Below, one piece after another: positions 1-64,000 of a stretch of 64,000 nucleotides of DNA (positions are counted from its first letter, which is position 1; each line of letters opens with the position of its first letter). The position numbers and the translations under genes were made by a program. The notes under the pieces are model-generated. The model ran no database searches. It was not told the origin of the DNA and worked only from the letters and a program-made list of their open reading frames with translations. Origin of the DNA: a marine gamma proteobacterium HTCC2148 (GTDB lineage Bacteria > Pseudomonadota > Gammaproteobacteria > Pseudomonadales > Halieaceae). The stretch spans positions 268,017 through 332,016 of the forward strand of contig DS999224.1 in assembly GCA_000156295.1 (NCBI GenBank). Reading direction: 5' to 3'.

Positions 1-1230
1 GTATTGCAGGTGGGAGCGTCGGACAAAATTTCTGGCGACGCTTTACTCGCTCGCAATCAGGCGTTGGCGAATGGCGTTGACATTCAGCCCTTTGAAGACG
101 GTGCGGTGCTGTCCTTGGGCGTAGTTGTTGACGCTCTGCTGGGCACAGGCTTGGGTGGTGATGTCCGAGGCGACTACCTGGAGGCGATCACAGAGGTAAA
201 TGCCGCTGGCACCTCAGTGGTTGCCGTTGATATTCCCTCTGGCCTCTGCGCGGACACCGGGCGAGTGTTGGGTCAGGCAATAAAGGCAGATATGACAGTG
301 ACCTTTATTGGTCTTAAGCGTGGACTATTTGCCTTGGAGGCGATGGATTACACCGGAGATCTGCAATTCGCTGATCTCAGCGTCCCTTCAGAGGTGTATC
401 AGCAGGTGCCCGCTGATTGTCACCGCCTGGAATTGGAGCTGTTATTGGAAGAATTGCGCCCGCGTCCTGCTACCGCTCATAAAGGTATGTACGGCACGGT
501 ACTGGTTATCGGTGGAGACTATGGTATGGCGGGCGCTGCGGCGATGGCGGCAGAAGCGGCACTGCGGTGTGGTGCAGGCCTGGTAAAGGTGGCTACTCGC
601 CCTGAACATGTGTCAGCGTTGGTGGCGCGCGCTCCGGAAGTTATGCCACTGGGGGTAGAGTCCGGGGATGAACTCGAGCCATTATTGGCAAGCGCTGATG
701 TGCTGGTGGTCGGTCCTGGTCTTGGGCAGTCGCCCTGGTCTGAGTATTTACTGCAGGCTGCAGTTGCCAGTGGCAAGCCCATGGTGCTGGATGCAGATGG
801 CTTGAATATGCTTGCCGGCGGAAAGGTGAAGGCCAGAGACGGCATGATTATTACCCCTCATCCCGGTGAAGCTGGCAGGCTGCTTTCCTGCTCAACCGCT
901 GAAGTGCAGGCAGACCGGTTTGCCGCAGCCCGCGCTCTGCAGCAACAGACTGGGGCGGTGGTGGTGTTGAAAGGTAATGGCAGCCTGATTGCAGGCGATG
1001 GACAGTTATTGCTCAGTGACTATGGTAATCCGGGTATGGCAACTGGCGGTATGGGTGATGTGCTTGGCGGAGTCATTGCTTCACTGTTGGCCCAGGGATT
1101 GGAGCCAGTGGCGGCGTCGGCCCTTGGCGTTTGCCTGCATGGTGCCGCCGGTGATATTGCCGCGGAAGAGGGTATGCGTGGCTTGCTGGCAACAGACCTT
1201 ATCCCCTGGCTGCGGGAATTATTGGGTTGA
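1..1230 (+). CDS. nnr: Bifunctional NAD(P)H-hydrate epimerase/dehydratase (partial, 5' end outside window)
   Basis: The reading frame is open from base 1, so the start lies to the left; 409 residues are visible. The first ~125 residues are the tail of the YjeF_N epimerase domain (DALLGTGL, VDIPSGL). From about residue 160 follows the carbohydrate-kinase-like dehydratase domain, with VIGGDYGMAGA, GPGLG, LDADGLN, ITPHPGE and the nucleotide-binding GMATGGMGDVLGG stretch near residue 347. Known role of the family: repair of damaged hydrated NAD(P)H, the epimerase converting R to S forms and the dehydratase restoring NAD(P)H with ADP or ATP. The stop overlaps the tsaE start (TTGA), so the two are co-translated; this pairing is common in gammaproteobacteria. 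Confidence 0.95.
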   Translation, partial: VLQVGASDKISGDALLARNQALANGVDIQPFEDGAVLSLGVVVDALLGTGLGGDVRGDYLEAITEVNAAGTSVVAVDIPSGLCADTGRVLGQAIKADMTVTFIGLKRGLFALEAMDYTGDLQFADLSVPSEVYQQVPADCHRLELELLLEELRPRPATAHKGMYGTVLVIGGDYGMAGAAAMAAEAALRCGAGLVKVATRPEHVSALVARAPEVMPLGVESGDELEPLLASADVLVVGPGLGQSPWSEYLLQAAVASGKPMVLDADGLNMLAGGKVKARDGMIITPHPGEAGRLLSCSTAEVQADRFAAARALQQQTGAVVVLKGNGSLIAGDGQLLLSDYGNPGMATGGMGDVLGGVIASLLAQGLEPVAASALGVCLHGAAGDIAAEEGMRGLLATDLIPWLRELLG

Positions 1231-1700
1231 GCGCGACTGAAATACAGTTGCTGGCAGACGGCGAAGAGGCGATGGTGTCTCTGGGTAATCGGCTGGCCCG
1301 CGCTTTGCAGCCAGGGTCAGTGCTTTACCTTGAAGGCGACCTGGGGATGGGTAAAACCACACTCAGTCGCGGCATTGTTCGAGGCTTCGGTCATAGCGGT
1401 GCGGTTAAGAGTCCGACCTATACGCTGGTAGAGCCCTATGAACTTGCGGAACTAAACCTCTACCACTTCGATCTATATCGTCTGGGTGATCCTGAGGAGC
1501 TTGAGTTTATGGGCATCCGTGATTATTTCACAGGCGACTCAATTTGTTTGGTGGAGTGGCCTGGCAGAGGTCTGGGCATTTTGCCCCCGGCTGATTTAGT
1601 GATTAACATAGAGCGCAAGGGGATGGGACGTCAGCTTGCTTTTAATGCGAATACTGCCAGGGGGCAGGCGGTGTTACAGGACTTGCAAACAGACGCTTGA
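1227..1700 (+). CDS. tsaE: tRNA threonylcarbamoyladenosine biosynthesis ATPase TsaE
   Basis: A 157-aa P-loop protein of normal TsaE length. It shows the Walker A GDLGMGKTT (about residues 37-45), the switch-like SPTYTLVEPY, a HFDLYR Walker B region and the conserved EWPGRG segment. TsaE is the ATPase of the TsaBDE complex, which makes the t6A modification at position 37 of ANN-decoding tRNAs in the cytoplasm. Start TTG at 1227 overlaps the nnr stop by four bases, which supports this rare start codon and translational coupling. The amidase gene follows closely. Confidence 0.95.
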   Translation: MSATEIQLLADGEEAMVSLGNRLARALQPGSVLYLEGDLGMGKTTLSRGIVRGFGHSGAVKSPTYTLVEPYELAELNLYHFDLYRLGDPEELEFMGIRDYFTGDSICLVEWPGRGLGILPPADLVINIERKGMGRQLAFNANTARGQAVLQDLQTDA

Positions 1701-1743
1701 TCAGTGTTACCTAAATAACAAGCGCATCAAGCGCGGGAGTGAT

Positions 1744-3051
1744 ATGAGCAGGGCATGGATCGGGGCGATCCTGGGCTTTTTCCTGACGGCGACCACCGCG
1801 ATTGCGGGGGACGTGCACGAGGTGCGACTGTGGCGCGCACCTGACCACACGCGCGTGGTATTTGACCTCACAGGTCCCGCTGAACATAAAATATTTGTCC
1901 TGCAAAATCCGACGCGTATCGTTCTCGATGTGCAAGACACTCGCCTTAAAACCAACCTTTCCGACCTCACGCTGACAGATACGCCGATTCGCCAGGTCCG
2001 TTCAGCCGCTCGCGATGGTGATGACCTGCGCATAGTGATGGACATGAGTGCCTCGGTGGATCCGCGCAGCTTTTCGCTGAAGGCAAACCAGCAGGCTGGT
2101 GATCGCCTGGTGGTCGATTTGTATGATAAGACCGCAAATGCCGCGAAACCCGCGGTCAGGAAAACCGCCACTCAGGACAGCAAACGAAACATTATTATCG
2201 CCATCGATGCCGGCCACGGCGGCGAAGATCCCGGTGCCCTGGGCCCGGGACGCCGTCGCGAAAAAGACGTTGTGTTGGCCATCGCCAGAGAAGTAAATGC
2301 CCTGTTTAAAGCCGATGTTGGCTTTACACCCACTCTGATTCGTTCAGGGGACTACTACGTTAGCTTGAAAGGTCGTCGCGACCTGGCTCGCAAGCGCCAG
2401 GCGGATTTGTTTGTATCTATTCACGCCGATGCCTTTAAGCGCAAAGAGGCCAATGGCGCTTCTGTTTATGCCCTGTCCACCCGAGGTGCGACCAGCACCG
2501 CCGCGCGCTATCTGGCACAGCGAGAAAATGCTGCCGACCTTGTGGGTGGTGTCAGTCTTTCTGATAAAGACGATATGCTGGCGGGTGTGCTGGCTGACCT
2601 GTCCATGACTTCTACGCTGGATACCAGTTTGCAGGTGGGTGCTCAGGTATTGCGCAACGTCGATAATGTCGCGCGGCTGCATAAAAAGAATGTAGAGCAG
2701 GCCGGCTTTGCCGTGCTGAAGTCACCGGACATACCCTCGATTCTGGTGGAAACCGGTTTCATTTCCAATCCAACCGAGGCGAAAAGGCTCGCCACCAGCA
2801 GTTACCAGAAGAAGATGGCCAGGGCGATTCACTCCGGCATTAAGAGCTACCTGTTAGCGCATCCGCCCTCCGGTACCCTGGTGGCCTGGAACAAAGCCCA
2901 GGGAGGTACCCAGTATACTATTGCCAGGGGCGACACTCTGTCCGGTATTGCGCAACGCTTCAATGTCTCCCTCTCTACCCTCAAAAGCACCAATGGCATT
3001 AGCGGTTCAACCATCAGGATCGGCCAGAAGCTCACCATCCCTGCAACTTGA
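1744..3051 (+). CDS. amiC: N-acetylmuramoyl-L-alanine amidase (AmiC/AmiB type) with AMIN and LysM domains
   Basis: 435 residues from the ATG at 1744, which has a GGGAG ribosome site and begins a typical signal peptide (MSRAWIGAILGFFLTATTAIAG); the longer open frame upstream is not needed. Domains in order: AMIN (about 25-125), linker, zinc-dependent Amidase_3 (about 155-375) with AIDAGHGGEDPGA, SIHADAF and VETGFISN, and one LysM module at the C terminus (YTIARGDTLSGIAQRF onward). The enzyme cleaves the amide bond between MurNAc and the stem peptide in the periplasm, and in this family works in daughter-cell separation. LysM and AMIN parts bind peptidoglycan. AmiB rather than AmiC naming is possible, since AmiB homologues usually carry LysM and sit next to mutL. 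Confidence 0.93.
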   Translation: MSRAWIGAILGFFLTATTAIAGDVHEVRLWRAPDHTRVVFDLTGPAEHKIFVLQNPTRIVLDVQDTRLKTNLSDLTLTDTPIRQVRSAARDGDDLRIVMDMSASVDPRSFSLKANQQAGDRLVVDLYDKTANAAKPAVRKTATQDSKRNIIIAIDAGHGGEDPGALGPGRRREKDVVLAIAREVNALFKADVGFTPTLIRSGDYYVSLKGRRDLARKRQADLFVSIHADAFKRKEANGASVYALSTRGATSTAARYLAQRENAADLVGGVSLSDKDDMLAGVLADLSMTSTLDTSLQVGAQVLRNVDNVARLHKKNVEQAGFAVLKSPDIPSILVETGFISNPTEAKRLATSSYQKKMARAIHSGIKSYLLAHPPSGTLVAWNKAQGGTQYTIARGDTLSGIAQRFNVSLSTLKSTNGISGSTIRIGQKLTIPAT

Positions 3052-3145
3052 TGCGAAAACCGCCTATCACGCCTGCATAGTCGGGGCTTAGCGTCTTTCG
3101 GTGGTTCACCTACCTCTAATCCAGTAACATCTCCCGTTCACCCCG

Positions 3146-3180
3146 GCGGATACTGGATCCCCGCCTGCGCCCGGGTGACG
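3146..3180. repeat. Degenerate copy of a dispersed GC-rich palindromic repeat
   Basis: The stretch reads like the widespread proteobacterial intergenic unit of the form TGGATCCCCGC-CTGCGC-gGGgTGACG: ACTGGATCCCCGCCTGCG followed by CCCGGGTGACG. A second decayed copy seems to lie at 11541-11570 (CTCCGCGAAGGCGG then CAATGACG). Both sit between genes. No more than resemblance to known small repeats is claimed. Confidence 0.4.
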
Positions 3181-3211
3181 TTTGTGCCATTGGTGGGGTG
3201 ATCAAAAAACT

Positions 3212-5086
3212 ATGCCTAAAATTCAACGCCTTTCCACTAGGCTGGCCAACCAGATAGCAGCCGGTGAAGTGGTCGAGCGCCCTGCGTCGGTAGTGAAAGA
3301 GGTTCTCGAGAACAGCCTGGATGCCGGCGCTACACGGGTTGATGTCGATGTGGAGTCGGGTGGTGTCAAGCTGATCCGTATCCGCGATAACGGCAATGGC
3401 ATTGATCCTGATGATCTGCCACTGGCGATGGCCCGCCACGCAACCAGTAAAATTACGTCCCTGGAGGATCTCGAAGCCGTGGGCAGCCTCGGTTTTCGCG
3501 GCGAGGCCCTGGCCAGCATAGGATCTGTTTCGCGACTGACACTGACCAGTAATGCCTCTGAACAGGGCAGCGAAGGTAGCTCCGCTGCCTGTGAGGGCAG
3601 GGACATGGAAGTACAGGTGAAACCTGCACCGCATCCGCAGGGCACGACGGTGGAAGTACGCGACCTGTTCTTCAATACACCCGCGCGGCGTAAATTTCTG
3701 CGCACCGAAAAAACCGAATTTAATCACCTGGAAGAGGTGGTAAAGCGCCTGGCGTTGTCGCGCTTCGATGTGGCCTTCAGCCTGCGCCATAATGGTCGTG
3801 GTATTCACCAGTTGAAAGCAGGAACCGGCCAAGTGGAGCAGCAGCGCCGGGTGGCAACAGTGTGTGGCCCTGCGTTTATGGACCAGGCCATTTACGTTGA
3901 GAACGCAGCTAGTGGATTCAAGCTGTGGGGCTGGGTGGGCCTGCCCACCTTCTCCCGCAGCCAGGCCGACCTGCAGTACTTTTTTGTTAATGGCCGGGTT
4001 ATTCGCGACAAGCTGATAGCTCATGCGGTGAAGCAGGCCTATCGCGACGTGCTTTACCACGGTCGTCATCCGGCCTTTGTGCTTTATCTGGAGGTCGACC
4101 CTGCCCAGGTAGACGTTAACGTACACCCCACCAAGCACGAAGTGCGGTTTCGCGATGGGCGTAGCGTGCACAATTTCATTTTTTCCAGTCTGCACAGAGC
4201 GCTGGCCGATGTGCGCCCCACTGCCGACAACCCGGCTGACCCGTTGCCAGCAAACATGCTAAGCACGGGCGATGGCATGGCCATTAATACACAAACCGGT
4301 GAGATTTCCGCTCAGGGTGGACTGGCCTGGGGGGCGGGGCAAGGCTCAGCGGTAGCCGACGCGCCGTTACAAACTCAGCCAGGCGGCGGCTTTGGTTCAC
4401 GCTTTGCCCCTAATACTGTCGCCCCAGCCCAGGGCAGCGCACAGCTGGCAGCTTATCAGCAGCTACATCCCCAGCTGCCAACGCAGGGTAGCGCAGAAGA
4501 TGTGCCCCCGCTGGGCTACGCCCTCGCGCAATTGAAGGGTATTTATATTCTGGCTGAGAATGTCGCCGGCCTGGTGCTGGTAGATATGCACGCCGCCCAC
4601 GAGCGCATTACCTATGAGCGCCTGAAAACGGCGCGGGATGAAGAGGGTATCCGTAGCCAGCCCCTGCTGGTGCCCCAACCGATAGCGGTGAGTCAGCGCG
4701 AGGTGCAGGTGGCGAGCGAAAATGAGGATTTGTTCAAACGATTGGGGCTGTCAGTAGGCGTGGCGGGTGAGGAGGCGCTGGTGATTCGAGAAATTCCAGT
4801 GGCTTTGCGCGATTCCGACGTGGAGCAATTATTGCGGGACGTGCTTGCTGACCTGATCGAGTTTGGTAGCTCTGAACGTGTTGAAGCGCACATGGACGAA
4901 ATCCTTTCGACGATGGCTTGTCATGGGTCGGTGAGAGCCAACCGGCGTCTGACTATCCCTGAAATGAACGCCCTGCTGCGTGATATGGAAGAAACTGAAC
5001 GCTCAGGCCAGTGCAATCACGGCCGGCCCACCTGGACCCAGATGAGACTGGATGAGTTGGACAAATTGTTCCTGCGCGGCCGCTAG
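3212..5086 (+). CDS. mutL: DNA mismatch repair protein MutL
   Basis: 624 residues from ATG 3212 ([20 protein letters not shown]); a start 30 bases earlier would add ten residues not seen in the family. The GHKL ATPase half shows [37 protein letters not shown] and [11 protein letters not shown]; the transducer and a Gln/Ala-rich linker (about 345-420) follow, then the C-terminal dimerisation domain with [13 protein letters not shown] and QCNHGRPTW. The endonuclease motif DQHA-x2-E-x4-E reads here as [12 protein letters not shown], near but not equal to the active form, so nuclease activity cannot be claimed. MutL couples MutS mismatch recognition to strand removal. miaA starts 6 bases downstream. 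Confidence 0.97.
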
Positions 5087-5092
5087 CCAGCA

Positions 5093-6139
5093 ATGCCAGA
5101 CCTGATCTCAAAGCCGCCTCTGATTTGCCTGATGGGGCCTACCGCCTCTGGCAAGACCGATTTGGCAATAGCCTTGGCTGAAGAACTCAATTGTGAACTA
5201 GTCAGCGTCGATTCGGCGCTGGTCTATCGCGGCCTGGATATCGGTAGCGCCAAACCCGATTACCCCCATCATTTAGTAGATATTCGCGATCCGGCCGTGC
5301 CTTATTCAGCGGCTGATTTTGCCGCCGATGCTAATCGGTTGGCGGACGAGATTACTGCCAGGGGTAAAACGCCATTGCTGGTTGGTGGCACCATGCTGTA
5401 CTTCAAGGCGTTTCTGGAGCCCATGGCAAATATGCCCTCTGCCAACCTGAATATGCGCGCAGCTATTGAAGCTGAGGCGGCTCGGGTCGGTTGGTCGCAG
5501 ATCCACGCCAGGCTCGCGGAGGTAGACCCTGAGTCCGCCGAGCGTATCCACCCTAATCACTCCCAGCGACTGGTTCGGGCGTTGGAGCTTTACCAGAGCA
5601 GTGGTCGGACGATGACTGAGTGGCACCGCGACTCGGGAGTTGGCCTGGACCCTTTCGAGCGCTTCGACATTCGTCAATTGGCGATATGCCCCCAGAATCG
5701 CGCGGTCTTGCATCAGCGCATAGCGCTGCGGTTTGCGCAGATGATGAAGGCGGGATTCCTTACTGAAGTGCGCGACTTGCACCAGCGCGGCGATTTGAGT
5801 CCTGACCTGCCCGCCATACGCGCGGTGGGTTACCGGCAACTTTGGCAATACCTGGACACACAGTGTCCCCTGGAAGAGGCGGTAGAGAAGGGAGTGATCG
5901 CTACCCGTCAACTTGCCAAGCGCCAGCTTACCTGGTTGAGAAAGTGGAGGGATCTGGGGTGGATATACACCGATCAGGCCGGGAACGTTGAAGAATTTTT
6001 GCTGTCAGATGCTTCACTGGGGAGTTCTGAAGGTGCGTCAGCCGCGCCCGAAAAGGAAGGCGAGGAGATCGCCGGGAAGCTCAAAGGCCAAGCACCGCTG
6101 GTGGTGGCCTTGAACTATTTGAGCGATGCCCCAATGTAG
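5093..6139 (+). CDS. miaA: tRNA dimethylallyltransferase MiaA
   Basis: 348 aa. P-loop GPTASGKT at residues 15-22, [16 protein letters not shown] (family usually DSMQVY-like), [10 protein letters not shown] and [13 protein letters not shown] are all present. The enzyme transfers a dimethylallyl group to A37 of tRNAs reading UNN codons. The protein is longer than the usual ~310 aa: after the core ends near residue 300 there is a Glu/Ala-rich tail ([20 protein letters not shown]) and a short hydrophobic end that look lineage specific. It lies six bases after mutL and upstream of hfq, the standard gammaproteobacterial order. Confidence 0.96.
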
Positions 6140-6155
6140 AATCTTCTGGATGTTC

Positions 6156-6161
6156 TATAAT
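6156..6161 (+). promoter_or_regulatory. Possible -10 element upstream of hfq
   Basis: A perfect TATAAT at the miaA/hfq junction, about 130 bases before the hfq start. No convincing -35 hexamer is seen at normal spacing, so this is a weak call; hfq is known to have promoters inside and after miaA in enterobacteria. Confidence 0.35.
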
Positions 6162-6293
6162 ACGTTCAGTAGTAACGAGGGCTCAAGCTCGCATTGCTGT
6201 GCTTCAAGGGGAGCGAATGCAGGGACAGTGCAGAGAAGAAGGCCAACTTTTAGGTTTTTTCGGCTCCAATTGAGCCTGCCAGGAGAAAGAGTT

Positions 6294-6542
6294 ATGTCAA
6301 AGGGGCACACGCTACAAGACCCTTACCTGAATATTTTACGTAAGGAACGCGTACCAGTTTCCATTTATCTGGTTAACGGCATCAAGCTGCAGGGCCAGAT
6401 TGAGTCTTTCGATCAGTTTGTTGTGCTGCTGAAGAACACCGTCAGCCAGATGGTCTACAAACATGCGATATCTACCGTGGTTCCAGGCCGCGTGGTGCGG
6501 CTGCCCATGCAGCACCCGCCGGAAGAGGATGGTGAGAGCTAG
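6294..6542 (+). CDS. hfq: RNA chaperone Hfq
   Basis: 82 aa from the ATG at 6294, preceded by a strong AGGAGAAAGAG site. The Sm1 motif ([19 protein letters not shown]) and Sm2 motif ([10 protein letters not shown]) are intact, as are the N-terminal [11 protein letters not shown] and Q8/F42-type RNA-binding positions. Hfq forms a hexameric ring that pairs small RNAs with mRNAs. The C-terminal tail (about 15 acidic and Pro residues) is short compared with E. coli Hfq. An open frame extends upstream to 6126 but has no conserved residues and is not used. hflX follows after 17 bases. Confidence 0.98.
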
Positions 6543-6559
6543 GAATATTCCCGGCGGCC

Positions 6560-7870
6560 GTGTCTGCGGTCGCTCCGGTATCCAAAACAGAGGTTGCCTT
6601 GTTTTTTGACCGACCCGAGTCCGGGGAACGAGCTGTGCTCGTTCACCTGAATCTCGACAGTGAATCAGAGCGGGAAGACCCCCGCGAATTCGAGGAACTC
6701 GTGCTTTCGGCCGGGGGAGACCCGGCTGCCTACATCATGGGTCACCGCACAGCTCCGCATCCGCGCACTTTCATAGGCTCTGGCAAGTTGGAAGAAATTC
6801 GCGACGAGGTCAATCTGCAGGAAGCCGAGGTGGTGATGTTCAATCACATTCTCAGTCCCAGCCAGGAACGCAACCTGGAGCAGGAGTTAGAGTGTCGCGT
6901 ATTGGATCGCACTGGCCTCATTCTCGATATCTTTGCCCAACGCGCCCGCACCCATGAAGGTAAATTGCAGGTTGAGCTGGCACAATTGCAACATGTAGCC
7001 ACCCGCTTGGTGCGGGGCTGGACACACCTTGAACGTCAAAAAGGCGGCATTGGACTGCGCGGTCCGGGTGAAACCCAGCTCGAAACCGATCGTCGCTTGC
7101 TCAGGATTCGCATTAAATCGATTACTGCGCGGCTAGAAAAGGTGCGCAAACAGCGCGATCAGGGGCGCCGTTCGCGGAAACGCCAGGAAATTCCCACCGT
7201 TTCGCTGGTGGGCTATACCAATGCCGGTAAATCGACATTGTTCAACTACATTACCGATTCTGGTGTATATGCTGCAGACCAGTTGTTTGCCACCCTTGAT
7301 CCGACTCTGCGACGGTTAGAATTGGAAAACGTGGGCCCCGTTGTGCTTGCAGACACAGTGGGCTTTATCGCCCATTTGCCCCACAAGCTGGTAGAGGCAT
7401 TTAAGGCGACACTCGAAGAGACGCTCAATGCTGATCTGCTACTGCATGTGATTGACGCGGCCAGTGATGAGCGCGAAGACAACATTTACCAGGTGCACGA
7501 GGTGCTGCAGGAAATCGGTGCCGATGAAATACCGCGACTGGAAATCTACAACAAGCTGGATCTGCTGGAACAAAAACCTCGTATAGACCGTAATGCCGAC
7601 GGAATTCCCGAAAGGGTATGGCTTAGCGCTGCTACGGGCGACGGTGTGTCACTTTTGTTACAGGCGGTCAGCGAGGTGGTTGGTCAGGATATGGTTGATG
7701 AACAGTTGGAAATTGCCCCGGATCAAGGTGGGCTGCGCGCAGCGCTTTATCGACTGGGTGCCGTGGAATCTGAAAATTATTCCGACGACGGCGTTGCCCA
7801 CCTGCAGGTGCGCCTACCCAGGGCTGATTGGAACCGACTGATGAAGAAGGGCCCGGAGCCGTTGTTTTGA
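6560..7870 (+). CDS. hflX: Ribosome-associated GTPase HflX
   Basis: 436 aa starting with GTG at 6560. The N-terminal HflX domain contains RTFIGSGKLEEI and the glycine-rich RGPGETQLETDRR; the G domain shows G1 GYTNAGKST near residue 218, G3 DTVGFI and G4 NKLDL. HflX splits stalled 70S ribosomes in a GTP-dependent way, notably under heat stress. It sits between hfq and hflK as in E. coli; the name reflects co-location with hflKC rather than action on the same substrate. Confidence 0.97.
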   Translation: MSAVAPVSKTEVALFFDRPESGERAVLVHLNLDSESEREDPREFEELVLSAGGDPAAYIMGHRTAPHPRTFIGSGKLEEIRDEVNLQEAEVVMFNHILSPSQERNLEQELECRVLDRTGLILDIFAQRARTHEGKLQVELAQLQHVATRLVRGWTHLERQKGGIGLRGPGETQLETDRRLLRIRIKSITARLEKVRKQRDQGRRSRKRQEIPTVSLVGYTNAGKSTLFNYITDSGVYAADQLFATLDPTLRRLELENVGPVVLADTVGFIAHLPHKLVEAFKATLEETLNADLLLHVIDAASDEREDNIYQVHEVLQEIGADEIPRLEIYNKLDLLEQKPRIDRNADGIPERVWLSAATGDGVSLLLQAVSEVVGQDMVDEQLEIAPDQGGLRAALYRLGAVESENYSDDGVAHLQVRLPRADWNRLMKKGPEPLF

Positions 7871-7937
7871 AATACTGGATGACAGTAACGCACAAAAATT
7901 TGATAGACTCTCTCGACTTTGAAAACAGGAACTGACT

Positions 7938-9104
7938 ATGGCCTGGAATGAACCCGGTGGCGGTAATAACAAGGGACCGAAAGATCCCTGGGGTGGCGGT
8001 GATCAAGGACCGCCTGATTTGGACGAAGCGCTGAAAAAGCTGCAGGAAAAACTGGGCGGCATTTTTGGGGGCTCTTCTGGCGCAAGTGGTGGCAGCGGCG
8101 GGGGCGGAGCATTATTTTCCGGCACCGTGTTTGGTGTGATAGCCATTGGCGCGCTTATCGTCTGGGGCCTAATGGGCTTTTACCAGATCGATCAGCAGGA
8201 GCGAGCCGTGGTGCTGCGTTTTGGTAAATACTACGACACCGTTCAGCCCGGTCTGCAGTGGAATCCGCCCCTGATCGATGAAGTGATCAGGGTCAATACC
8301 ACCAAGGTGCGCTCGGCCAGCTTGCGAGAGATCATGCTGACCCAGGACGAGAACATCGTTGAAGTGCGTCTGTCGGTCCAGTATGTGATCAATGATCCGA
8401 AGAAGTTTGTTCTCCAGGTTCGAGAACCCGAGCGTTCGCTGCAGCACGCTGCGCAGAGTGCTCTGCGCCATGTGGTAGGCGGCAATAGCATGGATCTGGT
8501 GCTGACCGAAGGTCGAGCTAAAATTGGTATGGATGTTGACGACCGGCTACAGGAATACCTGGATATGTACGAGACAGGTATTCTGGTCAGCAAGGTTAAC
8601 GTCGATGAATCCAAGCCGCCCACACAAGTGCAAGAGGCGTTTGACGACGTGATTAAGGCGCGCGAGGACGAGGAGCGGGTGAAGAATGAAGCCCAGGCCT
8701 ATGCCAATGCCGTGGTGCCTGAAGCGCGAGGTTCAGCCCAGCGCCAAATAGAAGAAGCCAGCGCCTACAGGGAAGAGGTGATCGCCAATGCAGAGGGTGA
8801 GGCTGACCGCTTCAACAAGCTGTTTGCCGAGTATGAGAAAGCCCCACAGGTCACGCGGGAGCGACTTTACCTGGACGCGCTGCAAGGCGTATACAGCAAC
8901 ACCAATAAGGTGATGGTCGATGTAGAGGGGGGCAACAATATGATGTACCTGCCTTTGGATAAGCTGGCTGAACAAAGCCAGGGCCGCGGCGGCCGAGCTG
9001 CTAATATCGACAGCGCCAGCCTGCGTGAAATCACTGATGCCGTTACCGAACAGCTGCGCCGAGACGCAGCGTCCAGCAGTTCCACTCGTCGGGGGGGTCG
9101 CTAA
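7938..9104 (+). CDS. hflK: FtsH protease activity modulator HflK
   Basis: 388 aa. A Gly/Pro-rich cytoplasmic N terminus (MAWNEPGGGNNKGPKDPWGG and Ser/Gly runs to residue ~58) leads to one membrane helix (about 62-84) and a periplasmic SPFH/band-7 domain (QIDQQERAVVLRFGKY onward), then a coiled helix rich in Ala/Glu (about 235-300). HflK and HflC form a large membrane cage around FtsH that limits its degradation of membrane proteins. Start ATG at 7938 follows a CAGGAAC ribosome site. hflC begins two bases after the stop. Confidence 0.97.
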   Translation: MAWNEPGGGNNKGPKDPWGGGDQGPPDLDEALKKLQEKLGGIFGGSSGASGGSGGGGALFSGTVFGVIAIGALIVWGLMGFYQIDQQERAVVLRFGKYYDTVQPGLQWNPPLIDEVIRVNTTKVRSASLREIMLTQDENIVEVRLSVQYVINDPKKFVLQVREPERSLQHAAQSALRHVVGGNSMDLVLTEGRAKIGMDVDDRLQEYLDMYETGILVSKVNVDESKPPTQVQEAFDDVIKAREDEERVKNEAQAYANAVVPEARGSAQRQIEEASAYREEVIANAEGEADRFNKLFAEYEKAPQVTRERLYLDALQGVYSNTNKVMVDVEGGNNMMYLPLDKLAEQSQGRGGRAANIDSASLREITDAVTEQLRRDAASSSSTRRGGR

Positions 9105-9106
9105 TC

Positions 9107-9982
9107 ATGTCCAGCCGTAATATGACAATTATGATCATTGTTGCCCTGCTAGTATTCGTGGGAAGCAATTCTTTGTACGTGATGAAGGAAACTGAACGCG
9201 GCGTATTGCTCAAGTTCGGTGAAGTCGTGAATCCGGATATTCAACCCGGATTGCACTGGAAAATTCCTTTCGTCAACAACGTGCGTAAGTTTGACGGGCG
9301 CGTATTGACCGTAGACTCCCAGCCGGAGCGTTTTTTCACCCAGGAGCAAAAAGCGCTGATTGTGGACTCCTACGCCAAGTTCCGGGTGAAAGATACGACC
9401 AAGTTCTACACCGCGACTAATGGCGAAGAAGCCAGGGCCATGGGCTTGTTGTCCCAGCGTATCAACGACGGTCTGCGAAACCAGGTGGCCGTTCGAACGA
9501 TTCAGGAAGTAGTTTCCGGCGAACGCGACCAGCTGATGGTTGACCTGGCCGAGTTGCTGAACGACGTGGCCCTGACTGAGCTAGGGGTCGAACTGGTAGA
9601 CGTGCGAGTCAAGCAGATTGATCTGCCACCCGATGTCTCCGAATCGGTGTATCGACGGATGAACGCCGAGCGTGAAAAGGAAGCCCGTGAGCACCGCTCC
9701 CAGGGTCAGGAGCTGGCCGAAGGTATTGAGGCTGCTGCTGATCGTGAGGTCACGGTAATTAAGGCTAATGCCTATCGCGACGCTGAACAGATCCGTGGTT
9801 CTGGCGATGCTGAAGCAACCCGTATTTATGCGGATGCCTTCAACCAGGATCCGGAATTCTATTCTTTCACCCGCAGCCTCAAAGCCTATCAAGAGTCCTT
9901 CCAGGGCCAGGGCGATGTCTTGCTGGTGCAGCCTGACAGCGAGTTCTTCCGGTATCTCAAGGACTCACAGGGCGGTAAATAG
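9107..9982 (+). CDS. hflC: FtsH protease modulator HflC
   Basis: 291 aa. One N-terminal membrane anchor (MTIMIIVALLVFVGSNSLYV), then the SPFH domain with ETERGVLLKFGEV and a long helical region containing the E-A-x-R repeats (AYRDAEQIRGSGDAEATRIY), ending near YLKDSQGGK. It is the partner of HflK in the periplasmic cage over FtsH. The two-base gap from hflK indicates coupled expression. Two inverted repeats follow the gene, so transcription probably ends or is attenuated there. Confidence 0.97.
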   Translation: MSSRNMTIMIIVALLVFVGSNSLYVMKETERGVLLKFGEVVNPDIQPGLHWKIPFVNNVRKFDGRVLTVDSQPERFFTQEQKALIVDSYAKFRVKDTTKFYTATNGEEARAMGLLSQRINDGLRNQVAVRTIQEVVSGERDQLMVDLAELLNDVALTELGVELVDVRVKQIDLPPDVSESVYRRMNAEREKEAREHRSQGQELAEGIEAAADREVTVIKANAYRDAEQIRGSGDAEATRIYADAFNQDPEFYSFTRSLKAYQESFQGQGDVLLVQPDSEFFRYLKDSQGGK

Positions 9983-10009
9983 CTGCTACCGTTGAAGGGC
10001 TTTGATTGG

Positions 10010-10029
10010 CTCCCCGCGAGAGCGGGGAG
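10010..10029 (+). terminator. GC-rich hairpin after hflC
   Basis: Perfect 8-bp inverted repeat CTCCCCGC / GCGGGGAG around a GAGA loop. It is not followed by a clean T run, so it may be an RNA-stabilising hairpin rather than a full terminator. Confidence 0.5.
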
Positions 10030-10093
10030 CTGGCTTTGCTAATGTACCCAAAAAACACAGGTACTAACTCCCTCTAATGTGATAGCATCCCGC

Positions 10094-10144
10094 AACCGTG
10101 GGATTCGTCGTTTGAGCCACAAACGCCGGGCCCACGGTTTTTTG
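10094..10144 (+). terminator. Branched terminator-like hairpin between hflC and the DUF2065 gene
   Basis: AACCGTGGG at 10094-10102 pairs with CCCACGGTT at 10131-10139, followed by a T run (TTTTTTG). Inside the loop a second stem CGTTTG / CAAACG forms, giving a cloverleaf-like element. Position and T tract fit a rho-independent terminator ending the hfq-hflC operon. Confidence 0.6.
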
Positions 10145-10170
10145 TGTCTGGCCAATTCTGAGGGGAGTTT

Positions 10171-10362
10171 GTGGACTTTTGGCATGTGCTCCCGGTGGCC
10201 CTGGCACTGGTTTTTATCATTGAAGGCGCGATGCCTTTCATCAGCCCCAACCACTGGCGCAATATGCTGGCTGTGGTGGCGCAGATGGATGATCGTGTTA
10301 TCCGTAAGATCGGTCTCGGCAGTATGCTGTTCGGGGTTGTTCTGCTTTATTTGGTAAATTGA
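10171..10362 (+). CDS. DUF2065 (YjeT-like) small inner-membrane protein
   Basis: 63 aa from GTG 10171, with a GAGGGGAG ribosome site. Two membrane helices (about 5-22 and 46-62) with the family signature EGAMPFISPNHWR between them. Its function is unknown; in E. coli the same small gene (yjeT) also sits between hflC and purA. It is separated from hflC by a terminator-like hairpin and from hisZ by nine bases. Confidence 0.88.
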   Translation: MDFWHVLPVALALVFIIEGAMPFISPNHWRNMLAVVAQMDDRVIRKIGLGSMLFGVVLLYLVN

Positions 10363-10371
10363 AGGCTATAC

Positions 10372-11538
10372 ATGACATCGGTTGATCGCTGGCAATTGCC
10401 CGACGGGATTGAGGAAGTTCTTCCCGCACAGGCCGCCACTGTAGAGCAGCTACGCCGTCGCCTGCTGGATATGTTCCGCAGCTGGGGCTATGAACTGGTA
10501 ATTCCACCCCTGGTGGAATTTACTGACTCCCTGCTCAGCGGCCTGGGTCAGGACCTGGACTTGCTGACATTCAAGCTTACTGACCAACTCTCCGGTCGGA
10601 GCATGGGTGTACGCGCCGACATTACTCCGCAAGTTGCCCGCATTGATGCCCACAGCCTCGCACCTGAGGGGGTGTCCCGCCTTTGTTACGCAGGCTCCAC
10701 CTTGCACACCCGCCCCAAGTCATTAATGGCTTCCCGGTCACCCATTCAGCTGGGTGCCGAGCTATATGGTGACGATAGTCTGGCGGCCGATGTGGAAGTT
10801 ATTCGCCTGATGTTGGCTACCCTGGACGCCGCCGAACTGGATGCGGCTTATACTCTGGATTTGGGCCATGTGGGCGTTTACGAGGCTGTACTTGCCACCG
10901 CCGATCTGGATGAAGCTCAGGAAGCCGCTATCTTTGACTGCCTGCAGCGTAAATCGGTGCCCGATCTGTTGCTGGCACTGGACAATGTTCCTGAAGATAT
11001 TGCCACCTTAATTATTGGTCTGGTGGACTTGCACGGGGATGACGAAGTGCTGGTCGCCGCTAGAGAGCTATTTGCCGACAGGGTGCCTCAGGCGCTGATC
11101 GCGGTGGATGCCCTGCAGGATGTGGCGACCGATATTCGCCGCCAGTGTCCGGATCTCTCCATTTATTTTGATCTCGCTGAGTTACGCGGTTATCACTACC
11201 ACACTGGCATTGTATTCGCTGCCTATGTGCCCGGCCGCGGTCAGGCATTGGCCAATGGTGGCCGTTACAACGGGGTTGGTGAAGTATTTGGTCGCTCACG
11301 TCCCGCCACCGGTTTTGCCACTGACCTCAAGTCGTTAATGGGCTTGTTACCAGCGACTCAAGAGAGGCAGGGTGCTATCAGCATCCCAGATAGCGATGAC
11401 CTTGAACTATTGGCGAAAGTGGCTCAATTGCGGGCTGAGGGCGAGATTGTAATTAATAACCTTTCATCCGAGCCCGATAGCCGTTGTGATCGAGCGCTGG
11501 TGCACAGTGATGGTGAATGGTTAGTACAAGAAATCTAG
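10372..11538 (+). CDS. hisZ: ATP phosphoribosyltransferase regulatory subunit HisZ
   Basis: 388 aa resembling the catalytic core of histidyl-tRNA synthetase: class II motif 1 region (VIPPLVEFTDSLL), MGVRADITPQVARID (motif 2-like), LGAELYG, and a C-terminal FAAYVPGRGQALANGGRYNG segment. It lacks the anticodon-binding domain of HisS and lies next to purA, which is the typical place of hisZ in gammaproteobacteria. HisZ joins the short HisG to form the active, feedback-regulated first enzyme of histidine synthesis. hisG is not in this window. Confidence 0.93.
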   Translation: MTSVDRWQLPDGIEEVLPAQAATVEQLRRRLLDMFRSWGYELVIPPLVEFTDSLLSGLGQDLDLLTFKLTDQLSGRSMGVRADITPQVARIDAHSLAPEGVSRLCYAGSTLHTRPKSLMASRSPIQLGAELYGDDSLAADVEVIRLMLATLDAAELDAAYTLDLGHVGVYEAVLATADLDEAQEAAIFDCLQRKSVPDLLLALDNVPEDIATLIIGLVDLHGDDEVLVAARELFADRVPQALIAVDALQDVATDIRRQCPDLSIYFDLAELRGYHYHTGIVFAAYVPGRGQALANGGRYNGVGEVFGRSRPATGFATDLKSLMGLLPATQERQGAISIPDSDDLELLAKVAQLRAEGEIVINNLSSEPDSRCDRALVHSDGEWLVQEI

Positions 11539-11540
11539 GT

Positions 11541-11570
11541 CTTCATCTCCGCGAAGGCGGCAATGACGAC
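11541..11570. repeat. Possible decayed copy of the dispersed palindromic repeat
   Basis: CTCCGCGAAGGCGG followed by CAATGACG in the hisZ-purA gap resembles the other half of the unit seen at 3146-3180. Only similarity by eye supports it. Confidence 0.3.
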
Positions 11571-11611
11571 GTTAATTTTCCCCGTCTTCTGACGGCACAA
11601 TACGTAAGTAG

Positions 11612-12916
<1,305 letters not shown>

Positions 12917-12941
12917 TGTCTGCAGCTCTGCGGCCGGTCGC

Positions 12942-12958
12942 CCCCCAAAGTGGGGGTC
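12942..12958 (+). terminator. Short G/C hairpin after purA
   Basis: CCCCCCA AAG TGGGGG forms a 6-bp stem with a tiny loop 25 bases after the purA stop; no T run follows, so it is only a possible transcript end. The rest of the 200-base gap to the next gene is AT-rich with nothing else recognised. Confidence 0.35.
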
Positions 12959-13118
12959 GAGTGTCTCCAGGACCACGAATTAATAGCGAATCAAACGATT
13001 AAAATCGCCCGAGAGTTATTAGCGATCAGCCGTCAAATTTTGCTGGTTACTTTTGATGTATTGGGTCTGAACTGAAGTATACTAAGGCGACACAGTTGGC
13101 TCAGGGGGACGGATTCCC

Positions 13119-13532
13119 ATGTTCGAGACATTTCTGCTGGCAGGAGGCCTTGTTGCGGGCATTCTGCTTTTCTTCCGGTTGTTCGCTCGTAAGCGCAAAC
13201 CCATGGCTCGTTCTGCGCTGGGTTACCAAGCGACATTACGCCAAAAGGCGGTAAAATCATCGACCAACAGCCGATACGCGGCCGTATCCTGCAACGGTCA
13301 TTGTTCGGCGATCAAGCGCTTGCAAGGTAAACGGTTTTTGGAGAGAGAGGCTCCCCGCCTCCCAGTACCAGGTTGCCCAGCGGCGCGTTGTGATTGTATG
13401 TATACACACCACGATGATCGCCGCACAGGTAGACGAGACCGCCGTGGGCTTTCCCAGATAGCCAAGGAATTTTTTAATTACTCGGAACAGCCCAACCGCC
13501 GAAATCGACCCGGACGAAGGGCCGCCGATTGA
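13119..13532 (+). CDS. Conserved hypothetical small protein, one membrane helix and Cys/His-rich domain
   Basis: 137 aa from ATG 13119 behind CAGGGGGAC. A single membrane segment at about residues 5-20 is followed by a basic stretch (RKRKP) and a Cys/His-rich core: CNGHC around residues 58-62, REAPRLPVPGCPAARCDC around 77-95, then MYTHHDDRR and many Arg residues. The arrangement C-x3-C ... C-x4-C-x-C ... HH looks like a metal site or disulphide-rich fold. I recall similar short proteins in gammaproteobacteria but no function. The C terminus ends in a run of Arg (NRRNRPGRRAAD). Confidence 0.65.
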   Translation: MFETFLLAGGLVAGILLFFRLFARKRKPMARSALGYQATLRQKAVKSSTNSRYAAVSCNGHCSAIKRLQGKRFLEREAPRLPVPGCPAARCDCMYTHHDDRRTGRRDRRGLSQIAKEFFNYSEQPNRRNRPGRRAAD

Positions 13533-13571
13533 TCGATGACCTGACGTGTCAGCAGCGACTTTCAGCTCTCT

Positions 13572-16541
13572 TTATCGAAGTTCGATGCGGCGACGCGCGT
13601 TCAGGCCCAGGCCCAGTGCCCCCAGAATTATCAGTCCCAAAATCCATTGTGGTGTCACCGGAATATTTTGTATTTCAGTGTCGGGCGGATCAATGGGTGG
13701 AGGGTCAATAGGTGGTTCGGTAGGATCCACGAAGTAGCCGAAATTGGCATTCTGGTAGATTTGTCCTGAGGTGAGGCTAAAGGCGTTAGGGTTGGTGCCG
13801 CCGGTCAGCATCTTGTCAGTTAATACAGCATATTCGTCGGTAACCTCGATTCGCCAGTTGCCCGTCGGCACAGGAACAAACACGTAATAGCCATTGCTAT
13901 TGGTAACAGCGGTGGCGGTTCTTTTTTCATAGCTGCCGTTGTTGTCCTCATCCAGCTGGAGTTCAACCGTCACATTGCCGATGCCTGGTTCCGAGCTTTC
14001 TCGCTGGCCATTGCCGTTCTCATCGTCCCACACCAGATAGCCGCTTGCCCCGAAGTTGATTGGCACAAAGTCCACACTAAACGATGACTTAGAATCTACC
14101 ACGTTGTTTTCATCATCGACTGCGGTGGCGGTCACAATATTGGTGTGAACGCTGCCAGGAGAACCAGTAATTATTTGCGTGAACTGACAGGCGACTGACG
14201 ACCTGGCAGATATAGCCACAGGTAGGGCGCAATTGCCCTGGCCGTTCAGGTCACCGAAACGGTCGTCGTCAAGACCGGTTAGGGTGACATTCACGTAGCT
14301 CGAGTTGCGAGTGGTGATGGTGTAGATCACCTCGCCGCTGGACCCTAATAAAGCTCTGCGATTGCCAATCTTCACCACCTCGATGGCCGCAGCTGCGTAA
14401 CCGAAGTCTGCGTCGTTGAAGATCTCACCTGTCTCCAGATTGACGTCCAACGGCTCGGCACCTCCTGTCAGAATAAATCCATCAAGGGCGCCTGTTGTAT
14501 CGCTGACAACTACCTGATAGTTGCCAGCGGCAAGTGCCGTGAAGTCATATTTGCCAGAAGCGTCAGTGCTGGTGGTGGCCAAACGCGTACCGGCTTGGTA
14601 AAGGTCCACCGTTACGTTTTTTATACCGGGTTCTCCTGCATCAAAAACGCCGTCTGCATTGAGGTCTTCCCATACCTGATCGCCAATAGCGGCGCTAGAG
14701 GGCGCTAAAAACAGCACGGCGGCGGGGCCGGAGTCGAAAGTGATGTTGTTATTAGCATCGGTTGCTCTAGCGGAAACGGTGTTGCGGTGGATTTCCAGGG
14801 GCTCGCCCGAAATGGTTTCTGTAAAGCGGCACTTGTAAGTCTGCCTTTTGGTGATGCTGACACCCAATTCGCAGGTCCCCAAACCATTGAGGTCACCGAA
14901 GCGACTGTCGATCAACTGATCAAGGGTCACCGCGGTGTCGCCAATATTTAAAACAATAATGGAGTAAGTCACCTCTGCAGAGGGCGATTTAACAATAAAT
15001 TCGGATGGAATTTTTATGACCTGGATTGCTGGCTTGGGTATGTCCGCGTAGCCAAAATCGGCGCTGTCATAATATTCGCCGGGTGCAAGAATCAAATCCA
15101 GAGGTTCGGGCGGCGTCGTCAAAAAACGATCCTTCAAAATCTGGTTGGTGTCAGTGACGGTGACTCGGTAATTGCCGGCCGGCAGACCAATGAAACCGTA
15201 CTCGCCATTGTTAATGGTGGTATCCGTGGCAACCAGTGTTTCGTAATTGCCATCGCTGTCAGCGTCGTAGGAGAGGTCAATGGTTACCTGGTTTAACCCC
15301 ACCTCGCCTTCGTCTAAAACGCCATTGGCATTTTCGTCCAGCCACACAAGGTTACCCAGAGAACCATTGACAGGATCTTCAATGCCGACGACAGCATCAT
15401 CGGCGCCATAGATAAAGTAACCTTCAACGAGGTCTTTGGCAGCAGCCTGCACAGTGTTGGTATGGTTTTCGCCTGGGTTACCATCGATTTGGCGGTCGAA
15501 TTCGCAGCTGTAGATATCTCCCGGTGCCAATGGCGTAGCGGGGAGCGCGCAGTCTCCCTGGTCAATCAGGTCACCGAATTTGTCGTCTACTAGTTCGGTC
15601 AGTTCCCAGGCAATCACTCCCGAGTTCTGAACTTCCACCGTGTAAGTGACCAGCCCACCAGGAGCAAACACCACTTGGGGGCTTACCGCTTTGGAAACTG
15701 TCATTTCGGCGCGTACATAGCCGAAGTTCGCAAACGTATTGACTTGTCCGGGCTTAAGAACCACCTCCAGCGGATTATCGGCGGTGGTGCGTACCAAGTT
15801 GTCCAATGGTCCTGATGAATCTTCAACCGCCACCACGTTGTAAATACCCCCTCCCAGATCCGTGAAAGCATAGAATCCGGACTCGTTGGTCACAGCGATC
15901 GTGTGTGTTGGAATGCGCTCCTCGTAAAGCTCTATGGTGACGCCGGCGATACCCTCTTCATTTTCCTGTTTAATCCCGTCTGCATTCAAGTCGTTCCAAA
16001 CCAGGTAGCCGATCGCTCCCTTAGCAACTTCAATGAAATTGACTAGAGCTCGTCCCATATCGCTGACGGGCTTGCCGTCCCCAGTGCCGCTGGCGGTCAC
16101 AGTGTTCAGATGAACTCCGGGTGCCGTGCCGGAGGGAAAAGCATTGAAACTGCAAGTGTAGATCTCTCCCGAGGCAATTTCCTGCGGCATGCTACATGAG
16201 CCTGCTCCGTTCAAGTCGCCGAACTTGTCATCGACCAGCGTATCGATAAACACTGTGATCGGGCCTTCATTCACCACATTGATTGTATAGTCCACGTCTT
16301 CACCGGGGCTGATCACAAGAGGCTCAGCTGTTTTCTGGACGCGTATTACTGGGATTTCAGGGTTGGGCGGTACAACGGGCACTTCTCCTATATCCCCAAT
16401 GGTATCAATGCACTTGCTGCTCGTTGAAAGGCTGAAATTCGCTGGATCGCTGGCATCGTCGCAGGCACTTGAGTTCTGCTTCCAGGTAATTGCGTAGGCA
16501 ACATCCAGAGTGCCATCGTTATTGAGGTCCTGGCACAGCAC
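13572..16541 (-). CDS. Large secreted repeat protein (alternating DUF11-like and SdrD_B-like domains) with IPTL-like sorting tail
   Basis: The open part codes 989 aa and carries four copies of a two-domain unit. Each unit has a DUF11-like beta domain (marks: DDKFGDLNGAGSC or close variants, then NTVTA) followed by an SdrD_B/Cna_B-like domain (VWNDLNADG..., E-x-GI-x-VT, and NFGY at the end). The Asp/Asn-rich loops look like calcium sites. The C terminus has a Pro/Asp linker (DPPPIDPPD), then IPVTPQWILGLIILGALGLG and NARRR: a motif-helix-Arg tail like IPTL-CTERM signals processed by exosortase-type enzymes; no such sortase is in the window. The true 5' end lies further upstream (16541-16985) but is frameshifted; GTG at 16541 is only the first usable codon after a stop. 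Likely a cell-surface or matrix protein. Confidence 0.75.
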   Translation of the reverse strand: MLCQDLNNDGTLDVAYAITWKQNSSACDDASDPANFSLSTSSKCIDTIGDIGEVPVVPPNPEIPVIRVQKTAEPLVISPGEDVDYTINVVNEGPITVFIDTLVDDKFGDLNGAGSCSMPQEIASGEIYTCSFNAFPSGTAPGVHLNTVTASGTGDGKPVSDMGRALVNFIEVAKGAIGYLVWNDLNADGIKQENEEGIAGVTIELYEERIPTHTIAVTNESGFYAFTDLGGGIYNVVAVEDSSGPLDNLVRTTADNPLEVVLKPGQVNTFANFGYVRAEMTVSKAVSPQVVFAPGGLVTYTVEVQNSGVIAWELTELVDDKFGDLIDQGDCALPATPLAPGDIYSCEFDRQIDGNPGENHTNTVQAAAKDLVEGYFIYGADDAVVGIEDPVNGSLGNLVWLDENANGVLDEGEVGLNQVTIDLSYDADSDGNYETLVATDTTINNGEYGFIGLPAGNYRVTVTDTNQILKDRFLTTPPEPLDLILAPGEYYDSADFGYADIPKPAIQVIKIPSEFIVKSPSAEVTYSIIVLNIGDTAVTLDQLIDSRFGDLNGLGTCELGVSITKRQTYKCRFTETISGEPLEIHRNTVSARATDANNNITFDSGPAAVLFLAPSSAAIGDQVWEDLNADGVFDAGEPGIKNVTVDLYQAGTRLATTSTDASGKYDFTALAAGNYQVVVSDTTGALDGFILTGGAEPLDVNLETGEIFNDADFGYAAAAIEVVKIGNRRALLGSSGEVIYTITTRNSSYVNVTLTGLDDDRFGDLNGQGNCALPVAISARSSVACQFTQIITGSPGSVHTNIVTATAVDDENNVVDSKSSFSVDFVPINFGASGYLVWDDENGNGQRESSEPGIGNVTVELQLDEDNNGSYEKRTATAVTNSNGYYVFVPVPTGNWRIEVTDEYAVLTDKMLTGGTNPNAFSLTSGQIYQNANFGYFVDPTEPPIDPPPIDPPDTEIQNIPVTPQWILGLIILGALGLGLNARRRIELR

Positions 16542-16741
16542 GTTGCTGAGGGTTATGTCTTTATAAATGACACTATCACTTTTATTGGCATCACCGCAGG
16601 CATTGCCTTCCAGGTTGCGGTAGGGGCCGTTACCACTGAGACCGTTAAAAATTCCGTCTACAGGTTCAATACGGTCCAGAGAATCGAAGGTGCAGCTCTC
16701 GCCGTTTATCGGCGAGTTATCCGCATCACCGATAAAAACCC

Positions 16742-16985
16742 GATGTCATAGTGCTGTTCCGATTGCCCAGCAGGCCAATGCGCATCACCAGATCCCCAGG
16801 AATAATCTCGCCGTCGACACAGCTAGATGGTCGGAAATCAACTCTTCAGAAACAGTTTCGAAGTCATTGGCGGTGCAGATTCTTCCTGGAGAAGAATTTT
16901 CCAGGCATGCTGCCCCGAGCGCCATGTTGGGGGCTGCTGCTGCAATGCTGGCTGCCAACAGCATTTGGAAACGATATTTTTGCAC
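16742..16985 (-). pseudogene. Frameshifted N-terminal segment (signal peptide) of the repeat protein
   Basis: From GTG 16985 the minus strand reads a clean signal peptide (MQKYRFQMLLAASIAAAAPN, MALGA) then CLENSSPGRICTANDFETVSE, in the same frame as the 989-aa ORF downstream. Between them the coding sense changes frame: near 16825 it moves to a second frame (SCVDGEIIPGDLVMRIGLL), near 16755 to a third (HYDIGF), and at the A5/T5 run 16734-16738 back to the first (FIGDADNSPINGESC). Each switch fits one missing base, so three single-base losses sum to a codon. As read, the gene cannot give a secreted protein. Either recent decay or local sequence error. Confidence 0.7.
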
Positions 16986-17231
16986 TTTTATTACCTGTCC
17001 ATGGTTTGGGGAATGCGCGCAACGGGTAAATATATCTTCAAGTTACAGACATCACGGAAATTAGTGTCGAGATATAACATTTACTGTCAACTATTTCTAT
17101 TGGCCCCCGGGGGATGGACATCTGAGTCGCTGCATAATACCTGTGCAGAGGCGAATGAATTTGCTGCGGTAAATGGTAGCATTGGCCCTTTGACGGCAGG
17201 TTGAACACCCCGCTGCGAACATGGAACAAGC

Positions 17232-18059
17232 GTGCGCATAATTAATCAATGGCAAAATCCCGACGGTTCTACCTGGCTGGTCATCCGCAAATCGGCCGAA
17301 GGTTTTGAGCTGGAGTTTCCGCATTTAGCTCAGTTTAGCCTGGACGACGAGGGTGATGTTATCTGCAAAACTCAGCTTGAGGACGGTTGTGAGGCCACCC
17401 TGGATCATCTTTATCTCAATCAGGTATTACCGCTTGCTCTCAGTTTGCAAAACGAGCTGGTGCTGCATGCCAGTGCGGTTAATATTAATGGCCAGGCCGC
17501 GGTTTTTTGTGGCAGTTCGGGTATGGGGAAATCTAGTATAGCCGCGGCCTTTGCTACCGCCGGGTATCCGTTTTTGACAGATGATGGTTTGCTGATAGAG
17601 CCTAGTGGCGGGGATTACCTCGCCGTACCGAGCCACCCGTTTATTCGCTTGTGGGACGACTCGCGTGACTCTTTGGTGCCCGGAGAAGTTGGGAGCTTGC
17701 CTACACCGGTATGGACCGAAAAATCTCGCTTACTGGCGGGTGAGCAGTTACCGTTTTGTGATCAAAAAGTGACTGTTGGGCGCGTTTATTTTCTGCAAGA
17801 TGAAGGGGTTGATAGCTTGACGATTTCCCCCCTACTGGGTGCTGATGCCCTGATGGCGTTGGTGCGAAATTCGTTTTTTCTCGATATCTCCGATCGTTGC
17901 GGCGTCAGTAAGCATTTCCATGGAGCTGGTGACCTGGTGCGCAAGCCATTATTTTATCATCTCGATTACCCACGGGCCTATGGCGAACTGCCGTGCCTGG
18001 TGGATGGGGTTTTAGAACACATGGAAATGCCTGGCTTCGCATCCGTTGAGGGTTCATGA
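17232..18059 (+). CDS. HPr-kinase-like P-loop protein of the lasso-peptide locus
   Basis: 275 aa from GTG 17232. The C-terminal HprK kinase fold is seen in LHASAV (79-84), the P-loop GSSGMGKSS (94-102) and LTDDG (115-119); the N-terminal 70 residues are a short unknown domain rather than the HprK sensor. Known background: HprK-like kinases occur in a class of lasso loci (the paeninodin type) where the kinase phosphorylates the peptide's C-terminal Ser, and in the uncharacterised HprK-related/PqqD gene sets of proteobacteria. Here the predicted core ends in Lys, so a C-terminal Ser target is absent; Ser2 of the core is the only hydroxyl residue. It overlaps the next gene by four bases (ATGA), so the two are coupled. 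Confidence 0.8.
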   Translation: MRIINQWQNPDGSTWLVIRKSAEGFELEFPHLAQFSLDDEGDVICKTQLEDGCEATLDHLYLNQVLPLALSLQNELVLHASAVNINGQAAVFCGSSGMGKSSIAAAFATAGYPFLTDDGLLIEPSGGDYLAVPSHPFIRLWDDSRDSLVPGEVGSLPTPVWTEKSRLLAGEQLPFCDQKVTVGRVYFLQDEGVDSLTISPLLGADALMALVRNSFFLDISDRCGVSKHFHGAGDLVRKPLFYHLDYPRAYGELPCLVDGVLEHMEMPGFASVEGS

Positions 18060-18574
18060 CTGTCCACGGTAATAAGGCGAGTGCAGCCTCCAGTTTGTGC
18101 CAGAGCTGTGGCCTTTGCTGTACCGGGTTTGCTTGCGAGGTTGTAATCGTCAAACCGGAAGGTGATGAGGCCTATGCCGATAGGTTTGCTAATGGCCTGG
18201 TGCTGGCGTCGGATGGCCAGCACCGCTTTCTCGAATTGCCCTGTCCGGCGTTCGACGGCAACTGCACGATGTATGAGCAGCGCCCCAGCGACTGCCGTAG
18301 CTATCAATGTGACTTGCTGGAGCAGGTGCTTGGCGGTGCGCTTTCCAGGGATAAAGCTGATCAGGTGATTAGCGAGGTACAAGGTCGCTTGCGCGAACTG
18401 GCGACTGAATACAACGCCGGTCGCTCCGACCCACTCTCTGAGCAGGAAACCTATGCTGCCTTGCAGTCAGACCATTTGTGCGCCCGCGAGAAGGGCCTGG
18501 AACAGCGATTTTGGCAGCAAAACCCGAAATATCTGGGGTTGGTCTTTTTGCGTGAAAAGTACTTTGTCGCCTGA
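18056..18574 (+). CDS. YkgJ-family cysteine-cluster protein
   Basis: 172 aa. Cysteines at 15, 18, 21, 22 and 27 (CQSCGLCC ... C) and at 63, 70, 80 and 85 (CPAFDGNC ... RPSDCRSYQC) match the YkgJ/CxxCxxCC family, thought to bind zinc or iron-sulphur. No enzyme function is established for the family. The start overlaps the stop of the kinase-like gene (ATGA), which ties its role to that protein. It is not a usual member of lasso clusters and may be a metal-dependent maturation partner; that is inference. Confidence 0.8.
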   Translation: MTVHGNKASAASSLCQSCGLCCTGFACEVVIVKPEGDEAYADRFANGLVLASDGQHRFLELPCPAFDGNCTMYEQRPSDCRSYQCDLLEQVLGGALSRDKADQVISEVQGRLRELATEYNAGRSDPLSEQETYAALQSDHLCAREKGLEQRFWQQNPKYLGLVFLREKYFVA

Positions 18575-18597
18575 GCTTGCCACCTGGGTTATGGTAA

Positions 18598-20211
18598 ATG
18601 CTCCTAGTCTGCTCTCTTTGGATTAACCACTTGGATCACCCTATCGTCAAACCGAGCTATCCATCGCCTGAGCCATCGCCAGGTATATCTGCGTGCCATA
18701 GAGAGGCACAGGAACTGCTGGCGATTGCCGATACTCTCACTGTTGTGAACACAAAGCTGGCTGCCAGCCTCGCGACTTGGCGAGAAGCAATGATGACAGT
18801 GTTACATGAAAGTCAGGAGAGCCTTTCTACCGAGCGCACACTGGAGGGGCTTGCTCTGGAGTTGCGTCACCGCTGGATAGAACTGGCACAGTCAGTGGTG
18901 AACCGGGATCTCAAGTCCCCTCCGGATGATTACCTGCCTCTGCTGCCCATCAGCGGCGGCGCCTACTATATCTACGAGCGCGTAAAAGGCGCTGTCCCGC
19001 TTGAGCAGCGACTCAACACTGGTGCCCCGGCAGCTGGCGATTGGCAGAGCAGCCACGTACTGTTTACCAATGGCATGGCCGCCATAGCCGCGGTGCTGAC
19101 ATGCCTGCGACAGTGGCGGGAAAAGCTGTTGCCAGAAGCGGGTCGGGCCCATAGGCTGGATGCCTGCATTGGTTATTTTGAAAGCTTCAAGTTGTTGCGG
19201 TTAATGAATTCTACAGAACTTCCCTGCACTAACTATCGTGATTCCGAGGAAGTGCTGGCTTTGCTGGCCAGTGGTGCCACAGACATGCTGTTTTTGGAGC
19301 TCATAGCCTATGATTGGGTGCAGAGCGTTATTGATCCGGCCAAAATTCTGGCGGCGTTAGAGTCGCGTCCGTCAGATCGCCCCTGGGTGCTGGTGGTGGA
19401 TTCCACTTTGCTTGGCGCTGCCTTTGATATGATGGCGTTGCTGGCCGCTATGGGAGACAGAAGCCCGGTGATGGCGGTAGAAGTGCGCTCGGGTTTGAAG
19501 CTGGATCAGGTAGGCTTAGAGTTCGCTAATGTAGGCCTTGTAAAGGTCTTTGGTTGCACACACGCAGACAGTGAACAGAGCACAATAGCGAGTGAATTTG
19601 TGCAGGCCCTGGCATCGGCCCGCAAGGTGTTGGGTACTGGTCTAAGCATACAACAGAGCGCGGTGCTGGACGCGCCCTGGGTTTTTCACCCTCAGTTGAC
19701 AGCAGCACATACCCAACGGATATTCGACCATAATCGTCGCTTAGCTCGGGCAATGTCTGGTATACCAGGTATGTTCGCACAAGTGCATCATCCGGCACTG
19801 GGAGAGCAGTCGCAACTGGCCTGGGCAGAATCTCCAATAGTGGTAATGACCTTTCACCCGGGCGAGGACACGGAAGAGAATCACAAATTATTATTAGCCG
19901 TTATTGCTCATGAGGTCCGCCAGCGGGGACTGGTGTTTCACCGGGGCTGCAGTTTTGGCTTCCGCCACCATCGCTGCGAAATTGTAGTGCCCGAATCTGG
20001 TTACATTCATCAGGGCGGTGGCCCCCGTGGTTTCCTCAAAGTTGCTATGGGCGTGCGCGAGGGTCCCTCATTGGAGGGGGTGATTCAGCTGCTGCAGGCG
20101 CTGGCACAGTTTGCAGATTTTGATGCCCTGCGCACTGCATATCCAGATCTGAGCTCCAAGCGTGCACTCGCAGCGCTGCCCGACTTGCAGTCCCTGCGGA
20201 CGACTCGGTAA
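18598..20211 (+). CDS. PLP-dependent enzyme, fold type I (cystathionine gamma-synthase-like), unknown substrate
   Basis: 537 aa. The first ~150 residues are helical and unrecognised. From about residue 155 it resembles Cys/Met-metabolism PLP enzymes: VLFTNGMAAIAAVLTCL (phosphate-binding turn, cf. SSGMAA), VLVVDSTLLGAAFD (Asp binding the pyridine N), and EVRSGLKLDQVG, where K301 occupies the Schiff-base place of the family's S-x-T-K motif. The match is distant and the substrate cannot be told. The start (ATG 18598) is uncertain; an ATG at 18591 is out of frame. It lies between the YkgJ gene and a PLP decarboxylase, four bases before the latter's proposed start, so the two PLP enzymes are probably one pathway. 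Confidence 0.65.
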   Translation: MLLVCSLWINHLDHPIVKPSYPSPEPSPGISACHREAQELLAIADTLTVVNTKLAASLATWREAMMTVLHESQESLSTERTLEGLALELRHRWIELAQSVVNRDLKSPPDDYLPLLPISGGAYYIYERVKGAVPLEQRLNTGAPAAGDWQSSHVLFTNGMAAIAAVLTCLRQWREKLLPEAGRAHRLDACIGYFESFKLLRLMNSTELPCTNYRDSEEVLALLASGATDMLFLELIAYDWVQSVIDPAKILAALESRPSDRPWVLVVDSTLLGAAFDMMALLAAMGDRSPVMAVEVRSGLKLDQVGLEFANVGLVKVFGCTHADSEQSTIASEFVQALASARKVLGTGLSIQQSAVLDAPWVFHPQLTAAHTQRIFDHNRRLARAMSGIPGMFAQVHHPALGEQSQLAWAESPIVVMTFHPGEDTEENHKLLLAVIAHEVRQRGLVFHRGCSFGFRHHRCEIVVPESGYIHQGGGPRGFLKVAMGVREGPSLEGVIQLLQALAQFADFDALRTAYPDLSSKRALAALPDLQSLRTTR

Positions 20212-20215
20212 GCCT

Positions 20216-21442
20216 GTGCTAATAGAAGTAAAACCCTCGTCTGACTACAAAGCGGGACTGGCTCAGCTGACCGATCAGCTGAAGGGGCGCGGGCCTGCGA
20301 TAGATGTTGCGCCTGCGCTGCTTAGTTGGCTAAAGGGCAGGGAGCTCTCTACTCCAGCGCTGGTATTCGACCTGGATACGATCACCGCCCGCATGCAGGC
20401 TTTGGCGCAAACCGCAGCAAATCAAAATATCGCATGCTTGCTGGCAGTTAAGAGTTGCCCGCGGGAACCACTATTGAAGACAGCGCAGCAACATCTGGCG
20501 GGTTTTGATGTGTCTAATCTGGCTGAATACCGGGCTTTGCCTGCTGATCTGAGTGGCAAAACAGTTTCCCTCACATCACCCCAATTGACCAAGGACTATT
20601 ACCTTTTTGCCGCTCGCGGTAACCGGCTGGTGGTAACCGTGGACAGTATCGCCCAGTGCGTCAACTACTTGCAGCAGGGTGCGCCCTTTCCCTACGTATT
20701 GCGTATTCAAGGCGGCCAGTTGTTGCCAACGTCAGACGCCGCATACACGAACTGCAGTCGTTTTGGTTTTACCGCACCGATGCTGGAACAACTGCTGCAG
20801 CGACCAGACGTGCAAGCGCAGCCCCCCTGTGGCTGGCATGTGCACCACGGCAGCGAAATTAATAGCGCGGCAACCTACCAATTCCTGATGGCGGGGCTTG
20901 CAAAACTTGGTGCGCAACTGCCTGAACCGCCAGCAATCATTAACCTGGGCGGAGGTTGGCATTCGGTTGAGAAACAGCAGCTCAATGATTTGTTTGCCTT
21001 GGCTCGAAAAGTGTTCCCAGAGCCCTGCTCGGTTTTTATTGAGCCCGGCCAATGGTTTGGCAAGGGCGCTGGATTGGCGGTCGGGGAAGTTGTCAACAAA
21101 AGCGGGGACGATGACAATCTTGGTTGTGTGCTGAATCTCTCGATGGACTGTCACTTGCGCTGGTCGTCTCCCAGGTTGTTAGTGCCCGTGCAGTTGCCTG
21201 CGCTTAAATTCGCCAAAGTTTATCTGGGCGGTGCCTCCTGTTATGAGGCCGATAGCCTGGGTTGCTTCATGCTGCCCTATCGGCAGGATCTCGCGCATGA
21301 CACATCGCTGGGTCTGGGCTGTCGGGTGCTGCTGAGCAATATCAGTTTGTATTCGCTGGCCTGGAACCAGGGCTTTAATGGTATTGCGCCAGCCACGGAG
21401 TATTGGTTGCGCAATGGTCTGGCGCTGGAGCCAACTGCATGA
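20216..21442 (+). CDS. PLP-dependent decarboxylase, fold type III (LysA/NspC-like)
   Basis: 408 aa from GTG 20216, placed four bases after the preceding stop; the frame is open further upstream but overlaps that gene. The TIM-barrel half has STPALVFDLDTI and LAVKSCPREPLL with Schiff-base Lys79; then SNLAEYRAL, GWHVHHGSEI, the phosphate loop INLGGGWH, EPGQWFGKGAG and GGASCYEADSLG (the C-x-E/D motif of the dimer-interface active site). Relatives decarboxylate diaminopimelate, ornithine/arginine or carboxynorspermidine; which amino acid is used here is unknown. Its stop overlaps the cyclase start (ATGA), so it is translationally linked to lasso synthesis. Confidence 0.82.
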   Translation: MLIEVKPSSDYKAGLAQLTDQLKGRGPAIDVAPALLSWLKGRELSTPALVFDLDTITARMQALAQTAANQNIACLLAVKSCPREPLLKTAQQHLAGFDVSNLAEYRALPADLSGKTVSLTSPQLTKDYYLFAARGNRLVVTVDSIAQCVNYLQQGAPFPYVLRIQGGQLLPTSDAAYTNCSRFGFTAPMLEQLLQRPDVQAQPPCGWHVHHGSEINSAATYQFLMAGLAKLGAQLPEPPAIINLGGGWHSVEKQQLNDLFALARKVFPEPCSVFIEPGQWFGKGAGLAVGEVVNKSGDDDNLGCVLNLSMDCHLRWSSPRLLVPVQLPALKFAKVYLGGASCYEADSLGCFMLPYRQDLAHDTSLGLGCRVLLSNISLYSLAWNQGFNGIAPATEYWLRNGLALEPTA

Positions 21443-23367
21443 GCGGCATTGTCGGCCTGGTGCGTTACGATCAGCAGGGGGTGACTCGCAACCAGATAGA
21501 GTCGCTATTACAACAGATGGCCTACCGTGGCCCCGACGGAATGCATTGCTGGGTCGATGGGCAGGTGGGCTTCGGTCACGCCATGCTGCACACAACGCCT
21601 GAGTCACTGCATGAGGTGCAGCCCTTGCATGTGCCTGAACGTAATCTGACGTTGGTGATGGATGGTCGCCTGGACAATGGTCTGGAACTGCGCGGCCGGA
21701 TATTGTCTCTGGGTATGTCGGTGCCCCGCTTAACCGATGCCGACCTGGTCTTGGCGGCCTACCTGGTCTGGGGTGAAGCCTGTGTTGACCATCTTGAAGG
21801 TGACTTTGCTCTGGTTCTTTGGGACTCGAGCAGTCAGCGATTATTTTGCGCGCGCGACCGTATCGGCCACCGGCCGTTTTATTACTACCACAGTGATGGC
21901 TTATTCGCTTTTGCCTCAGAGCTGCACTTGCTGTTGACGTTGCCGGAAGTCAGCCGTCGACCTGATACGGTGTATCGCACGGAACACTTGGCCACCGAGT
22001 GGCATTCGCGCGAGCGCACTCTGTGGGCAGACATCAAGCGCCTACCGGCGGCCCATATCTTATCGCTACGGGGTTGTGAGCTGGAAAAAAAGGAATACTG
22101 GCAGCCGGATTTCAATGCGCAATTATATTACCCTAGTTACGAGGATTACGTTGAGCACTACCGTGAGGTGCATGACACCACAGTGCAGCGTATGTCTCGC
22201 AGTCACAAGCCACTGGCCTGCACCGTCAGCGGTGGGCTGGATTCCTCTGCAATATTTGCGACCAGTAAGTGGCTTGAGGGGCAGGGTAGGCTGCGCGCTC
22301 CGGGCGTGCAGGCCTATACCCTAGATTTCAGTCACGACGAAGACGCCAACGAACTTGCCTACGCTCGCGCGGTGACTGATTATCTGGGCTGTGAACTGAA
22401 TGCGGTGCTCCCCAGCGATTACCCCCTGGACTGGTATCTGCAGCGTGCCGAACACAGGGCTGAGGCCTATTGTATTCCCACTAGCACCATGTCCAACAAG
22501 CTGCGTCAGCAAGTGGCTTCCGGCGGCAACCGGGCGCTGATCGGGGGTTTGGGGGGAGATCAATGGTTAGGTTTTGGTGAGAACTGTTACATGGAGCTAC
22601 TGGCAAACAGACAATGGCGCTCGCTGCATTCAATATGGCGTGAAGATGCAAAGGCCCGGGGGGCCGCTCGGGCCGGTTATTACATCGCCAGATATGGATT
22701 AGCGCCGCTTCTTCCTCGCGTGATAAAGCGCCCGCTGCAGCGCTGGCGCGATAATAGGGAACATCTGGCCACAGGAAGGCATTGGCTGGGTCCCGGTGGA
22801 GCTGATAGTTTGGAAAGGGGCGCTCAAATGGCGTGGCGCAAGCCCCGCAACGGGTTCCGCTGGGCAGGCCAACAAGCAGACTGGTCGCGGTTGCTGAATG
22901 GTCGGGTTGCCAATGGGTTGGAAATGACGCAGCAGTTTACCGCCGAGGCGGGCTTGGAGTTGAGAAGCCCCTATTGGTCCGAGGCGATGATACAGCTTTC
23001 CATTAGCCTGCCCAAGCATTTGCTCTATGGCCAGTTACTGGATCGGCCTCTACATCGTCGCGCTATGGTGGGTAGATTGCCCGAGCGGGTTCTGCAGCGT
23101 GACAGTAAAGCCGAGTTTAGCGTAACGTATACTGGCATCATGGCCCAAGCAACCGCACTGGTGTCTGCTTCTATGACGCAAAGCGTCGCGCTGGGTTTGC
23201 AGGAGCCCTATATCCATAAGGCTGTTGAGGCGGAACACGCTGAACCAATAGGTGACGAGTGCGATGGTTTATGGGAGTTATGCAATGTATTGGCAGCGAC
23301 TCAAAGTCTGCCCCCACGAGGGGATAGTGATACCGACCCTCACAGCGTAGACTATGCGTCACGTTAG
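21439..23367 (+). CDS. Lasso peptide isopeptide bond-forming cyclase (asparagine synthetase-like)
   Basis: 642 aa from ATG 21439, overlapping the previous stop by four bases. The N-terminal glutaminase-like domain begins MSGIVGLVRYDQQG: the Cys2 needed for glutamine hydrolysis in AsnB is Ser, as expected of a cyclase that does not use ammonia. The C-terminal synthetase domain has the ATP pyrophosphatase loop TVSGGLDSSA near residue 263 and GGLGGDQWLGFG. In this family the enzyme adenylates the Asp/Glu side chain of the core and joins it to the N-terminal amine, closing the ring. The precursor gene starts 12 bases downstream. A free amidotransferase role is unlikely without Cys2; compare the AsnB-type enzyme at 40.1 kb, which keeps it. 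Confidence 0.85.
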   Translation: MSGIVGLVRYDQQGVTRNQIESLLQQMAYRGPDGMHCWVDGQVGFGHAMLHTTPESLHEVQPLHVPERNLTLVMDGRLDNGLELRGRILSLGMSVPRLTDADLVLAAYLVWGEACVDHLEGDFALVLWDSSSQRLFCARDRIGHRPFYYYHSDGLFAFASELHLLLTLPEVSRRPDTVYRTEHLATEWHSRERTLWADIKRLPAAHILSLRGCELEKKEYWQPDFNAQLYYPSYEDYVEHYREVHDTTVQRMSRSHKPLACTVSGGLDSSAIFATSKWLEGQGRLRAPGVQAYTLDFSHDEDANELAYARAVTDYLGCELNAVLPSDYPLDWYLQRAEHRAEAYCIPTSTMSNKLRQQVASGGNRALIGGLGGDQWLGFGENCYMELLANRQWRSLHSIWREDAKARGAARAGYYIARYGLAPLLPRVIKRPLQRWRDNREHLATGRHWLGPGGADSLERGAQMAWRKPRNGFRWAGQQADWSRLLNGRVANGLEMTQQFTAEAGLELRSPYWSEAMIQLSISLPKHLLYGQLLDRPLHRRAMVGRLPERVLQRDSKAEFSVTYTGIMAQATALVSASMTQSVALGLQEPYIHKAVEAEHAEPIGDECDGLWELCNVLAATQSLPPRGDSDTDPHSVDYASR

Positions 23368-23379
23368 CAAGAATTAACC

Positions 23380-23565
23380 ATGTCGGGAGAGCAGTCAGTG
23401 AGCAGAAGAGAGGAAAATCCCCAGATATCGATTTCAGCGGGGTCTGGCCGTAAATACAAGACGCCGCGATTGGAGCGGTTTGGTGAGATCTCTCATGTCA
23501 CACAGGGCTCATTTGGTAAGAAAAAAGACGCCGAAGGCGACGAAGTGGCAATTATTCCAAAATGA
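23380..23565 (+). CDS. Lasso peptide precursor
   Basis: 61 aa. The leader shows the recognition motif Y-x2-P-x-L-x3-G as YKTPRLERFG at residues 26-35, and Thr41 sits two residues before the cut, as lasso proteases require. The predicted core is G43-K61 (19 aa), GSFGKKKDAEGDEVAIIPK. Asp50 is core position 8, so an 8-residue Gly1-Asp8 ring is predicted (Glu10 would be too far). The ring would carry three Lys in a row, the tail is acidic then hydrophobic (VAIIP). There is no bulky aromatic in the tail to act as a plug; Ile or Pro would have to. Placed directly after the cyclase. Ribosome site is weak (AAGAA). Confidence 0.85.
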   Translation: MSGEQSVSRREENPQISISAGSGRKYKTPRLERFGEISHVTQGSFGKKKDAEGDEVAIIPK

Positions 23566-23619
23566 GATAAAACCTAATACTTTTTACCCTATTTTTTGGG
23601 CGAGGTGATGAGGCGAAGG

Positions 23620-25290
23620 CTATGTGGCGCTAGCTTGAAGCGTTGGCGCCAGCTCCCCGTCTTCCAAACGTAAGATCCTGTCCGCCAGTGCAAGACTGGC
23701 TGGCCTGTGGGTAATTAATACCACTGTACGTTGCCTGATCAGGTCATGACATTCACTGATAAAACTCGCCTCTCCTTCCGGGTCGAACATGGATGTGGCC
23801 TCATCCAGTATCAGGATAGGCGGATCTTTCAAGAGTGTGCGAGCCAGTGACAGCCGCTGGCGCTGGCCGCCCGACAGTTTGATCCCTTCATCGCCGATAA
23901 TTGTTTCGTACTGCTGTGGCAGTGCTTCAATGAAGTCCGCTGCGTGTGCAGCGTGGGCCGCTTTACGAATGTCCTCCTGTGAAGCGCCCGGCCGGCTGTA
24001 GGCAATGTTATCGGCAATGGTGCCGTTGAGCAGAAGCACGTGCTGAGCCACCAACCCCACCTGCGCCCTGACACTGCTTAGCTCCGCTGTGCTGATATCG
24101 TGGCCATCGATCAGGATGCGGCCCGCAGATGCTGGGATAAGACGCATAAGTAGATGCGCGATGGTGCTTTTACCAGCGCCGTTCTCACCGGTTATAGCCA
24201 CCGTCTCGCCGGCGTCTATTATCAGGTTCAGGTGCTCGAAGAGGGGCTTCCGTTCGGGGTAGGCATATTTGACGCCGGTAAACACGATACTGCCTTTGAC
24301 CGGTGGCAGGGGAGTCCCGCCGTCATTTAAAGGTTCTGGTTGCTCACTGAACAATTCCAACAGGCGCTCCGCCGCGCCCCTGGCCTGTTGCAGGCGGCCA
24401 TAAACATCCGCCAGGCTGCGCAGTGGTGCAATCAGCAGGTTGGCATATAACAGCAGACTGACCAACTCAGCTGGGTCTAGCAGTCCCTGTTCTATGTGGC
24501 GGCTGCCCAGCCACAGCATGGTGAGCACCCCGACGCCCGCCAGCAGGTCCACCGCCGGCGACAGCAAAGTCTGTAACTTCAGTTGTCGCTGCCAGGTGCG
24601 TTCCAGTTGTTGGTTTTCTTGGCGGAAGGCCTCTCTTTCCAGACGCTCCCTGGAAAAAGACTTGATAGCCGCTAGCAGCGAGAGGTTTTCTTCGGCGCGA
24701 GAAATCAGCTCGCTGTATTGATCAACCCAGGTCCGCGACAGGGGACGCATTTTGCGGCCGATAATTTTCAGCAGCAGGACGTAAAGCGGCATGCCGCATG
24801 TCACCAGTATAGCGATGCTAGGGTCCAGGCTGGCCATCATCACAAAAGCGCCCAGCAGGGTCAGAGACGTTGGTAGTAGTGGCAACACAGTGCCGGTGAC
24901 GAAGTCGCTGATCATGTCTGTATCGTTGCTCAGCAGGGTGAGTACCTGACCGCGCCTGCGCGCCTGATGCCAAGGTAGTGGCAGCAGCTGCATATGTTCA
25001 TACACCCGGTTGCGCAACTCGGTGGCCATGCGCTCCCCTACCAGACCCAAGTAGTAGCCGTTGGCGAGCTCAAGCAAGCTGCGGGCAGCAAATAAGGCCC
25101 CCCAGGCTAAAATAATGAGCGCGGTGCTATACCCTGACGTATTTGCTTCCCCTAGCAGTTTGCGAGTGAGTTCCCCGGCAACCAGCGGATTGATAAGGGA
25201 AATGCAGGTACCACCCAGCATCAGCACAGCGCATATCAGCAGCGGTACTTTTGGTGGGGTGATATAGCTCAGTAGTGTGCGGAAATTCAT
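23620..25290 (-). CDS. ABC transporter, fused membrane and ATPase domains (probable lasso peptide exporter)
   Basis: 556 aa. Six membrane helices in an ABC type-1 exporter domain (about 15-300), then an ATPase domain with Walker A ITGENGAGKST near residue 366, Q-loop, signature LSGGQRQRLS, Walker B ILILDEATS and the switch His in LITHRP. It belongs to the MsbA/LmrA-like half-exporters and would act as a homodimer. It faces the precursor gene tail to tail with 54 bases between, and lies between precursor and B2 protease, as lasso D genes do. Export of the mature peptide, and so self-protection, is the likely task. Confidence 0.82.
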   Translation of the reverse strand: MNFRTLLSYITPPKVPLLICAVLMLGGTCISLINPLVAGELTRKLLGEANTSGYSTALIILAWGALFAARSLLELANGYYLGLVGERMATELRNRVYEHMQLLPLPWHQARRRGQVLTLLSNDTDMISDFVTGTVLPLLPTSLTLLGAFVMMASLDPSIAILVTCGMPLYVLLLKIIGRKMRPLSRTWVDQYSELISRAEENLSLLAAIKSFSRERLEREAFRQENQQLERTWQRQLKLQTLLSPAVDLLAGVGVLTMLWLGSRHIEQGLLDPAELVSLLLYANLLIAPLRSLADVYGRLQQARGAAERLLELFSEQPEPLNDGGTPLPPVKGSIVFTGVKYAYPERKPLFEHLNLIIDAGETVAITGENGAGKSTIAHLLMRLIPASAGRILIDGHDISTAELSSVRAQVGLVAQHVLLLNGTIADNIAYSRPGASQEDIRKAAHAAHAADFIEALPQQYETIIGDEGIKLSGGQRQRLSLARTLLKDPPILILDEATSMFDPEGEASFISECHDLIRQRTVVLITHRPASLALADRILRLEDGELAPTLQASAT

Positions 25291-25707
25291 TGTTTTGCAT
25301 GTGTGCCGTTAAGCATGCCAGCCTACACAATTGTGGTGGAGTTAGGCTACTCTTGTGCTCAACCAGTTCCTGAAGTACAACATCAGTATAACGGCAGCGA
25401 TGCATCCAACCCACTCGTTAGATAGGCGAAGTGCTAAGTTTGCCCCGTCGCTGTGGATTCGCTACCTAAAGTCCTAACCCATTCGGTAGTGCCCTGTTCA
25501 ATTCTTGTGGCGTAGATCGAAAATCGCTATAGTTTTTGAGAAGCGCAGCGCAACGGATGTTAGGCTTTCAGCCAAGGAAAATCAGGTTTGAAGATTTAGT
25601 CCCCACAAGGCGCAGTTCAATGTATGACGAAAATTACACATCGGAAAATAACCCTGAAGTCGAGAACGTGTCTATCCGCAACCCGCAACTCTGCTCCTGA
25701 ATAGCAT
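25291..25707. other. 417-base divergent intergenic region of the lasso locus
   Basis: Lies between the exporter (leftward) and the B2 protease (rightward). No coding frame with sensible composition is seen. It holds one promoter candidate for the B2 gene (25505-25533) and presumably the exporter promoter; no operator palindrome was recognised. Confidence 0.5.
25505..25533 (+). promoter_or_regulatory. Candidate sigma-70 promoter for the B2 protease gene
   Basis: TTGTGG, a 17-base spacer and TATAGT. The -10 matches at five of six places, the -35 at three. It lies 175 bases before the GTG start. Confidence 0.4.
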
Positions 25708-26187
25708 GTGTCCATACCTCTAAGTCAATTTTTTTCTCTCCCTGCACGACATAAATTACTGCTGCTTAAGGCTTGGTTTTTGTTGGGTTTTTTCCGTGCC
25801 GCTGTGCTTTGCTTTCCCTTAAAGCGTTTAACTTTGCCTTTGCAGCACCATGCTCAAGCGCAACCTAGTGCTCCGCTCTGCGAGAATCAACAAAGGGAGG
25901 CTGTCGCTATTGGGCGTTTGGTTGCAGGCGCTGCACGCGTCACTCCGTGGCAGAGTCTCTGCCTTACCCAGGTGTTGGTCGTCCAGCGATTACTGTTGAA
26001 AAAGAATATCCCCGGTCAAATCTATCTTGGTGTGCGCAAGGGCGACCAGCAAGTAGCGTGCCCCGGAACTGCTGCTACAGGTCTTTATGCCCATGCCTGG
26101 CTGCAATCAGGAGACCAAATAGTTAACGGTGGAGGAGGCGCAGAGCAGTTTGCGGTTGTCTCTGTGTATAGTTGGGAAGCGCTTTGA
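25708..26187 (+). CDS. Lasso peptide leader protease B2 (transglutaminase-like)
   Basis: 159 aa from GTG 25708. After a hydrophobic N-terminal stretch (LLLLKAWFLLGFFRAAVLC) comes the B2 core (PF13471-like): VTPWQSLCLTQVLVVQRLL with the nucleophile Cys85, IPGQIYLGVRKG, and AHAWLQSGDQIVNGG with His129; Asp136 may complete the triad. The enzyme removes the leader after the residue following Thr(-2). There is no fused B1/RRE part, so a separate leader-binding protein is needed; the only candidate in the window is the PqqD-like protein at 56.8 kb. It is the last gene of the lasso locus before the polysaccharide genes. Confidence 0.85.
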   Translation: MSIPLSQFFSLPARHKLLLLKAWFLLGFFRAAVLCFPLKRLTLPLQHHAQAQPSAPLCENQQREAVAIGRLVAGAARVTPWQSLCLTQVLVVQRLLLKKNIPGQIYLGVRKGDQQVACPGTAATGLYAHAWLQSGDQIVNGGGGAEQFAVVSVYSWEAL

Positions 26188-26363
26188 TCGAGGACTGCTG
26201 GTGATGCTTACAAGTGCTTGCCTCGCAATCTTTGTTGATGGGAGCGGTTGCGACTTTTGCTGCGGTTATGCCGATTTTGGCAGTTTAGCAAAGCTGGACT
26301 GCACCCCCTCCGGGCTTGTTACAATGACGGCGCTGCCCCCTTCCCCTTCTTATGGAGCGCAAC

Positions 26364-26801
26364 GTGAAGAAGATTGCCCGGAATATTGGATTCGCATGGT
26401 TATTAGCCGTATCTAGCTTCTACGCGTCAGCCGCTAGCGAACAGGTGACTGAAGTGGTAATTGCCTCCTTAGATAAGGGCAATGATCACGGGGTTGTAAT
26501 TGAAAGTCTGATGCGAGAGCCGTTCAGTTTCTCGCTTATACAAGCGACGCTCGCAGCCGTTGAAGCCGGAGGCGAGAGCGAAAGTGATGCGTTTGCCATG
26601 GCTGGCATTGCCTCTGCTACCAGCCTTCCCGAAGCGGAAGCCGTCGCTGCTGTATTGCGGAACACGGACGTGGATGAAAATGTGCTGGATACCGCGATGG
26701 AGCAGTACGTGCAACTTATGTCCCAGCCCTTCATTAACAGCGATGCCGTAGATACACCGGGCGGCGGTGGGCTCAGCTCACCTGTGAGCCCTGCAAACTA
26801 A
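26364..26801 (+). CDS. Small exported protein of unknown function
   Basis: 145 aa if started at GTG 26364, which has GGAG at the right distance; an ATG at 26352 would add four residues. A signal peptide (KKIARNIGFAWLLAVSSFYASA) leads to a helical, Ala/Glu/Val-rich body with repeated short helices (VTEVVIASLDKG, AEAVAAVLRNTDVDENVLD) and a Gly/Ser tail (TPGGGGLSSPVSPAN). No family is recognised. It sits between the lasso protease and the O-antigen-ligase-like gene; an accessory role in polysaccharide export is possible but only from position. Confidence 0.6.
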   Translation: MKKIARNIGFAWLLAVSSFYASAASEQVTEVVIASLDKGNDHGVVIESLMREPFSFSLIQATLAAVEAGGESESDAFAMAGIASATSLPEAEAVAAVLRNTDVDENVLDTAMEQYVQLMSQPFINSDAVDTPGGGGLSSPVSPAN

Positions 26802-26912
26802 GTGGTTGATGAGACGGTGTCAGCAGCAGTAATGCTGCCTTTTCATGTTTGAATGACGCTGTATCTTTATCGATTGCTTTTAACAACGATTAACATTGGC
26901 TGAGTGGGTTAA

Positions 26913-28322
26913 ATGCTGAATCGACTGGAGTCAGGCTTATTTGGGCTATATCTCGCGATTCTCGTTTGGGTGCCACTACCATTTGCCTCCAATCGGCCCT
27001 GGGGCGCGGGGCTAATGGTATTGCTGCTGTCGGTGGTAATGTTCCTCTGGTTGTTACTGTTTGCCGCAGGTAGGGTTCAGCTGTCACGAGAAGCTTGGCG
27101 GCAAATGCGGCTGCCGTTTACTCTGCTGGCTTTAGTGCAGCTTTGGTTGCTTTTGCAGTGTATTCCGCTGCCGCGCGTCGTGATCGAGGCGTTGTCTCCG
27201 CAGGCTTATGCGTGGCACATACAGCAGGGCTGGCTAACACTTTCACTGGATGTCGCTGCCACTCGCTTTTATTTGCTTCAAGGTTGCGCACTTACCGCCG
27301 GTTTTTTTCTTACTACCGCACTCGTTAACAGCCAGAGTAGGCTGCGTTTGTTACTGCAGATTTTGGTATTCAGCGGTACCTTTCAGGCCGCCTATGGCGC
27401 CTTCATGGTGCTCAGTGGCGTTGAATATGGCTTTTTTGTAGAGAAATACGCTGGGCAGGGAGTCGCCACCGGAACATTCGTTAACCGGAATCACTTGGCC
27501 GGCTACCTGGTGATGTGTCTTTCGGCGGGTATTGGGCTGTTGCTGTCGCAGCTTTCGGTTCATCGACCGGCTAATTGGAAGCATCGACTCGAGGGTTGGT
27601 TGCGGATGCTGATGAGTCCCAAGATTCGTTTGCGGATATATTTAGCTGTCATGGTAATCGCTCTGGTGCTCACGCGCTCTCGCATGGGTAATATTGCATT
27701 TTTTGCGGCCCTGTCGATTACTGGACTGCTGTACATGCGAGCAAGCGGCCATTTTTCTCCCCGTATAATGGCTTTTTTGGGCAGCTTGATTTTGGTAGAC
27801 ACGCTCATTCTCGGTCGATGGTTTGGCTTTGACAAGCTGGTACAGCGTATCGAGCAAACCCGTCCCGAGACTGAGGGGCGATTATGGTCCAATGCTTACA
27901 CTTGGGATTATCTCGAGCGCTTTCCGCTTACAGGATCAGGCGGTGGTTCGTTCTATGGAATTTTTCCCAATTTCCAGCCATCAGACTTGCGGGGCTTTTA
28001 TGACCATGCTCATAACGATTACCTTGAGTTCGCCGTGGAGCTAGGCATTCCTGCGACTATCGTGTTGATGCTCGTCGTATTATTGACCGCTCGCCAGGCG
28101 TTTCAGGTGCTTGTGAAGCGCCGGGCACCCGTGCTCAAAGGTACCGCTTTTGCTGTTCTGATGACGGCGGTTTGGGGGGGGCTTCATTCCACCGCAGACT
28201 TCAATTTACAGATTCCTGCTAACGCACTAACGTTTGTCACTATTCTGGCATTAGCCGCAGTGGCAGGGTCCTTGCAAAGCGTTGGAGCTAAGCCGTCGCA
28301 TGGCTTATCAGCACAGGATTAG
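26913..28322 (+). CDS. O-antigen ligase/polymerase-like membrane protein (Wzy_C)
   Basis: 469 aa, about 11-12 membrane helices. The family mark GTFVNRNHLAGYL near residues 187-199 and the periplasmic loop with YDHAHNDYLEFAVELGIP near 360-378 place it in the WaaL/Wzy_C superfamily, enzymes that join or polymerise undecaprenyl-linked glycans on the periplasmic face. It begins the + strand polysaccharide operon region. A second, EpsG-type polymerase is at 42.1 kb, so one of the two may act as a ligase. Confidence 0.82.
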   Translation: MLNRLESGLFGLYLAILVWVPLPFASNRPWGAGLMVLLLSVVMFLWLLLFAAGRVQLSREAWRQMRLPFTLLALVQLWLLLQCIPLPRVVIEALSPQAYAWHIQQGWLTLSLDVAATRFYLLQGCALTAGFFLTTALVNSQSRLRLLLQILVFSGTFQAAYGAFMVLSGVEYGFFVEKYAGQGVATGTFVNRNHLAGYLVMCLSAGIGLLLSQLSVHRPANWKHRLEGWLRMLMSPKIRLRIYLAVMVIALVLTRSRMGNIAFFAALSITGLLYMRASGHFSPRIMAFLGSLILVDTLILGRWFGFDKLVQRIEQTRPETEGRLWSNAYTWDYLERFPLTGSGGGSFYGIFPNFQPSDLRGFYDHAHNDYLEFAVELGIPATIVLMLVVLLTARQAFQVLVKRRAPVLKGTAFAVLMTAVWGGLHSTADFNLQIPANALTFVTILALAAVAGSLQSVGAKPSHGLSAQD

Positions 28323-28488
28323 TTTGAATTTGCATTGCATAGTGTGAAGTAAGGAGCGGGCTTTGCGGAAATTTGCCATCTTTTTTGGATCGAAGTTTTT
28401 AAGAAAAAAAGGGTACAATGACCTCGCGAAATGAAATTTACACACGTGATTGCCGAATTAGCAATGCGATCGAGGAACTTCACCAGCA

Positions 28489-29688
28489 ATGAAGTACGGT
28501 AGATTTTTTTGCCACATAATTCGGGTCGGAGCTTTAGCAACATGCGCACCACTGTTTGCGCTGGAGCCTGCCAACCTCAACTGGGGCTCAGTTTATGTGA
28601 CCCCTACCTTGGATACGCGGGTTGAATACGTCGACAACTTGTTTCGTACCCCCGACAACGCAAAAGAAACCGGCTTGACTGTCATAGAGCCAGAGGTACA
28701 GGCCTGGCTGCAAAACGGGCTTAACACTTATTCCATTGCTTATAAACTCACTGACTGGCGCTATTTTGACAGTAGTGATGACGACTTCATCGATCACCAG
28801 TTCAATATTGACGTTCATCATGAGTTCAATGCTAAAAACGTCTGGAACATCTACGGTGAGTATATAGATGCTCACGAAGAGCGCGGTACTGGATTGTCTG
28901 AGGGCGTTGCAAGCCTCATAGACGAGCCTGTTGAATTCCAGCGAGATACCCTGGGTACGGACTATACGCTCGGCAATGATGGGTCTAAGGGTCGAGTGCT
29001 ACTCGATGCGCAGTATCTAGATAAAGAGTACCAAAACTTTCAAGATCTTACGCAATATCGAAATCACACGACGAACCAACTAGCAGGAACTTTTTTTTGG
29101 AAAGTGACCGGCAAGACAGATGTTTTAGCTGAGGTGAAGTATCAGGAGGCGCGCTATGAAGAGGTTGATCCTCTGGGTCTTGGCGGGAGCTATGACAGTG
29201 ATGAATATAATTATTTCTTGGGCATAACTTGGGACTCCAGTGCGAAAACCGCTGGCAGCATCAAACTGGGCAATTTTGAGAGGACATACAAGTCACAAAA
29301 GCGCCAAGACGACGATGGGTTTTCGTGGGAGGTTGATGTGTATTATAAACCTCGTACCTATTCGGTTTTTCATCTGGCGTCCAAGCGCCTCAGTCAAGAA
29401 ACTACTGGCATTGGTGATTCAATAAATACTCAGAAATCGCGCTTAAATTGGGACCACGACTGGAACAGTCGCTCGAGCACACAGCTTTCCGTACTGCTTC
29501 AAAACGAGGATTACTCAGGCTCGGAGCGTGAAGACGATCTGCGCGGAGTAGAAGCTGTGTTCAAGTACTCGCTGCGTCGTTGGGCGGATTTGAGTGCGGG
29601 TTACCGCTACGAAGAGCGTGACTCAGATTTCGATTTATATGATTACGACCGTAGCACGGTCTTCGTGGAAGCGAAGTTCAGCTTGTAA
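28489..29688 (+). CDS. Outer-membrane beta-barrel protein of the polysaccharide locus
   Basis: 399 aa with signal peptide (cleavage near CAPLFALEP) and alternating amphipathic strands through to a C-terminal aromatic-rich strand ending in Leu after Phe (VFVEAKFSL), the usual barrel ending. It resembles BBP2/DUF2320-type barrels found with Wzx/Wzy exopolysaccharide genes, thought to help pass polymer through the outer membrane. The export protein at 30.2 kb is short and lacks an outer-membrane helix, which makes a separate barrel plausible. Confidence 0.75.
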   Translation: MKYGRFFCHIIRVGALATCAPLFALEPANLNWGSVYVTPTLDTRVEYVDNLFRTPDNAKETGLTVIEPEVQAWLQNGLNTYSIAYKLTDWRYFDSSDDDFIDHQFNIDVHHEFNAKNVWNIYGEYIDAHEERGTGLSEGVASLIDEPVEFQRDTLGTDYTLGNDGSKGRVLLDAQYLDKEYQNFQDLTQYRNHTTNQLAGTFFWKVTGKTDVLAEVKYQEARYEEVDPLGLGGSYDSDEYNYFLGITWDSSAKTAGSIKLGNFERTYKSQKRQDDDGFSWEVDVYYKPRTYSVFHLASKRLSQETTGIGDSINTQKSRLNWDHDWNSRSSTQLSVLLQNEDYSGSEREDDLRGVEAVFKYSLRRWADLSAGYRYEERDSDFDLYDYDRSTVFVEAKFSL

Positions 29689-29698
29689 TGAGTAACCT

Positions 29699-30163
29699 GT
29701 GATTCGTAGCGCGAGGCTGTTTTTTGCATCGCCGGTGCTGATAATGGTTGCACTTCTGGGTTTGGAGGGCGCACGCACCGTCTGCGACGACCTGGTTTTT
29801 ACCACAGCGGCTACTCAACTCTCTTTCTGGGGTAGAGAAAGCTACCAGCCAACTGTTCAAACGATTGATCTCACCGGACAGCAGCTGGAATCGTTACTAC
29901 AACGTTCGCCCTCGAAGCCCAATTATCTCGCTGAGCAAGCTTATTTTCTGTCTTGGAAGGGGTATGCTTCGGACGACGTTGCGCAGCGCCTTGCCTATAA
30001 TAAAAGCGCGGCTTCGACTCAATTACAAGCTTTAGCGCAACGTCCCGCCTACCGACAGGGCTGGGCAGAAATGATAGAGTATTCATCTCGAATGAGCGGA
30101 GGTGGCGAGATGCTGGAACAGGCACAGGCTCGTTTCGTCGCTCTGCAACCCGCCGCTAACTGA
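29699..30163 (+). CDS. VpsP-like polysaccharide biosynthesis protein, hypothetical
   Basis: 154 aa from GTG 29699, ten bases after the barrel gene. One N-terminal membrane anchor (FFASPVLIMVALLGLEGA), then a helical periplasmic domain (QQLESLLQRSPSKPNYL, YNKSAASTQLQALAQRPAY). Size, topology and place next to the SLBB export and Wzc-like genes recall VpsP of the Vibrio vps locus; sequence identity cannot be checked here. Function of that family is unknown. Confidence 0.55.
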   Translation: MIRSARLFFASPVLIMVALLGLEGARTVCDDLVFTTAATQLSFWGRESYQPTVQTIDLTGQQLESLLQRSPSKPNYLAEQAYFLSWKGYASDDVAQRLAYNKSAASTQLQALAQRPAYRQGWAEMIEYSSRMSGGGEMLEQAQARFVALQPAAN

Positions 30164-30177
30164 GGCTGACAGCTCTC

Positions 30178-30717
30178 GTGATCAAACGGATTGGATACAT
30201 ACTGGCGTTGCTAAGCACCCTAATGGCAGGTGGCTTTGTACAGGGGCAGGATGCCGCCGGCTATACGCTCAATGCGGGTGACTCCATTCGAATCTATGTT
30301 TACGGTGAGCCTGATCTCACCTTTGGGAATCTGCTAATTGGCCAAAATGGTCGTATTTCTTATCCTTTTTTGGGTGAGTTCAAAGTCACTGGTAAAACTT
30401 CAGGACAATTACAGCAGTTGTTGGTGGACGGTTTAAAGCCGGATTATCTGATAGATCCCCGTGTTTCCGTTAGCGTAACGCGCTATCGCCCGTTTTTTAT
30501 CAATGGCGAGGTAAATCGCCCGGGAGGGGTGGATTTTCAGCCCGGCTTGACACTGCGTAAGGCAATTTCGCTGGCGGGGGGGTTCACCGAGCGCGCTAAC
30601 AAGAAGCGCATTCTTGTGATAGCTGATAAAGACCCGAACCGCGAAGAGCAAGAGGTGGGGCTGGATTACCGGGTGCAGCCCGGAGACATAATCACCGTGC
30701 AGGACACCTTTTTTTAG
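30178..30717 (+). CDS. Polysaccharide export protein (Poly_export + SLBB, short Wza type)
   Basis: 179 aa from GTG 30178. Signal peptide, then Poly_export domain (YTLNAGDSIRIYVYGEPDLT ... DPRVSVSVTRYRPFFINGEV) and one SLBB domain (RPGGVDFQPGLTLRKAISLAGGF). No Cys lipobox in the right place and no C-terminal amphipathic helix for the outer-membrane pore of Wza, so it is a short VpsN-like form that probably works with the barrel protein. The stop TAG is directly followed by the ATG of the Wzc-like gene. Confidence 0.88.
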   Translation: MIKRIGYILALLSTLMAGGFVQGQDAAGYTLNAGDSIRIYVYGEPDLTFGNLLIGQNGRISYPFLGEFKVTGKTSGQLQQLLVDGLKPDYLIDPRVSVSVTRYRPFFINGEVNRPGGVDFQPGLTLRKAISLAGGFTERANKKRILVIADKDPNREEQEVGLDYRVQPGDIITVQDTFF

Positions 30718-32958
30718 ATGAACGAGTTTCTTGGCCAGAACCAGCAAATGATGCCTCAGTCGGCGCAAGGTATGCGTGTGCCCCTTGGTGATGAGGTCAT
30801 CGATTTGGCGCGTTACCTACGTGCAATATTGCATTACAAGTGGCCGATAATAGGGCTGGGATTTGCGTTGACACTGCTCGCCGGACTTTGGGTGTACACC
30901 CTCGAGCCCATTTATCGCGCGTCTGCGTCCATAGTAATGGAAACCCAGGAAGCCAACGTGGTAAATGTTGAGCAGGTGTACACGATGGGTCACCAGGGTT
31001 ATGACTACTACCAGACCCAGTTTGAAATTCTGAAAAGCCGCAGCTTGGCCGAGCGGGTGGTGCGCAAGCTAAACCTGCACAAACACCCTTATTTTGCATC
31101 TTCTGCGGCTAAGACGGCCGAAAAAGAGGCAGGATTTAGCTTAAAAACTCTGTTACCGGCGCGGAGCAAAGAGCCACCGCTGCAGTTGACTGAGGAGCAG
31201 CAAGAAGCACTCGATATTAAACGAGCGACCGGATATGTAGTCAGCGGGCTGGATGTTTCTCCCGTAGATTACAGTCATATTGCCTACCTTAGTTTTGAAT
31301 CGACAGATGCCCGCTTAACAGCCGAGATAGTAAACGCAGCCGCACAGGCGTTTATTGACGGCAATCTTGAAAATCGGCTGGAGGGCACCCTGCAGGCTAC
31401 ACAGTGGCTCACCACTCGACTAGAAGACCTTAAGGAAGGCCTCGGTCAGAGCGAGATGGCCCTGCAGGCTTTTCGTGATGAGGAGGGGCTGGTAGATATT
31501 GCCGGCGTAACTGGCTCCGGTGGAAGCGAGTTACAGCTATTGTCGTTGCGTATGGAACAAGCGCGAGAGGCGCGTATAGAAGCCCAGAACATCAAAGACG
31601 ATGTACAGAGTATGGGCAGCACCACCACTGAAGAGCTGATGACCGTGCCTGCCGTGTTGCAGCACCAGGTGATTCGCGACATCAAGCGTGAGCAGTCTTT
31701 GGCGGAACGTCGTTTGTCTGAATTGGGTAAACGCTACGGCCAAAAACACCCAAAAATAATCTCCGCACAGTCAGATCTTAACGCTGCAACCAGGGATCTC
31801 GCTACCGAGGTACGCAAGGTGGTTTCTGGTATTAGTCGAGAATATGAGCTAGCCCTGCGTAATGAAGAAGAGCTAGAAGCTTCCTGGGAGGCGCGTAAAA
31901 GCGAGATGCAGGAGTTCAATCGCGTTGAATTCCGTCTGCAGGAGTTGCAGCGGGAAGTTGATACAAATCTGCAGCTGTACAATATTTTCTTCACGCGGAT
32001 TAAAAACGTGAGCGAAACAGGTGGCTTCGAAAAGCCACATGCCCGTATCGTTGATAGCGCCGCGGTCCCGGGTTCACCGGTGCGGCCAAAAAAGCGGCTT
32101 ATCGTAATGGCAGCATTGGTCGTTAGCCTACTGTTTGGTTGTGCAGTTGCCATATTGCTAGACATACTCGATAACACCGTTAAGCGCCCTGAGGATATAC
32201 ATGAGAAGCTCAGTTCATCGATGCTGGGCACCATTCCCAAAATGAAAACCGATAACGAGGGTTCGTTTGAGCAAGTTTGGCAGAACCCGCAGGGTATCTA
32301 TGCCGAGGCTATTAGAACGATTCGCACCGGTGTAGTACTCAGTAGCCTCGATGACCCGGCTAAAATTATTGTGGTGACATCCACGCTACCTGGTGAAGGT
32401 AAGTCGACAACGGTTCTCAACCTTGGTGCTGCTTTTGGGCAAATGGAGAACACGTTGGTAATTGGTGCCGACCTGCGGCGGCCTAGCTTGGCCAGAATGT
32501 GTAATCTGACACCTAACCAGCAGGGCCTCAGTCACTTTGTGTCTGGTGCAGCGTCTTTGGACAGTTGTATCGAAAATGTAGAGGAGTTGGGTATTTATGT
32601 GATGCCCGCGGGCATCATTCCACCCAATCCGCTTGAAATGATCAGTTCCAGGCTCTTCGTGAACGCTCTGGAGCAGCTGAAAGAGCGCTTTGATCGAATA
32701 GTGATCGACTCCGCGCCGGTGCAGGCAGTGAGCGATGCCTTAATACTGGCCAGCTACGCCGATTCAGTTATCTATTTAGTGGAGGCAAATTCGACGTCCG
32801 CTACCCAGGCCAGAAAAGGAATTGCTGCTATTGTCGCGAATAACGAGCCACTCACAGGTGTAATACTCAACCAGTTTGATGCTAAAAAAGCCCGTAGCTA
32901 TTACGGCAGTGGCTATGAGTATGGCGACTACTATGCCTCACAATCAGAAACTCACTAA
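30718..32958 (+). CDS. Wzc-like polysaccharide co-polymerase with BY-kinase domain
   Basis: 746 aa. Wzz domain with membrane helices near 40-58 and 460-480 enclosing a long coiled periplasmic region; then the cytoplasmic tyrosine-kinase domain with Walker A PGEGKSTT near residue 558, Walker A' GADLRRPS and Walker B-like RIVIDSAPV. The C terminus is a Tyr cluster (Tyr728, 729, 733, 735, 738, 739) typical of autophosphorylation. It sets chain length and drives Wzy-dependent export. Directly abuts the export gene and is followed by its likely phosphatase. Confidence 0.93.
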   Translation: MNEFLGQNQQMMPQSAQGMRVPLGDEVIDLARYLRAILHYKWPIIGLGFALTLLAGLWVYTLEPIYRASASIVMETQEANVVNVEQVYTMGHQGYDYYQTQFEILKSRSLAERVVRKLNLHKHPYFASSAAKTAEKEAGFSLKTLLPARSKEPPLQLTEEQQEALDIKRATGYVVSGLDVSPVDYSHIAYLSFESTDARLTAEIVNAAAQAFIDGNLENRLEGTLQATQWLTTRLEDLKEGLGQSEMALQAFRDEEGLVDIAGVTGSGGSELQLLSLRMEQAREARIEAQNIKDDVQSMGSTTTEELMTVPAVLQHQVIRDIKREQSLAERRLSELGKRYGQKHPKIISAQSDLNAATRDLATEVRKVVSGISREYELALRNEEELEASWEARKSEMQEFNRVEFRLQELQREVDTNLQLYNIFFTRIKNVSETGGFEKPHARIVDSAAVPGSPVRPKKRLIVMAALVVSLLFGCAVAILLDILDNTVKRPEDIHEKLSSSMLGTIPKMKTDNEGSFEQVWQNPQGIYAEAIRTIRTGVVLSSLDDPAKIIVVTSTLPGEGKSTTVLNLGAAFGQMENTLVIGADLRRPSLARMCNLTPNQQGLSHFVSGAASLDSCIENVEELGIYVMPAGIIPPNPLEMISSRLFVNALEQLKERFDRIVIDSAPVQAVSDALILASYADSVIYLVEANSTSATQARKGIAAIVANNEPLTGVILNQFDAKKARSYYGSGYEYGDYYASQSETH

Positions 32959-33021
32959 GCTGGTCTTTTTCGAGAATGAGGCGGGCCGTCATTCCAGCAA
33001 CCGGTTAGGTGGTCCCATAAC

Positions 33022-33795
33022 GTGATCGACCTTCACGCCCACTTACTTCCTGGTGTAGATGATGGCCCAGACACCTTAGAGCAGTCCCTGGAGCTCTGTC
33101 GCCTGGCTGCTTCCTCCGGCACCACGCACGCCATCTGCACTCCTCACATTCATCCCGGCCGCTGGGAAAACACTCGCAAATCTATTCAGGTAAAATTCGC
33201 CAAATTGCAACGAGCAGTAGCCCAACAGTGCATCCCGCTGCATCTTGGCTTCGCCGCTGAGGTACGCTTAACCGACGAAATTATTACCCAGATCACAAAC
33301 AACCAAATCCCTTTCTACGGTGAAGTGGACGGCTATGAAATAATGCTGCTGGAATTCCCCCACAGCCATATCATCCCCGGCAGCGATAAACTGGTGCAGT
33401 GGTTGATGAATAGGAAAATACGACCACTAATCGCTCACCCCGAACGCAACAAGCAGGTAATGAAAGATCCGGCGCTGTTGCAACCCTTTATTGATGCGGA
33501 TTGCTGGCTGCAGGTAACTGCCGGTTCGATTATTGGCGCATTTGGCGACGGCGCTCAGACTATCGCCCGACAGTTACTTGATGATGATGCGATAACTGTT
33601 ATCGCGAGCGATGGCCACAATGAAAAGGCTCGCCCTCCGGTACTTAAGGAGGCTTTTACTCATACCAGTGAAGTTTATGGCGTGGAGCGCGCACACCGCC
33701 TGATGCAGAGCACTCCCGCCAGTATCATTTCCAGCCAGTTTCATGGGCAGTCGCTTGCGCCCTTGACGCCGTTCGACTCAGTAGTTTTTGAGTAG
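33022..33795 (+). CDS. PHP-domain tyrosine-protein phosphatase (CpsB/YwqE type)
   Basis: 257 aa from GTG 33022. DLHAHLLPGVDDG (residues 3-15), CTPHIHPG, LIAHPERN and SDGHN supply the metal ligands of the PHP fold. Enzymes of this type dephosphorylate the Tyr cluster of the cognate Wzc/CpsD kinase and are most common in Firmicutes; Gram-negative loci more often have low-molecular-weight phosphatases. Placement directly after the kinase supports the pairing. Confidence 0.88.
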   Translation: MIDLHAHLLPGVDDGPDTLEQSLELCRLAASSGTTHAICTPHIHPGRWENTRKSIQVKFAKLQRAVAQQCIPLHLGFAAEVRLTDEIITQITNNQIPFYGEVDGYEIMLLEFPHSHIIPGSDKLVQWLMNRKIRPLIAHPERNKQVMKDPALLQPFIDADCWLQVTAGSIIGAFGDGAQTIARQLLDDDAITVIASDGHNEKARPPVLKEAFTHTSEVYGVERAHRLMQSTPASIISSQFHGQSLAPLTPFDSVVFE

Positions 33796-33801
33796 TTTGA
33801 G

Positions 33802-35148
33802 ATGTTCCTATTGATGAAGGCCTACTTGTCGGATCAAGGAATGAGTCCTACTTTGCTAAGAGCGCTCTTGGGCAGTGCCGGTATCCGCACAGTCGGCATG
33901 GGTTTGAGTTTTCTGGTGGGGGTGCAATTGGCTCGTGCGCTCGGGGTAGAAGGTTATGGCATCTATGGGCTTGCCATGTCGATTATTTCTATAGCCATGA
34001 CTTTTGCAGCATTTGGTCTGCCGCAACTTGTCACGCGCGAGTCTGCCAGGGCTTATACAAATAACGATTGGGCAGGGCTTTACGCGCTGCTGCGATGGTG
34101 TAGCCGCACGGTTTGCCTGCTCGCATTACCGGCCGCAACTGTTGGAATCATAGCTGCCTATTGGCAGAAGGATTTCTCAGGAATTACTCTGCTATATGCC
34201 GTTGTGGCCGGTCTGCTTATCGTGATTCTTACGCCCCTGGCCGACATTTATGGCTCAGCATTACGAGGGCTTCAGCACATTGTAAAAGGGCAACTCCCAG
34301 AGGCAATTTTCCGGCCGTTGTTCTACTCGCTCTTTCTGTACGTAGGTGTAGTTAGCTATCCTGCAGCTGTTGGGCCTCAGGGAGCAATGGCGCTGCAGGT
34401 TCTGGCAGTAGCACTTTCCGCTCTCGTTGCTTATTTTTTACTACAGCGAGTATTACCCAAGGTGTCGCCGCAAGATGTCACTCATGCGCAATCGGCGCAG
34501 TGGTTCCAAGGTGCATGGCCAATGGCGTTGACTGAGGCCATGCGTGTTGTGCAGGGCAACCTGCCAATTTTGGTCTTGGGGGTGCTGGCTAGCACATACC
34601 TGGTAGGTATTTATCGGGTGGGCAGTTCAGTGTACCTATTGCTGACATTTCCGCTTACGCTAATCAATATAGTGTTTTCCCCCATTTTTGCACAGCTTCA
34701 CAGCGCGCAAGAGCAGCACAAGTTGCAGCAACTGTTAGGTTTGGCCAGTCGGGCTATGGTTTTGGGTGTGTTTTTATTGACCCTCCCCTTTATTTTTTTT
34801 GGTGAGGATATTCTGGGGTTTCTGTTTGGTGATGAGTTTCGTGAGGCCAACTCTATACTTCTCGTTCTTGGGGGTGGAGCAATTGTAGGGTCTTTTTTTG
34901 GTCCGGGTGCTACCTTGTTGAATATGACTGGCCATGAACGGCTTGTGACGCGCAGTCTAGGTTTTTCATTACTTGTGTTTTTTGTTATCGCTCCTCCACT
35001 AGTTGCGATGACTGATGCAGAAGGGGCGGCAATTGCCAGTTCTATAGTCTTCATTGCGTGGAATGCGGTAATGTGTTTTCGGGCAAGAAGGGTTTTATCT
35101 CTAGACTCGTCGGTCATCGGTGGTTTGAAGTTCGGGTGGCTATCATGA
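33802..35148 (+). CDS. Wzx-type polysaccharide flippase
   Basis: 448 aa with about 12 predicted membrane helices and the MOP/RfbX-family layout: GLSFLVGVQLARALGVEGYG near the N terminus and a polysaccharide-synthesis C-terminal half. It would move undecaprenyl-PP-linked repeat units to the periplasm. Six bases after the phosphatase gene; its stop overlaps the acetyltransferase start (ATGA). MurJ is less likely given the locus. Confidence 0.87.
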   Translation: MFLLMKAYLSDQGMSPTLLRALLGSAGIRTVGMGLSFLVGVQLARALGVEGYGIYGLAMSIISIAMTFAAFGLPQLVTRESARAYTNNDWAGLYALLRWCSRTVCLLALPAATVGIIAAYWQKDFSGITLLYAVVAGLLIVILTPLADIYGSALRGLQHIVKGQLPEAIFRPLFYSLFLYVGVVSYPAAVGPQGAMALQVLAVALSALVAYFLLQRVLPKVSPQDVTHAQSAQWFQGAWPMALTEAMRVVQGNLPILVLGVLASTYLVGIYRVGSSVYLLLTFPLTLINIVFSPIFAQLHSAQEQHKLQQLLGLASRAMVLGVFLLTLPFIFFGEDILGFLFGDEFREANSILLVLGGGAIVGSFFGPGATLLNMTGHERLVTRSLGFSLLVFFVIAPPLVAMTDAEGAAIASSIVFIAWNAVMCFRARRVLSLDSSVIGGLKFGWLS

Positions 35149-35752
35149 CACGTTCTCGTGAATGGATGATGAAAAAGCATTTGATCCTTTTCACGCGTAA
35201 GCTTGGCTCAGTATTAACACGGTCTAAAAAGAAATGGAATTCCGCTTCTATACGTTTAGGTGCCACTTTAAATGCAAGTATAAAAATTCAAGGTACGTAT
35301 AATTTTGGAAAAGGCGTGGAGCTTCGAGCGACTGATGGCGGAATTATTCAGCTTGGGAAGAGGGTGTCCATCGGAAGGAATTCGGTACTAATTGCCCAAG
35401 GGGGGAGATTGTGATCGGTGATGATTGTTATATCGGTGATGGTTCCTTCATAGTGGCGAAAGAGGCTGTCAGCGTTGGTTCCGGAACGTTAATTGCGGAA
35501 TATGTTGTCATTCGTGATCAGGACCACTCCATAGATAGTTTGCCAATTCGCTTGGCTGGTTTTGAAACGGCGCCGATTGAAATAGGTGATGGCGTATGGG
35601 TGGGCTGTAAAGCTACTATTTTGCGTGGTGTCAGAGTGGGCGACGGTGCTGTTATTGGCGCCCATGCGCTTGTTAGGTCAAATATCCCGGACGGAATGTT
35701 GGCGGTGGGGCTGCCTGCCAAGGCAGTTCGATGTTTGAGAAATACCGCATAA
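35145..35752 (+). pseudogene. Left-handed beta-helix O-acetyltransferase (WbbJ-like) split by a frameshift in a G6 run
   Basis: From ATG 35145 the frame reads 88 residues of the N-terminal half (helix, then hexapeptide repeats to VSIGRNSVLIAQGG) and stops at 35414; the second half (IGDDCYIGDGSFI ... EIGDGVWVGCKATILRG, IGAHALVRSNIPDGMLAVGLPA) goes on in another frame to 35752. One more G in the run at 35400-35405 would join them as QGGEIVIGDD with a perfect repeat pattern. The product would then be 202 aa, normal for sugar or serine acetyltransferase-like enzymes of polysaccharide loci. Either a true loss, a slippage (phase-variable) tract, or a base-calling error. Confidence 0.8.
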
Positions 35753-35818
35753 ATTGTCTAGTAGATAGGATGTTTTGATATCGTTTTTTCTGCCTGTGAG
35801 ATTTGATATTTTTCCCAG

Positions 35819-36958
35819 ATGAAACATAAGCCAAAAAGAATAGCCATTCTTCTTCCTGACCTCGCTGGCGGTGGCGCTGAGCGCGTGAGTATCGATCTCG
35901 CCCACGAGTTTACCCGTGCAGGTCATGACGTAGAATTTGTGCTTATGCGCATGGATGGTGAGCTCTTGCCCGAGGCTCATGAGTCGTTTTCGGTGGTCGA
36001 TTTAGGCACGCCACGTGCTCGGCAGTTGGCGCTGCCCCTTGCCCGTTACTTACGTCATGCACAGCCTGATGCGCTACTAGTGGGGATATGGCCGTTGACA
36101 ACAATTGCAGCCCTCGTGGCGCGCATATCTGGTTTCCGTGGCAATGTCACTGTGAGCGAGCATGGGATATTGTCTGCACAATATATGACTTGGGGTAAGG
36201 CTCATCGTATGGCCTTGCGTGCCAGCATGGCCATGGGTTATCGCCTTGCGGATGCACGCATCGGCGTATCCGTCGGTGTCGTTAGAGACATCGCGCTTCT
36301 GGCCAAGATGCCCGAGAGTGACTTTCAGGTGGTCAACAATCCGGTTGCCCCCAGACCGAAACCCGATCTGCAGGTATTAGCTGAGATCGACGCGCGATGG
36401 GGTGTCCCACCTGGCGCGAGAATTCTCACGGTAGGAAGTTTTAAACCGGTCAAAAATCATCCTCTTTTATTGCGCGCCTTTGCTAAGCTTATCCAGAATA
36501 GAACCGAGGCGCGGCTCATCTTTCTGGGTGCAGGAGACGGTGAGACCAAGCTGCGGACTATGGCGCATGAGTTGGGAATTAGCGAGCAAGTGATTTTTGC
36601 AGGGTTCCACAATGATCCAACTTCATTTTATTGTACGGCTGACCTGTTTGTGCTGTCGTCCGATTATGAAGGCTTTGGTAATGTGATCGTCGAGGCGCTA
36701 GCCTGCGGTACGCCAGTTGTGTCCACCGATTGCCCCTCCGGTCCAGCTGAAATTTTGCAAGACGGACGCTATGGAGCGTTGGTTCCTGTTGGTGATGCAA
36801 CAGCGTTAGCAGATGCCATGGAGACATCACTTGGTCGAGTTCATGATGCTAATCGACTGATTCAAAGGGCGCAAGCATTCGAGCCTCACATAGCGGCTGA
36901 GAAATACCTTGATCTCATGTTCCCCACAAAAAAGCGAGAGGCGTCGGGTCCACAATAA
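35819..36958 (+). CDS. Glycosyltransferase family 4
   Basis: 379 aa. N-terminal Rossmann half begins IAILLPDLAGGGAERV (a common GT4 donor-loop mark); the C-terminal half has GSFKPVKNHPLLLRAFAKL and the E-x7-E motif in EGFGNVIVEALACGTPVV (about 283-300). A retaining GT-B enzyme adding one sugar from a nucleotide donor to the lipid-linked repeat unit in the cytoplasm. Donor and acceptor cannot be told from sequence. Confidence 0.9.
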   Translation: MKHKPKRIAILLPDLAGGGAERVSIDLAHEFTRAGHDVEFVLMRMDGELLPEAHESFSVVDLGTPRARQLALPLARYLRHAQPDALLVGIWPLTTIAALVARISGFRGNVTVSEHGILSAQYMTWGKAHRMALRASMAMGYRLADARIGVSVGVVRDIALLAKMPESDFQVVNNPVAPRPKPDLQVLAEIDARWGVPPGARILTVGSFKPVKNHPLLLRAFAKLIQNRTEARLIFLGAGDGETKLRTMAHELGISEQVIFAGFHNDPTSFYCTADLFVLSSDYEGFGNVIVEALACGTPVVSTDCPSGPAEILQDGRYGALVPVGDATALADAMETSLGRVHDANRLIQRAQAFEPHIAAEKYLDLMFPTKKREASGPQ

Positions 36959-37031
36959 CTGCCGTACAGCAATCCTTTTTAGATAAACTGGAAGGGCACG
37001 AATTTAACGATAGATTATTTGGTGATTCAGA

Positions 37032-37628
37032 TTGAGTCGATTTACTGCGTTTCTGCTTGGACTGAGTGTTGGCACCTTAGCAACATACACTGTTATTGCA
37101 CTGTTAGTTTTTCGAATTCCAGACTGGCTTGTTTTAGCTAATCAGCCAGAAAAGGCAGAAGTCGGGGTGGTATTGGGAGGAGGAGGGGGTAGCCGTTTAC
37201 GCGCTGGCCTGTCCTTGTATGACGCCGGTTTTGTTAGTCAATTGCTGCTCGTAGATGGTAAAAAAAGTGCGTGGGAGCATATACAGAAAAATTTATGTCT
37301 GGACTGTGCTATTGACGGTAAAGATGTGAGGGTCTTGGAAGGTTCCACAAACACGTTAAGTGATGCCGAGCTTGTGGAGCAATTTTGCTTAGAGAATAGG
37401 GTGAGTAGCTTGTTGATCATCACTGATCCGTACCATACAAGACGAGCCTCATTGATCTTTCATTCACGAATTAGCCTGTCGCAAGTCAATATTTTGGTGG
37501 TGAGCTCAGGCGACTATGCGAATTACATGTCTCCTGAAGAGCTATGGTGGACAGATGAATCCACTCTGCAAGTGGTACTGGCCGAAACGAGTAAGATCGC
37601 CTTTATGTTCTTGAAGAGGTGGGTGTAG
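37032..37628 (+). CDS. DUF218 (YdcF/SanA-like) membrane protein in the polysaccharide locus
   Basis: 198 aa, TTG start at 37032 with little ribosome-site support. One N-terminal membrane helix (LLGLSVGTLATYTVIALLVF) then the DUF218 fold: VVLGGGGGSRLRAGLSLY, LLLVDGK, and SSLLIITDPYHTRRASLIF. The family is uncharacterised but linked to envelope or polysaccharide metabolism. Codes for an odd CLDCAID insertion. A second DUF218 gene is at 50.7 kb. Confidence 0.75.
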   Translation: MSRFTAFLLGLSVGTLATYTVIALLVFRIPDWLVLANQPEKAEVGVVLGGGGGSRLRAGLSLYDAGFVSQLLLVDGKKSAWEHIQKNLCLDCAIDGKDVRVLEGSTNTLSDAELVEQFCLENRVSSLLIITDPYHTRRASLIFHSRISLSQVNILVVSSGDYANYMSPEELWWTDESTLQVVLAETSKIAFMFLKRWV

Positions 37629-37775
37629 GTATTCAATACAGTAAAAATGCGCGTGCTTTTTTCCTTTCAAGAAATAGAGAAGCGCGTTGCCCTTTTTCTG
37701 AAAGCTCCAGCACAAATGTGCATGGGTAATGGCATGCAAAAACTCAGCAAATTTTCGAACGAAGGTTGATCGCCC

Positions 37776-38975
37776 TTGAAGATCCTCTATTTGACGCGCA
37801 ATGGTTTGTTGGAACCCCTGGGACAAAGCCAGGTATTTTCTTATCTGCGAGGCCTATCTGCTGATTACACTATCACTCTGATTACCTATGAGAAGGCCGC
37901 AGATATGGCAGACGCTGGAGCTATGGCTAGAGCTATGAAGCAGTGTGAATCGTTTGGTATTCGATGGCTCCCCAGACGTTTTAGGTTTCATCCCAGATTT
38001 TTAGCGTCGGCTCTGAGTATGCTCGATATGGCACTGCTCGCTTGGAGAGAGGTGCGGCAGGGTGAAGCAAGGCTCATCCATGCTCGATCTTATATTCCCG
38101 CAGCAGTCGCACTCCTGGTTCATCGATTGACTGGGGTACCCTTTGTGTTTGATATGCGTGCGCTCTGGCCGGAGGAGCTTATCACCGCCCGACGATTGCG
38201 GCGTGATAGTTTGGCCCATAAAGCGATTACATGGGCGGAGCGTGCCTGCCTTCGCGAAGCTGCAGGTGTGGTTTCGCTCACTCAAGCTGCTGTTGAATAC
38301 CTACAGCAGACCTATCCAGATGAACTCGCCGGTCAGAAGATGATTGTGATACCTACTTGTGCAGACCTCCAGAGGTTTAAGCCATCAGAGCGGCATGAAT
38401 CGCAAGCCCGTGTGCACGGCTGTATTGGCACTGTGCTTAGTGGCTGGTTTCGGATGGATTGGCTTGCTTCCTGGGTGCGGGTGGCACTCCGTGGGAATAC
38501 TTCCTCCAGGTTTGATATCGTGACCCTTGATGACCAGAAAGAGATTCGCAGACAGATCGACCCTGAGGGTGAATATGGTGATAGATTGAGCATCAGGGCC
38601 TGTCCATCAGAGCAAATGCCACCGGTTTTGCATGGACATTCTTTATCGGTAATGTTCTTTACTGATGGCTTGAGTAAGTTGGGGAGCTCTCCCACGCGCA
38701 TGGCCGAAGTGCTAGGTTCGGGGCTGCCGGTAGTAGTGAGCGCGGGTATTGGGGATGTGGCACAGATGGTAGCCGAATATAGAGTGGGGGTGGTTGTCTC
38801 AGATAACTCTGAAGAGGAGATGCATCGAGCCTATGGTGAGTTGGAAGATCTTCTTCTGGAAGCTGATTTAACTGAGCGTTGCCGCAGAATAGCGGAGTTA
38901 GTGTTTTCTTTGGAGCTTGGGGTTAAAAGCTATCGGACGCTTTACCAATCTGTGTTGGGTGATCCTCTAAACTGA
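37776..38975 (+). CDS. Glycosyltransferase family 4
   Basis: 399 aa, TTG start at 37776. MKILYLTRNGLLEPLGQSQV starts the GT4 N-terminal domain; FDMRALWPEE is a family-like acceptor loop. The C-terminal donor half is less regular: RMAEVLGSGLPVV near 308-320 takes the place of the usual E-x7-E motif and the domain contains no clear GxxxxxKG signature, so it is a divergent member. Preceded by 147 bases without a gene. Confidence 0.83.
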   Translation: MKILYLTRNGLLEPLGQSQVFSYLRGLSADYTITLITYEKAADMADAGAMARAMKQCESFGIRWLPRRFRFHPRFLASALSMLDMALLAWREVRQGEARLIHARSYIPAAVALLVHRLTGVPFVFDMRALWPEELITARRLRRDSLAHKAITWAERACLREAAGVVSLTQAAVEYLQQTYPDELAGQKMIVIPTCADLQRFKPSERHESQARVHGCIGTVLSGWFRMDWLASWVRVALRGNTSSRFDIVTLDDQKEIRRQIDPEGEYGDRLSIRACPSEQMPPVLHGHSLSVMFFTDGLSKLGSSPTRMAEVLGSGLPVVVSAGIGDVAQMVAEYRVGVVVSDNSEEEMHRAYGELEDLLLEADLTERCRRIAELVFSLELGVKSYRTLYQSVLGDPLN

Positions 38976-39027
38976 AGTCTGTATCCTTAGAACCGAGAAT
39001 CAATTCAAAGGTTTTGACAAAAAATCA

Positions 39028-40125
39028 ATGAAAGTCACAGACGCACCGACGATATTATTCTTGACTAAATATTCACGCAAAGGTGCCAGCAGTCGTTATC
39101 GCACATTGCAATATGTCCCATATTTTGAAGATGCTGGATTCCATTGCAATGTGTCTACGTTGTTTGAAGATGACTATCTCGAACATCGCTATCAATACGG
39201 TAAAGCCAGTGTTGGTATTGTGTTGAGGTCTTACTTGCGCAGGTTGAGGACTTTGCTGCGGGCGAGAGACTATGACATGTTAGTGATCGAGTACGAACTT
39301 TTTCCTTACCTTCCAGCTTTAGCAACCCGAATATTGAGATGGTTCGGTGTTCGCTATACATTGGACTACGATGACGCGATATTTCATCAATATGATAACC
39401 ACCGCTCGTTTATTATCAGATATCTTCTAAGCAAGAAAATTTCTAATGTGATGCGGGGGTCTCAGGTTGTGATTGTCGGTAACAATTATCTCGCTGACTA
39501 TGCAAGTGCAGCAGGAGCGAAAAGAGTCGAAGTTGTGCCCACGGTTTTAGCTTTAAAATCATATCCTGTGCCATGCCAAAGGTCTCGTGCGGATGCTGTA
39601 TTTAAAATTGGGTGGATTGGCTCTCCTTCTACAGCTAAATATCTCAAAGCGATCGCTCCCGCTCTAGCCGAAGTTTGCTCTGGTGGTCAGGCGCGTGTGG
39701 TTCTCATTGGGTCTGGGCCTTGCAGTTTATGCGGAGTGCCGATTGATATTATTGAGTGGAGTGAGGAGACTGAGGTTGCTGAATTAAATCAGATTGATGT
39801 TGGAATAATGCCGCTGCCTGATGAATTATGGGCGCGTGGTAAGTGTGGATTTAAGTTGATCCAATACATGGCCTGCGGCTTGCCCGTTGTGGCGTCCCCG
39901 GTCGGAATCAACAGAGAAATTGTAGAACATGAGCACAATGGCTACCTAACAACTGACCACGCATCCTGGGTAGATGCCCTGACTGAGTTGCGTGACAACA
40001 AAGCTATTGGAGAAAAAATGGGTCGACGTGGTCGAGCGATAGTGGAGAGTAATTATAATTTGGAGATCAGCGCTACTAAGTTGTTAGGGGTGTTGAATGC
40101 CACTGTATCTCTTATCAGGGACTGA
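39028..40125 (+). CDS. Glycosyltransferase family 4
   Basis: 365 aa. TILFLTKYSRKGASSRYR opens the protein (ASSRYR is frequent in one GT4 subgroup); the donor domain has FKIGWIGSPSTAKYL and KLIQYMACGLPVVASPVG near 276-293. The gene is visibly richer in A+T than the core genes to the left. Three bases separate it from the AsnB-type gene, so they are co-transcribed. Confidence 0.87.
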   Translation: MKVTDAPTILFLTKYSRKGASSRYRTLQYVPYFEDAGFHCNVSTLFEDDYLEHRYQYGKASVGIVLRSYLRRLRTLLRARDYDMLVIEYELFPYLPALATRILRWFGVRYTLDYDDAIFHQYDNHRSFIIRYLLSKKISNVMRGSQVVIVGNNYLADYASAAGAKRVEVVPTVLALKSYPVPCQRSRADAVFKIGWIGSPSTAKYLKAIAPALAEVCSGGQARVVLIGSGPCSLCGVPIDIIEWSEETEVAELNQIDVGIMPLPDELWARGKCGFKLIQYMACGLPVVASPVGINREIVEHEHNGYLTTDHASWVDALTELRDNKAIGEKMGRRGRAIVESNYNLEISATKLLGVLNATVSLIRD

Positions 40126-40128
40126 AAT

Positions 40129-42075
40129 ATGTGCGGCTTAGCGGGGTTTTATAGCGGCGATCCGTCGGAAAATTCGGAGCGTGTCATCGAGGTGATGACT
40201 AGCTCTTTATTTCGACGCGGGCCTGACGAATCAGGAGTCTGGCTCGATGCCCCTGAAGCTTTAGTGGCACTGGGCCACCGACGGCTTGCTATTTTAGATC
40301 TAACGAAAGCCGGCCATCAACCTATGCACTCTGCCAGTGGACGCTACGTGTTGGCATTTAACGGAGAGATTTATAATCATTTAGACTTGAGAGCAAAGTT
40401 AGACGGAAGCAACCTGTATGCAGTTGCCTGGTGTGGGCGTTCTGACACTGAAACCCTTCTTGCGTGTATAGAAGCTTGGGGGTTTCAACAAGCGCTTGAA
40501 GCCATTACTGGGATGTTTGCTATTGCTGTTTGGGACAGGGAACAACAATCTCTGTTGTTGGCCCGCGATCGATTGGGTGAAAAACCGCTTTACTATGGCT
40601 GGCAGGGCAATACCTTCCTGTTTGGCTCGGAACTGAAGGCCCTGAAGGTGCACCCCGCGTTTGAGGCCGAAGTAGACCGTGGCGCTTTATCTCTGTTTTT
40701 GCGTCATAACTTTATCCCGGCGCCTTACTCGATATATCAAAATATATACAAACTTCCAGCGGGAACCTGGCTAGAGATTAACGCTGGGGATACCGAGGCT
40801 GTCCCTCAGCCTTTCTGGCAGTTGTCGGCCGCGGCAGAGGCCGGCGCAGCCGCCCCTTTTCTGGGCAATGACACAGAAGCCCTGGAAGAGCTTGAAAAAG
40901 TTATGTTAGAGGCAGTGCGTGGCCAGATGCTGGCGGATGTGCCACTTGGAGCGTTGTTGTCCGGTGGGGTCGATTCTTCGGCTGTTTGTGCGTTAATGCA
41001 GGCTCACAACAGCCTTCCAATAAACACGTTTACCATCGGCTTTGATGAGGAGCAGTACAATGAGGCAGAGCATGCCCGGGCGGTGGCGAAGCACCTTGGT
41101 ACGAATCACAATGAATTGTACCTGAGCGCAAATGATGCGCTGAATCTGGTACCTGAGCTGCCTCGCATATGGGATGAGCCGTTCGCTGATTCCTCTCAAC
41201 TTCCTACGCATTTGGTTATGCAACTTGCTAAAAAAGAAGTGACAGTAGCACTATCCGGCGATGGAGGAGATGAATTATTTGGCGGATATAACCGCCATTT
41301 TCATGCGCCGCGTCTCCGCAGAAAGTTGGGTTGGATGCCAGGGCCGTTGCGTAAATGTGTGGGCGCAATGTTAACAACAGTGCCGGCGTCAGTCCTGAAT
41401 AAATCTCTGGGTCCATGGGCGAATAAACGAGGCATGGCCCTCCCGGGGGAAAAGGCTCATAAGCTCGGTCGAAAATTGCGGCATGTAGACTTCAGCAGTA
41501 TTGATGACATATACGCGTCATTGATGACCGAGTGGCCCAGCGCTCATGCCGTGGTTGTGGACGGTTATATGCCTACTAACCTGCTCGATACTCGAGGAAG
41601 CTGGCCACAGCTGGAGGACTCCGTAGAGCGGATGATGGCTCTAGATGCCATGATGTACTTGCCGGACGACGTTCTGGTGAAGGTTGATAGGGCTGCTATG
41701 GCTGTTTCACTCGAAACCCGTGCACCTTTTTTAGATCATAATCTTGTGGAGTTTGCCTGGCAGTTGCCTATGCACATGAAGCAGCGCCATGGGCAGGGGA
41801 AGTGGCTGTTGCGCCGGCTTCTCGATCGGCATGTGCCCAGTAAGTTAATTGAGCGCCCGAAAATGGGTTTTGGTATTCCGTTGGATCAATGGCTGCGGGG
41901 CCCGCTGCGCGATTGGACAGAGAATCTGTTGGATGAAGAGCGCTTAGCAAACGAAGGTTTTTTTCATCCTGCCCCCATTCGCGCTGCATGGCACGAACAC
42001 TGTCACGCAGGCGTCAATAACGGTTATCGATTGTGGTCTATTCTTATGTTTCAGTCTTGGCTGGAGGTGCAGTAG
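40129..42075 (+). CDS. Glutamine-hydrolysing asparagine synthetase-like amidotransferase (AsnB family)
   Basis: 648 aa. MCGLAGFYSG keeps the nucleophile Cys2 after Met removal; RRGPDESG, FNGEIYNH and LARDRLGEKPLYY complete the glutaminase domain, and LSGGVDSSA near 277 plus ALSGDGGDELFGGYNRH form the ATP-dependent synthetase part. In polysaccharide loci such enzymes (WbpS-type) amidate uronic acid sugars. With the UDP-GalNAcA genes at 45.6-47.9 kb this suggests a hexuronamide in the polymer. Unlike the lasso cyclase at 21.4 kb it can use glutamine. Confidence 0.9.
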   Translation: MCGLAGFYSGDPSENSERVIEVMTSSLFRRGPDESGVWLDAPEALVALGHRRLAILDLTKAGHQPMHSASGRYVLAFNGEIYNHLDLRAKLDGSNLYAVAWCGRSDTETLLACIEAWGFQQALEAITGMFAIAVWDREQQSLLLARDRLGEKPLYYGWQGNTFLFGSELKALKVHPAFEAEVDRGALSLFLRHNFIPAPYSIYQNIYKLPAGTWLEINAGDTEAVPQPFWQLSAAAEAGAAAPFLGNDTEALEELEKVMLEAVRGQMLADVPLGALLSGGVDSSAVCALMQAHNSLPINTFTIGFDEEQYNEAEHARAVAKHLGTNHNELYLSANDALNLVPELPRIWDEPFADSSQLPTHLVMQLAKKEVTVALSGDGGDELFGGYNRHFHAPRLRRKLGWMPGPLRKCVGAMLTTVPASVLNKSLGPWANKRGMALPGEKAHKLGRKLRHVDFSSIDDIYASLMTEWPSAHAVVVDGYMPTNLLDTRGSWPQLEDSVERMMALDAMMYLPDDVLVKVDRAAMAVSLETRAPFLDHNLVEFAWQLPMHMKQRHGQGKWLLRRLLDRHVPSKLIERPKMGFGIPLDQWLRGPLRDWTENLLDEERLANEGFFHPAPIRAAWHEHCHAGVNNGYRLWSILMFQSWLEVQ

Positions 42076-42085
42076 GTAGTTCGAT

Positions 42086-43141
42086 ATGTGGCCTTATTGG
42101 TTTATGTTTTTTCTTGCGGCTCTCGGGGTGATTGCTTCACTGCGTGACCTTAGTGGTGAGCGAACAAACAGTGAGCATCGTCTGGCCTGGGTCGCAGTTT
42201 TAATAATTTTCACGCTGATGATTGGCTTTCGGCATGATGTCGGTGGAGACTGGGCCAATTACGCTAGGCATTTTAACCATATCAGTTTCATGACTTTTGA
42301 TGAGGCTCTGCAGTACACAGATCCGGGTTATTATTTGTTGAATTGGGTAGTGGCTAGGGCAGGCGGGACAATCTACTCGGTAAATCTCGTTTGCGCTGTA
42401 CTGGTCGTATGGGGGGTTGGTCATTTTTGTAGGCAGCAGCCGATGCCTTGGCTTTCCTTGCTGGTATCGGTTCCGTACCTGCTCGTCGTTGTGGCTATGG
42501 GTTACAGTCGACAAAGTGTGGCGTTAGGGATGGCCCTTATAGCCCTCACTTACTTGGGCAAGCACCAGACATTGAAATTTGTAGTTTACGTTCTGCTGGG
42601 CGCCTTATTCCATAAATCCGCTGTGCTATTACTGCCTATTGCAGCGTTGTCCGCGACTACTAGTAGAATATACACGTTCATCTGGGTGTGTGTTGTGGCC
42701 GCGAGCGGAGCATATTTCTTGGTTCTGGATTCCGCGGAAATTCTTTGGGAAAACTATGTGGAGGCTAATTATCGTTCCCAGGGTGGTTTAATTAGAGTGC
42801 TGATGAACGCAGTCCCCTCAATAATACTGATTGCGCTCAGAAAGTGGCTTTTCTATAGCGATACTGAGAGAAAGCTGTGGGTGTGGTTGGCCATATTTTC
42901 TCTAGCTACGGTGCCGCTGGTGACAATTTCATCAACAGCAGTAGACAGAATTGCCCTGTATTTTATTCCGTTACAGTTATTTACTTTTTCTCGCCTGCCC
43001 TTTTTAGCGAACCGAATCGAGTGGCGACAATTGCTGACAATTGGTGTGGTGGCTTACTATGCACTAGTGCAGTTTGTCTGGTTAAATTTTGCTTCACATG
43101 CTTTTGCCTGGCTACCGTATCAAAGTTATTTTAACCTGTGA
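42086..43141 (+). CDS. EpsG-family polysaccharide polymerase (Wzy)
   Basis: 351 aa, about 9-10 membrane helices. The EpsG signature is seen as IGFRHDVGGDWANYARHF near residues 45-62 and YSRQSVALGMALIAL near 137-151. Such proteins polymerise undecaprenyl-linked repeat units. Its stop overlaps or abuts the start region of the next glycosyltransferase. Confidence 0.85.
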   Translation: MWPYWFMFFLAALGVIASLRDLSGERTNSEHRLAWVAVLIIFTLMIGFRHDVGGDWANYARHFNHISFMTFDEALQYTDPGYYLLNWVVARAGGTIYSVNLVCAVLVVWGVGHFCRQQPMPWLSLLVSVPYLLVVVAMGYSRQSVALGMALIALTYLGKHQTLKFVVYVLLGALFHKSAVLLLPIAALSATTSRIYTFIWVCVVAASGAYFLVLDSAEILWENYVEANYRSQGGLIRVLMNAVPSIILIALRKWLFYSDTERKLWVWLAIFSLATVPLVTISSTAVDRIALYFIPLQLFTFSRLPFLANRIEWRQLLTIGVVAYYALVQFVWLNFASHAFAWLPYQSYFNL

Positions 43142-43170
43142 AAGGGCAAGTTTATGCCTCTGGCTATCGC

Positions 43171-44301
43171 ATGAAAATTGTCACTCTCTCGGCTAATACC
43201 TCATGGTATTTGTACAACTTTCGAGCGTCTACTATTCGTTGCTTTATCAAGAAGGGCTATCGAGTGATCTGTCTTTCTCCGGAGGACGACTATAGCCAAA
43301 AATTAAAAGATGACCTCGGTTGCGAATGGTTGCCTTTAGTTATGAGCAATCAGGGAAGAAATCCCTTTAAAGACGCAGGTTTGGTTGTCCAGTTCTGGCG
43401 TTACTACCGTCAATTGCGGCCGGCTGCGGCCTTGCACTTTACGATCAAAAACAATGTATACGGTACCTGGGCTGCCCGAACTCTGGGCGTGCTCGCTATC
43501 AATAACGTGTCAGGCTTGGGTACAGCATTTATACGCAGAGGGCTAAGTTCGGCAGCGGTGCGCTTGCTATACAAGGTCAGTCAGCCACTTGCATACCGGG
43601 TGTTCTGCCAGAATGCAGAGGATATGAAGAAGCTCGCGGATTTGAAACTAGTTCCTCTGTCACGACTGGAATTGTTGCCGGGCTCAGGTGTAGATTTACG
43701 GCGGTTTCATCCTGGCTTAAAAAAAGATCACACTGGCCCGTTTCGTTTTCTCTTTGCTGGACGAATGCTGGCCGACAAAGGGCTAAATGAGCTCATTGCA
43801 GCTGTAAGGGCAATTAATGCCGAGTGTGTAAGGTGTACACTTTGGTTGTCTGGATTTGCGGACGTGGAAAACGTTTCTGCTGTCACAAGTGCCCAGTTGT
43901 CTGAATGGAGTCGAGAGCCAGGAGTTAAATGGCTTGGCCCTAGTGATTCAATGGAAGATGTCTATGCACAGGTAGATTGCGTAGTGTTGCCGTCATATCG
44001 TGAGGGAATGCCGCGTAGTTTACTAGAAGCAGGTGCTATGGGGTTGCCGGTAGTGACTACAAGTGTACCTGGTTGTAAGGACGTGGTTGAAGATAGAGTT
44101 AACGGGCTGGTGTGCGAGGTCAAGTCTAGTGAGTCCTTGCGACTTGCCATGGCATCTATGCTGGAAATGACACAAGAAAAACGCGCGAAAATGGGCGAGC
44201 AGGGACGTAGGCTCGTTTCTTCGAAGTTTGATGAAAAAATAGTCGTCGACGCGACTCTGCGGGCTGTCGAGGCAGCAGTAACTGCCCGTAAATATAATTA
44301 G
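43171..44301 (+). CDS. Glycosyltransferase family 4 (PglA-like)
   Basis: 376 aa from ATG 43171 (MKIVTLSANTSWYLYNFR), chosen because relatives begin MK-I/L; GTG 43138, overlapping the previous stop, would add 11 residues. NVSGLGTAFI, LPGSGVDLRRFHP, FLFAGRMLADKGLNELI and EGMPRSLLEAGAMGLPVV (277-294) are strong matches to the PglA/TuaC-like group that transfers HexNAc sugars. Last gene of the + strand polysaccharide block; a 222-base gap with no recognised feature separates it from the convergent operon. Confidence 0.9.
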   Translation: MKIVTLSANTSWYLYNFRASTIRCFIKKGYRVICLSPEDDYSQKLKDDLGCEWLPLVMSNQGRNPFKDAGLVVQFWRYYRQLRPAAALHFTIKNNVYGTWAARTLGVLAINNVSGLGTAFIRRGLSSAAVRLLYKVSQPLAYRVFCQNAEDMKKLADLKLVPLSRLELLPGSGVDLRRFHPGLKKDHTGPFRFLFAGRMLADKGLNELIAAVRAINAECVRCTLWLSGFADVENVSAVTSAQLSEWSREPGVKWLGPSDSMEDVYAQVDCVVLPSYREGMPRSLLEAGAMGLPVVTTSVPGCKDVVEDRVNGLVCEVKSSESLRLAMASMLEMTQEKRAKMGEQGRRLVSSKFDEKIVVDATLRAVEAAVTARKYN

Positions 44302-44523
44302 CCAGTTGCTTGATTAGGTTTGGGTTATCATTTTTTGGCTTTAGATTGCGTAGTTTCTTCGATAGTCTGTAAATTCACGAGTTGAGTTTTGATGACAATT
44401 TTACTACTCCTCTGACACAAGTATCCCCTTGGTCTTTGACACTTCAGATGCAGTTGTGGGTCCTCTGCGGTCAGTTAGAGAACGTTCTATAGGCCGATTC
44501 AATGCATATTGGTTTCTGAGTTG

Positions 44524-45609
44524 CTATTGGAGTCGCCTAAGATAGGCTGGCAGTTTCGCGGGGCTGTGAAGAAACGAGCTCATAAGATGCAACGCTCTAG
44601 CGTGAGCGTCCAACAGGTTGGCGATGGTAGGTGAGTTGTAGCGCTTTTGTAATATCTGTAATTGAACTGCGGTTTTACGAGGATTTATGCGGGCACCGTT
44701 CGCAGGATACAGCATTAAAGCTTCTATGATATTCGAAAAAACTGCGTGAGCGTCACTACACTGTCGCGGCAGCGAGTTCCAATCAATAAATTCTTTTCCA
44801 GTTTCGGAAAGCCTAATGTAATCGCAGGCCTCTCGAATAGGAATTGTACGGCGAACCAAGTGTCCATCGTGTACCACCTTGCCTAGTATCAGGTGTGTGA
44901 TCTGGTGATCAAAACTAGGTGTTAGAAATCTTGCACCGTGACTTTGCTGGACTTGTGCTCTTTTAAATAGGGGCCCTAAAGGGTTTTTCTGCTGAAAACG
45001 TTTGGGTAGAAAATGCCGATGCAATTCTACAGAGGTTTCGTAACCCTCTTTGATGAGTGGTGGAAGATGATGGTGAGCGGCGCTGCTTTTTATCGCTGTT
45101 GACGTGTTTAGTAGTGATGTTGATTTGGAATAAGATTCAGCAGTTGTATTGCAGAAGTTGTAACCCTCGGCAAGGAAAATGTCAGCAGCTATTGCTAGTT
45201 GTTCCGGTTCTACCAGCAAATCGATGTCCACTTGTTTACGAAAGCCCAGGTCTTTTGTGCTGGGGTCTAGCAGTTGTACAGTGCCTTTCAAAAATAGCGG
45301 AGTAATTCCGGCCCGGTTCAGTTGAGTTGTGATTTTTAGAGCCTGCGCCTTAATCTGCATGTTGCGCACGGTGTTGTCTATTAGGGCGTGCTTGAGCTTG
45401 CTGCGCTGATGCTCACTTAAAGTGTCGGTACTCACCTGCTGATCATTGCACCTTACTGCAAGGGCAGGTAGCACGTCGTTCACTGCTGCTATATCAAACA
45501 GTGCTGGCAGTTGCCGATTCATCTCTGCCTGTATTAAGCGTTGATCATTTTGCCCGCCTAATACTTCGCAGAGTATGCTGAAAATAGACCAGTTAGAATT
45601 GTTGCTCAT
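44524..45609 (-). CDS. Nucleotidyltransferase family protein (NTP_transf_5-like)
   Basis: 361 aa from ATG 45609, 17 bases inside the end of the epimerase gene; upstream in-frame codons belong to that overlap. Motif [20 protein letters not shown] followed by VDIDLLV near residue 128 gives the Asp pair of the family, with a helical C-terminal half ([14 protein letters not shown]). Family enzymes are uncharacterised; they occur in kinase-containing lasso loci (paeninodin-type 'N' genes) and in polysaccharide loci with HprK/PqqD-like genes. Here it sits at the end of the sugar-nucleotide operon, away from the lasso genes, so either link is possible. Confidence 0.78.
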
Positions 45610-46636
45610 GGGGCGAGTGTTTTTTCGAAATATACCAAGGAATTGTTCTGGCAATACCACCGCTGATATCGAACGCCGGCCTATAACCCAAGATTTTTTC
45701 AGCTTTGCTGATATCAGCTTGTGAGTGCAGCACATCACCATCGCGAAAAGTGCCATATATTGCCTGCTTGTCATAGCAGACGTTATTGTCGGCAAGCGTG
45801 CGTTGCAGCGCCGAAAAAAGCGTGTTTAGGGAAGTTCTGCCTCCGAACGCCACATTGTAAATAGAGTTTCTGGCATCTTCGCTTGATGTTGCTGCGAGTA
45901 GATTTGCCTGAACGACGTTGTCGATAAAACAGAAATCCCTGCTAGTTTCTCCATCTCCATTAATGATTACATCGTGGTTGCTGATCATCGCAGCGATCCA
46001 TTTAGGAATTACCGCAGCATAGGCGCCGTTGGGGTCCTGACGTTCGCCAAATACATTAAAGTAACGCAGCCCTATGGTGTTGAAATTGTAAGAGCGTGCA
46101 AATACCTCGGCGTACAGTTCATTAACGTACTTGGTCACAGCGTAGGGCGATAAGGGCTTACCAATATTGTCCTCTACCTTGGGTAGCGCGGGGTGATCTC
46201 CATAGCTTGAGCTGCTGGCTGCATAGGTGAAGCTTTTTACCACGGCATCTCTACTCGCTATCAGCATGTTCAGGAAGCCGTCTACGTTTACACGGTTGGT
46301 GGTGATGGGGTCGTTCAGGGAGCGAGGCACTGAACCCAGCGCTGCCTGGTGAAGAACATGATCGACTCCAATGCAGACTCGTTGGCAGTCGTCTGGATTA
46401 GTAATGTCACCTTGTACAAAGTTGAACCGTTGCCATTGCTTCTCATTGACCAATGATTGTACTTCGTCCAGATTGGCCTGGTGGCCAGTCGCAAAATTAT
46501 CAAGGCCTATCACTGTCTGATTAAGGCGAAGCAGAGTTTCTACCAGGTTAGATCCTATAAAACCTGCAGCTCCGGTAACCAGCCAAGTGGCCGGTGTGGC
46601 AGTGATTTGATCTTTTACTTTCTGATAAGGCGTCAT
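45593..46636 (-). CDS. wbpP: UDP-N-acetylglucosamine 4-epimerase (WbpP-like)
   Basis: 347 aa SDR-type epimerase. NAD loop GAAGFIGSN at 22-30, [15 protein letters not shown], the Ser-rich catalytic stretch [14 protein letters not shown] and YAVTKY, and [23 protein letters not shown] are typical of WbpP/TviC enzymes that convert UDP-GlcNAc to UDP-GalNAc. It overlaps the nucleotidyltransferase gene and starts three bases after the dehydrogenase stop, forming one operon. Confidence 0.92.
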
Positions 46637-46639
46637 CGC

Positions 46640-47920
46640 TTACAGTCTTATGTCGCTCGCATCAGTTGGCAACACATTCTTCAGGTCGTACAAAACGTGC
46701 GTTGACTTACCCATAGCGCGAATTTGCTGTGCCGTCATGTCTCTGAATTTTTGGTGGGCTACAGCAATGATAATGCCGTCATAAACGCCCGCTTCAGGCT
46801 CGACGATCATGTCAATATTGTATTCGTCGTAAGCGATTGCTGCGTCCGCCCACGGGTCGTAAGTGTCCAAGTCCACGTTATAATCTTGCAGTTCGCGTAT
46901 TACGTCTACAACTTTGCTGTTACGCAGGTCTGGGCAGTTTTCCTTAAATACTAAGCCCATTACCAGCACTCGCGCACCCTTGATGTGTATGTCCTTTTCC
47001 AGCAGCGCTTTAACAAATTGGGCCGCCACGTAACTTCCCATCTGATCATTAATGCGCCGCCCCGCCAGAATCATCTCAGGGTGATAACCAATCTCTTGGG
47101 CCTTATGCGTTAGGTAGTAGGGGTCAACGCCAATGCAGTGGCCGCCTACGAGTCCGGGTTTGAATGGCAGAAAATTCCACTTGGAACTCGCGGCCTGAAG
47201 TACGTGGTCAGTCTCAATGTCCAAGCGATTAAAGATCATAGCCAGCTCATTCATTAGCGCGATATTCACGTCCCGCTGCGTGTTCTCTATAACTTTGGCG
47301 GCCTCTGCCACATTAATACTCTGAGCTTTGTGAGTGCCGGCGGTGATTATGGAGTTATATAGTTCGTCTACATAGTCAGCTGTTTTCTGGTTGGAGCCTG
47401 CAGTTACTTTGATAATGGAGGTGAGGCTGTGCTCCTTATCGCCCGGGTTGATGCGCTCCGGACTATAACCCACGTGAAAGTCCCTATTGAATGCCAGACC
47501 AGAGTGCTGGCTTAATAAGGGAACGCAGTATTCCTCGGTAGCGCCGGGGTAGACGGTAGATTCGTAAATCACAACGTCGCCCTGTTTAAGCCGTTTACCT
47601 ACTGTGGTGCTGGCCAAACCCAGTGGTCTGAGGTCCGGTCGATTGTGTTGGTCGATAGGTGTGGGTACGGTAACAATGAAGACGTTGGCGTCTTCGATAT
47701 CCGCCGGCTCGTGAGTAAAAGTAAGCTGTGTGGCGTGTTTCAATTCAGCCGCGTCAAACTCCAGCGTGCAGTCGTCGCCTGCACTTAGTTCATCAATGCG
47801 TGCCTGGTTGATATCGAAACCAATGGTTCGGTATTGCTTACCAAACTCTACGGCCAGGGGCAGGCCAACGTAGCCCAAGCCTATGACGGCTATAGTGGGT
47901 TGTTTCACCAATCGATTCAT
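46640..47920 (-). CDS. wbpO: UDP-N-acetyl-D-galactosamine(-glucosamine) 6-dehydrogenase (WbpO/TviB type)
   Basis: 426 aa. NAD-binding [45 protein letters not shown], the catalytic Cys in [14 protein letters not shown] and [19 protein letters not shown] mark the UDP-glucose/GDP-mannose dehydrogenase family; the closest types are WbpO and TviB, which oxidise C6 of a UDP-HexNAc to a uronic acid. Together with the neighbouring epimerase this gives UDP-GalNAcA for the polymer. Confidence 0.92.
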
Positions 47921-48014
47921 CTCGCTGTATAAATAGTGCTAGATAGCGCCTACGCTATTAGACGACTAAAGAGATGGTACTGTGAAGAGGCGTGAAAGTG
48001 AACGTTTTTGGCGA

Positions 48015-49028
48015 TCATTCTCTGCTCTGTATGGAGAGCAGGTCCAGAACAAAAGCGCAATGCAATCCGAAAACCAGGAAGTAAACAGCGAGGCTGACGT
48101 AAGCCGGAACAGCTTCTAACGCCAGACCCACAGCGATGCCGCCAGTCGCGTAGACTACTAAAATCGTTAGCGTTTGCCGAGGAGTGAACCCCATATCCAT
48201 TAGCGTGTGATGTAAATGCGACCGATCGGCGTCCATCACTTTTCGGCCACCTCGATAGCGCCTCAGCATGGTTGCAAGCATATCCATCAATGGCACGGTT
48301 ACCATCCACAACGCGGTAACCGGCTCAATAACGGCCCAATCTCCCTGAGAAAAGTGCACCAGCGAGGCTGTTACAAGAAAGCCCAGAGTTATGCTGCCGC
48401 CGTCTCCCAGGAACACCTTAGGCAACAGGTTATTGTTGGGGCCGAGGTTGAAGATTAGAAAAACGCCTAAAGGTATCAGCATTAGCATCAAAAACTCAGC
48501 CTCAGGATGTCTGTTGTCAATGGCGAGGCAATACAGAGCAAGGAGGGGTAAGGCAATAGTCGATGCTGCCAATCCATCAATGCCATCGATCATGTTGTAT
48601 GCGTTAGAGAGTCCTGCCACAGATAACGCCGTCAGCGGAACGGTAAGTAATAGCAGGTATATGTCGCCGAAGGCCAATAGGTTCCCGACGTTATCAATGG
48701 CAATGCCGCCATAAGTCGCTAGCAGTGCTCCCGCAACATATTGGATAAGTAAGCGCAGGCCGGCATGAATCTGTTGAAAATCGTCAAATACACCCACTAA
48801 AAATACAGCGATCGCTATAACCATCATCTCCGTTGTGTAGGGTTCAATGCCGAGTAAAAGTGTCCCTAGCAGGATGGTCAAAAAAATGAAAACACCGCCG
48901 GTCAGGGCGACAGTGCCCGAGTGCTGCTTTCTGGCATCTGGGTGATCGACCAGGCCCAGTCGTGCCCCCAAACTAATACTAATCCTGGCGACGACGACAG
49001 ATATGAAGGCAATAATGGCGAAGTGCAT
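48015..49028 (-). CDS. Undecaprenyl-phosphate sugar-1-phosphate transferase (WecA/MraY family)
   Basis: 337 aa, about 10-11 membrane helices. DHPDARKQHSGTVALTGG, GVFDDFQQ, YNMIDGIDGLAAS, FLGDGGS and DRSHLHHTLMD are the cytoplasmic-loop signatures of the polyprenyl-phosphate HexNAc-1-P transferase family (WecA, WbpL, TagO). It would start repeat-unit synthesis by placing a HexNAc-1-P on undecaprenyl phosphate. First gene of the leftward operon; a 248-base divergent region separates it from galE. Confidence 0.9.
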   Translation of the reverse strand: MHFAIIAFISVVVARISISLGARLGLVDHPDARKQHSGTVALTGGVFIFLTILLGTLLLGIEPYTTEMMVIAIAVFLVGVFDDFQQIHAGLRLLIQYVAGALLATYGGIAIDNVGNLLAFGDIYLLLLTVPLTALSVAGLSNAYNMIDGIDGLAASTIALPLLALYCLAIDNRHPEAEFLMLMLIPLGVFLIFNLGPNNNLLPKVFLGDGGSITLGFLVTASLVHFSQGDWAVIEPVTALWMVTVPLMDMLATMLRRYRGGRKVMDADRSHLHHTLMDMGFTPRQTLTILVVYATGGIAVGLALEAVPAYVSLAVYFLVFGLHCAFVLDLLSIQSRE

Positions 49029-49276
49029 CGTGTGTTTCTTTCGTTCTCACCCCAAAGGCTGTGAAACAAGCAAAGCTTATCGATAGCTCAAGCAGCATAC
49101 TAACCGTTTCCGGGGCATCTGACAGCGTGTGGATAAAGGTTTGAGCGCAAGCCCAATGAGACATAATCAGTACTAAATTTTGATTCGGTGCCTGGATTGC
49201 ATATCAGTCAGTCAGTTAGCCACTCGTCACCACAGCGGGTTACAATCAATTCCTTGTTGATTTATCTGAGTTTGTT

Positions 49277-50296
49277 ATGCCCCACTCTATTCTGGTCACC
49301 GGTGGTGCCGGTTATATCGGCACACACGCCTGTGTGTGCCTGGCCGAGGCGGGTTATTCGGTGGTGGTTCTGGATAACCTCTGCAATGCCAGCGCCGAAG
49401 CAGTTGCTCGTGTAGAAGAGCTCACCGGGATGCCGGTGCCTCTGGTGCAATGCGATATTCGTGATGCCGTTGGGCTAGATCAATTATTTGCAAGCCACGA
49501 CATCGCCGCGGTCATGCATTTTGCCGGCTTAAAGGCGGTAGGTGAGTCGGTCGAAAAGCCACTGGAGTATTACGACAACAACGTCAATGGCACTTTGGTG
49601 CTGTTGGCGGCTATGGAACGCGCCGGGGTCGATAAGTTTATATTTTCCTCTTCCGCGACGGTTTACGGTGATCCGGCATCTGTGCCGATTAAGGAAAGTT
49701 TTCCCACCTCAGCGACCAATCCTTATGGCCGCTCCAAGCTAATGGTAGAGGAAATTCTGGCGGACTGGGGTCAGGCTCGCCCTAGCTGGAGTATCGGCCG
49801 CTTGCGTTACTTTAATCCGGTTGGTGCTCATGCCAGCGGTCGTATAGGAGAGGACCCTCAGGGCTGGCCCAACAATCTGATGCCCTTTGTGGCCCAGGTG
49901 GCGGTAGGCCGACGAGACAAGTTATCAGTTTTTGGTAGCGACTATCCGACTCCCGACGGTACCGGCGTGCGCGATTACATTCACGTCGTGGATCTGGCCG
50001 AGGGTCATGTGGCGGCACTGGAATACGTGCTGGATAACGCCGGCGTACTAACGGTTAACCTCGGCACTGGCGTCGGCGCTTCCGTGCTGGATATGATAAG
50101 TGCATTTGAACAGGCGAGCGGTAAGAACATACCCTACGAGCTGGTTGATCGCAGGGCAGGGGATATCGCCGAGTGTTGGGCAGACCCGGCAACGGCCGAG
50201 TCTTTACTGGGTTGGCGGGCTACCCGCAGCCTGGAGCAAATGTGCGTCGATACCTGGCGCTGGCAGGAGGCAAACCCCGAAGGTTACGGCAATTAA
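49277..50296 (+). CDS. galE: UDP-glucose 4-epimerase GalE
   Basis: 339 aa. GGAGYIGTHA NAD loop (about 8-17), VVLDNLCN, MHFAGLKAVGES, SSSATVYGDP, YGRSKLMVE and the C-terminal ADPATAESLLGW are the standard GalE sequence. Interconverts UDP-Glc and UDP-Gal, giving galactose donors for the polysaccharide. Oriented away from the WecA-like gene; its last four bases overlap the end of the convergent MAPEG gene. Confidence 0.95.
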   Translation: MPHSILVTGGAGYIGTHACVCLAEAGYSVVVLDNLCNASAEAVARVEELTGMPVPLVQCDIRDAVGLDQLFASHDIAAVMHFAGLKAVGESVEKPLEYYDNNVNGTLVLLAAMERAGVDKFIFSSSATVYGDPASVPIKESFPTSATNPYGRSKLMVEEILADWGQARPSWSIGRLRYFNPVGAHASGRIGEDPQGWPNNLMPFVAQVAVGRRDKLSVFGSDYPTPDGTGVRDYIHVVDLAEGHVAALEYVLDNAGVLTVNLGTGVGASVLDMISAFEQASGKNIPYELVDRRAGDIAECWADPATAESLLGWRATRSLEQMCVDTWRWQEANPEGYGN

Positions 50297-50673
50297 ATCT
50301 GCCCAATGGCGCCCCAAAGGGACAAAACGATTAACCCTATATTCGCCACAAACCCGATCATCATGCCGGTGCCGCGGGTTGCAGGGTCTTTCATGTACGC
50401 CTGACGGTATAGCAATCTTCCCACCATAAACACCACACCCAATCCAGCGGCCCACAGCGGGCTGAAAAAATACGCGCAAATCCACATGGCAGGTAGTGTC
50501 ACCATTAACTGCTCCAGGGTGTTCATCTGTACCCGAAACGCTTTCTCAAAACGCTCGTCACCGCTGGTGGCGGGAGCAACCACCGTGTCTTTGCCGCGGG
50601 CGAAGCCGCAATACATCATATAGGCCATGTATTGAATGATTAGAAGAATCGTAACAATCGCAACGTATTGCAT
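50293..50673 (-). CDS. MAPEG family membrane protein
   Basis: 126 aa with four membrane helices. The family mark is RVQMNTLEQLMVTLPAMWIC, plus GRLLYRQAYMKDP. MAPEG proteins include glutathione transferases and related detoxifying enzymes; bacterial members are mostly uncharacterised. Convergent with galE with a four-base overlap. Confidence 0.85.
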   Translation of the reverse strand: MQYVAIVTILLIIQYMAYMMYCGFARGKDTVVAPATSGDERFEKAFRVQMNTLEQLMVTLPAMWICAYFFSPLWAAGLGVVFMVGRLLYRQAYMKDPATRGTGMMIGFVANIGLIVLSLWGAIGQI

Positions 50674-50732
50674 GGTGTAGTTCCTTTAGCTTGGTATTAT
50701 TAAGAGTCGCCTGAGTATACAGGAGCCCCACC

Positions 50733-51491
50733 ATTTCTTTCTCGCTCACCAAATTGTTATCGCTGCTGGTCTATCCGCTCAGCCTGTCACTCCTGTTAGC
50801 GGTGCTGGCGCTGCTCTTGTGGCGTTGGCGGCGGGCGTCAGCCTCCCTGCTCGGGGTGTCGATTGTTTGGCTTTATGCCTGTTCCACTGCGCTTGTAGCC
50901 GACTTTTTGATGGCCAGCCTGGAGGATGATTTCAGGCCCAAGGCGATGTCGGTTGTACCTAAAGTCGATGCGATTGTAGTTCTGGGTGGCGCCACTCGCG
51001 GCGATACCTATTGGAGTAGCATGGCGGACCTTAATGCGGCGGCAGACAGGCTTACTCACGCCGTGTCCCTCTACAAAGCAAAGAAGGCGCCGCTGGTATT
51101 ACTGTCCGGCGGGTCCACCACTGGCAGCCGCCCAGAGGCGGAGCAATTGCGCGATTACATGGTATTGATGGGATTGCCCGATCGTGCATTGTTGATGGAA
51201 CGCCAGAGTCTGGATACCCAGCAAAACGCCCGCTATTCGGCGCTGATTTTGCAGGGCAGGGACGTACGCAGGATTTTGCTGGTAACGTCTGCATATCATA
51301 TGTCACGGGCTGTTCCGCTATTTGAACGTCAGGGCTTTGAGGTGATTCCCGCCCCCACTGACTACCAGCGACTCGTGGGTAAACCCGCAGTGCCGCGCTG
51401 GCTGCCGACAGCGGACGATTTATGGCGTAGCACCGCCGCCATCAAGGAATATGTCGGTTTTCTCTACTATCGAGCCCAGGGTTGGCTCTAG
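50733..51491 (+). CDS. YdcF/ElyC-family DUF218 protein with likely ATT start
   Basis: 252 aa if begun at ATT 50733 (MSFSLTKLLSLLVYPL), which has a perfect AGGAG at 50721-50725 seven bases before; no ATG or GTG lies nearby, and TTG 50754 lacks a ribosome site. Two membrane helices (about 7-25 and 33-58) precede the DUF218 fold: VDAIVVLGGATRGD, LVLLSGGS, ESLDTQ-like RQSLDTQQNARYSA and ILLVTSAYHMSRAVPLF. Similar to ElyC/YdcF, factors of envelope and peptidoglycan homeostasis whose reaction is unknown. Confidence 0.82.
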   Translation: MSFSLTKLLSLLVYPLSLSLLLAVLALLLWRWRRASASLLGVSIVWLYACSTALVADFLMASLEDDFRPKAMSVVPKVDAIVVLGGATRGDTYWSSMADLNAAADRLTHAVSLYKAKKAPLVLLSGGSTTGSRPEAEQLRDYMVLMGLPDRALLMERQSLDTQQNARYSALILQGRDVRRILLVTSAYHMSRAVPLFERQGFEVIPAPTDYQRLVGKPAVPRWLPTADDLWRSTAAIKEYVGFLYYRAQGWL

Positions 51492-51600
51492 TTGGTCTTT
51501 TTTCTGTGACCTGCTTCAAGGTTTAGGTGACTCAGTCGCTGTTAGCGCCAATGTCTCTTTATAATTACGATAAATATAAAACGGTAATGCCAGTAAAACT

Positions 51601-53433
51601 ATGGCTCAAAAGCATCCAATAAGGCTGATCAGCAAGGCGTTTTTGCTCGCCACGGGGCTCTTTTGCCTGCTGTTGGCTGGGTCGCTGACACAGGCAGCTT
51701 CGACAACCGACGGACTGCCTTTTATAACCGGGGAAAACCTCCGTGAGGGCATTTCCCTGCGCGGTCAATGGCGCTTCAAGCCCGGTGATAATATCGCTTG
51801 GGCCACACCAGCAGTGGACGACTCCAGCTGGTCCAGTATGGCAGTGCCCGATCGATGGCCTAGTGGTGGTTTTCCTGAATCCGGGCAAATGGCCTGGTAC
51901 CGTCTTAGCTTGCGGTTGGACCCTGAGCTGGTACGAGAGAGCCAGATCTCGCAGTTGGCCGTTCGAATTGGCAAAGTGCTTAGCGCTTATGAGCTTTATG
52001 CGGGCGGCAAGCTGGTGGGCGGCGTGGGTAGTTTGCCGCCGCTCAGTGAAGTGATCTACGACCGGGAGCGCGTTTTTGCTATTCCCACTTCTGCCATCAG
52101 TAAAGACAATGTCCTGATACTCGCTCTGCGCGTATGGGGTGGTGATGAGGCACTGGTAAAGGCCTGGAGTGGAGGCCCCATTTCCGGTGTTTACATGCTG
52201 GGTCAATATCGTGAACTGGTGCTCGAAGGCATGGTGAGTGAGGTGCCGGGGTTGCTATTTTGTGCACTTATTCTTGGGTTTGGCTGCTACTACCTTTATC
52301 TCTATGGGCGAAACCGCAAGCTTAGTACTTACCTCTGGTTTGGCTTAATGGCGTTGAATATTGGGATTTATGGATTGATGCTCACCCAATGGAAGTATTT
52401 GTTTGATATTTCATTTATCGCTATGAAGAAAATAGAACTGGGCGCTATCTATATCTTTCCCGCGCTGGCTATACAAATGCTTTGGTCTTTGCTGCGTTTG
52501 CCGATTGGTCCGCTGCTCAGGGCTTATCAGGTCAGTTTCGTGCTCGTGTCTATGCTAGTGGTCGTTGTACCCGGAGACATTATTCACTATCAGACTCTGA
52601 GTTGGTGGCAGCTATGGACGTTGCCGGCTATTGCTATAGCCCTCTGGGTGATGGTTGGCCAGGTGCGGGTCGGCAACCCCGAAGCAAAAACGGTATTACT
52701 GGGGGCGATCATCTTTCTTGCGACCGCCATCAATGATTTACTGATTGACTTGGTGTATCTGGATTCCGTGAGGTTGGCACCACTGGGCTTCGTCGCCATT
52801 TTACTGGCCATGGCGGTGTCAATGGCCAATAGATTTACGGCCATGTATTCCAAACTTGAGTCGGAGGTGGCAGAGCGCACGGCGGACCTCAGCGCGGCCA
52901 ACAGGCGATTGGCTGAGGCAGCCAGAGTAGACCACCTCACTGGTCTGTTAAATCGTCGCGGCTTTACCGAAGAAGCAGAGACCGAAATTCGCCGTATGTT
53001 CCGTTCGGGCAAAAGTTTCTCCCTGGTGTTGACGGATGTCGATAACTTCAAAAGCTTCAATGACCGTCATGGTCATGTTTGCGGTGACCACGTGCTCAAA
53101 CGAATGGCCAGCATCCTCGAGGAGCGTACCCGCGACGTGGACCGGATTGCTCGCTGGGGCGGCGAAGAATTTATCCTGCTGTTGCCGGAAACTGAAACTG
53201 AGGGCGCTGCCAACCTGGCCGAGAAGTTGCGCGAATCGATTGCTGAAAACGTGTTCGAATTCGACAACCAGCGTTTGAAAATCACCATGACATTTGGTAT
53301 CGCCAGCTTCCGCAGAGGCGAGTCCCTCGATACCTGTATCGCTCGTGCCGATACCGCGCTTTACCATGGTAAAGAAGGCGGCCGAAACAAGGTCATGATT
53401 GGTAACTATAAAGGGCTCAGCGTGGTTAGCTAG
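51601..53433 (+). CDS. Membrane diguanylate cyclase with 7TMR-DISM-like sensor
   Basis: 610 aa. Signal peptide, a periplasmic jelly-roll/galactose-binding-like domain (about 45-205, with GQWRFKPGDN and SSWSSMAVPDRWP), seven membrane helices (about 215-415), a short coiled coil, and a C-terminal GGDEF domain (about 440-600). The active-site loop is GGEEF, and RDVD five residues before it is an intact inhibitory I-site. It makes c-di-GMP, the usual switch for exopolysaccharide production, in answer to a periplasmic ligand. Not in an operon with its neighbours. Confidence 0.92.
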   Translation: MAQKHPIRLISKAFLLATGLFCLLLAGSLTQAASTTDGLPFITGENLREGISLRGQWRFKPGDNIAWATPAVDDSSWSSMAVPDRWPSGGFPESGQMAWYRLSLRLDPELVRESQISQLAVRIGKVLSAYELYAGGKLVGGVGSLPPLSEVIYDRERVFAIPTSAISKDNVLILALRVWGGDEALVKAWSGGPISGVYMLGQYRELVLEGMVSEVPGLLFCALILGFGCYYLYLYGRNRKLSTYLWFGLMALNIGIYGLMLTQWKYLFDISFIAMKKIELGAIYIFPALAIQMLWSLLRLPIGPLLRAYQVSFVLVSMLVVVVPGDIIHYQTLSWWQLWTLPAIAIALWVMVGQVRVGNPEAKTVLLGAIIFLATAINDLLIDLVYLDSVRLAPLGFVAILLAMAVSMANRFTAMYSKLESEVAERTADLSAANRRLAEAARVDHLTGLLNRRGFTEEAETEIRRMFRSGKSFSLVLTDVDNFKSFNDRHGHVCGDHVLKRMASILEERTRDVDRIARWGGEEFILLLPETETEGAANLAEKLRESIAENVFEFDNQRLKITMTFGIASFRRGESLDTCIARADTALYHGKEGGRNKVMIGNYKGLSVVS

Positions 53434-53490
53434 GCTGCCTTTTCGGCACCGATTGGCTTTAGCGGCCGCGGGTCTTTTAGTCTCTAAATG

Positions 53491-53892
53491 CTAGCTGTAA
53501 TACCGGTCTTTGTATTCACTGTAGTTCAGCCCTGTCCAGCGCCTGAATGCTCTGTAGAAACTGTTTACCTCTAAATACCCAAGCTGGTCGGCCAGGCATT
53601 TTCCCGGCAGCCAAAGGTTGCGCAGCTGTTGCTCGCAGCGATACTGTCGGGCCCGGTCCAGCAGGAACTGGTAGTGGGTATGATCGGCGCGTAATCGTCG
53701 CCGCAACGTTGTGGGACTAATACCCATACTCTCGGCAATGGAGTCAGCCCTCACCCGTGACAGATCGTCGTTGAGCAGAATTTGAAGAACGCGATCGGTA
53801 GTGCGATAGCGATGATGGGTGCCCGGCTGTTCCGAGCGCATGCAGCAGTGGGACTCACCACTGCCGAGGGGAATTACGTGTTCCATAGCCAT
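53491..53892 (-). CDS. AraC-type DNA-binding protein lacking a sensor domain
   Basis: 133 aa from ATG 53892. Almost the whole protein is the AraC/XylS helix-turn-helix pair: ADSIAESMGISPTTLRRRLR and CLADQLGYLEVNSFYRAFRRWTG. The N-terminal 35 residues contain HCCM and THHRY but no recognisable ligand domain, whereas OruR/ArgR-type members of this subgroup have about 200 more residues. Either a stand-alone DNA-binding form or a truncated gene. No target can be named. Confidence 0.75.
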   Translation of the reverse strand: MAMEHVIPLGSGESHCCMRSEQPGTHHRYRTTDRVLQILLNDDLSRVRADSIAESMGISPTTLRRRLRADHTHYQFLLDRARQYRCEQQLRNLWLPGKCLADQLGYLEVNSFYRAFRRWTGLNYSEYKDRYYS

Positions 53893-54035
53893 AACGTCCT
53901 TGTCGTGGTGTATAGAAACTTGTCAGTTGTAGCCGCAATCGGCGCGGCGTACTTTTCAGACTAGCACAGGATTTTTTATTGGGAAGTGGTTGGCTGAATT
54001 TGATGAAGGGGTCGGGCCTGCGGTGTCCAAATGAT

Positions 54036-55970
54036 CTACAGCAACTCCGGTGAGGGGCAATCCATCACAGCGGCCATTGCCGCAATGATCTCTTTTTCTT
54101 CAGGGCTCAGCTGCCCATCTTCCCCGGCGGCGAGCGTCATGGCCTTCAGAACGCGTGGCTTCAGTAAGGGGTAGCAATCTGCCAGTTCGTGCACTGACTT
54201 GCTAAAAGCAGACACACTGCATTGGTCACGGGGCAGCAGTTGCAGGCTGTCCAGGCCCAACTCCCGGGTTCCCATCTGAAACACTGTTGCAGTGTCGCCG
54301 CCCCCTTCATGCGCCAGTACCGAGAGTGTGACTCGCAGATGTGGCTGTACCTTGCTTAAGCTCCGATGCCGAGCGCGACTGGGTTTTACCTGAATAAATT
54401 CAGGGTCCAGATAGTGACGTACCAGTTGGTACAGGCACCATTCATGCAGTTCGGTGCGAGCGTCCGCCTGAATAAGTTGGAGCAGCGTGGTTTTCAGGCT
54501 TCTGTACTGTTTGAGTGAGATTGACTTGAGCGCGGGCAGGCACAATTCCAGCAGTGGCAGACGTTTGGGCGCGCCCAGTTCTGCTACCGCGGGAAACAGA
54601 GTATGGGTGAGCACCGCAAGCCCGCGAGTTTTACTTTGCTGCAACACATCTATCTGCAGCGGATAAACGTCCTCGTGCACATTCATTAACAGGGCACAGG
54701 TCAGGGCATGGGCACCCAATGGTTCGTGGCTGTGCCGCACCAGTGCTAAGGGAATTTGTGCCTGCTCAGCCGTTTCAGCCTCGAAATCCACGGTCTCTTC
54801 GGCGAAGTCGGCGTCTGGCAAAGCCTGCTGGGTACCGGCAGACGAAGCAACGGAGGCCATGGCGGCGGCAACCAGCGCAGCCCTTTTCGTGCCGGCGACG
54901 TCACTGGGCTCGATTGTGGGATTGGGATAGTGCTTTGGTTGGCGCTGAATGTACTGACCGTCCCAGCGCGCATCCAGCCGACGAATGCGTTCTTGTAGCG
55001 AGGGGTGGGTACTAAACAGCTGCCACAAGTGGTGCTCTATCTGGCCAAAAAATATGTGTGACATCTCCGCAGCTCGCGCCGCATGCACCAGGGAGCCGGG
55101 TATGTATCCGCCAATGACCTTAAGCGCATCAGCAATGCCACCTGAGTCGCGAGTAAACTGAACCGCGCCCGCATCTGCGAGGTATTCTTTTTGACGGCTG
55201 ATGGCTGCCTTGATAAACCCGGCAGCCAGGCCGCCCAGCCAGCCCAGTATCCACAGCGCCAGCCCCAGCATGGGCAGTGCCGCGTCATTCTTGCCGCTGC
55301 GGCCAGTGCGCACCCGATTATTGCTGCGCAGCAGGATATGGCCCACATCGCCGATGAAGGTGATCCCCTTGAGCATCGCTGCCAGACGGATGTTAAGGCG
55401 CATATCTCCGTTGAGTATATGGCTGAATTCATGGGCGATTACGCCCTGTAGCTCATGGCGCTTGAGGTGATCTATGGTCCCTCGGGTGACCGCTACCACC
55501 GCATCTGCCGGCACAATGCCTGCGGCAAAAGCGTTGATTCCTCTCTCGTGATTCATCACATATACCGGGGGCACCGGCATATTGGCTGCCAGCGCCATCT
55601 CCTCTACGACATTGAGACACCGCCGCTCCGCTTGGTCGCGAGTCTGTGGAAGAATGCGAATGCCTCCCATGCTTTCTGCCACCACTTTGCCGCCAGTCGA
55701 TAGCTGAATCCACTTCACCATTACTACCAGCGTCACGGTTGCAGTGATGGCCAAACCAATGCCGCCAAAGCGCTCCCAGCTAAAATAGGAAACAAAGCCT
55801 GATACGCCGCTGCGGCTGCCGCTATAAATACTGTAGTCGTCACCGAAATAAAGGAAAGCGGCTACGGCGGCGTTGGTCAGCAAGATAAGCCCCAGCACGG
55901 CCAGGCTGAAGAGCAGCACCAGTAAACGCGAATTGCGCCGGGCGACATCTTGTTGTTGGAAGAAGTTCAC
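54036..55970 (-). CDS. M48 family zinc metalloprotease with C-terminal TerB-like domain
   Basis: 644 aa. Two N-terminal membrane helices (about 17-40 and 58-82), M48 peptidase domain with zinc site HEFSH near residue 180 and the third ligand Glu in YLADAGAVQFT, HtpX-like membrane segments, and FSTHPSLQERIRRLD. After ~330 residues a long extension follows, ending in AAGEDGQLSPEEKEIIAAMA, which looks like a TerB-type helical domain. Paired with lemA just upstream on the same strand, an arrangement often seen for M48 proteases. Substrate unknown. Confidence 0.88.
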   Translation of the reverse strand: MNFFQQQDVARRNSRLLVLLFSLAVLGLILLTNAAVAAFLYFGDDYSIYSGSRSGVSGFVSYFSWERFGGIGLAITATVTLVVMVKWIQLSTGGKVVAESMGGIRILPQTRDQAERRCLNVVEEMALAANMPVPPVYVMNHERGINAFAAGIVPADAVVAVTRGTIDHLKRHELQGVIAHEFSHILNGDMRLNIRLAAMLKGITFIGDVGHILLRSNNRVRTGRSGKNDAALPMLGLALWILGWLGGLAAGFIKAAISRQKEYLADAGAVQFTRDSGGIADALKVIGGYIPGSLVHAARAAEMSHIFFGQIEHHLWQLFSTHPSLQERIRRLDARWDGQYIQRQPKHYPNPTIEPSDVAGTKRAALVAAAMASVASSAGTQQALPDADFAEETVDFEAETAEQAQIPLALVRHSHEPLGAHALTCALLMNVHEDVYPLQIDVLQQSKTRGLAVLTHTLFPAVAELGAPKRLPLLELCLPALKSISLKQYRSLKTTLLQLIQADARTELHEWCLYQLVRHYLDPEFIQVKPSRARHRSLSKVQPHLRVTLSVLAHEGGGDTATVFQMGTRELGLDSLQLLPRDQCSVSAFSKSVHELADCYPLLKPRVLKAMTLAAGEDGQLSPEEKEIIAAMAAVMDCPSPELL

Positions 55971-56058
55971 TCAGGCTTACCCCGTTATTGTTGCGAGCGA
56001 CGGATTAGAGTGAACCAGTGGTGACAGTACAGGTGTTTCACCGTAATGCCCGATTGAA

Positions 56059-56649
56059 CTAAAACTGCACCTTGGGCGCCGCCTGAATTTCCGCAGAGTC
56101 CTCAAATTCCAGTAGACCAGCGTCTTCTGGATGCCCAAATTTAGCGGCGAAGAATACCGGCGGGAAACTCTGGCGGTAGGTATTGAAGTCCATTACCGCA
56201 TCGTTGTATCCCTGCCGGGCAAACGCGATACGATTTTCGGTAGTGGTTAGTTCTTCCGACAACTGCTGCATGTTCTCACTGGCTTTAAGATCAGGGTAAG
56301 CTTCCATGGTCACATTCAGTTTACCCAGAGCCCCCTGCAGCGCTGTCTCTGCTCCTGCGAGTTTGGCAATGTCGCCACCGCCAATATTGCTGCCCTCAAG
56401 CGCTTTGAGAACCGTTGCCGCGTCGTTGCGCGCGGTAATAACGGCATCCAGAGTTTCTCGCTCGTGGTCCATATAGCCCTTGGCGGTTTCTACCAGGTTG
56501 GGAATCAAGTCATAGCGACGCTTCAGCTGTACCTCGATTTGAGCAAATGCATTTTTGAAACGATTTTTGAGTGTGACCAGCCTGTTGTAGATGCTGACGA
56601 TGTAAATCACCAGCGCCAGCAGCGCGAGCCAGAAGATAGTGCCGGACAT
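56059..56649 (-). CDS. LemA family protein
   Basis: 196 aa from ATG 56649 with GGAGAG ahead. One N-terminal membrane helix (FWLALLALVIYIVSIYN), then the LemA coiled bundle: LKNRFKNAFAQIEVQLKRRY, DLIPNLVETAKGY, ENRIAFARQGYNDAV and the end motif FPPVFFAAKFG. Function is not settled; commonly coupled with membrane M48 proteases, as here (88 bases upstream of one). Confidence 0.93.
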   Translation of the reverse strand: MSGTIFWLALLALVIYIVSIYNRLVTLKNRFKNAFAQIEVQLKRRYDLIPNLVETAKGYMDHERETLDAVITARNDAATVLKALEGSNIGGGDIAKLAGAETALQGALGKLNVTMEAYPDLKASENMQQLSEELTTTENRIAFARQGYNDAVMDFNTYRQSFPPVFFAAKFGHPEDAGLLEFEDSAEIQAAPKVQF

Positions 56650-56757
56650 AAATTTCTCTCCAGGAATGAACGATCAGGGCTGTGACGATGGTATCACGGC
56701 ATGAAATGTCGATTAACCACCGGGGTATGAGTTCGCGTGAGTTGGAGTTAGGTTTTG

Positions 56758-57039
56758 TTAGCTGGCGGCCTTTAACGCAACCAGTCCTGCTTTCTCGATA
56801 TCACCTAAAAGTTGCGTCATATCCTCCAGTAATTGGTCGGCCTCCACCTCATACTCGCTCAGCATAGTGTCGTATATCTCCTGTAGATTGCCGGAGGAAT
56901 CGATCAGTTGCCAGATACGGGTGCCCACTTCGTCCAGTCCAAAGTAATGTTCGCTATTGAGATCCAGCAGTACGGTTTCGCCAGAAACTTCCTGGGAGAT
57001 AACATCAGGTGAGAGGGTAACAACTTGATTGAGATCCAT
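56758..57039 (-). CDS. PqqD-like RiPP recognition element (candidate lasso B1 protein)
   Basis: 93 aa. The PqqD/RRE winged-helix fold is plain: VLLDLNSEHYFGLDEVGTRI then WQLIDSSGNLQEIYDTML and a helical end with ADQLLEDMTQLLGDIEKAGL. Such proteins bind the leader of a RiPP precursor and hand it to the protease and cyclase. No RiPP precursor lies next to it; the nearest is the lasso precursor at 23.4 kb, whose own locus lacks a B1. It stands alone, divergent from an epimerase gene and 108 bases upstream of lemA. A link to another, distant system is also possible. Confidence 0.85.
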   Translation of the reverse strand: MDLNQVVTLSPDVISQEVSGETVLLDLNSEHYFGLDEVGTRIWQLIDSSGNLQEIYDTMLSEYEVEADQLLEDMTQLLGDIEKAGLVALKAAS

Positions 57040-57264
57040 GGGGTGCAGCCTTTAACCGTAAGGCTGATAGGGTGCGTCGACAGGCCCCGAAAATCAAGTA
57101 TAGGAAATCACTAACCCCGACCAGCGTTGAGCGCCCATGGCAGCATCCCGGCATTTGTTGCGGATGGGTTTATCATGCCATCCCGGATTTGCACAGGTGC
57201 GATGGTTGCCGCTTTCGTATTCAGTTACATTGCGGTTCGGTTTTTGAAAAAGAGTCATAACAGC

Positions 57265-58182
57265 ATGCTTGAGAACCAACGCATTCTAATCACCGGTGCA
57301 ACCGGTCAAGTCGCCAGGCCGATCGCAGAAAGCCTGGTGAAGAACAACCAAGTGTGGGCAGCGGCTCGCTTTAGTAATCCGGATGCCAGGGGTGAACTGG
57401 AAGCTCAGGGCATTAAGACGGCGACCTTTACCATTGGCGATGCAGATCTCGCACACTTGCCAGATGTGGACTACGTGATTCACTGTGGCTGTAATACCGA
57501 TCCCAAAACGTCCGATGAAGGCATGCTTAATGCCGAGGGCACTGGCTTCTTAATGCAGCGCTATCAGGACGTAAAGGGCTTCTTTCACATGTCCTCATCT
57601 TCCATTTACCGGGATAACCCTGACCCGCTGGCGGTTATTGCAGAGGATGCAGTGCTCGGGGGTTTCTCTCACTATTCGCATCATTACGCCATGAGCAAGC
57701 TCGCCACGGAGGCTGTGGTGCGCTATCAGGCCCTGTCCCTGAACCTGCCTACTATTATTGCTCGCCTTGATGTGGCTTACGGTGAACACGGACACGGCGG
57801 CGTGCCTATGGTGTTGGTAGATTTCATGAAAAACGGTTGGCCATACCAGCGCAAGGCCGATAGTGAGAGTTATTGCTCGCCCATCTACCAGGATGATATT
57901 ACGCGGCAGGTTCAGGGTTTGCTGGCCCATGCAGCAGTGCCGGCACCGGTGGTGAACCTGGGGGGTGATGATCCTGTTTCAGTGGAAGCGATGGCAGCTT
58001 ATATTGAAGAGATTACTGGACTGAAGTTGACGATGAACAGTGGTGACAATGCGATGTGGCAGATGAAAATTCTGGACAGCAATAAACGCATGGAGCTTGC
58101 CGGTGCCTGCGAGTATGGCTGGAAGGACGGCATCCGCGCTGCTATGCGCAAACGCTTTCCAGATATTGAACTCAAGGCCTGA
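57265..58182 (+). CDS. NAD(P)-dependent epimerase/dehydratase
   Basis: 305 aa from ATG 57265 (MLENQRILITGATGQVARPI), chosen because the nucleotide loop GATGQVARP then sits at the usual distance from the start; the frame is open to 57127 but lacks conserved residues. Catalytic features: SSSSIYRDN and HHYAMSKLATE (Y-x3-K). An extended SDR of unknown substrate, not clearly a sugar epimerase. Ends 26 bases from the convergent HD-GYP gene. Confidence 0.82.
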   Translation: MLENQRILITGATGQVARPIAESLVKNNQVWAAARFSNPDARGELEAQGIKTATFTIGDADLAHLPDVDYVIHCGCNTDPKTSDEGMLNAEGTGFLMQRYQDVKGFFHMSSSSIYRDNPDPLAVIAEDAVLGGFSHYSHHYAMSKLATEAVVRYQALSLNLPTIIARLDVAYGEHGHGGVPMVLVDFMKNGWPYQRKADSESYCSPIYQDDITRQVQGLLAHAAVPAPVVNLGGDDPVSVEAMAAYIEEITGLKLTMNSGDNAMWQMKILDSNKRMELAGACEYGWKDGIRAAMRKRFPDIELKA

Positions 58183-58208
58183 GCCGGTTCTGCCCAGGCC
58201 TGAGTTGC

Positions 58209-61200
58209 TTATGCTACGTTCAGATATTTGCTGACATCCACGTTATCGATCTGTGACGCTGGCAGGAAGCGCTCGGCGTATTGCAGATAAACCTCATCGC
58301 GAATAAATAGCTCAAAGCAGTCCCTATCCAGATGTTCATCGAGTACCATTTTATGCAGGATATCGATGGCAATACTGATGGGTTTGGCTTTTTTATAGGG
58401 CCGGTCCGAGGCAGTGAGCGCTTCGAAGACGTCGGAGACCGCCAGTATCCGCTCGGGAATGCTGAGTTGTTCTCCCGGGAGTTTCCTCGGATAGCCAGAG
58501 CCACGCATCGTTTCGTGGTGAGTGGATGCGTAACGTGGCACGTTTTTCAACTCGTCAGGGAAAGGCAGGCTTTCTAGCATTTTGATGGTGCTAATCATGT
58601 GCTCGTTGATTTTGAACCGGTCTTCCGCAGTCAGTGTGCCCCGGGAGATAGACAAGTTATAAATCTCGCCCAGGTTATAAAGATTTTCCGGTATGTCCAT
58701 ATTGATATTGAACTCGGCCGGATAATCGGTAGATCGGGTGCGCTTAATCAGGTGCTCGGGGCGATCCTGTAACAGGTGTTCTGTCGCGGGTAAATCGGCA
58801 GTTTCATTGGGCGGCGTACTGAGTTCTTCGACCGGAGACAGACCCATACGATCATCAAAGTGCCGTTGCCAGGTTAGGTCGGCGATAGACTGAAGCCTCT
58901 CCTGTTTTTCTGGGTCCAGGAACTCGCCACCCACGTTACACTCGGCAATGAAAGCATAGTCATCCTGCAGTCTTTCGCGTTGGCTGGCCAGCTGCTCTTG
59001 CAGCGCTTGCTCTTTTTCGGGATGCTCAATGAACTCCTTGAGGAAGTCGATTTCTGCATCTCGCCACAGCGTCTCAAAACGCATGCGCACTTCGTGGATT
59101 CGATTGTAAATCGTTTCCAGTTTGCTGCCTTTATCGACGATGTGCTCTGGCGTAGTGATTTTGCCACAGTCGTGTAGCCAGGCGGCTATTCTGTATTCCC
59201 GCCATTGGTCTTCATTGCCCAGGGTGAATGCATGGAAAGGACCATCGGAGCTTGCAGATGCCCTTTCAGCGAGCATAAGTGCGAGCTCGGGTACGCGCTC
59301 GCAGTGGCCTCCTGTATAGGCAGATTTGTCATCAATAGCTTGCGCAATCAACTGAATGAAAGCATCCATCAAGTCACGCTGCGCTATTTCATGGGCCTTG
59401 ATAGCCGCCACCATCTCCACCATGGACTCTGACAGCTGGTAAATTTCCTTGATATTGGACGGCACTTGCTGCACGTCGTCGTACTGACGCAGACTGATCT
59501 TGTCGTTCTCAAGTGCTAACTGCCTAATCGGGCGCACAATGGGGGTGGCGAAGGCCCAGGACAGTGCAATCAGAAGCAGCAGAAACCCTGCAGTAAGCGC
59601 GCTGGACAACTTTACCTTGTCCATAAAGGGATCGATGACCGCTTCTCTGGGGACCAACATTCCCAGTGATAGCGAGCCCTGGACGAAGGCGGACAGGTTA
59701 GCGGCATAGGCGTAATACTCGCGGCCATCGATTTCGATTGGCAGCAGTCTCTTCTGCTTCGCTTCGTCGTTGGCCGCTTGAATGAAGTCATCAGAAGGAA
59801 CTGCCATATTTTCACTGGCAGCTTTGCCGGTCTCGTAATTCAGCCATTGACTGTTGAGGTATTTGTTTTGCTCAGGGCCTAAAGCTGCGATCGCTTTATC
59901 AATAATGTCGACCAGCTGTGGATTGCCTTCTTTAACCAGAATATGCAGGTTTTCTGGCACATCTCCGGTTCCCAGGTCTATATCGATACCGTATTGAATG
60001 CCAGTGAGGAAATAATGCTTTTCCAGGTACCGCAGGATCATCTCGTTGTCCATAGCAGCATCGACACTGCCGTCCTGCACACGTTCGATGCCTTCAAGCG
60101 TATTCCTGGTCGCGACAATCTCCACGTCTGGAAAACGCTCTTCCACCACCGGTACAACCGACCAGCTGGAGGGGATAGCCAATTTGCGCCCCGCTAATTC
60201 GTCCAGGCTGCTAATGGCGGGCGACCCTTCTTTGGTGACCAGAGTCCAGGGAAGCCTGGTGTAGCTGTTAGTAGGCTGTCCCCACTGGGCGTTTTCTTCA
60301 CTCAGGCGCACCGAGTGTAATAAATCTATTTTCCCGGCCTTGAACTGGGCGACCAGATCCGTCCATGTAAGGCCTTGCACAAAAGTGATTTCCAAACCAA
60401 TCATTTTGGCGATCATGCGCATAACATCGATAGAGTAGCCCTGCGGTTTGCCCAGCAGGGTGTAGTCGATGGGAGGCCAGTTTGCTTCGTTCGAAACTAC
60501 CAGGGGCGGCAGCGAGGCGATATAGGCTTGTTCCTGTTCAGTGAGCAATAGCTGAGGCACCTCAAAAGATGCCGCTTCCTCGGATGCCTTATTCGAGGCG
60601 ATAATTTGTCCATCTGCTTTGTAGATGAATATTTCTGACTCATCTGAAATATCCTGATCCCTGAGGAAAGCGGAGAGGGTATCCAGCGTCATATCGATAC
60701 CGATTACTGAATCGGTGTCCGCGATTCGCTTGGACAAGGTTCTGCCGGGCACACCTAGCTGGGCGAACAGATAAGGTGGTGAAACATAGGCTGAGTCTGT
60801 CTTTAGAGCCTCGGTATACCAGGCCCTCTCGGTTGCCAGAAAATCGGTGGCCTCGCTTCTGACAATTCTGGTGTTGAACGAATCGTCCAGATATTCAAAG
60901 TGCCGGCGTTTTTCGGTGGCGGAGCCATCAATGCTGATCACCACCCACTTGTCGCTGTGGGTGGCCCGGAGTGACTTGCGGGCCGATTTGCTTGCGTCGA
61001 GGTTGATCAGTTCGTAGAAGCTGCCGTCAGCGTAACCCAGATACATACCGTAGTAGAGAGGATTGCGCTGCATAACACTGGCGAACGTTGCGAGGTGCTT
61101 ATCTACCTCATCTCGGTTGGTCATATTTGGATTGTCTGAGAGCAGCGAGATAACGGTTGAGTTCTGGTCACCGATCGCGTCCCATTTGGTCACTATCCCG

Positions 61201-61367
61201 GAAGAGGCCGTCGTATAAAGCTTGGTTGCCGCCTCGGAAGCCAGTTCCTGGCCAAAGTGATATTGCAGTCCGATAGCCAGTGCGGCGGTGAGGGCCGTGG
61301 CCAGCATGAACACGGCGACCACAGTCATACGAATGCTGATAGCAAAGTGCTTGGATTCTTCTTTCAT
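58209..61367 (-). CDS. Large sensor HD-GYP protein with Cache and solute-binding domains
   Basis: 1052 aa. Membrane helix near 12-32; Cache-like periplasmic domain (about 35-265); an SBP_bac_3 solute-binding domain (about 275-510, with YIASLPPLVVSNEANWPPID and GLTWTDLVAQFKAGKIDLL); membrane helix near 590-608; HAMP-like segment (PIVRPIRQLA); HD-GYP output. Metal residues: GGHCERV near 688, WLHDCGK near 733, HHETMRGSGYP near 955. Between HDCGK and HHE lie about 220 residues, over 100 more than usual, holding a charged coiled insertion. It probably hydrolyses c-di-GMP in response to a small polar ligand such as an amino acid. Confidence 0.88.
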   Translation of the reverse strand: MKEESKHFAISIRMTVVAVFMLATALTAALAIGLQYHFGQELASEAATKLYTTASSGIVTKWDAIGDQNSTVISLLSDNPNMTNRDEVDKHLATFASVMQRNPLYYGMYLGYADGSFYELINLDASKSARKSLRATHSDKWVVISIDGSATEKRRHFEYLDDSFNTRIVRSEATDFLATERAWYTEALKTDSAYVSPPYLFAQLGVPGRTLSKRIADTDSVIGIDMTLDTLSAFLRDQDISDESEIFIYKADGQIIASNKASEEAASFEVPQLLLTEQEQAYIASLPPLVVSNEANWPPIDYTLLGKPQGYSIDVMRMIAKMIGLEITFVQGLTWTDLVAQFKAGKIDLLHSVRLSEENAQWGQPTNSYTRLPWTLVTKEGSPAISSLDELAGRKLAIPSSWSVVPVVEERFPDVEIVATRNTLEGIERVQDGSVDAAMDNEMILRYLEKHYFLTGIQYGIDIDLGTGDVPENLHILVKEGNPQLVDIIDKAIAALGPEQNKYLNSQWLNYETGKAASENMAVPSDDFIQAANDEAKQKRLLPIEIDGREYYAYAANLSAFVQGSLSLGMLVPREAVIDPFMDKVKLSSALTAGFLLLLIALSWAFATPIVRPIRQLALENDKISLRQYDDVQQVPSNIKEIYQLSESMVEMVAAIKAHEIAQRDLMDAFIQLIAQAIDDKSAYTGGHCERVPELALMLAERASASSDGPFHAFTLGNEDQWREYRIAAWLHDCGKITTPEHIVDKGSKLETIYNRIHEVRMRFETLWRDAEIDFLKEFIEHPEKEQALQEQLASQRERLQDDYAFIAECNVGGEFLDPEKQERLQSIADLTWQRHFDDRMGLSPVEELSTPPNETADLPATEHLLQDRPEHLIKRTRSTDYPAEFNINMDIPENLYNLGEIYNLSISRGTLTAEDRFKINEHMISTIKMLESLPFPDELKNVPRYASTHHETMRGSGYPRKLPGEQLSIPERILAVSDVFEALTASDRPYKKAKPISIAIDILHKMVLDEHLDRDCFELFIRDEVYLQYAERFLPASQIDNVDVSKYLNVA

Positions 61368-61570
61368 TTAAATCTTTTAACCGGGGGTCATTGCGAAGTA
61401 ATAACTAAAGCACAGTTTGAGAGGATGTCACTATTTTCTGTAAACATTAAACGGACATTTGCGCATTTTGTGGACTAAGCCATTCATGTTTGGTGTTAGC
61501 GCCCTGCGTCTCTTTGGTTTTTAAGATTCCTAGGGGACCGGGATGTGAGGGTGGTATGAAATTTAGCTAT

Positions 61571-61598
61571 AAAAAAACCGAGTCGACTGACTCGGTTC
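61571..61598 (-). terminator. Rho-independent terminator after tRNA-Leu
   Basis: On the minus strand ACCGAGTC, a four-base loop region and GACTCGGT form the stem, followed by seven T. It lies directly after the tRNA 3' end. Confidence 0.88.
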
Positions 61599-61605
61599 CT
61601 TAATA

Positions 61606-61692
61606 TGGTGCCCAGAAGAGGACTTGAACCTCCACGCCCTTGCGAGCACTAGCACCTGAAGCTAGCGTGTCTACCAATTTCACCACCTGGGC
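61606..61692 (-). tRNA. tRNA-Leu (anticodon CAG)
   Basis: 87 nt with encoded CCA. Acceptor GCCCAGG pairs with TCTGGGC (one G-T); the anticodon stem CTAGC/GCTAG encloses loop TTCAGGT, giving anticodon CAG (reads CUG). A long class II variable arm (TGCTCGCAAGGGCG) and GTTCAAGTC T-loop confirm a leucine tRNA. A sigma-70 promoter (61739-61767) and a terminator frame it, so it is a single-gene unit divergent from rnr. It marks the point where the conserved gene order resumes. Confidence 0.97.
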
Positions 61693-61738
61693 TTCAAGGT
61701 ATAGCCGCGAGAAACAGCGGGTATACCTGAGGGCGCGC

Positions 61739-61767
61739 ACTGTACTTTTACCGCGCGGCTTTGTCAA
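61739..61767 (-). promoter_or_regulatory. Sigma-70 promoter of tRNA-Leu
   Basis: On the minus strand TTGACA (perfect -35; + strand 61762-61767), a 17-base spacer and TACAGT (-10; + strand 61739-61744), 47 bases before the tRNA. A GC-rich discriminator (GCGCGCCC) follows, as in stringently controlled stable-RNA promoters. Confidence 0.85.
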
Positions 61768-61775
61768 TCCTCGCG

Positions 61776-61781
61776 TATAAT
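61776..61781 (+). promoter_or_regulatory. Possible -10 element for rnr
   Basis: Perfect TATAAT on the + strand in the tRNA-rnr divergent gap; no good -35 at standard spacing. Between it and rnr, AAAAGCC (61807-) and GGCTTTTTT form a small stem followed by T, which could attenuate the leader. Confidence 0.35.
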
Positions 61782-61904
61782 ACAGACATCCGGGCGGTTA
61801 GTGCTTAAAAGCCCAGCTTTATATTGGCTTTTTTGGACACCCGTCAACGGGTGGCTGACGAAGGCCGCTTACCTCCCAAGACTCTAATGCAGGCCCCCAA
61901 TAAT

Positions 61905-64000
61905 ATGGCCAAAAAAGGCAAAATTGCCGACCCTCACGCAGAACGTGAGGCCGCCAAATACGAAAATCCGATCCCCAGCCGCGAGATTATTCTCGAGGTG
62001 CTGCAGGCGGCGAAAAAGCCGCTGAACCACAAGCAGCTCTGTAAACAGCTCCACCTGACAGCACCAGAGCCTATAGACGCACTGCGCAAGCGCCTGCGGG
62101 CGATGGAGCGGGATGGACAGGTGATGTCGGACCGCAAGGGCGCCTATGGTCTGGTGGATAAAATGAACCTGGTGCACTGCAAGGTACAGGGGCACCGCGA
62201 TGGCTATGGCTTTGCCATGCCCTTGGGAGAGGGCGACGACATCTACCTGAGCTCTCGCCAGATGAACTTTGTATTTGACGGTGATGAGGTCCTGATTCTC
62301 ATTACCGGCGAGGATCGACGCGGTCGTCCAGAGGGCAAGATTATTGAAGTACTTAAACGCGGTGTGACAACCGTGGTCGGTCGCTACCAAGAAGAGAGCG
62401 GTATCGGCTTTGTCATTCCCGATAACGGCCGCCTTACCAATCAGTTCCTGATTCCCCCCAAAGAAAAAAATGGTGCCAAGAACGGCCAGATTGTTAGCGC
62501 TGAAATCACCGATTATCCCACGCGAAAACTGGGTGCCAAGGCGCGAATCTCCGAGATTTTGGGCGATCATATGGATCCTGGCCTGGAAATCGACGTGGCT
62601 ATTCGATCCCATGATATTCCCTGGGAGTGGCCAGAAGACGTGTTAGCAGAGGCTGGGGCTCTTGCTGAAGAACCCGCAGAGCAAGACAAGTTGAATCGTA
62701 TGGACTTGCGTCATCTTGCCTTCGTGACTATTGACGGCGAAGATGCCCGCGATTTTGATGATGCGGTCTACTGCGAGACCGCCAGCGGCGGTGGCTGGCG
62801 ACTTTGGGTGGCAATTGCTGATGTTTGTCACTACGTGCGGCCCGGTTCTGCGCTCGATGAGGAAGCCAGTAAGCGCGCCACCTCAGTGTATTTTCCCGAG
62901 CGTGTGGTGCCAATGTTGCCTGAGGCCTTGTCGAATGGGCTCTGTTCACTCAAGCCCGCGGTCGACCGTTTGGCGATGGTCTGCGAGATGGAAATCAGCA
63001 AAGCCGGAGCGCTGGGAAAGTACCAGTTTTACGAGTCGGTCATTCATTCCCATGCCCGACTCACCTACACTCAGGTAGGCGCCGTATTGGAAAATGGCAA
63101 TCACCCTGATGTGGATGCAGGTCGTGAGTCTGATCTGCGGCGTTTGCATGACCTGTACAAAGCTCTGCGCGGTGCACGTGATGTGCGCGGTGCAATCGAC
63201 TTTGAAACGGTAGAAACCAGGATCATCTTCGACGACCAAAAGAAAATCGACGCTATTGTGCCGGTGGTGCGCAACGACGCTCACAAGCTGATTGAAGAAT
63301 GTATGTTGTGCGCTAACGTAGCGGCAGCGGGCTTCTTCGAAGCCAACGAAGTTCCCATGCTGTATCGCGTGCACGAGGGACCGAATGAAGAAAAGCTGGA
63401 GAACTTGCGTAAGTTTCTCGGTGAGTTAGGCCTCAGTCTTGCTGGCGGGGTGAAGCCAACACCGGTGCATTATCAGGAGCTGCTGGCTGAGGTGAAGGAC
63501 CGGGACGACGCTCACGTGATTCAGACAATGTTGCTTCGCTCGCTAAGCCAAGCGGTGTATCAGCCCGAAAACAATGGTCACTTTGGTCTGCATTACGACG
63601 CTTATGCCCATTTCACTTCTCCTATCCGCCGCTATCCCGACCTGCTGGTGCACCGCGGTATCCGTCACCGAATCCGGTCAACCGACAAGGCGATATCTGT
63701 GCATAGGATAAAGGGTGCAGAGCCCATCCCCACTAAGCGCATTTTTCCCTATGACGTCGCTGCGATGGTAGTACTTGGTGAGCATAGTTCCATGGCGGAG
63801 CGTCGAGCCGATGATGCCACTCGTGAGGTCAACGCCTGGCTTAAGTGCGAGTATCTGCAAGATCATGTCGGTGACGAATTCGATGGGGTCATTGCCGCGG
63901 TCACCAGTTTTGGTCTGTTCGTGGAGCTGGTCGACATTTATATCGAAGGCCTTGTGCATATCACTGCGCTTCCTGGCGACTACTATAATTTTGACGCCGC
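61905..64000 (+). CDS. rnr: Ribonuclease R (partial, 3' end outside window)
   Basis: About 698 residues are visible and the frame is still open at the right edge. Start taken at ATG 61905 (MAKKGKIADPHAEREAAKYE), as in relatives; ATG 61887 in frame would add six residues. Order: winged-helix domain (about 25-90), two cold-shock OB domains (about 95-260), the RNB catalytic domain with TIDGEDARDFDDAVYC holding the Mg2+-binding Asp residues, HYDAYAHFTSPIRRYPDLL, and the beginning of the S1 domain (DEFDGVIAAVTSFGLFVEL). A 3'-5' exoribonuclease that degrades structured RNA, rRNA and, with SmpB/tmRNA, faulty mRNA. Divergent from tRNA-Leu. Confidence 0.96.
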   Translation, partial: MAKKGKIADPHAEREAAKYENPIPSREIILEVLQAAKKPLNHKQLCKQLHLTAPEPIDALRKRLRAMERDGQVMSDRKGAYGLVDKMNLVHCKVQGHRDGYGFAMPLGEGDDIYLSSRQMNFVFDGDEVLILITGEDRRGRPEGKIIEVLKRGVTTVVGRYQEESGIGFVIPDNGRLTNQFLIPPKEKNGAKNGQIVSAEITDYPTRKLGAKARISEILGDHMDPGLEIDVAIRSHDIPWEWPEDVLAEAGALAEEPAEQDKLNRMDLRHLAFVTIDGEDARDFDDAVYCETASGGGWRLWVAIADVCHYVRPGSALDEEASKRATSVYFPERVVPMLPEALSNGLCSLKPAVDRLAMVCEMEISKAGALGKYQFYESVIHSHARLTYTQVGAVLENGNHPDVDAGRESDLRRLHDLYKALRGARDVRGAIDFETVETRIIFDDQKKIDAIVPVVRNDAHKLIEECMLCANVAAAGFFEANEVPMLYRVHEGPNEEKLENLRKFLGELGLSLAGGVKPTPVHYQELLAEVKDRDDAHVIQTMLLRSLSQAVYQPENNGHFGLHYDAYAHFTSPIRRYPDLLVHRGIRHRIRSTDKAISVHRIKGAEPIPTKRIFPYDVAAMVVLGEHSSMAERRADDATREVNAWLKCEYLQDHVGDEFDGVIAAVTSFGLFVELVDIYIEGLVHITALPGDYYNFDA

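Follow-up and report, generated by a model that had tools for sequence, protein, structure and literature searches.

Two PLP enzymes and a YkgJ protein inside a lasso peptide operon: a candidate amine-adding cassette

What do two PLP enzymes and a YkgJ protein do in the middle of a lasso peptide operon? The question is raised by a locus of the marine gammaproteobacterium HTCC2148, lying in a stretch of 64,000 nucleotides of contig DS999224.1 that was analysed as a whole (hereafter the window). The best explanation, which we put forward as nearly but not quite probable, is that a portable amine-adding cassette has been placed between the kinase and the cyclase of the operon. No description of the PLP pair, of YkgJ or of aminopropylation in lasso peptides was found among the matches listed from the open-access literature alone; no paper there combines "lasso peptide" with "YkgJ", and the words "PLP", "pyridoxal" and "decarboxyl" are absent from the lasso reviews PMC9266682 and PMC13352647 (2026). 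Within these limits, this agrees with a preliminary description of the locus, in which the PLP pair is said not to be known among lasso tailoring genes.

Genes of the operon and its precursor peptide

The locus is almost certainly a real lasso peptide operon, of a known kind (Table 1). Kinase, YkgJ, CGS-like, decarboxylase, cyclase and precursor genes form a contiguous plus-strand run (17232-23565), with the ABC exporter on the opposite strand and the B2 gene downstream. The three-gene cassette of YkgJ, CGS-like enzyme and decarboxylase thus lies between kinase and cyclase, with open frames throughout. Its outer junctions, HprK/YkgJ and decarboxylase/cyclase, are both ATGA overlaps, the CGS and decarboxylase genes are 4 nt apart, and 12 nt separate cyclase and precursor. 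The preliminary description, whose named genes are all present, had the added genes joined by ATGA overlaps or four-base gaps throughout, which holds except between YkgJ and CGS, where the gap is 23 nt.

Table 1. Features of the lasso locus and the separate PqqD-family gene (window coordinates)
Feature	Position	Strand	Remarks
HprK-like P-loop kinase P0001, 275 aa	17232..18059	+	His, GKS Lys and Asp-Asp residues present
YkgJ / CxxCxxCC protein P0002 (PF03692), 172 aa	18056..18574	+	
CGS-fold (fold type I) PLP enzyme P0003, 537 aa	18598..20211	+	
Alanine-racemase-fold (fold type III) PLP decarboxylase P0004, 408 aa	20216..21442	+	
Lasso cyclase P0005, AsnB-like	21439..23367	+	Ser replacing Cys2
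Lasso precursor P0006, 61 aa	23380..23565	+	Core from codon at 23506
ABC exporter, 556 aa	23620..25290	-	Family models
Lasso B2 leader peptidase P0008 (transglutaminase-like), 159 aa	25708..26187	+	
PqqD-family protein, 93 aa	56758..57039	-	Possible lasso B1/RRE in trans

The best NCBIfam model for the cyclase is the lasso cyclase NF033535, at 375.8 bits (below the curated cut-off of 525) against 234 bits for the asparagine synthase model, and with Ser in place of the glutaminase Cys at residue 2 the protein is, as first described, a Cys2-less AsnB-like cyclase. The B2-type protease is confirmed by NF033537 (73.4 bits, cut-off 33) and the ABC exporter by family models. The kinase matches HprK_rel_A at 46.8 bits, far below the cut-off of 200, and retains its His, its Lys and the Asp-Asp pair. 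The lasso locus itself showed no B1 (PqqD/RRE) gene. The single PF05402 match in the whole genome at E 0.001 is the PqqD-family protein 30 kb from the operon, for which the best NCBIfam model is lasso_PqqD_Bac (57.9 bits, below the cut-off of 80). It resembles small frames in lasso-type loci of relatives (L066, 8e-31; L063, 4e-23; L056, 2e-9), that of L066 being near B2, and on these similarities it may act as B1 in trans. With kinase-bearing lasso clusters of the paeninodin and SyanK type, as described in PMC9266682, the locus shares the precursor leader, B2, the Cys2-less cyclase, the ABC exporter and the His-Lys-Asp-Asp residues of the kinase; it differs from them in the distance of the PqqD/B1 candidate and in the three extra operon genes.

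In the precursor, a leader motif of the YxxPxLxxxG type can be read directly as YKTPRLERFG, followed further on by T-Q-G. The lasso leader models NF033521 (16.8 bits, cut-off 19) and NF033528 (16.3 bits, cut-off 33) match it below cut-off and in the correct register, in agreement with the leader motif first reported. With Thr41 at position -2, the predicted core is GSFGKKKDAEGDEVAIIPK, in which the first eight residues, GSFGKKKD, would form a ring between Gly1 and Asp8, the acidic residue being at the required 7-9 position and Lys5-7 inside the ring. The core ends in IIPK, and so in Lys instead of the C-terminal Ser on which known lasso kinases act (PMC9266682); the target of paeninodin-type kinase tailoring is therefore missing here. 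In three genus-mates, whose cyclases share 40-41% identity with P0005, the cores start with GSGGTMGD (L054), GSGGSKGD (L025) and GSGGSLGD (L053). Ring positions 5-7 are thus KKK here against TMG, SKG and SLG, or three ring lysines against none, one and none.

The PLP enzymes and YkgJ

At E 0.1 neither NCBIfam nor Pfam links P0003 to the Cys/Met family, and by sequence it has no PDB match at E 1. Homologues of P0003 in loci L021 and L022 (see below) score 25.0 and 26.5 bits with PF01053 (cut-off 27). Its CGS fold is visible in the predicted model alone, where the PLP-binding residues are also present, with K301 in SGLKLDQ as the predicted PLP lysine; the earlier label of a CGS-like PLP protein is therefore supported by the model and not by family models. 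Beta- and gamma-lyases are the top structural neighbours of the model in the VIA-align lists, where the lack of a family excludes nothing. These neighbours would suit PLP enzymes that alter the precursor in some other way than by adding an amine, for example by lyase-type elimination or by decarboxylation of one of its own residues, which we regard as quite improbable. PLP chemistry on an amino acid requires a free alpha-amine, which internal peptide residues do not have, and the partner decarboxylase fits a pathway in which a new amino acid end is first added.

The decarboxylase P0004 matches PF02784 at 35.9 bits, above the cut-off of 23.4 and over the N-domain, and has the residues K79, H208/H210, GGG245-247, EPG276-278, C342 and D346. 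Two PLP folds with conserved active-site residues are supported, by sequence for P0004 and by the predicted model for P0003. The closest PDB sequences to P0004 are those of the carboxy(nor)spermidine decarboxylase NspC, which shares its fold and has an N-(3-amino-3-carboxypropyl) amine as natural substrate. P0004 differs from NspC in scoring 31.5 bits with the NspC model TIGR01047, far below the cut-off of 409.05, and in that the polyamine-binding Asp is apparently absent. The decarboxylase, proposed as LysA/NspC-like, is not specifically like NspC. The CxxCxxCC protein YkgJ matches PF03692 at 28.4 bits (cut-off 23).

Distribution of the cassette

Among 140 genomes of the family, 78 of them at least 90% complete, P0003 found a match at E 0.001 in the window's own genome alone. 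A B2 match occurs in 13 of the 140, among them this genome and five of the seven other genomes of the genus. We took 15 stretches from 13 other genomes of the family, each surrounding a B2 or cyclase match, and the PLP pair (CGS or decarboxylase homologue, E 1e-3) is present in none of them; five are contigs under 7 kb (L025, L062, L064, L065, L066), and in L059 no lasso gene was found, though a B2 match had been placed earlier in that region of the genome. In the relatives L056, L057 and L062 the mechanical ORF coordinates place kinase and cyclase next to each other, their frames overlapping. A YkgJ gene is found in one of the 15 stretches, L060, between the precursor and the exporter of a lasso-type locus. 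Two other frames were set aside: PurA beside the cyclase in genus-mates L053 and L054 is a full-length adenylosuccinate synthetase match and most likely a neighbouring housekeeping gene, not a tailoring gene, and the 223 aa frame L053:11180-11851, for which Pfam gave no match, was not taken as a gene.

Wider searches used genome samples that overlap and that include the window's genome wherever it was sampled. Matches were found in two of 390 genomes of the order with P0003, the second being a weak fragment; in two of 369 of the window's class (profile A8, E 1e-15); in 12 of 398 of the phylum (profile A3, E 1e-20); and in 11 of 48 of the class of G609, all already among the phylum-search matches. 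A scan of genome contigs gave at least five CGS loci, and P0003 matched two plasmid records and no phage. The weak fragment of the order search, a 78-residue stretch with a stop in G453 (E 2.8e-4), was left out of the locus count. The resulting comparison set of 18 other CGS loci counts L085 and leaves out L069, taken as the same contig since each is 80,850 bases long, and includes short or contig-end loci (L068, L081, L088, L089, L093, L094).

None of these 18 loci, several of them on short contigs, has a lasso cyclase, B2, HprK or precursor match (E 1e-3), and four have ABC matches. The decarboxylase accompanies the CGS gene in ten (L021, L022, L070, L071, L072, L081, L090, L091, L092, L157) and is missing from eight (L068, L085, L086, L087, L088, L089, L093, L094), the CGS gene lying within about 2 kb of the contig end in L068, L088, L089, L093 and L094. 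The preliminary description had named pairs without lasso genes, and lasso genes of relatives without the pair, as signs that the link is due to chance. Both are seen, so the pair is not lasso-specific. The link is not thereby a chance one, because the cassette is embedded in the operon, with an ATGA junction at either end, because the flanking kinase and cyclase overlap directly in three relatives, and because the pair recurs beside other short-peptide frames. That the cassette is in the operon by chance or for co-expression, with a product unrelated to the lasso peptide, would agree with its absence from the 15 family stretches, with the lack of lasso genes at the 18 loci and with the restriction of P0003 to one of 140 family genomes. 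Against this stand its insertion in open frames within the operon, the three ring lysines compared with none or one in genus-mates, and the YkgJ gene of lasso-type locus L060, and we hold it to be unlikely. The PLP pair probably does serve the lasso operon.

From its placement, YkgJ belongs with the PLP pair as a module, a point that the preliminary description had missed. In G609, G613 and G621 the decarboxylase, adjoining CGS, carries YkgJ as an N-terminal fusion; a fourth fusion, in G663, is on a contig other than that of the partial CGS gene. On a Verrucomicrobia contig (L068) YkgJ faces a CGS gene of 47-49% identity to P0003, where the contig ends. A YkgJ profile matched in six of 12 genomes searched (the window's and 11 with CGS) and in none of the other six. 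YkgJ is not a fixed part of the module, since no YkgJ match was found in the stretches read of the Bacillota, Curtobacterium and G1066 loci. A SET-domain gene (47.6 bits, cut-off 22.4) comes after the CGS gene in the gammaproteobacterium G1066, where the opposite strand carries a decarboxylase with 45% identity to P0004.

In four loci from three genera (Mammaliicoccus L021, Shouchella L070 and L071, Curtobacterium L072) the CGS and decarboxylase genes occur with an arginase and with short frames that have GGSRPR ends, followed by at most three residues. There are four copies of such frames in L070 and at least three in L071. PF00491-type arginases acting on a peptide have been described for enteropeptins (PMC10028609). 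The arginase would make ornithine, again an amine, in the GGSRPR peptides. An RRE domain in the arginase N-terminus seemed plausible by eye and was discarded, hhalign of two shallow alignments giving a probability of 0.35%.

Lys-rich RTX repeat proteins were also considered as module substrates. RTX frames adjoin CGS-STK-FGE or STK-FGE genes in L089, L090, L091, L092 and L102, with 9, 1, 6, 14 and 0 GGSK, respectively, L102 having GQSGKGE repeats instead. This candidate was weakened by control genomes without a CGS match, where Lys-repeat RTX proteins adjoin STK-FGE genes in L147, L148 and L151 and GGSK repeats are found in L150 and L153, though not in L146 and L149. The Lys-rich repeat proteins of Magnetococcales-like genomes are independent of CGS, because they are present without a CGS match.

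Some of the other loci bring to mind a free product: the pair could make a small amine or unusual amino acid, such as an aminopropylated polyamine or a homoserine-derived diamine, to be attached by another enzyme or exported alongside the lasso peptide. The Magnetococcales CGS gene of L069/L085 adjoins a gene encoding condensation, adenylation, carrier and thioesterase domains, which would use a free monomer, and an Enterococcus plasmid locus has ThiF, MFS and GNAT genes. The listed solved relatives of P0004 also act on small molecules, judging by their titles or their known substrates. However, no ligase or transferase that would attach a monomer was recognised in the lasso operon with NCBIfam and Pfam, and the four GGSRPR loci pair the module with short frames resembling ribosomal precursors. 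For the operon we consider a free product rather unlikely.

Proposed chemistry and known systems

Any action of the pair on the peptide is deduced from gene order and context. The lasso genes, their arrangement as an operon and the recurrence of the module elsewhere are established at the level of sequence. In the amine-adding explanation that we prefer, the CGS-like enzyme would form a vinylglycine-ketimine from activated homoserine or SAM and pass a 3-amino-3-carboxypropyl group on to an amine. Removal of the new alpha-carboxylate by the decarboxylase would then leave an aminopropyl group. The precursor peptide would serve as acceptor before leader cleavage and cyclisation, most likely through at least one of its ring lysines K5-K7. 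YkgJ would assist as a metal or Fe-S protein, and may act on these lysines too. The ABC transporter would export the resulting lasso peptide, which would bear polyamine-like side chains. This aminopropylation chemistry is plausible though just short of probable, and its substrate and product are what we infer. Counted against it are the absence in P0004 of NspC likeness and, seemingly, of the polyamine-binding Asp, the eight CGS loci of 18 without a decarboxylase, and the occurrence of Lys-rich repeat proteins also without CGS. The broader class of explanation proposed at the outset, in which the pair produces an amine, attaches one or else changes the peptide, is still the best, if unproven and not specific to lasso peptides.

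A lysine acceptor could explain both the SET neighbour and YkgJ. SET proteins commonly methylate lysine. The cysteine cluster of the flagellin lysine methyltransferase FliB was compared to PF03692 by its authors (PMC8598068), and the likeness is one of cysteine motif as described there, FliB having CX4CX3CC and YkgJ CX2CX2CC.

Several known systems resemble parts of this scheme. In the loline pathway LolC is followed by the PLP decarboxylase LolD. LolC, which is CGS-like and whose presumed gamma-nucleophile is an amine (proline), is placed in a gamma-substituting group of CGS, CndF, Fub7, Mur24 and putative LolC (PMC10367076); it differs from our proposal in belonging to a small-molecule pathway and, according to the same source, has not been characterised in vitro. 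The PLP enzyme Mur24, of muraymycin biosynthesis, transfers aminocarboxypropyl from SAM to an amine via a vinylglycine intermediate, and muraymycin-family products carry an aminopropyl linker (PMC10491745). Unlike the proposed P0003, Mur24 resembles ACC synthases and not CGS, and its acceptor is a nucleoside and not a peptide. Microcin C, a ribosomal peptide, receives an aminopropyl group through the transferase MccD and the PLP decarboxylase domain of MccE, in an order of transfer and decarboxylation described as not fully settled (PMC10491745); here the differences are that MccD is a SAM-dependent methyltransferase-type enzyme and that the acceptor is a phosphate.

More broadly, and with appreciable doubt, YkgJ (or SET), the CGS-like enzyme and the decarboxylase could be an undescribed portable module that places aminopropyl groups on Lys or Orn of ribosomal peptides. 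Its substrates would be the lasso ring, the arginase-linked GGSRPR family of Bacillota and Curtobacterium and possibly the Magnetococcales-like repeat proteins. Long-chain polyamines can be conjugated to silaffin (PMC6356823), a likeness that we draw as an analogy. If aminopropylation is correct, PLP chemistry would be the basis of a further tailoring class for lasso peptides, and the donor step in a peptide modification akin to polyamine synthesis would fall to a CGS-fold enzyme. The GGSRPR peptides would then represent a second and independent RiPP-type family that undergoes this chemistry, and since the pair lies beside unrelated short peptides in several bacteria, the idea can be tested in several hosts.

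Further lasso-type loci and other genes of the window

Among other lasso-type loci from the family of the window organism, that of L060 has a gene for a YkgJ (CxxCxxCC) protein adjoining the precursor (see table), but the PLP pair, CGS plus decarboxylase, was not found there. In L063, the 425 aa protein encoded after the kinase gene had no match in Pfam; judged by eye, another frame after this kinase gene looks like a flavoprotein.

The window also carries exopolysaccharide- and PEP-CTERM/XrtA-like genes (28489-44301), within which lies an AsnB-type amidotransferase (40129-42075) with an asparagine synthase match above cut-off. A large protein (13572-16541, minus strand) gave SdrD/SdrC-type adhesin matches, all far below cut-off.

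Coordinates of features in loci from other genomes
Locus	Source	Positions	Feature
L060	Window organism's family	6006-6695	Lasso-type locus with YkgJ gene
L063	Window organism's family	15291-17653	Two frames after kinase gene, lasso-type locus
L157	Gammaproteobacterium	9378-12926	CGS, SET-domain and decarboxylase genes
L070	Shouchella	5907-6382	GGSRPR short frames
L071	Shouchella	6025-6376	GGSRPR short frames
L021	Mammaliicoccus	4407-4490	GGSRPR short frame
L072	Curtobacterium	8238-8456	GGSRPR short frame(s)
L022	Enterococcus plasmid	4303-12544	ThiF, CGS, MFS, 538 aa protein, decarboxylase, GNAT

CGS and decarboxylase genes in other surroundings

In Magnetococcales-like genomes (L089-L092, L102, L147, L148 and L151), RTX-type proteins, most of them with Gly/Ser/Lys repeats, adjoin a Ser/Thr kinase-FGE fusion gene, to which CGS is fused in some cases and not in others. 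TPR glycosyltransferase and sulfotransferase genes adjoin the CGS/SET/decarboxylase group of L157. The Enterococcus plasmid locus is similar in gene content to microcin C and has a 25 aa frame upstream; a Pfam search with its 538 aa protein gave no match.

Short frames with a GGSRPR end

Frames of this kind, whose C-terminal end is GGSRPR plus at most three residues, occur in three genera, Shouchella, Curtobacterium and Mammaliicoccus, and are followed downstream by decarboxylase, arginase, CGS and ABC genes. They likely represent a RiPP-type family not yet named.
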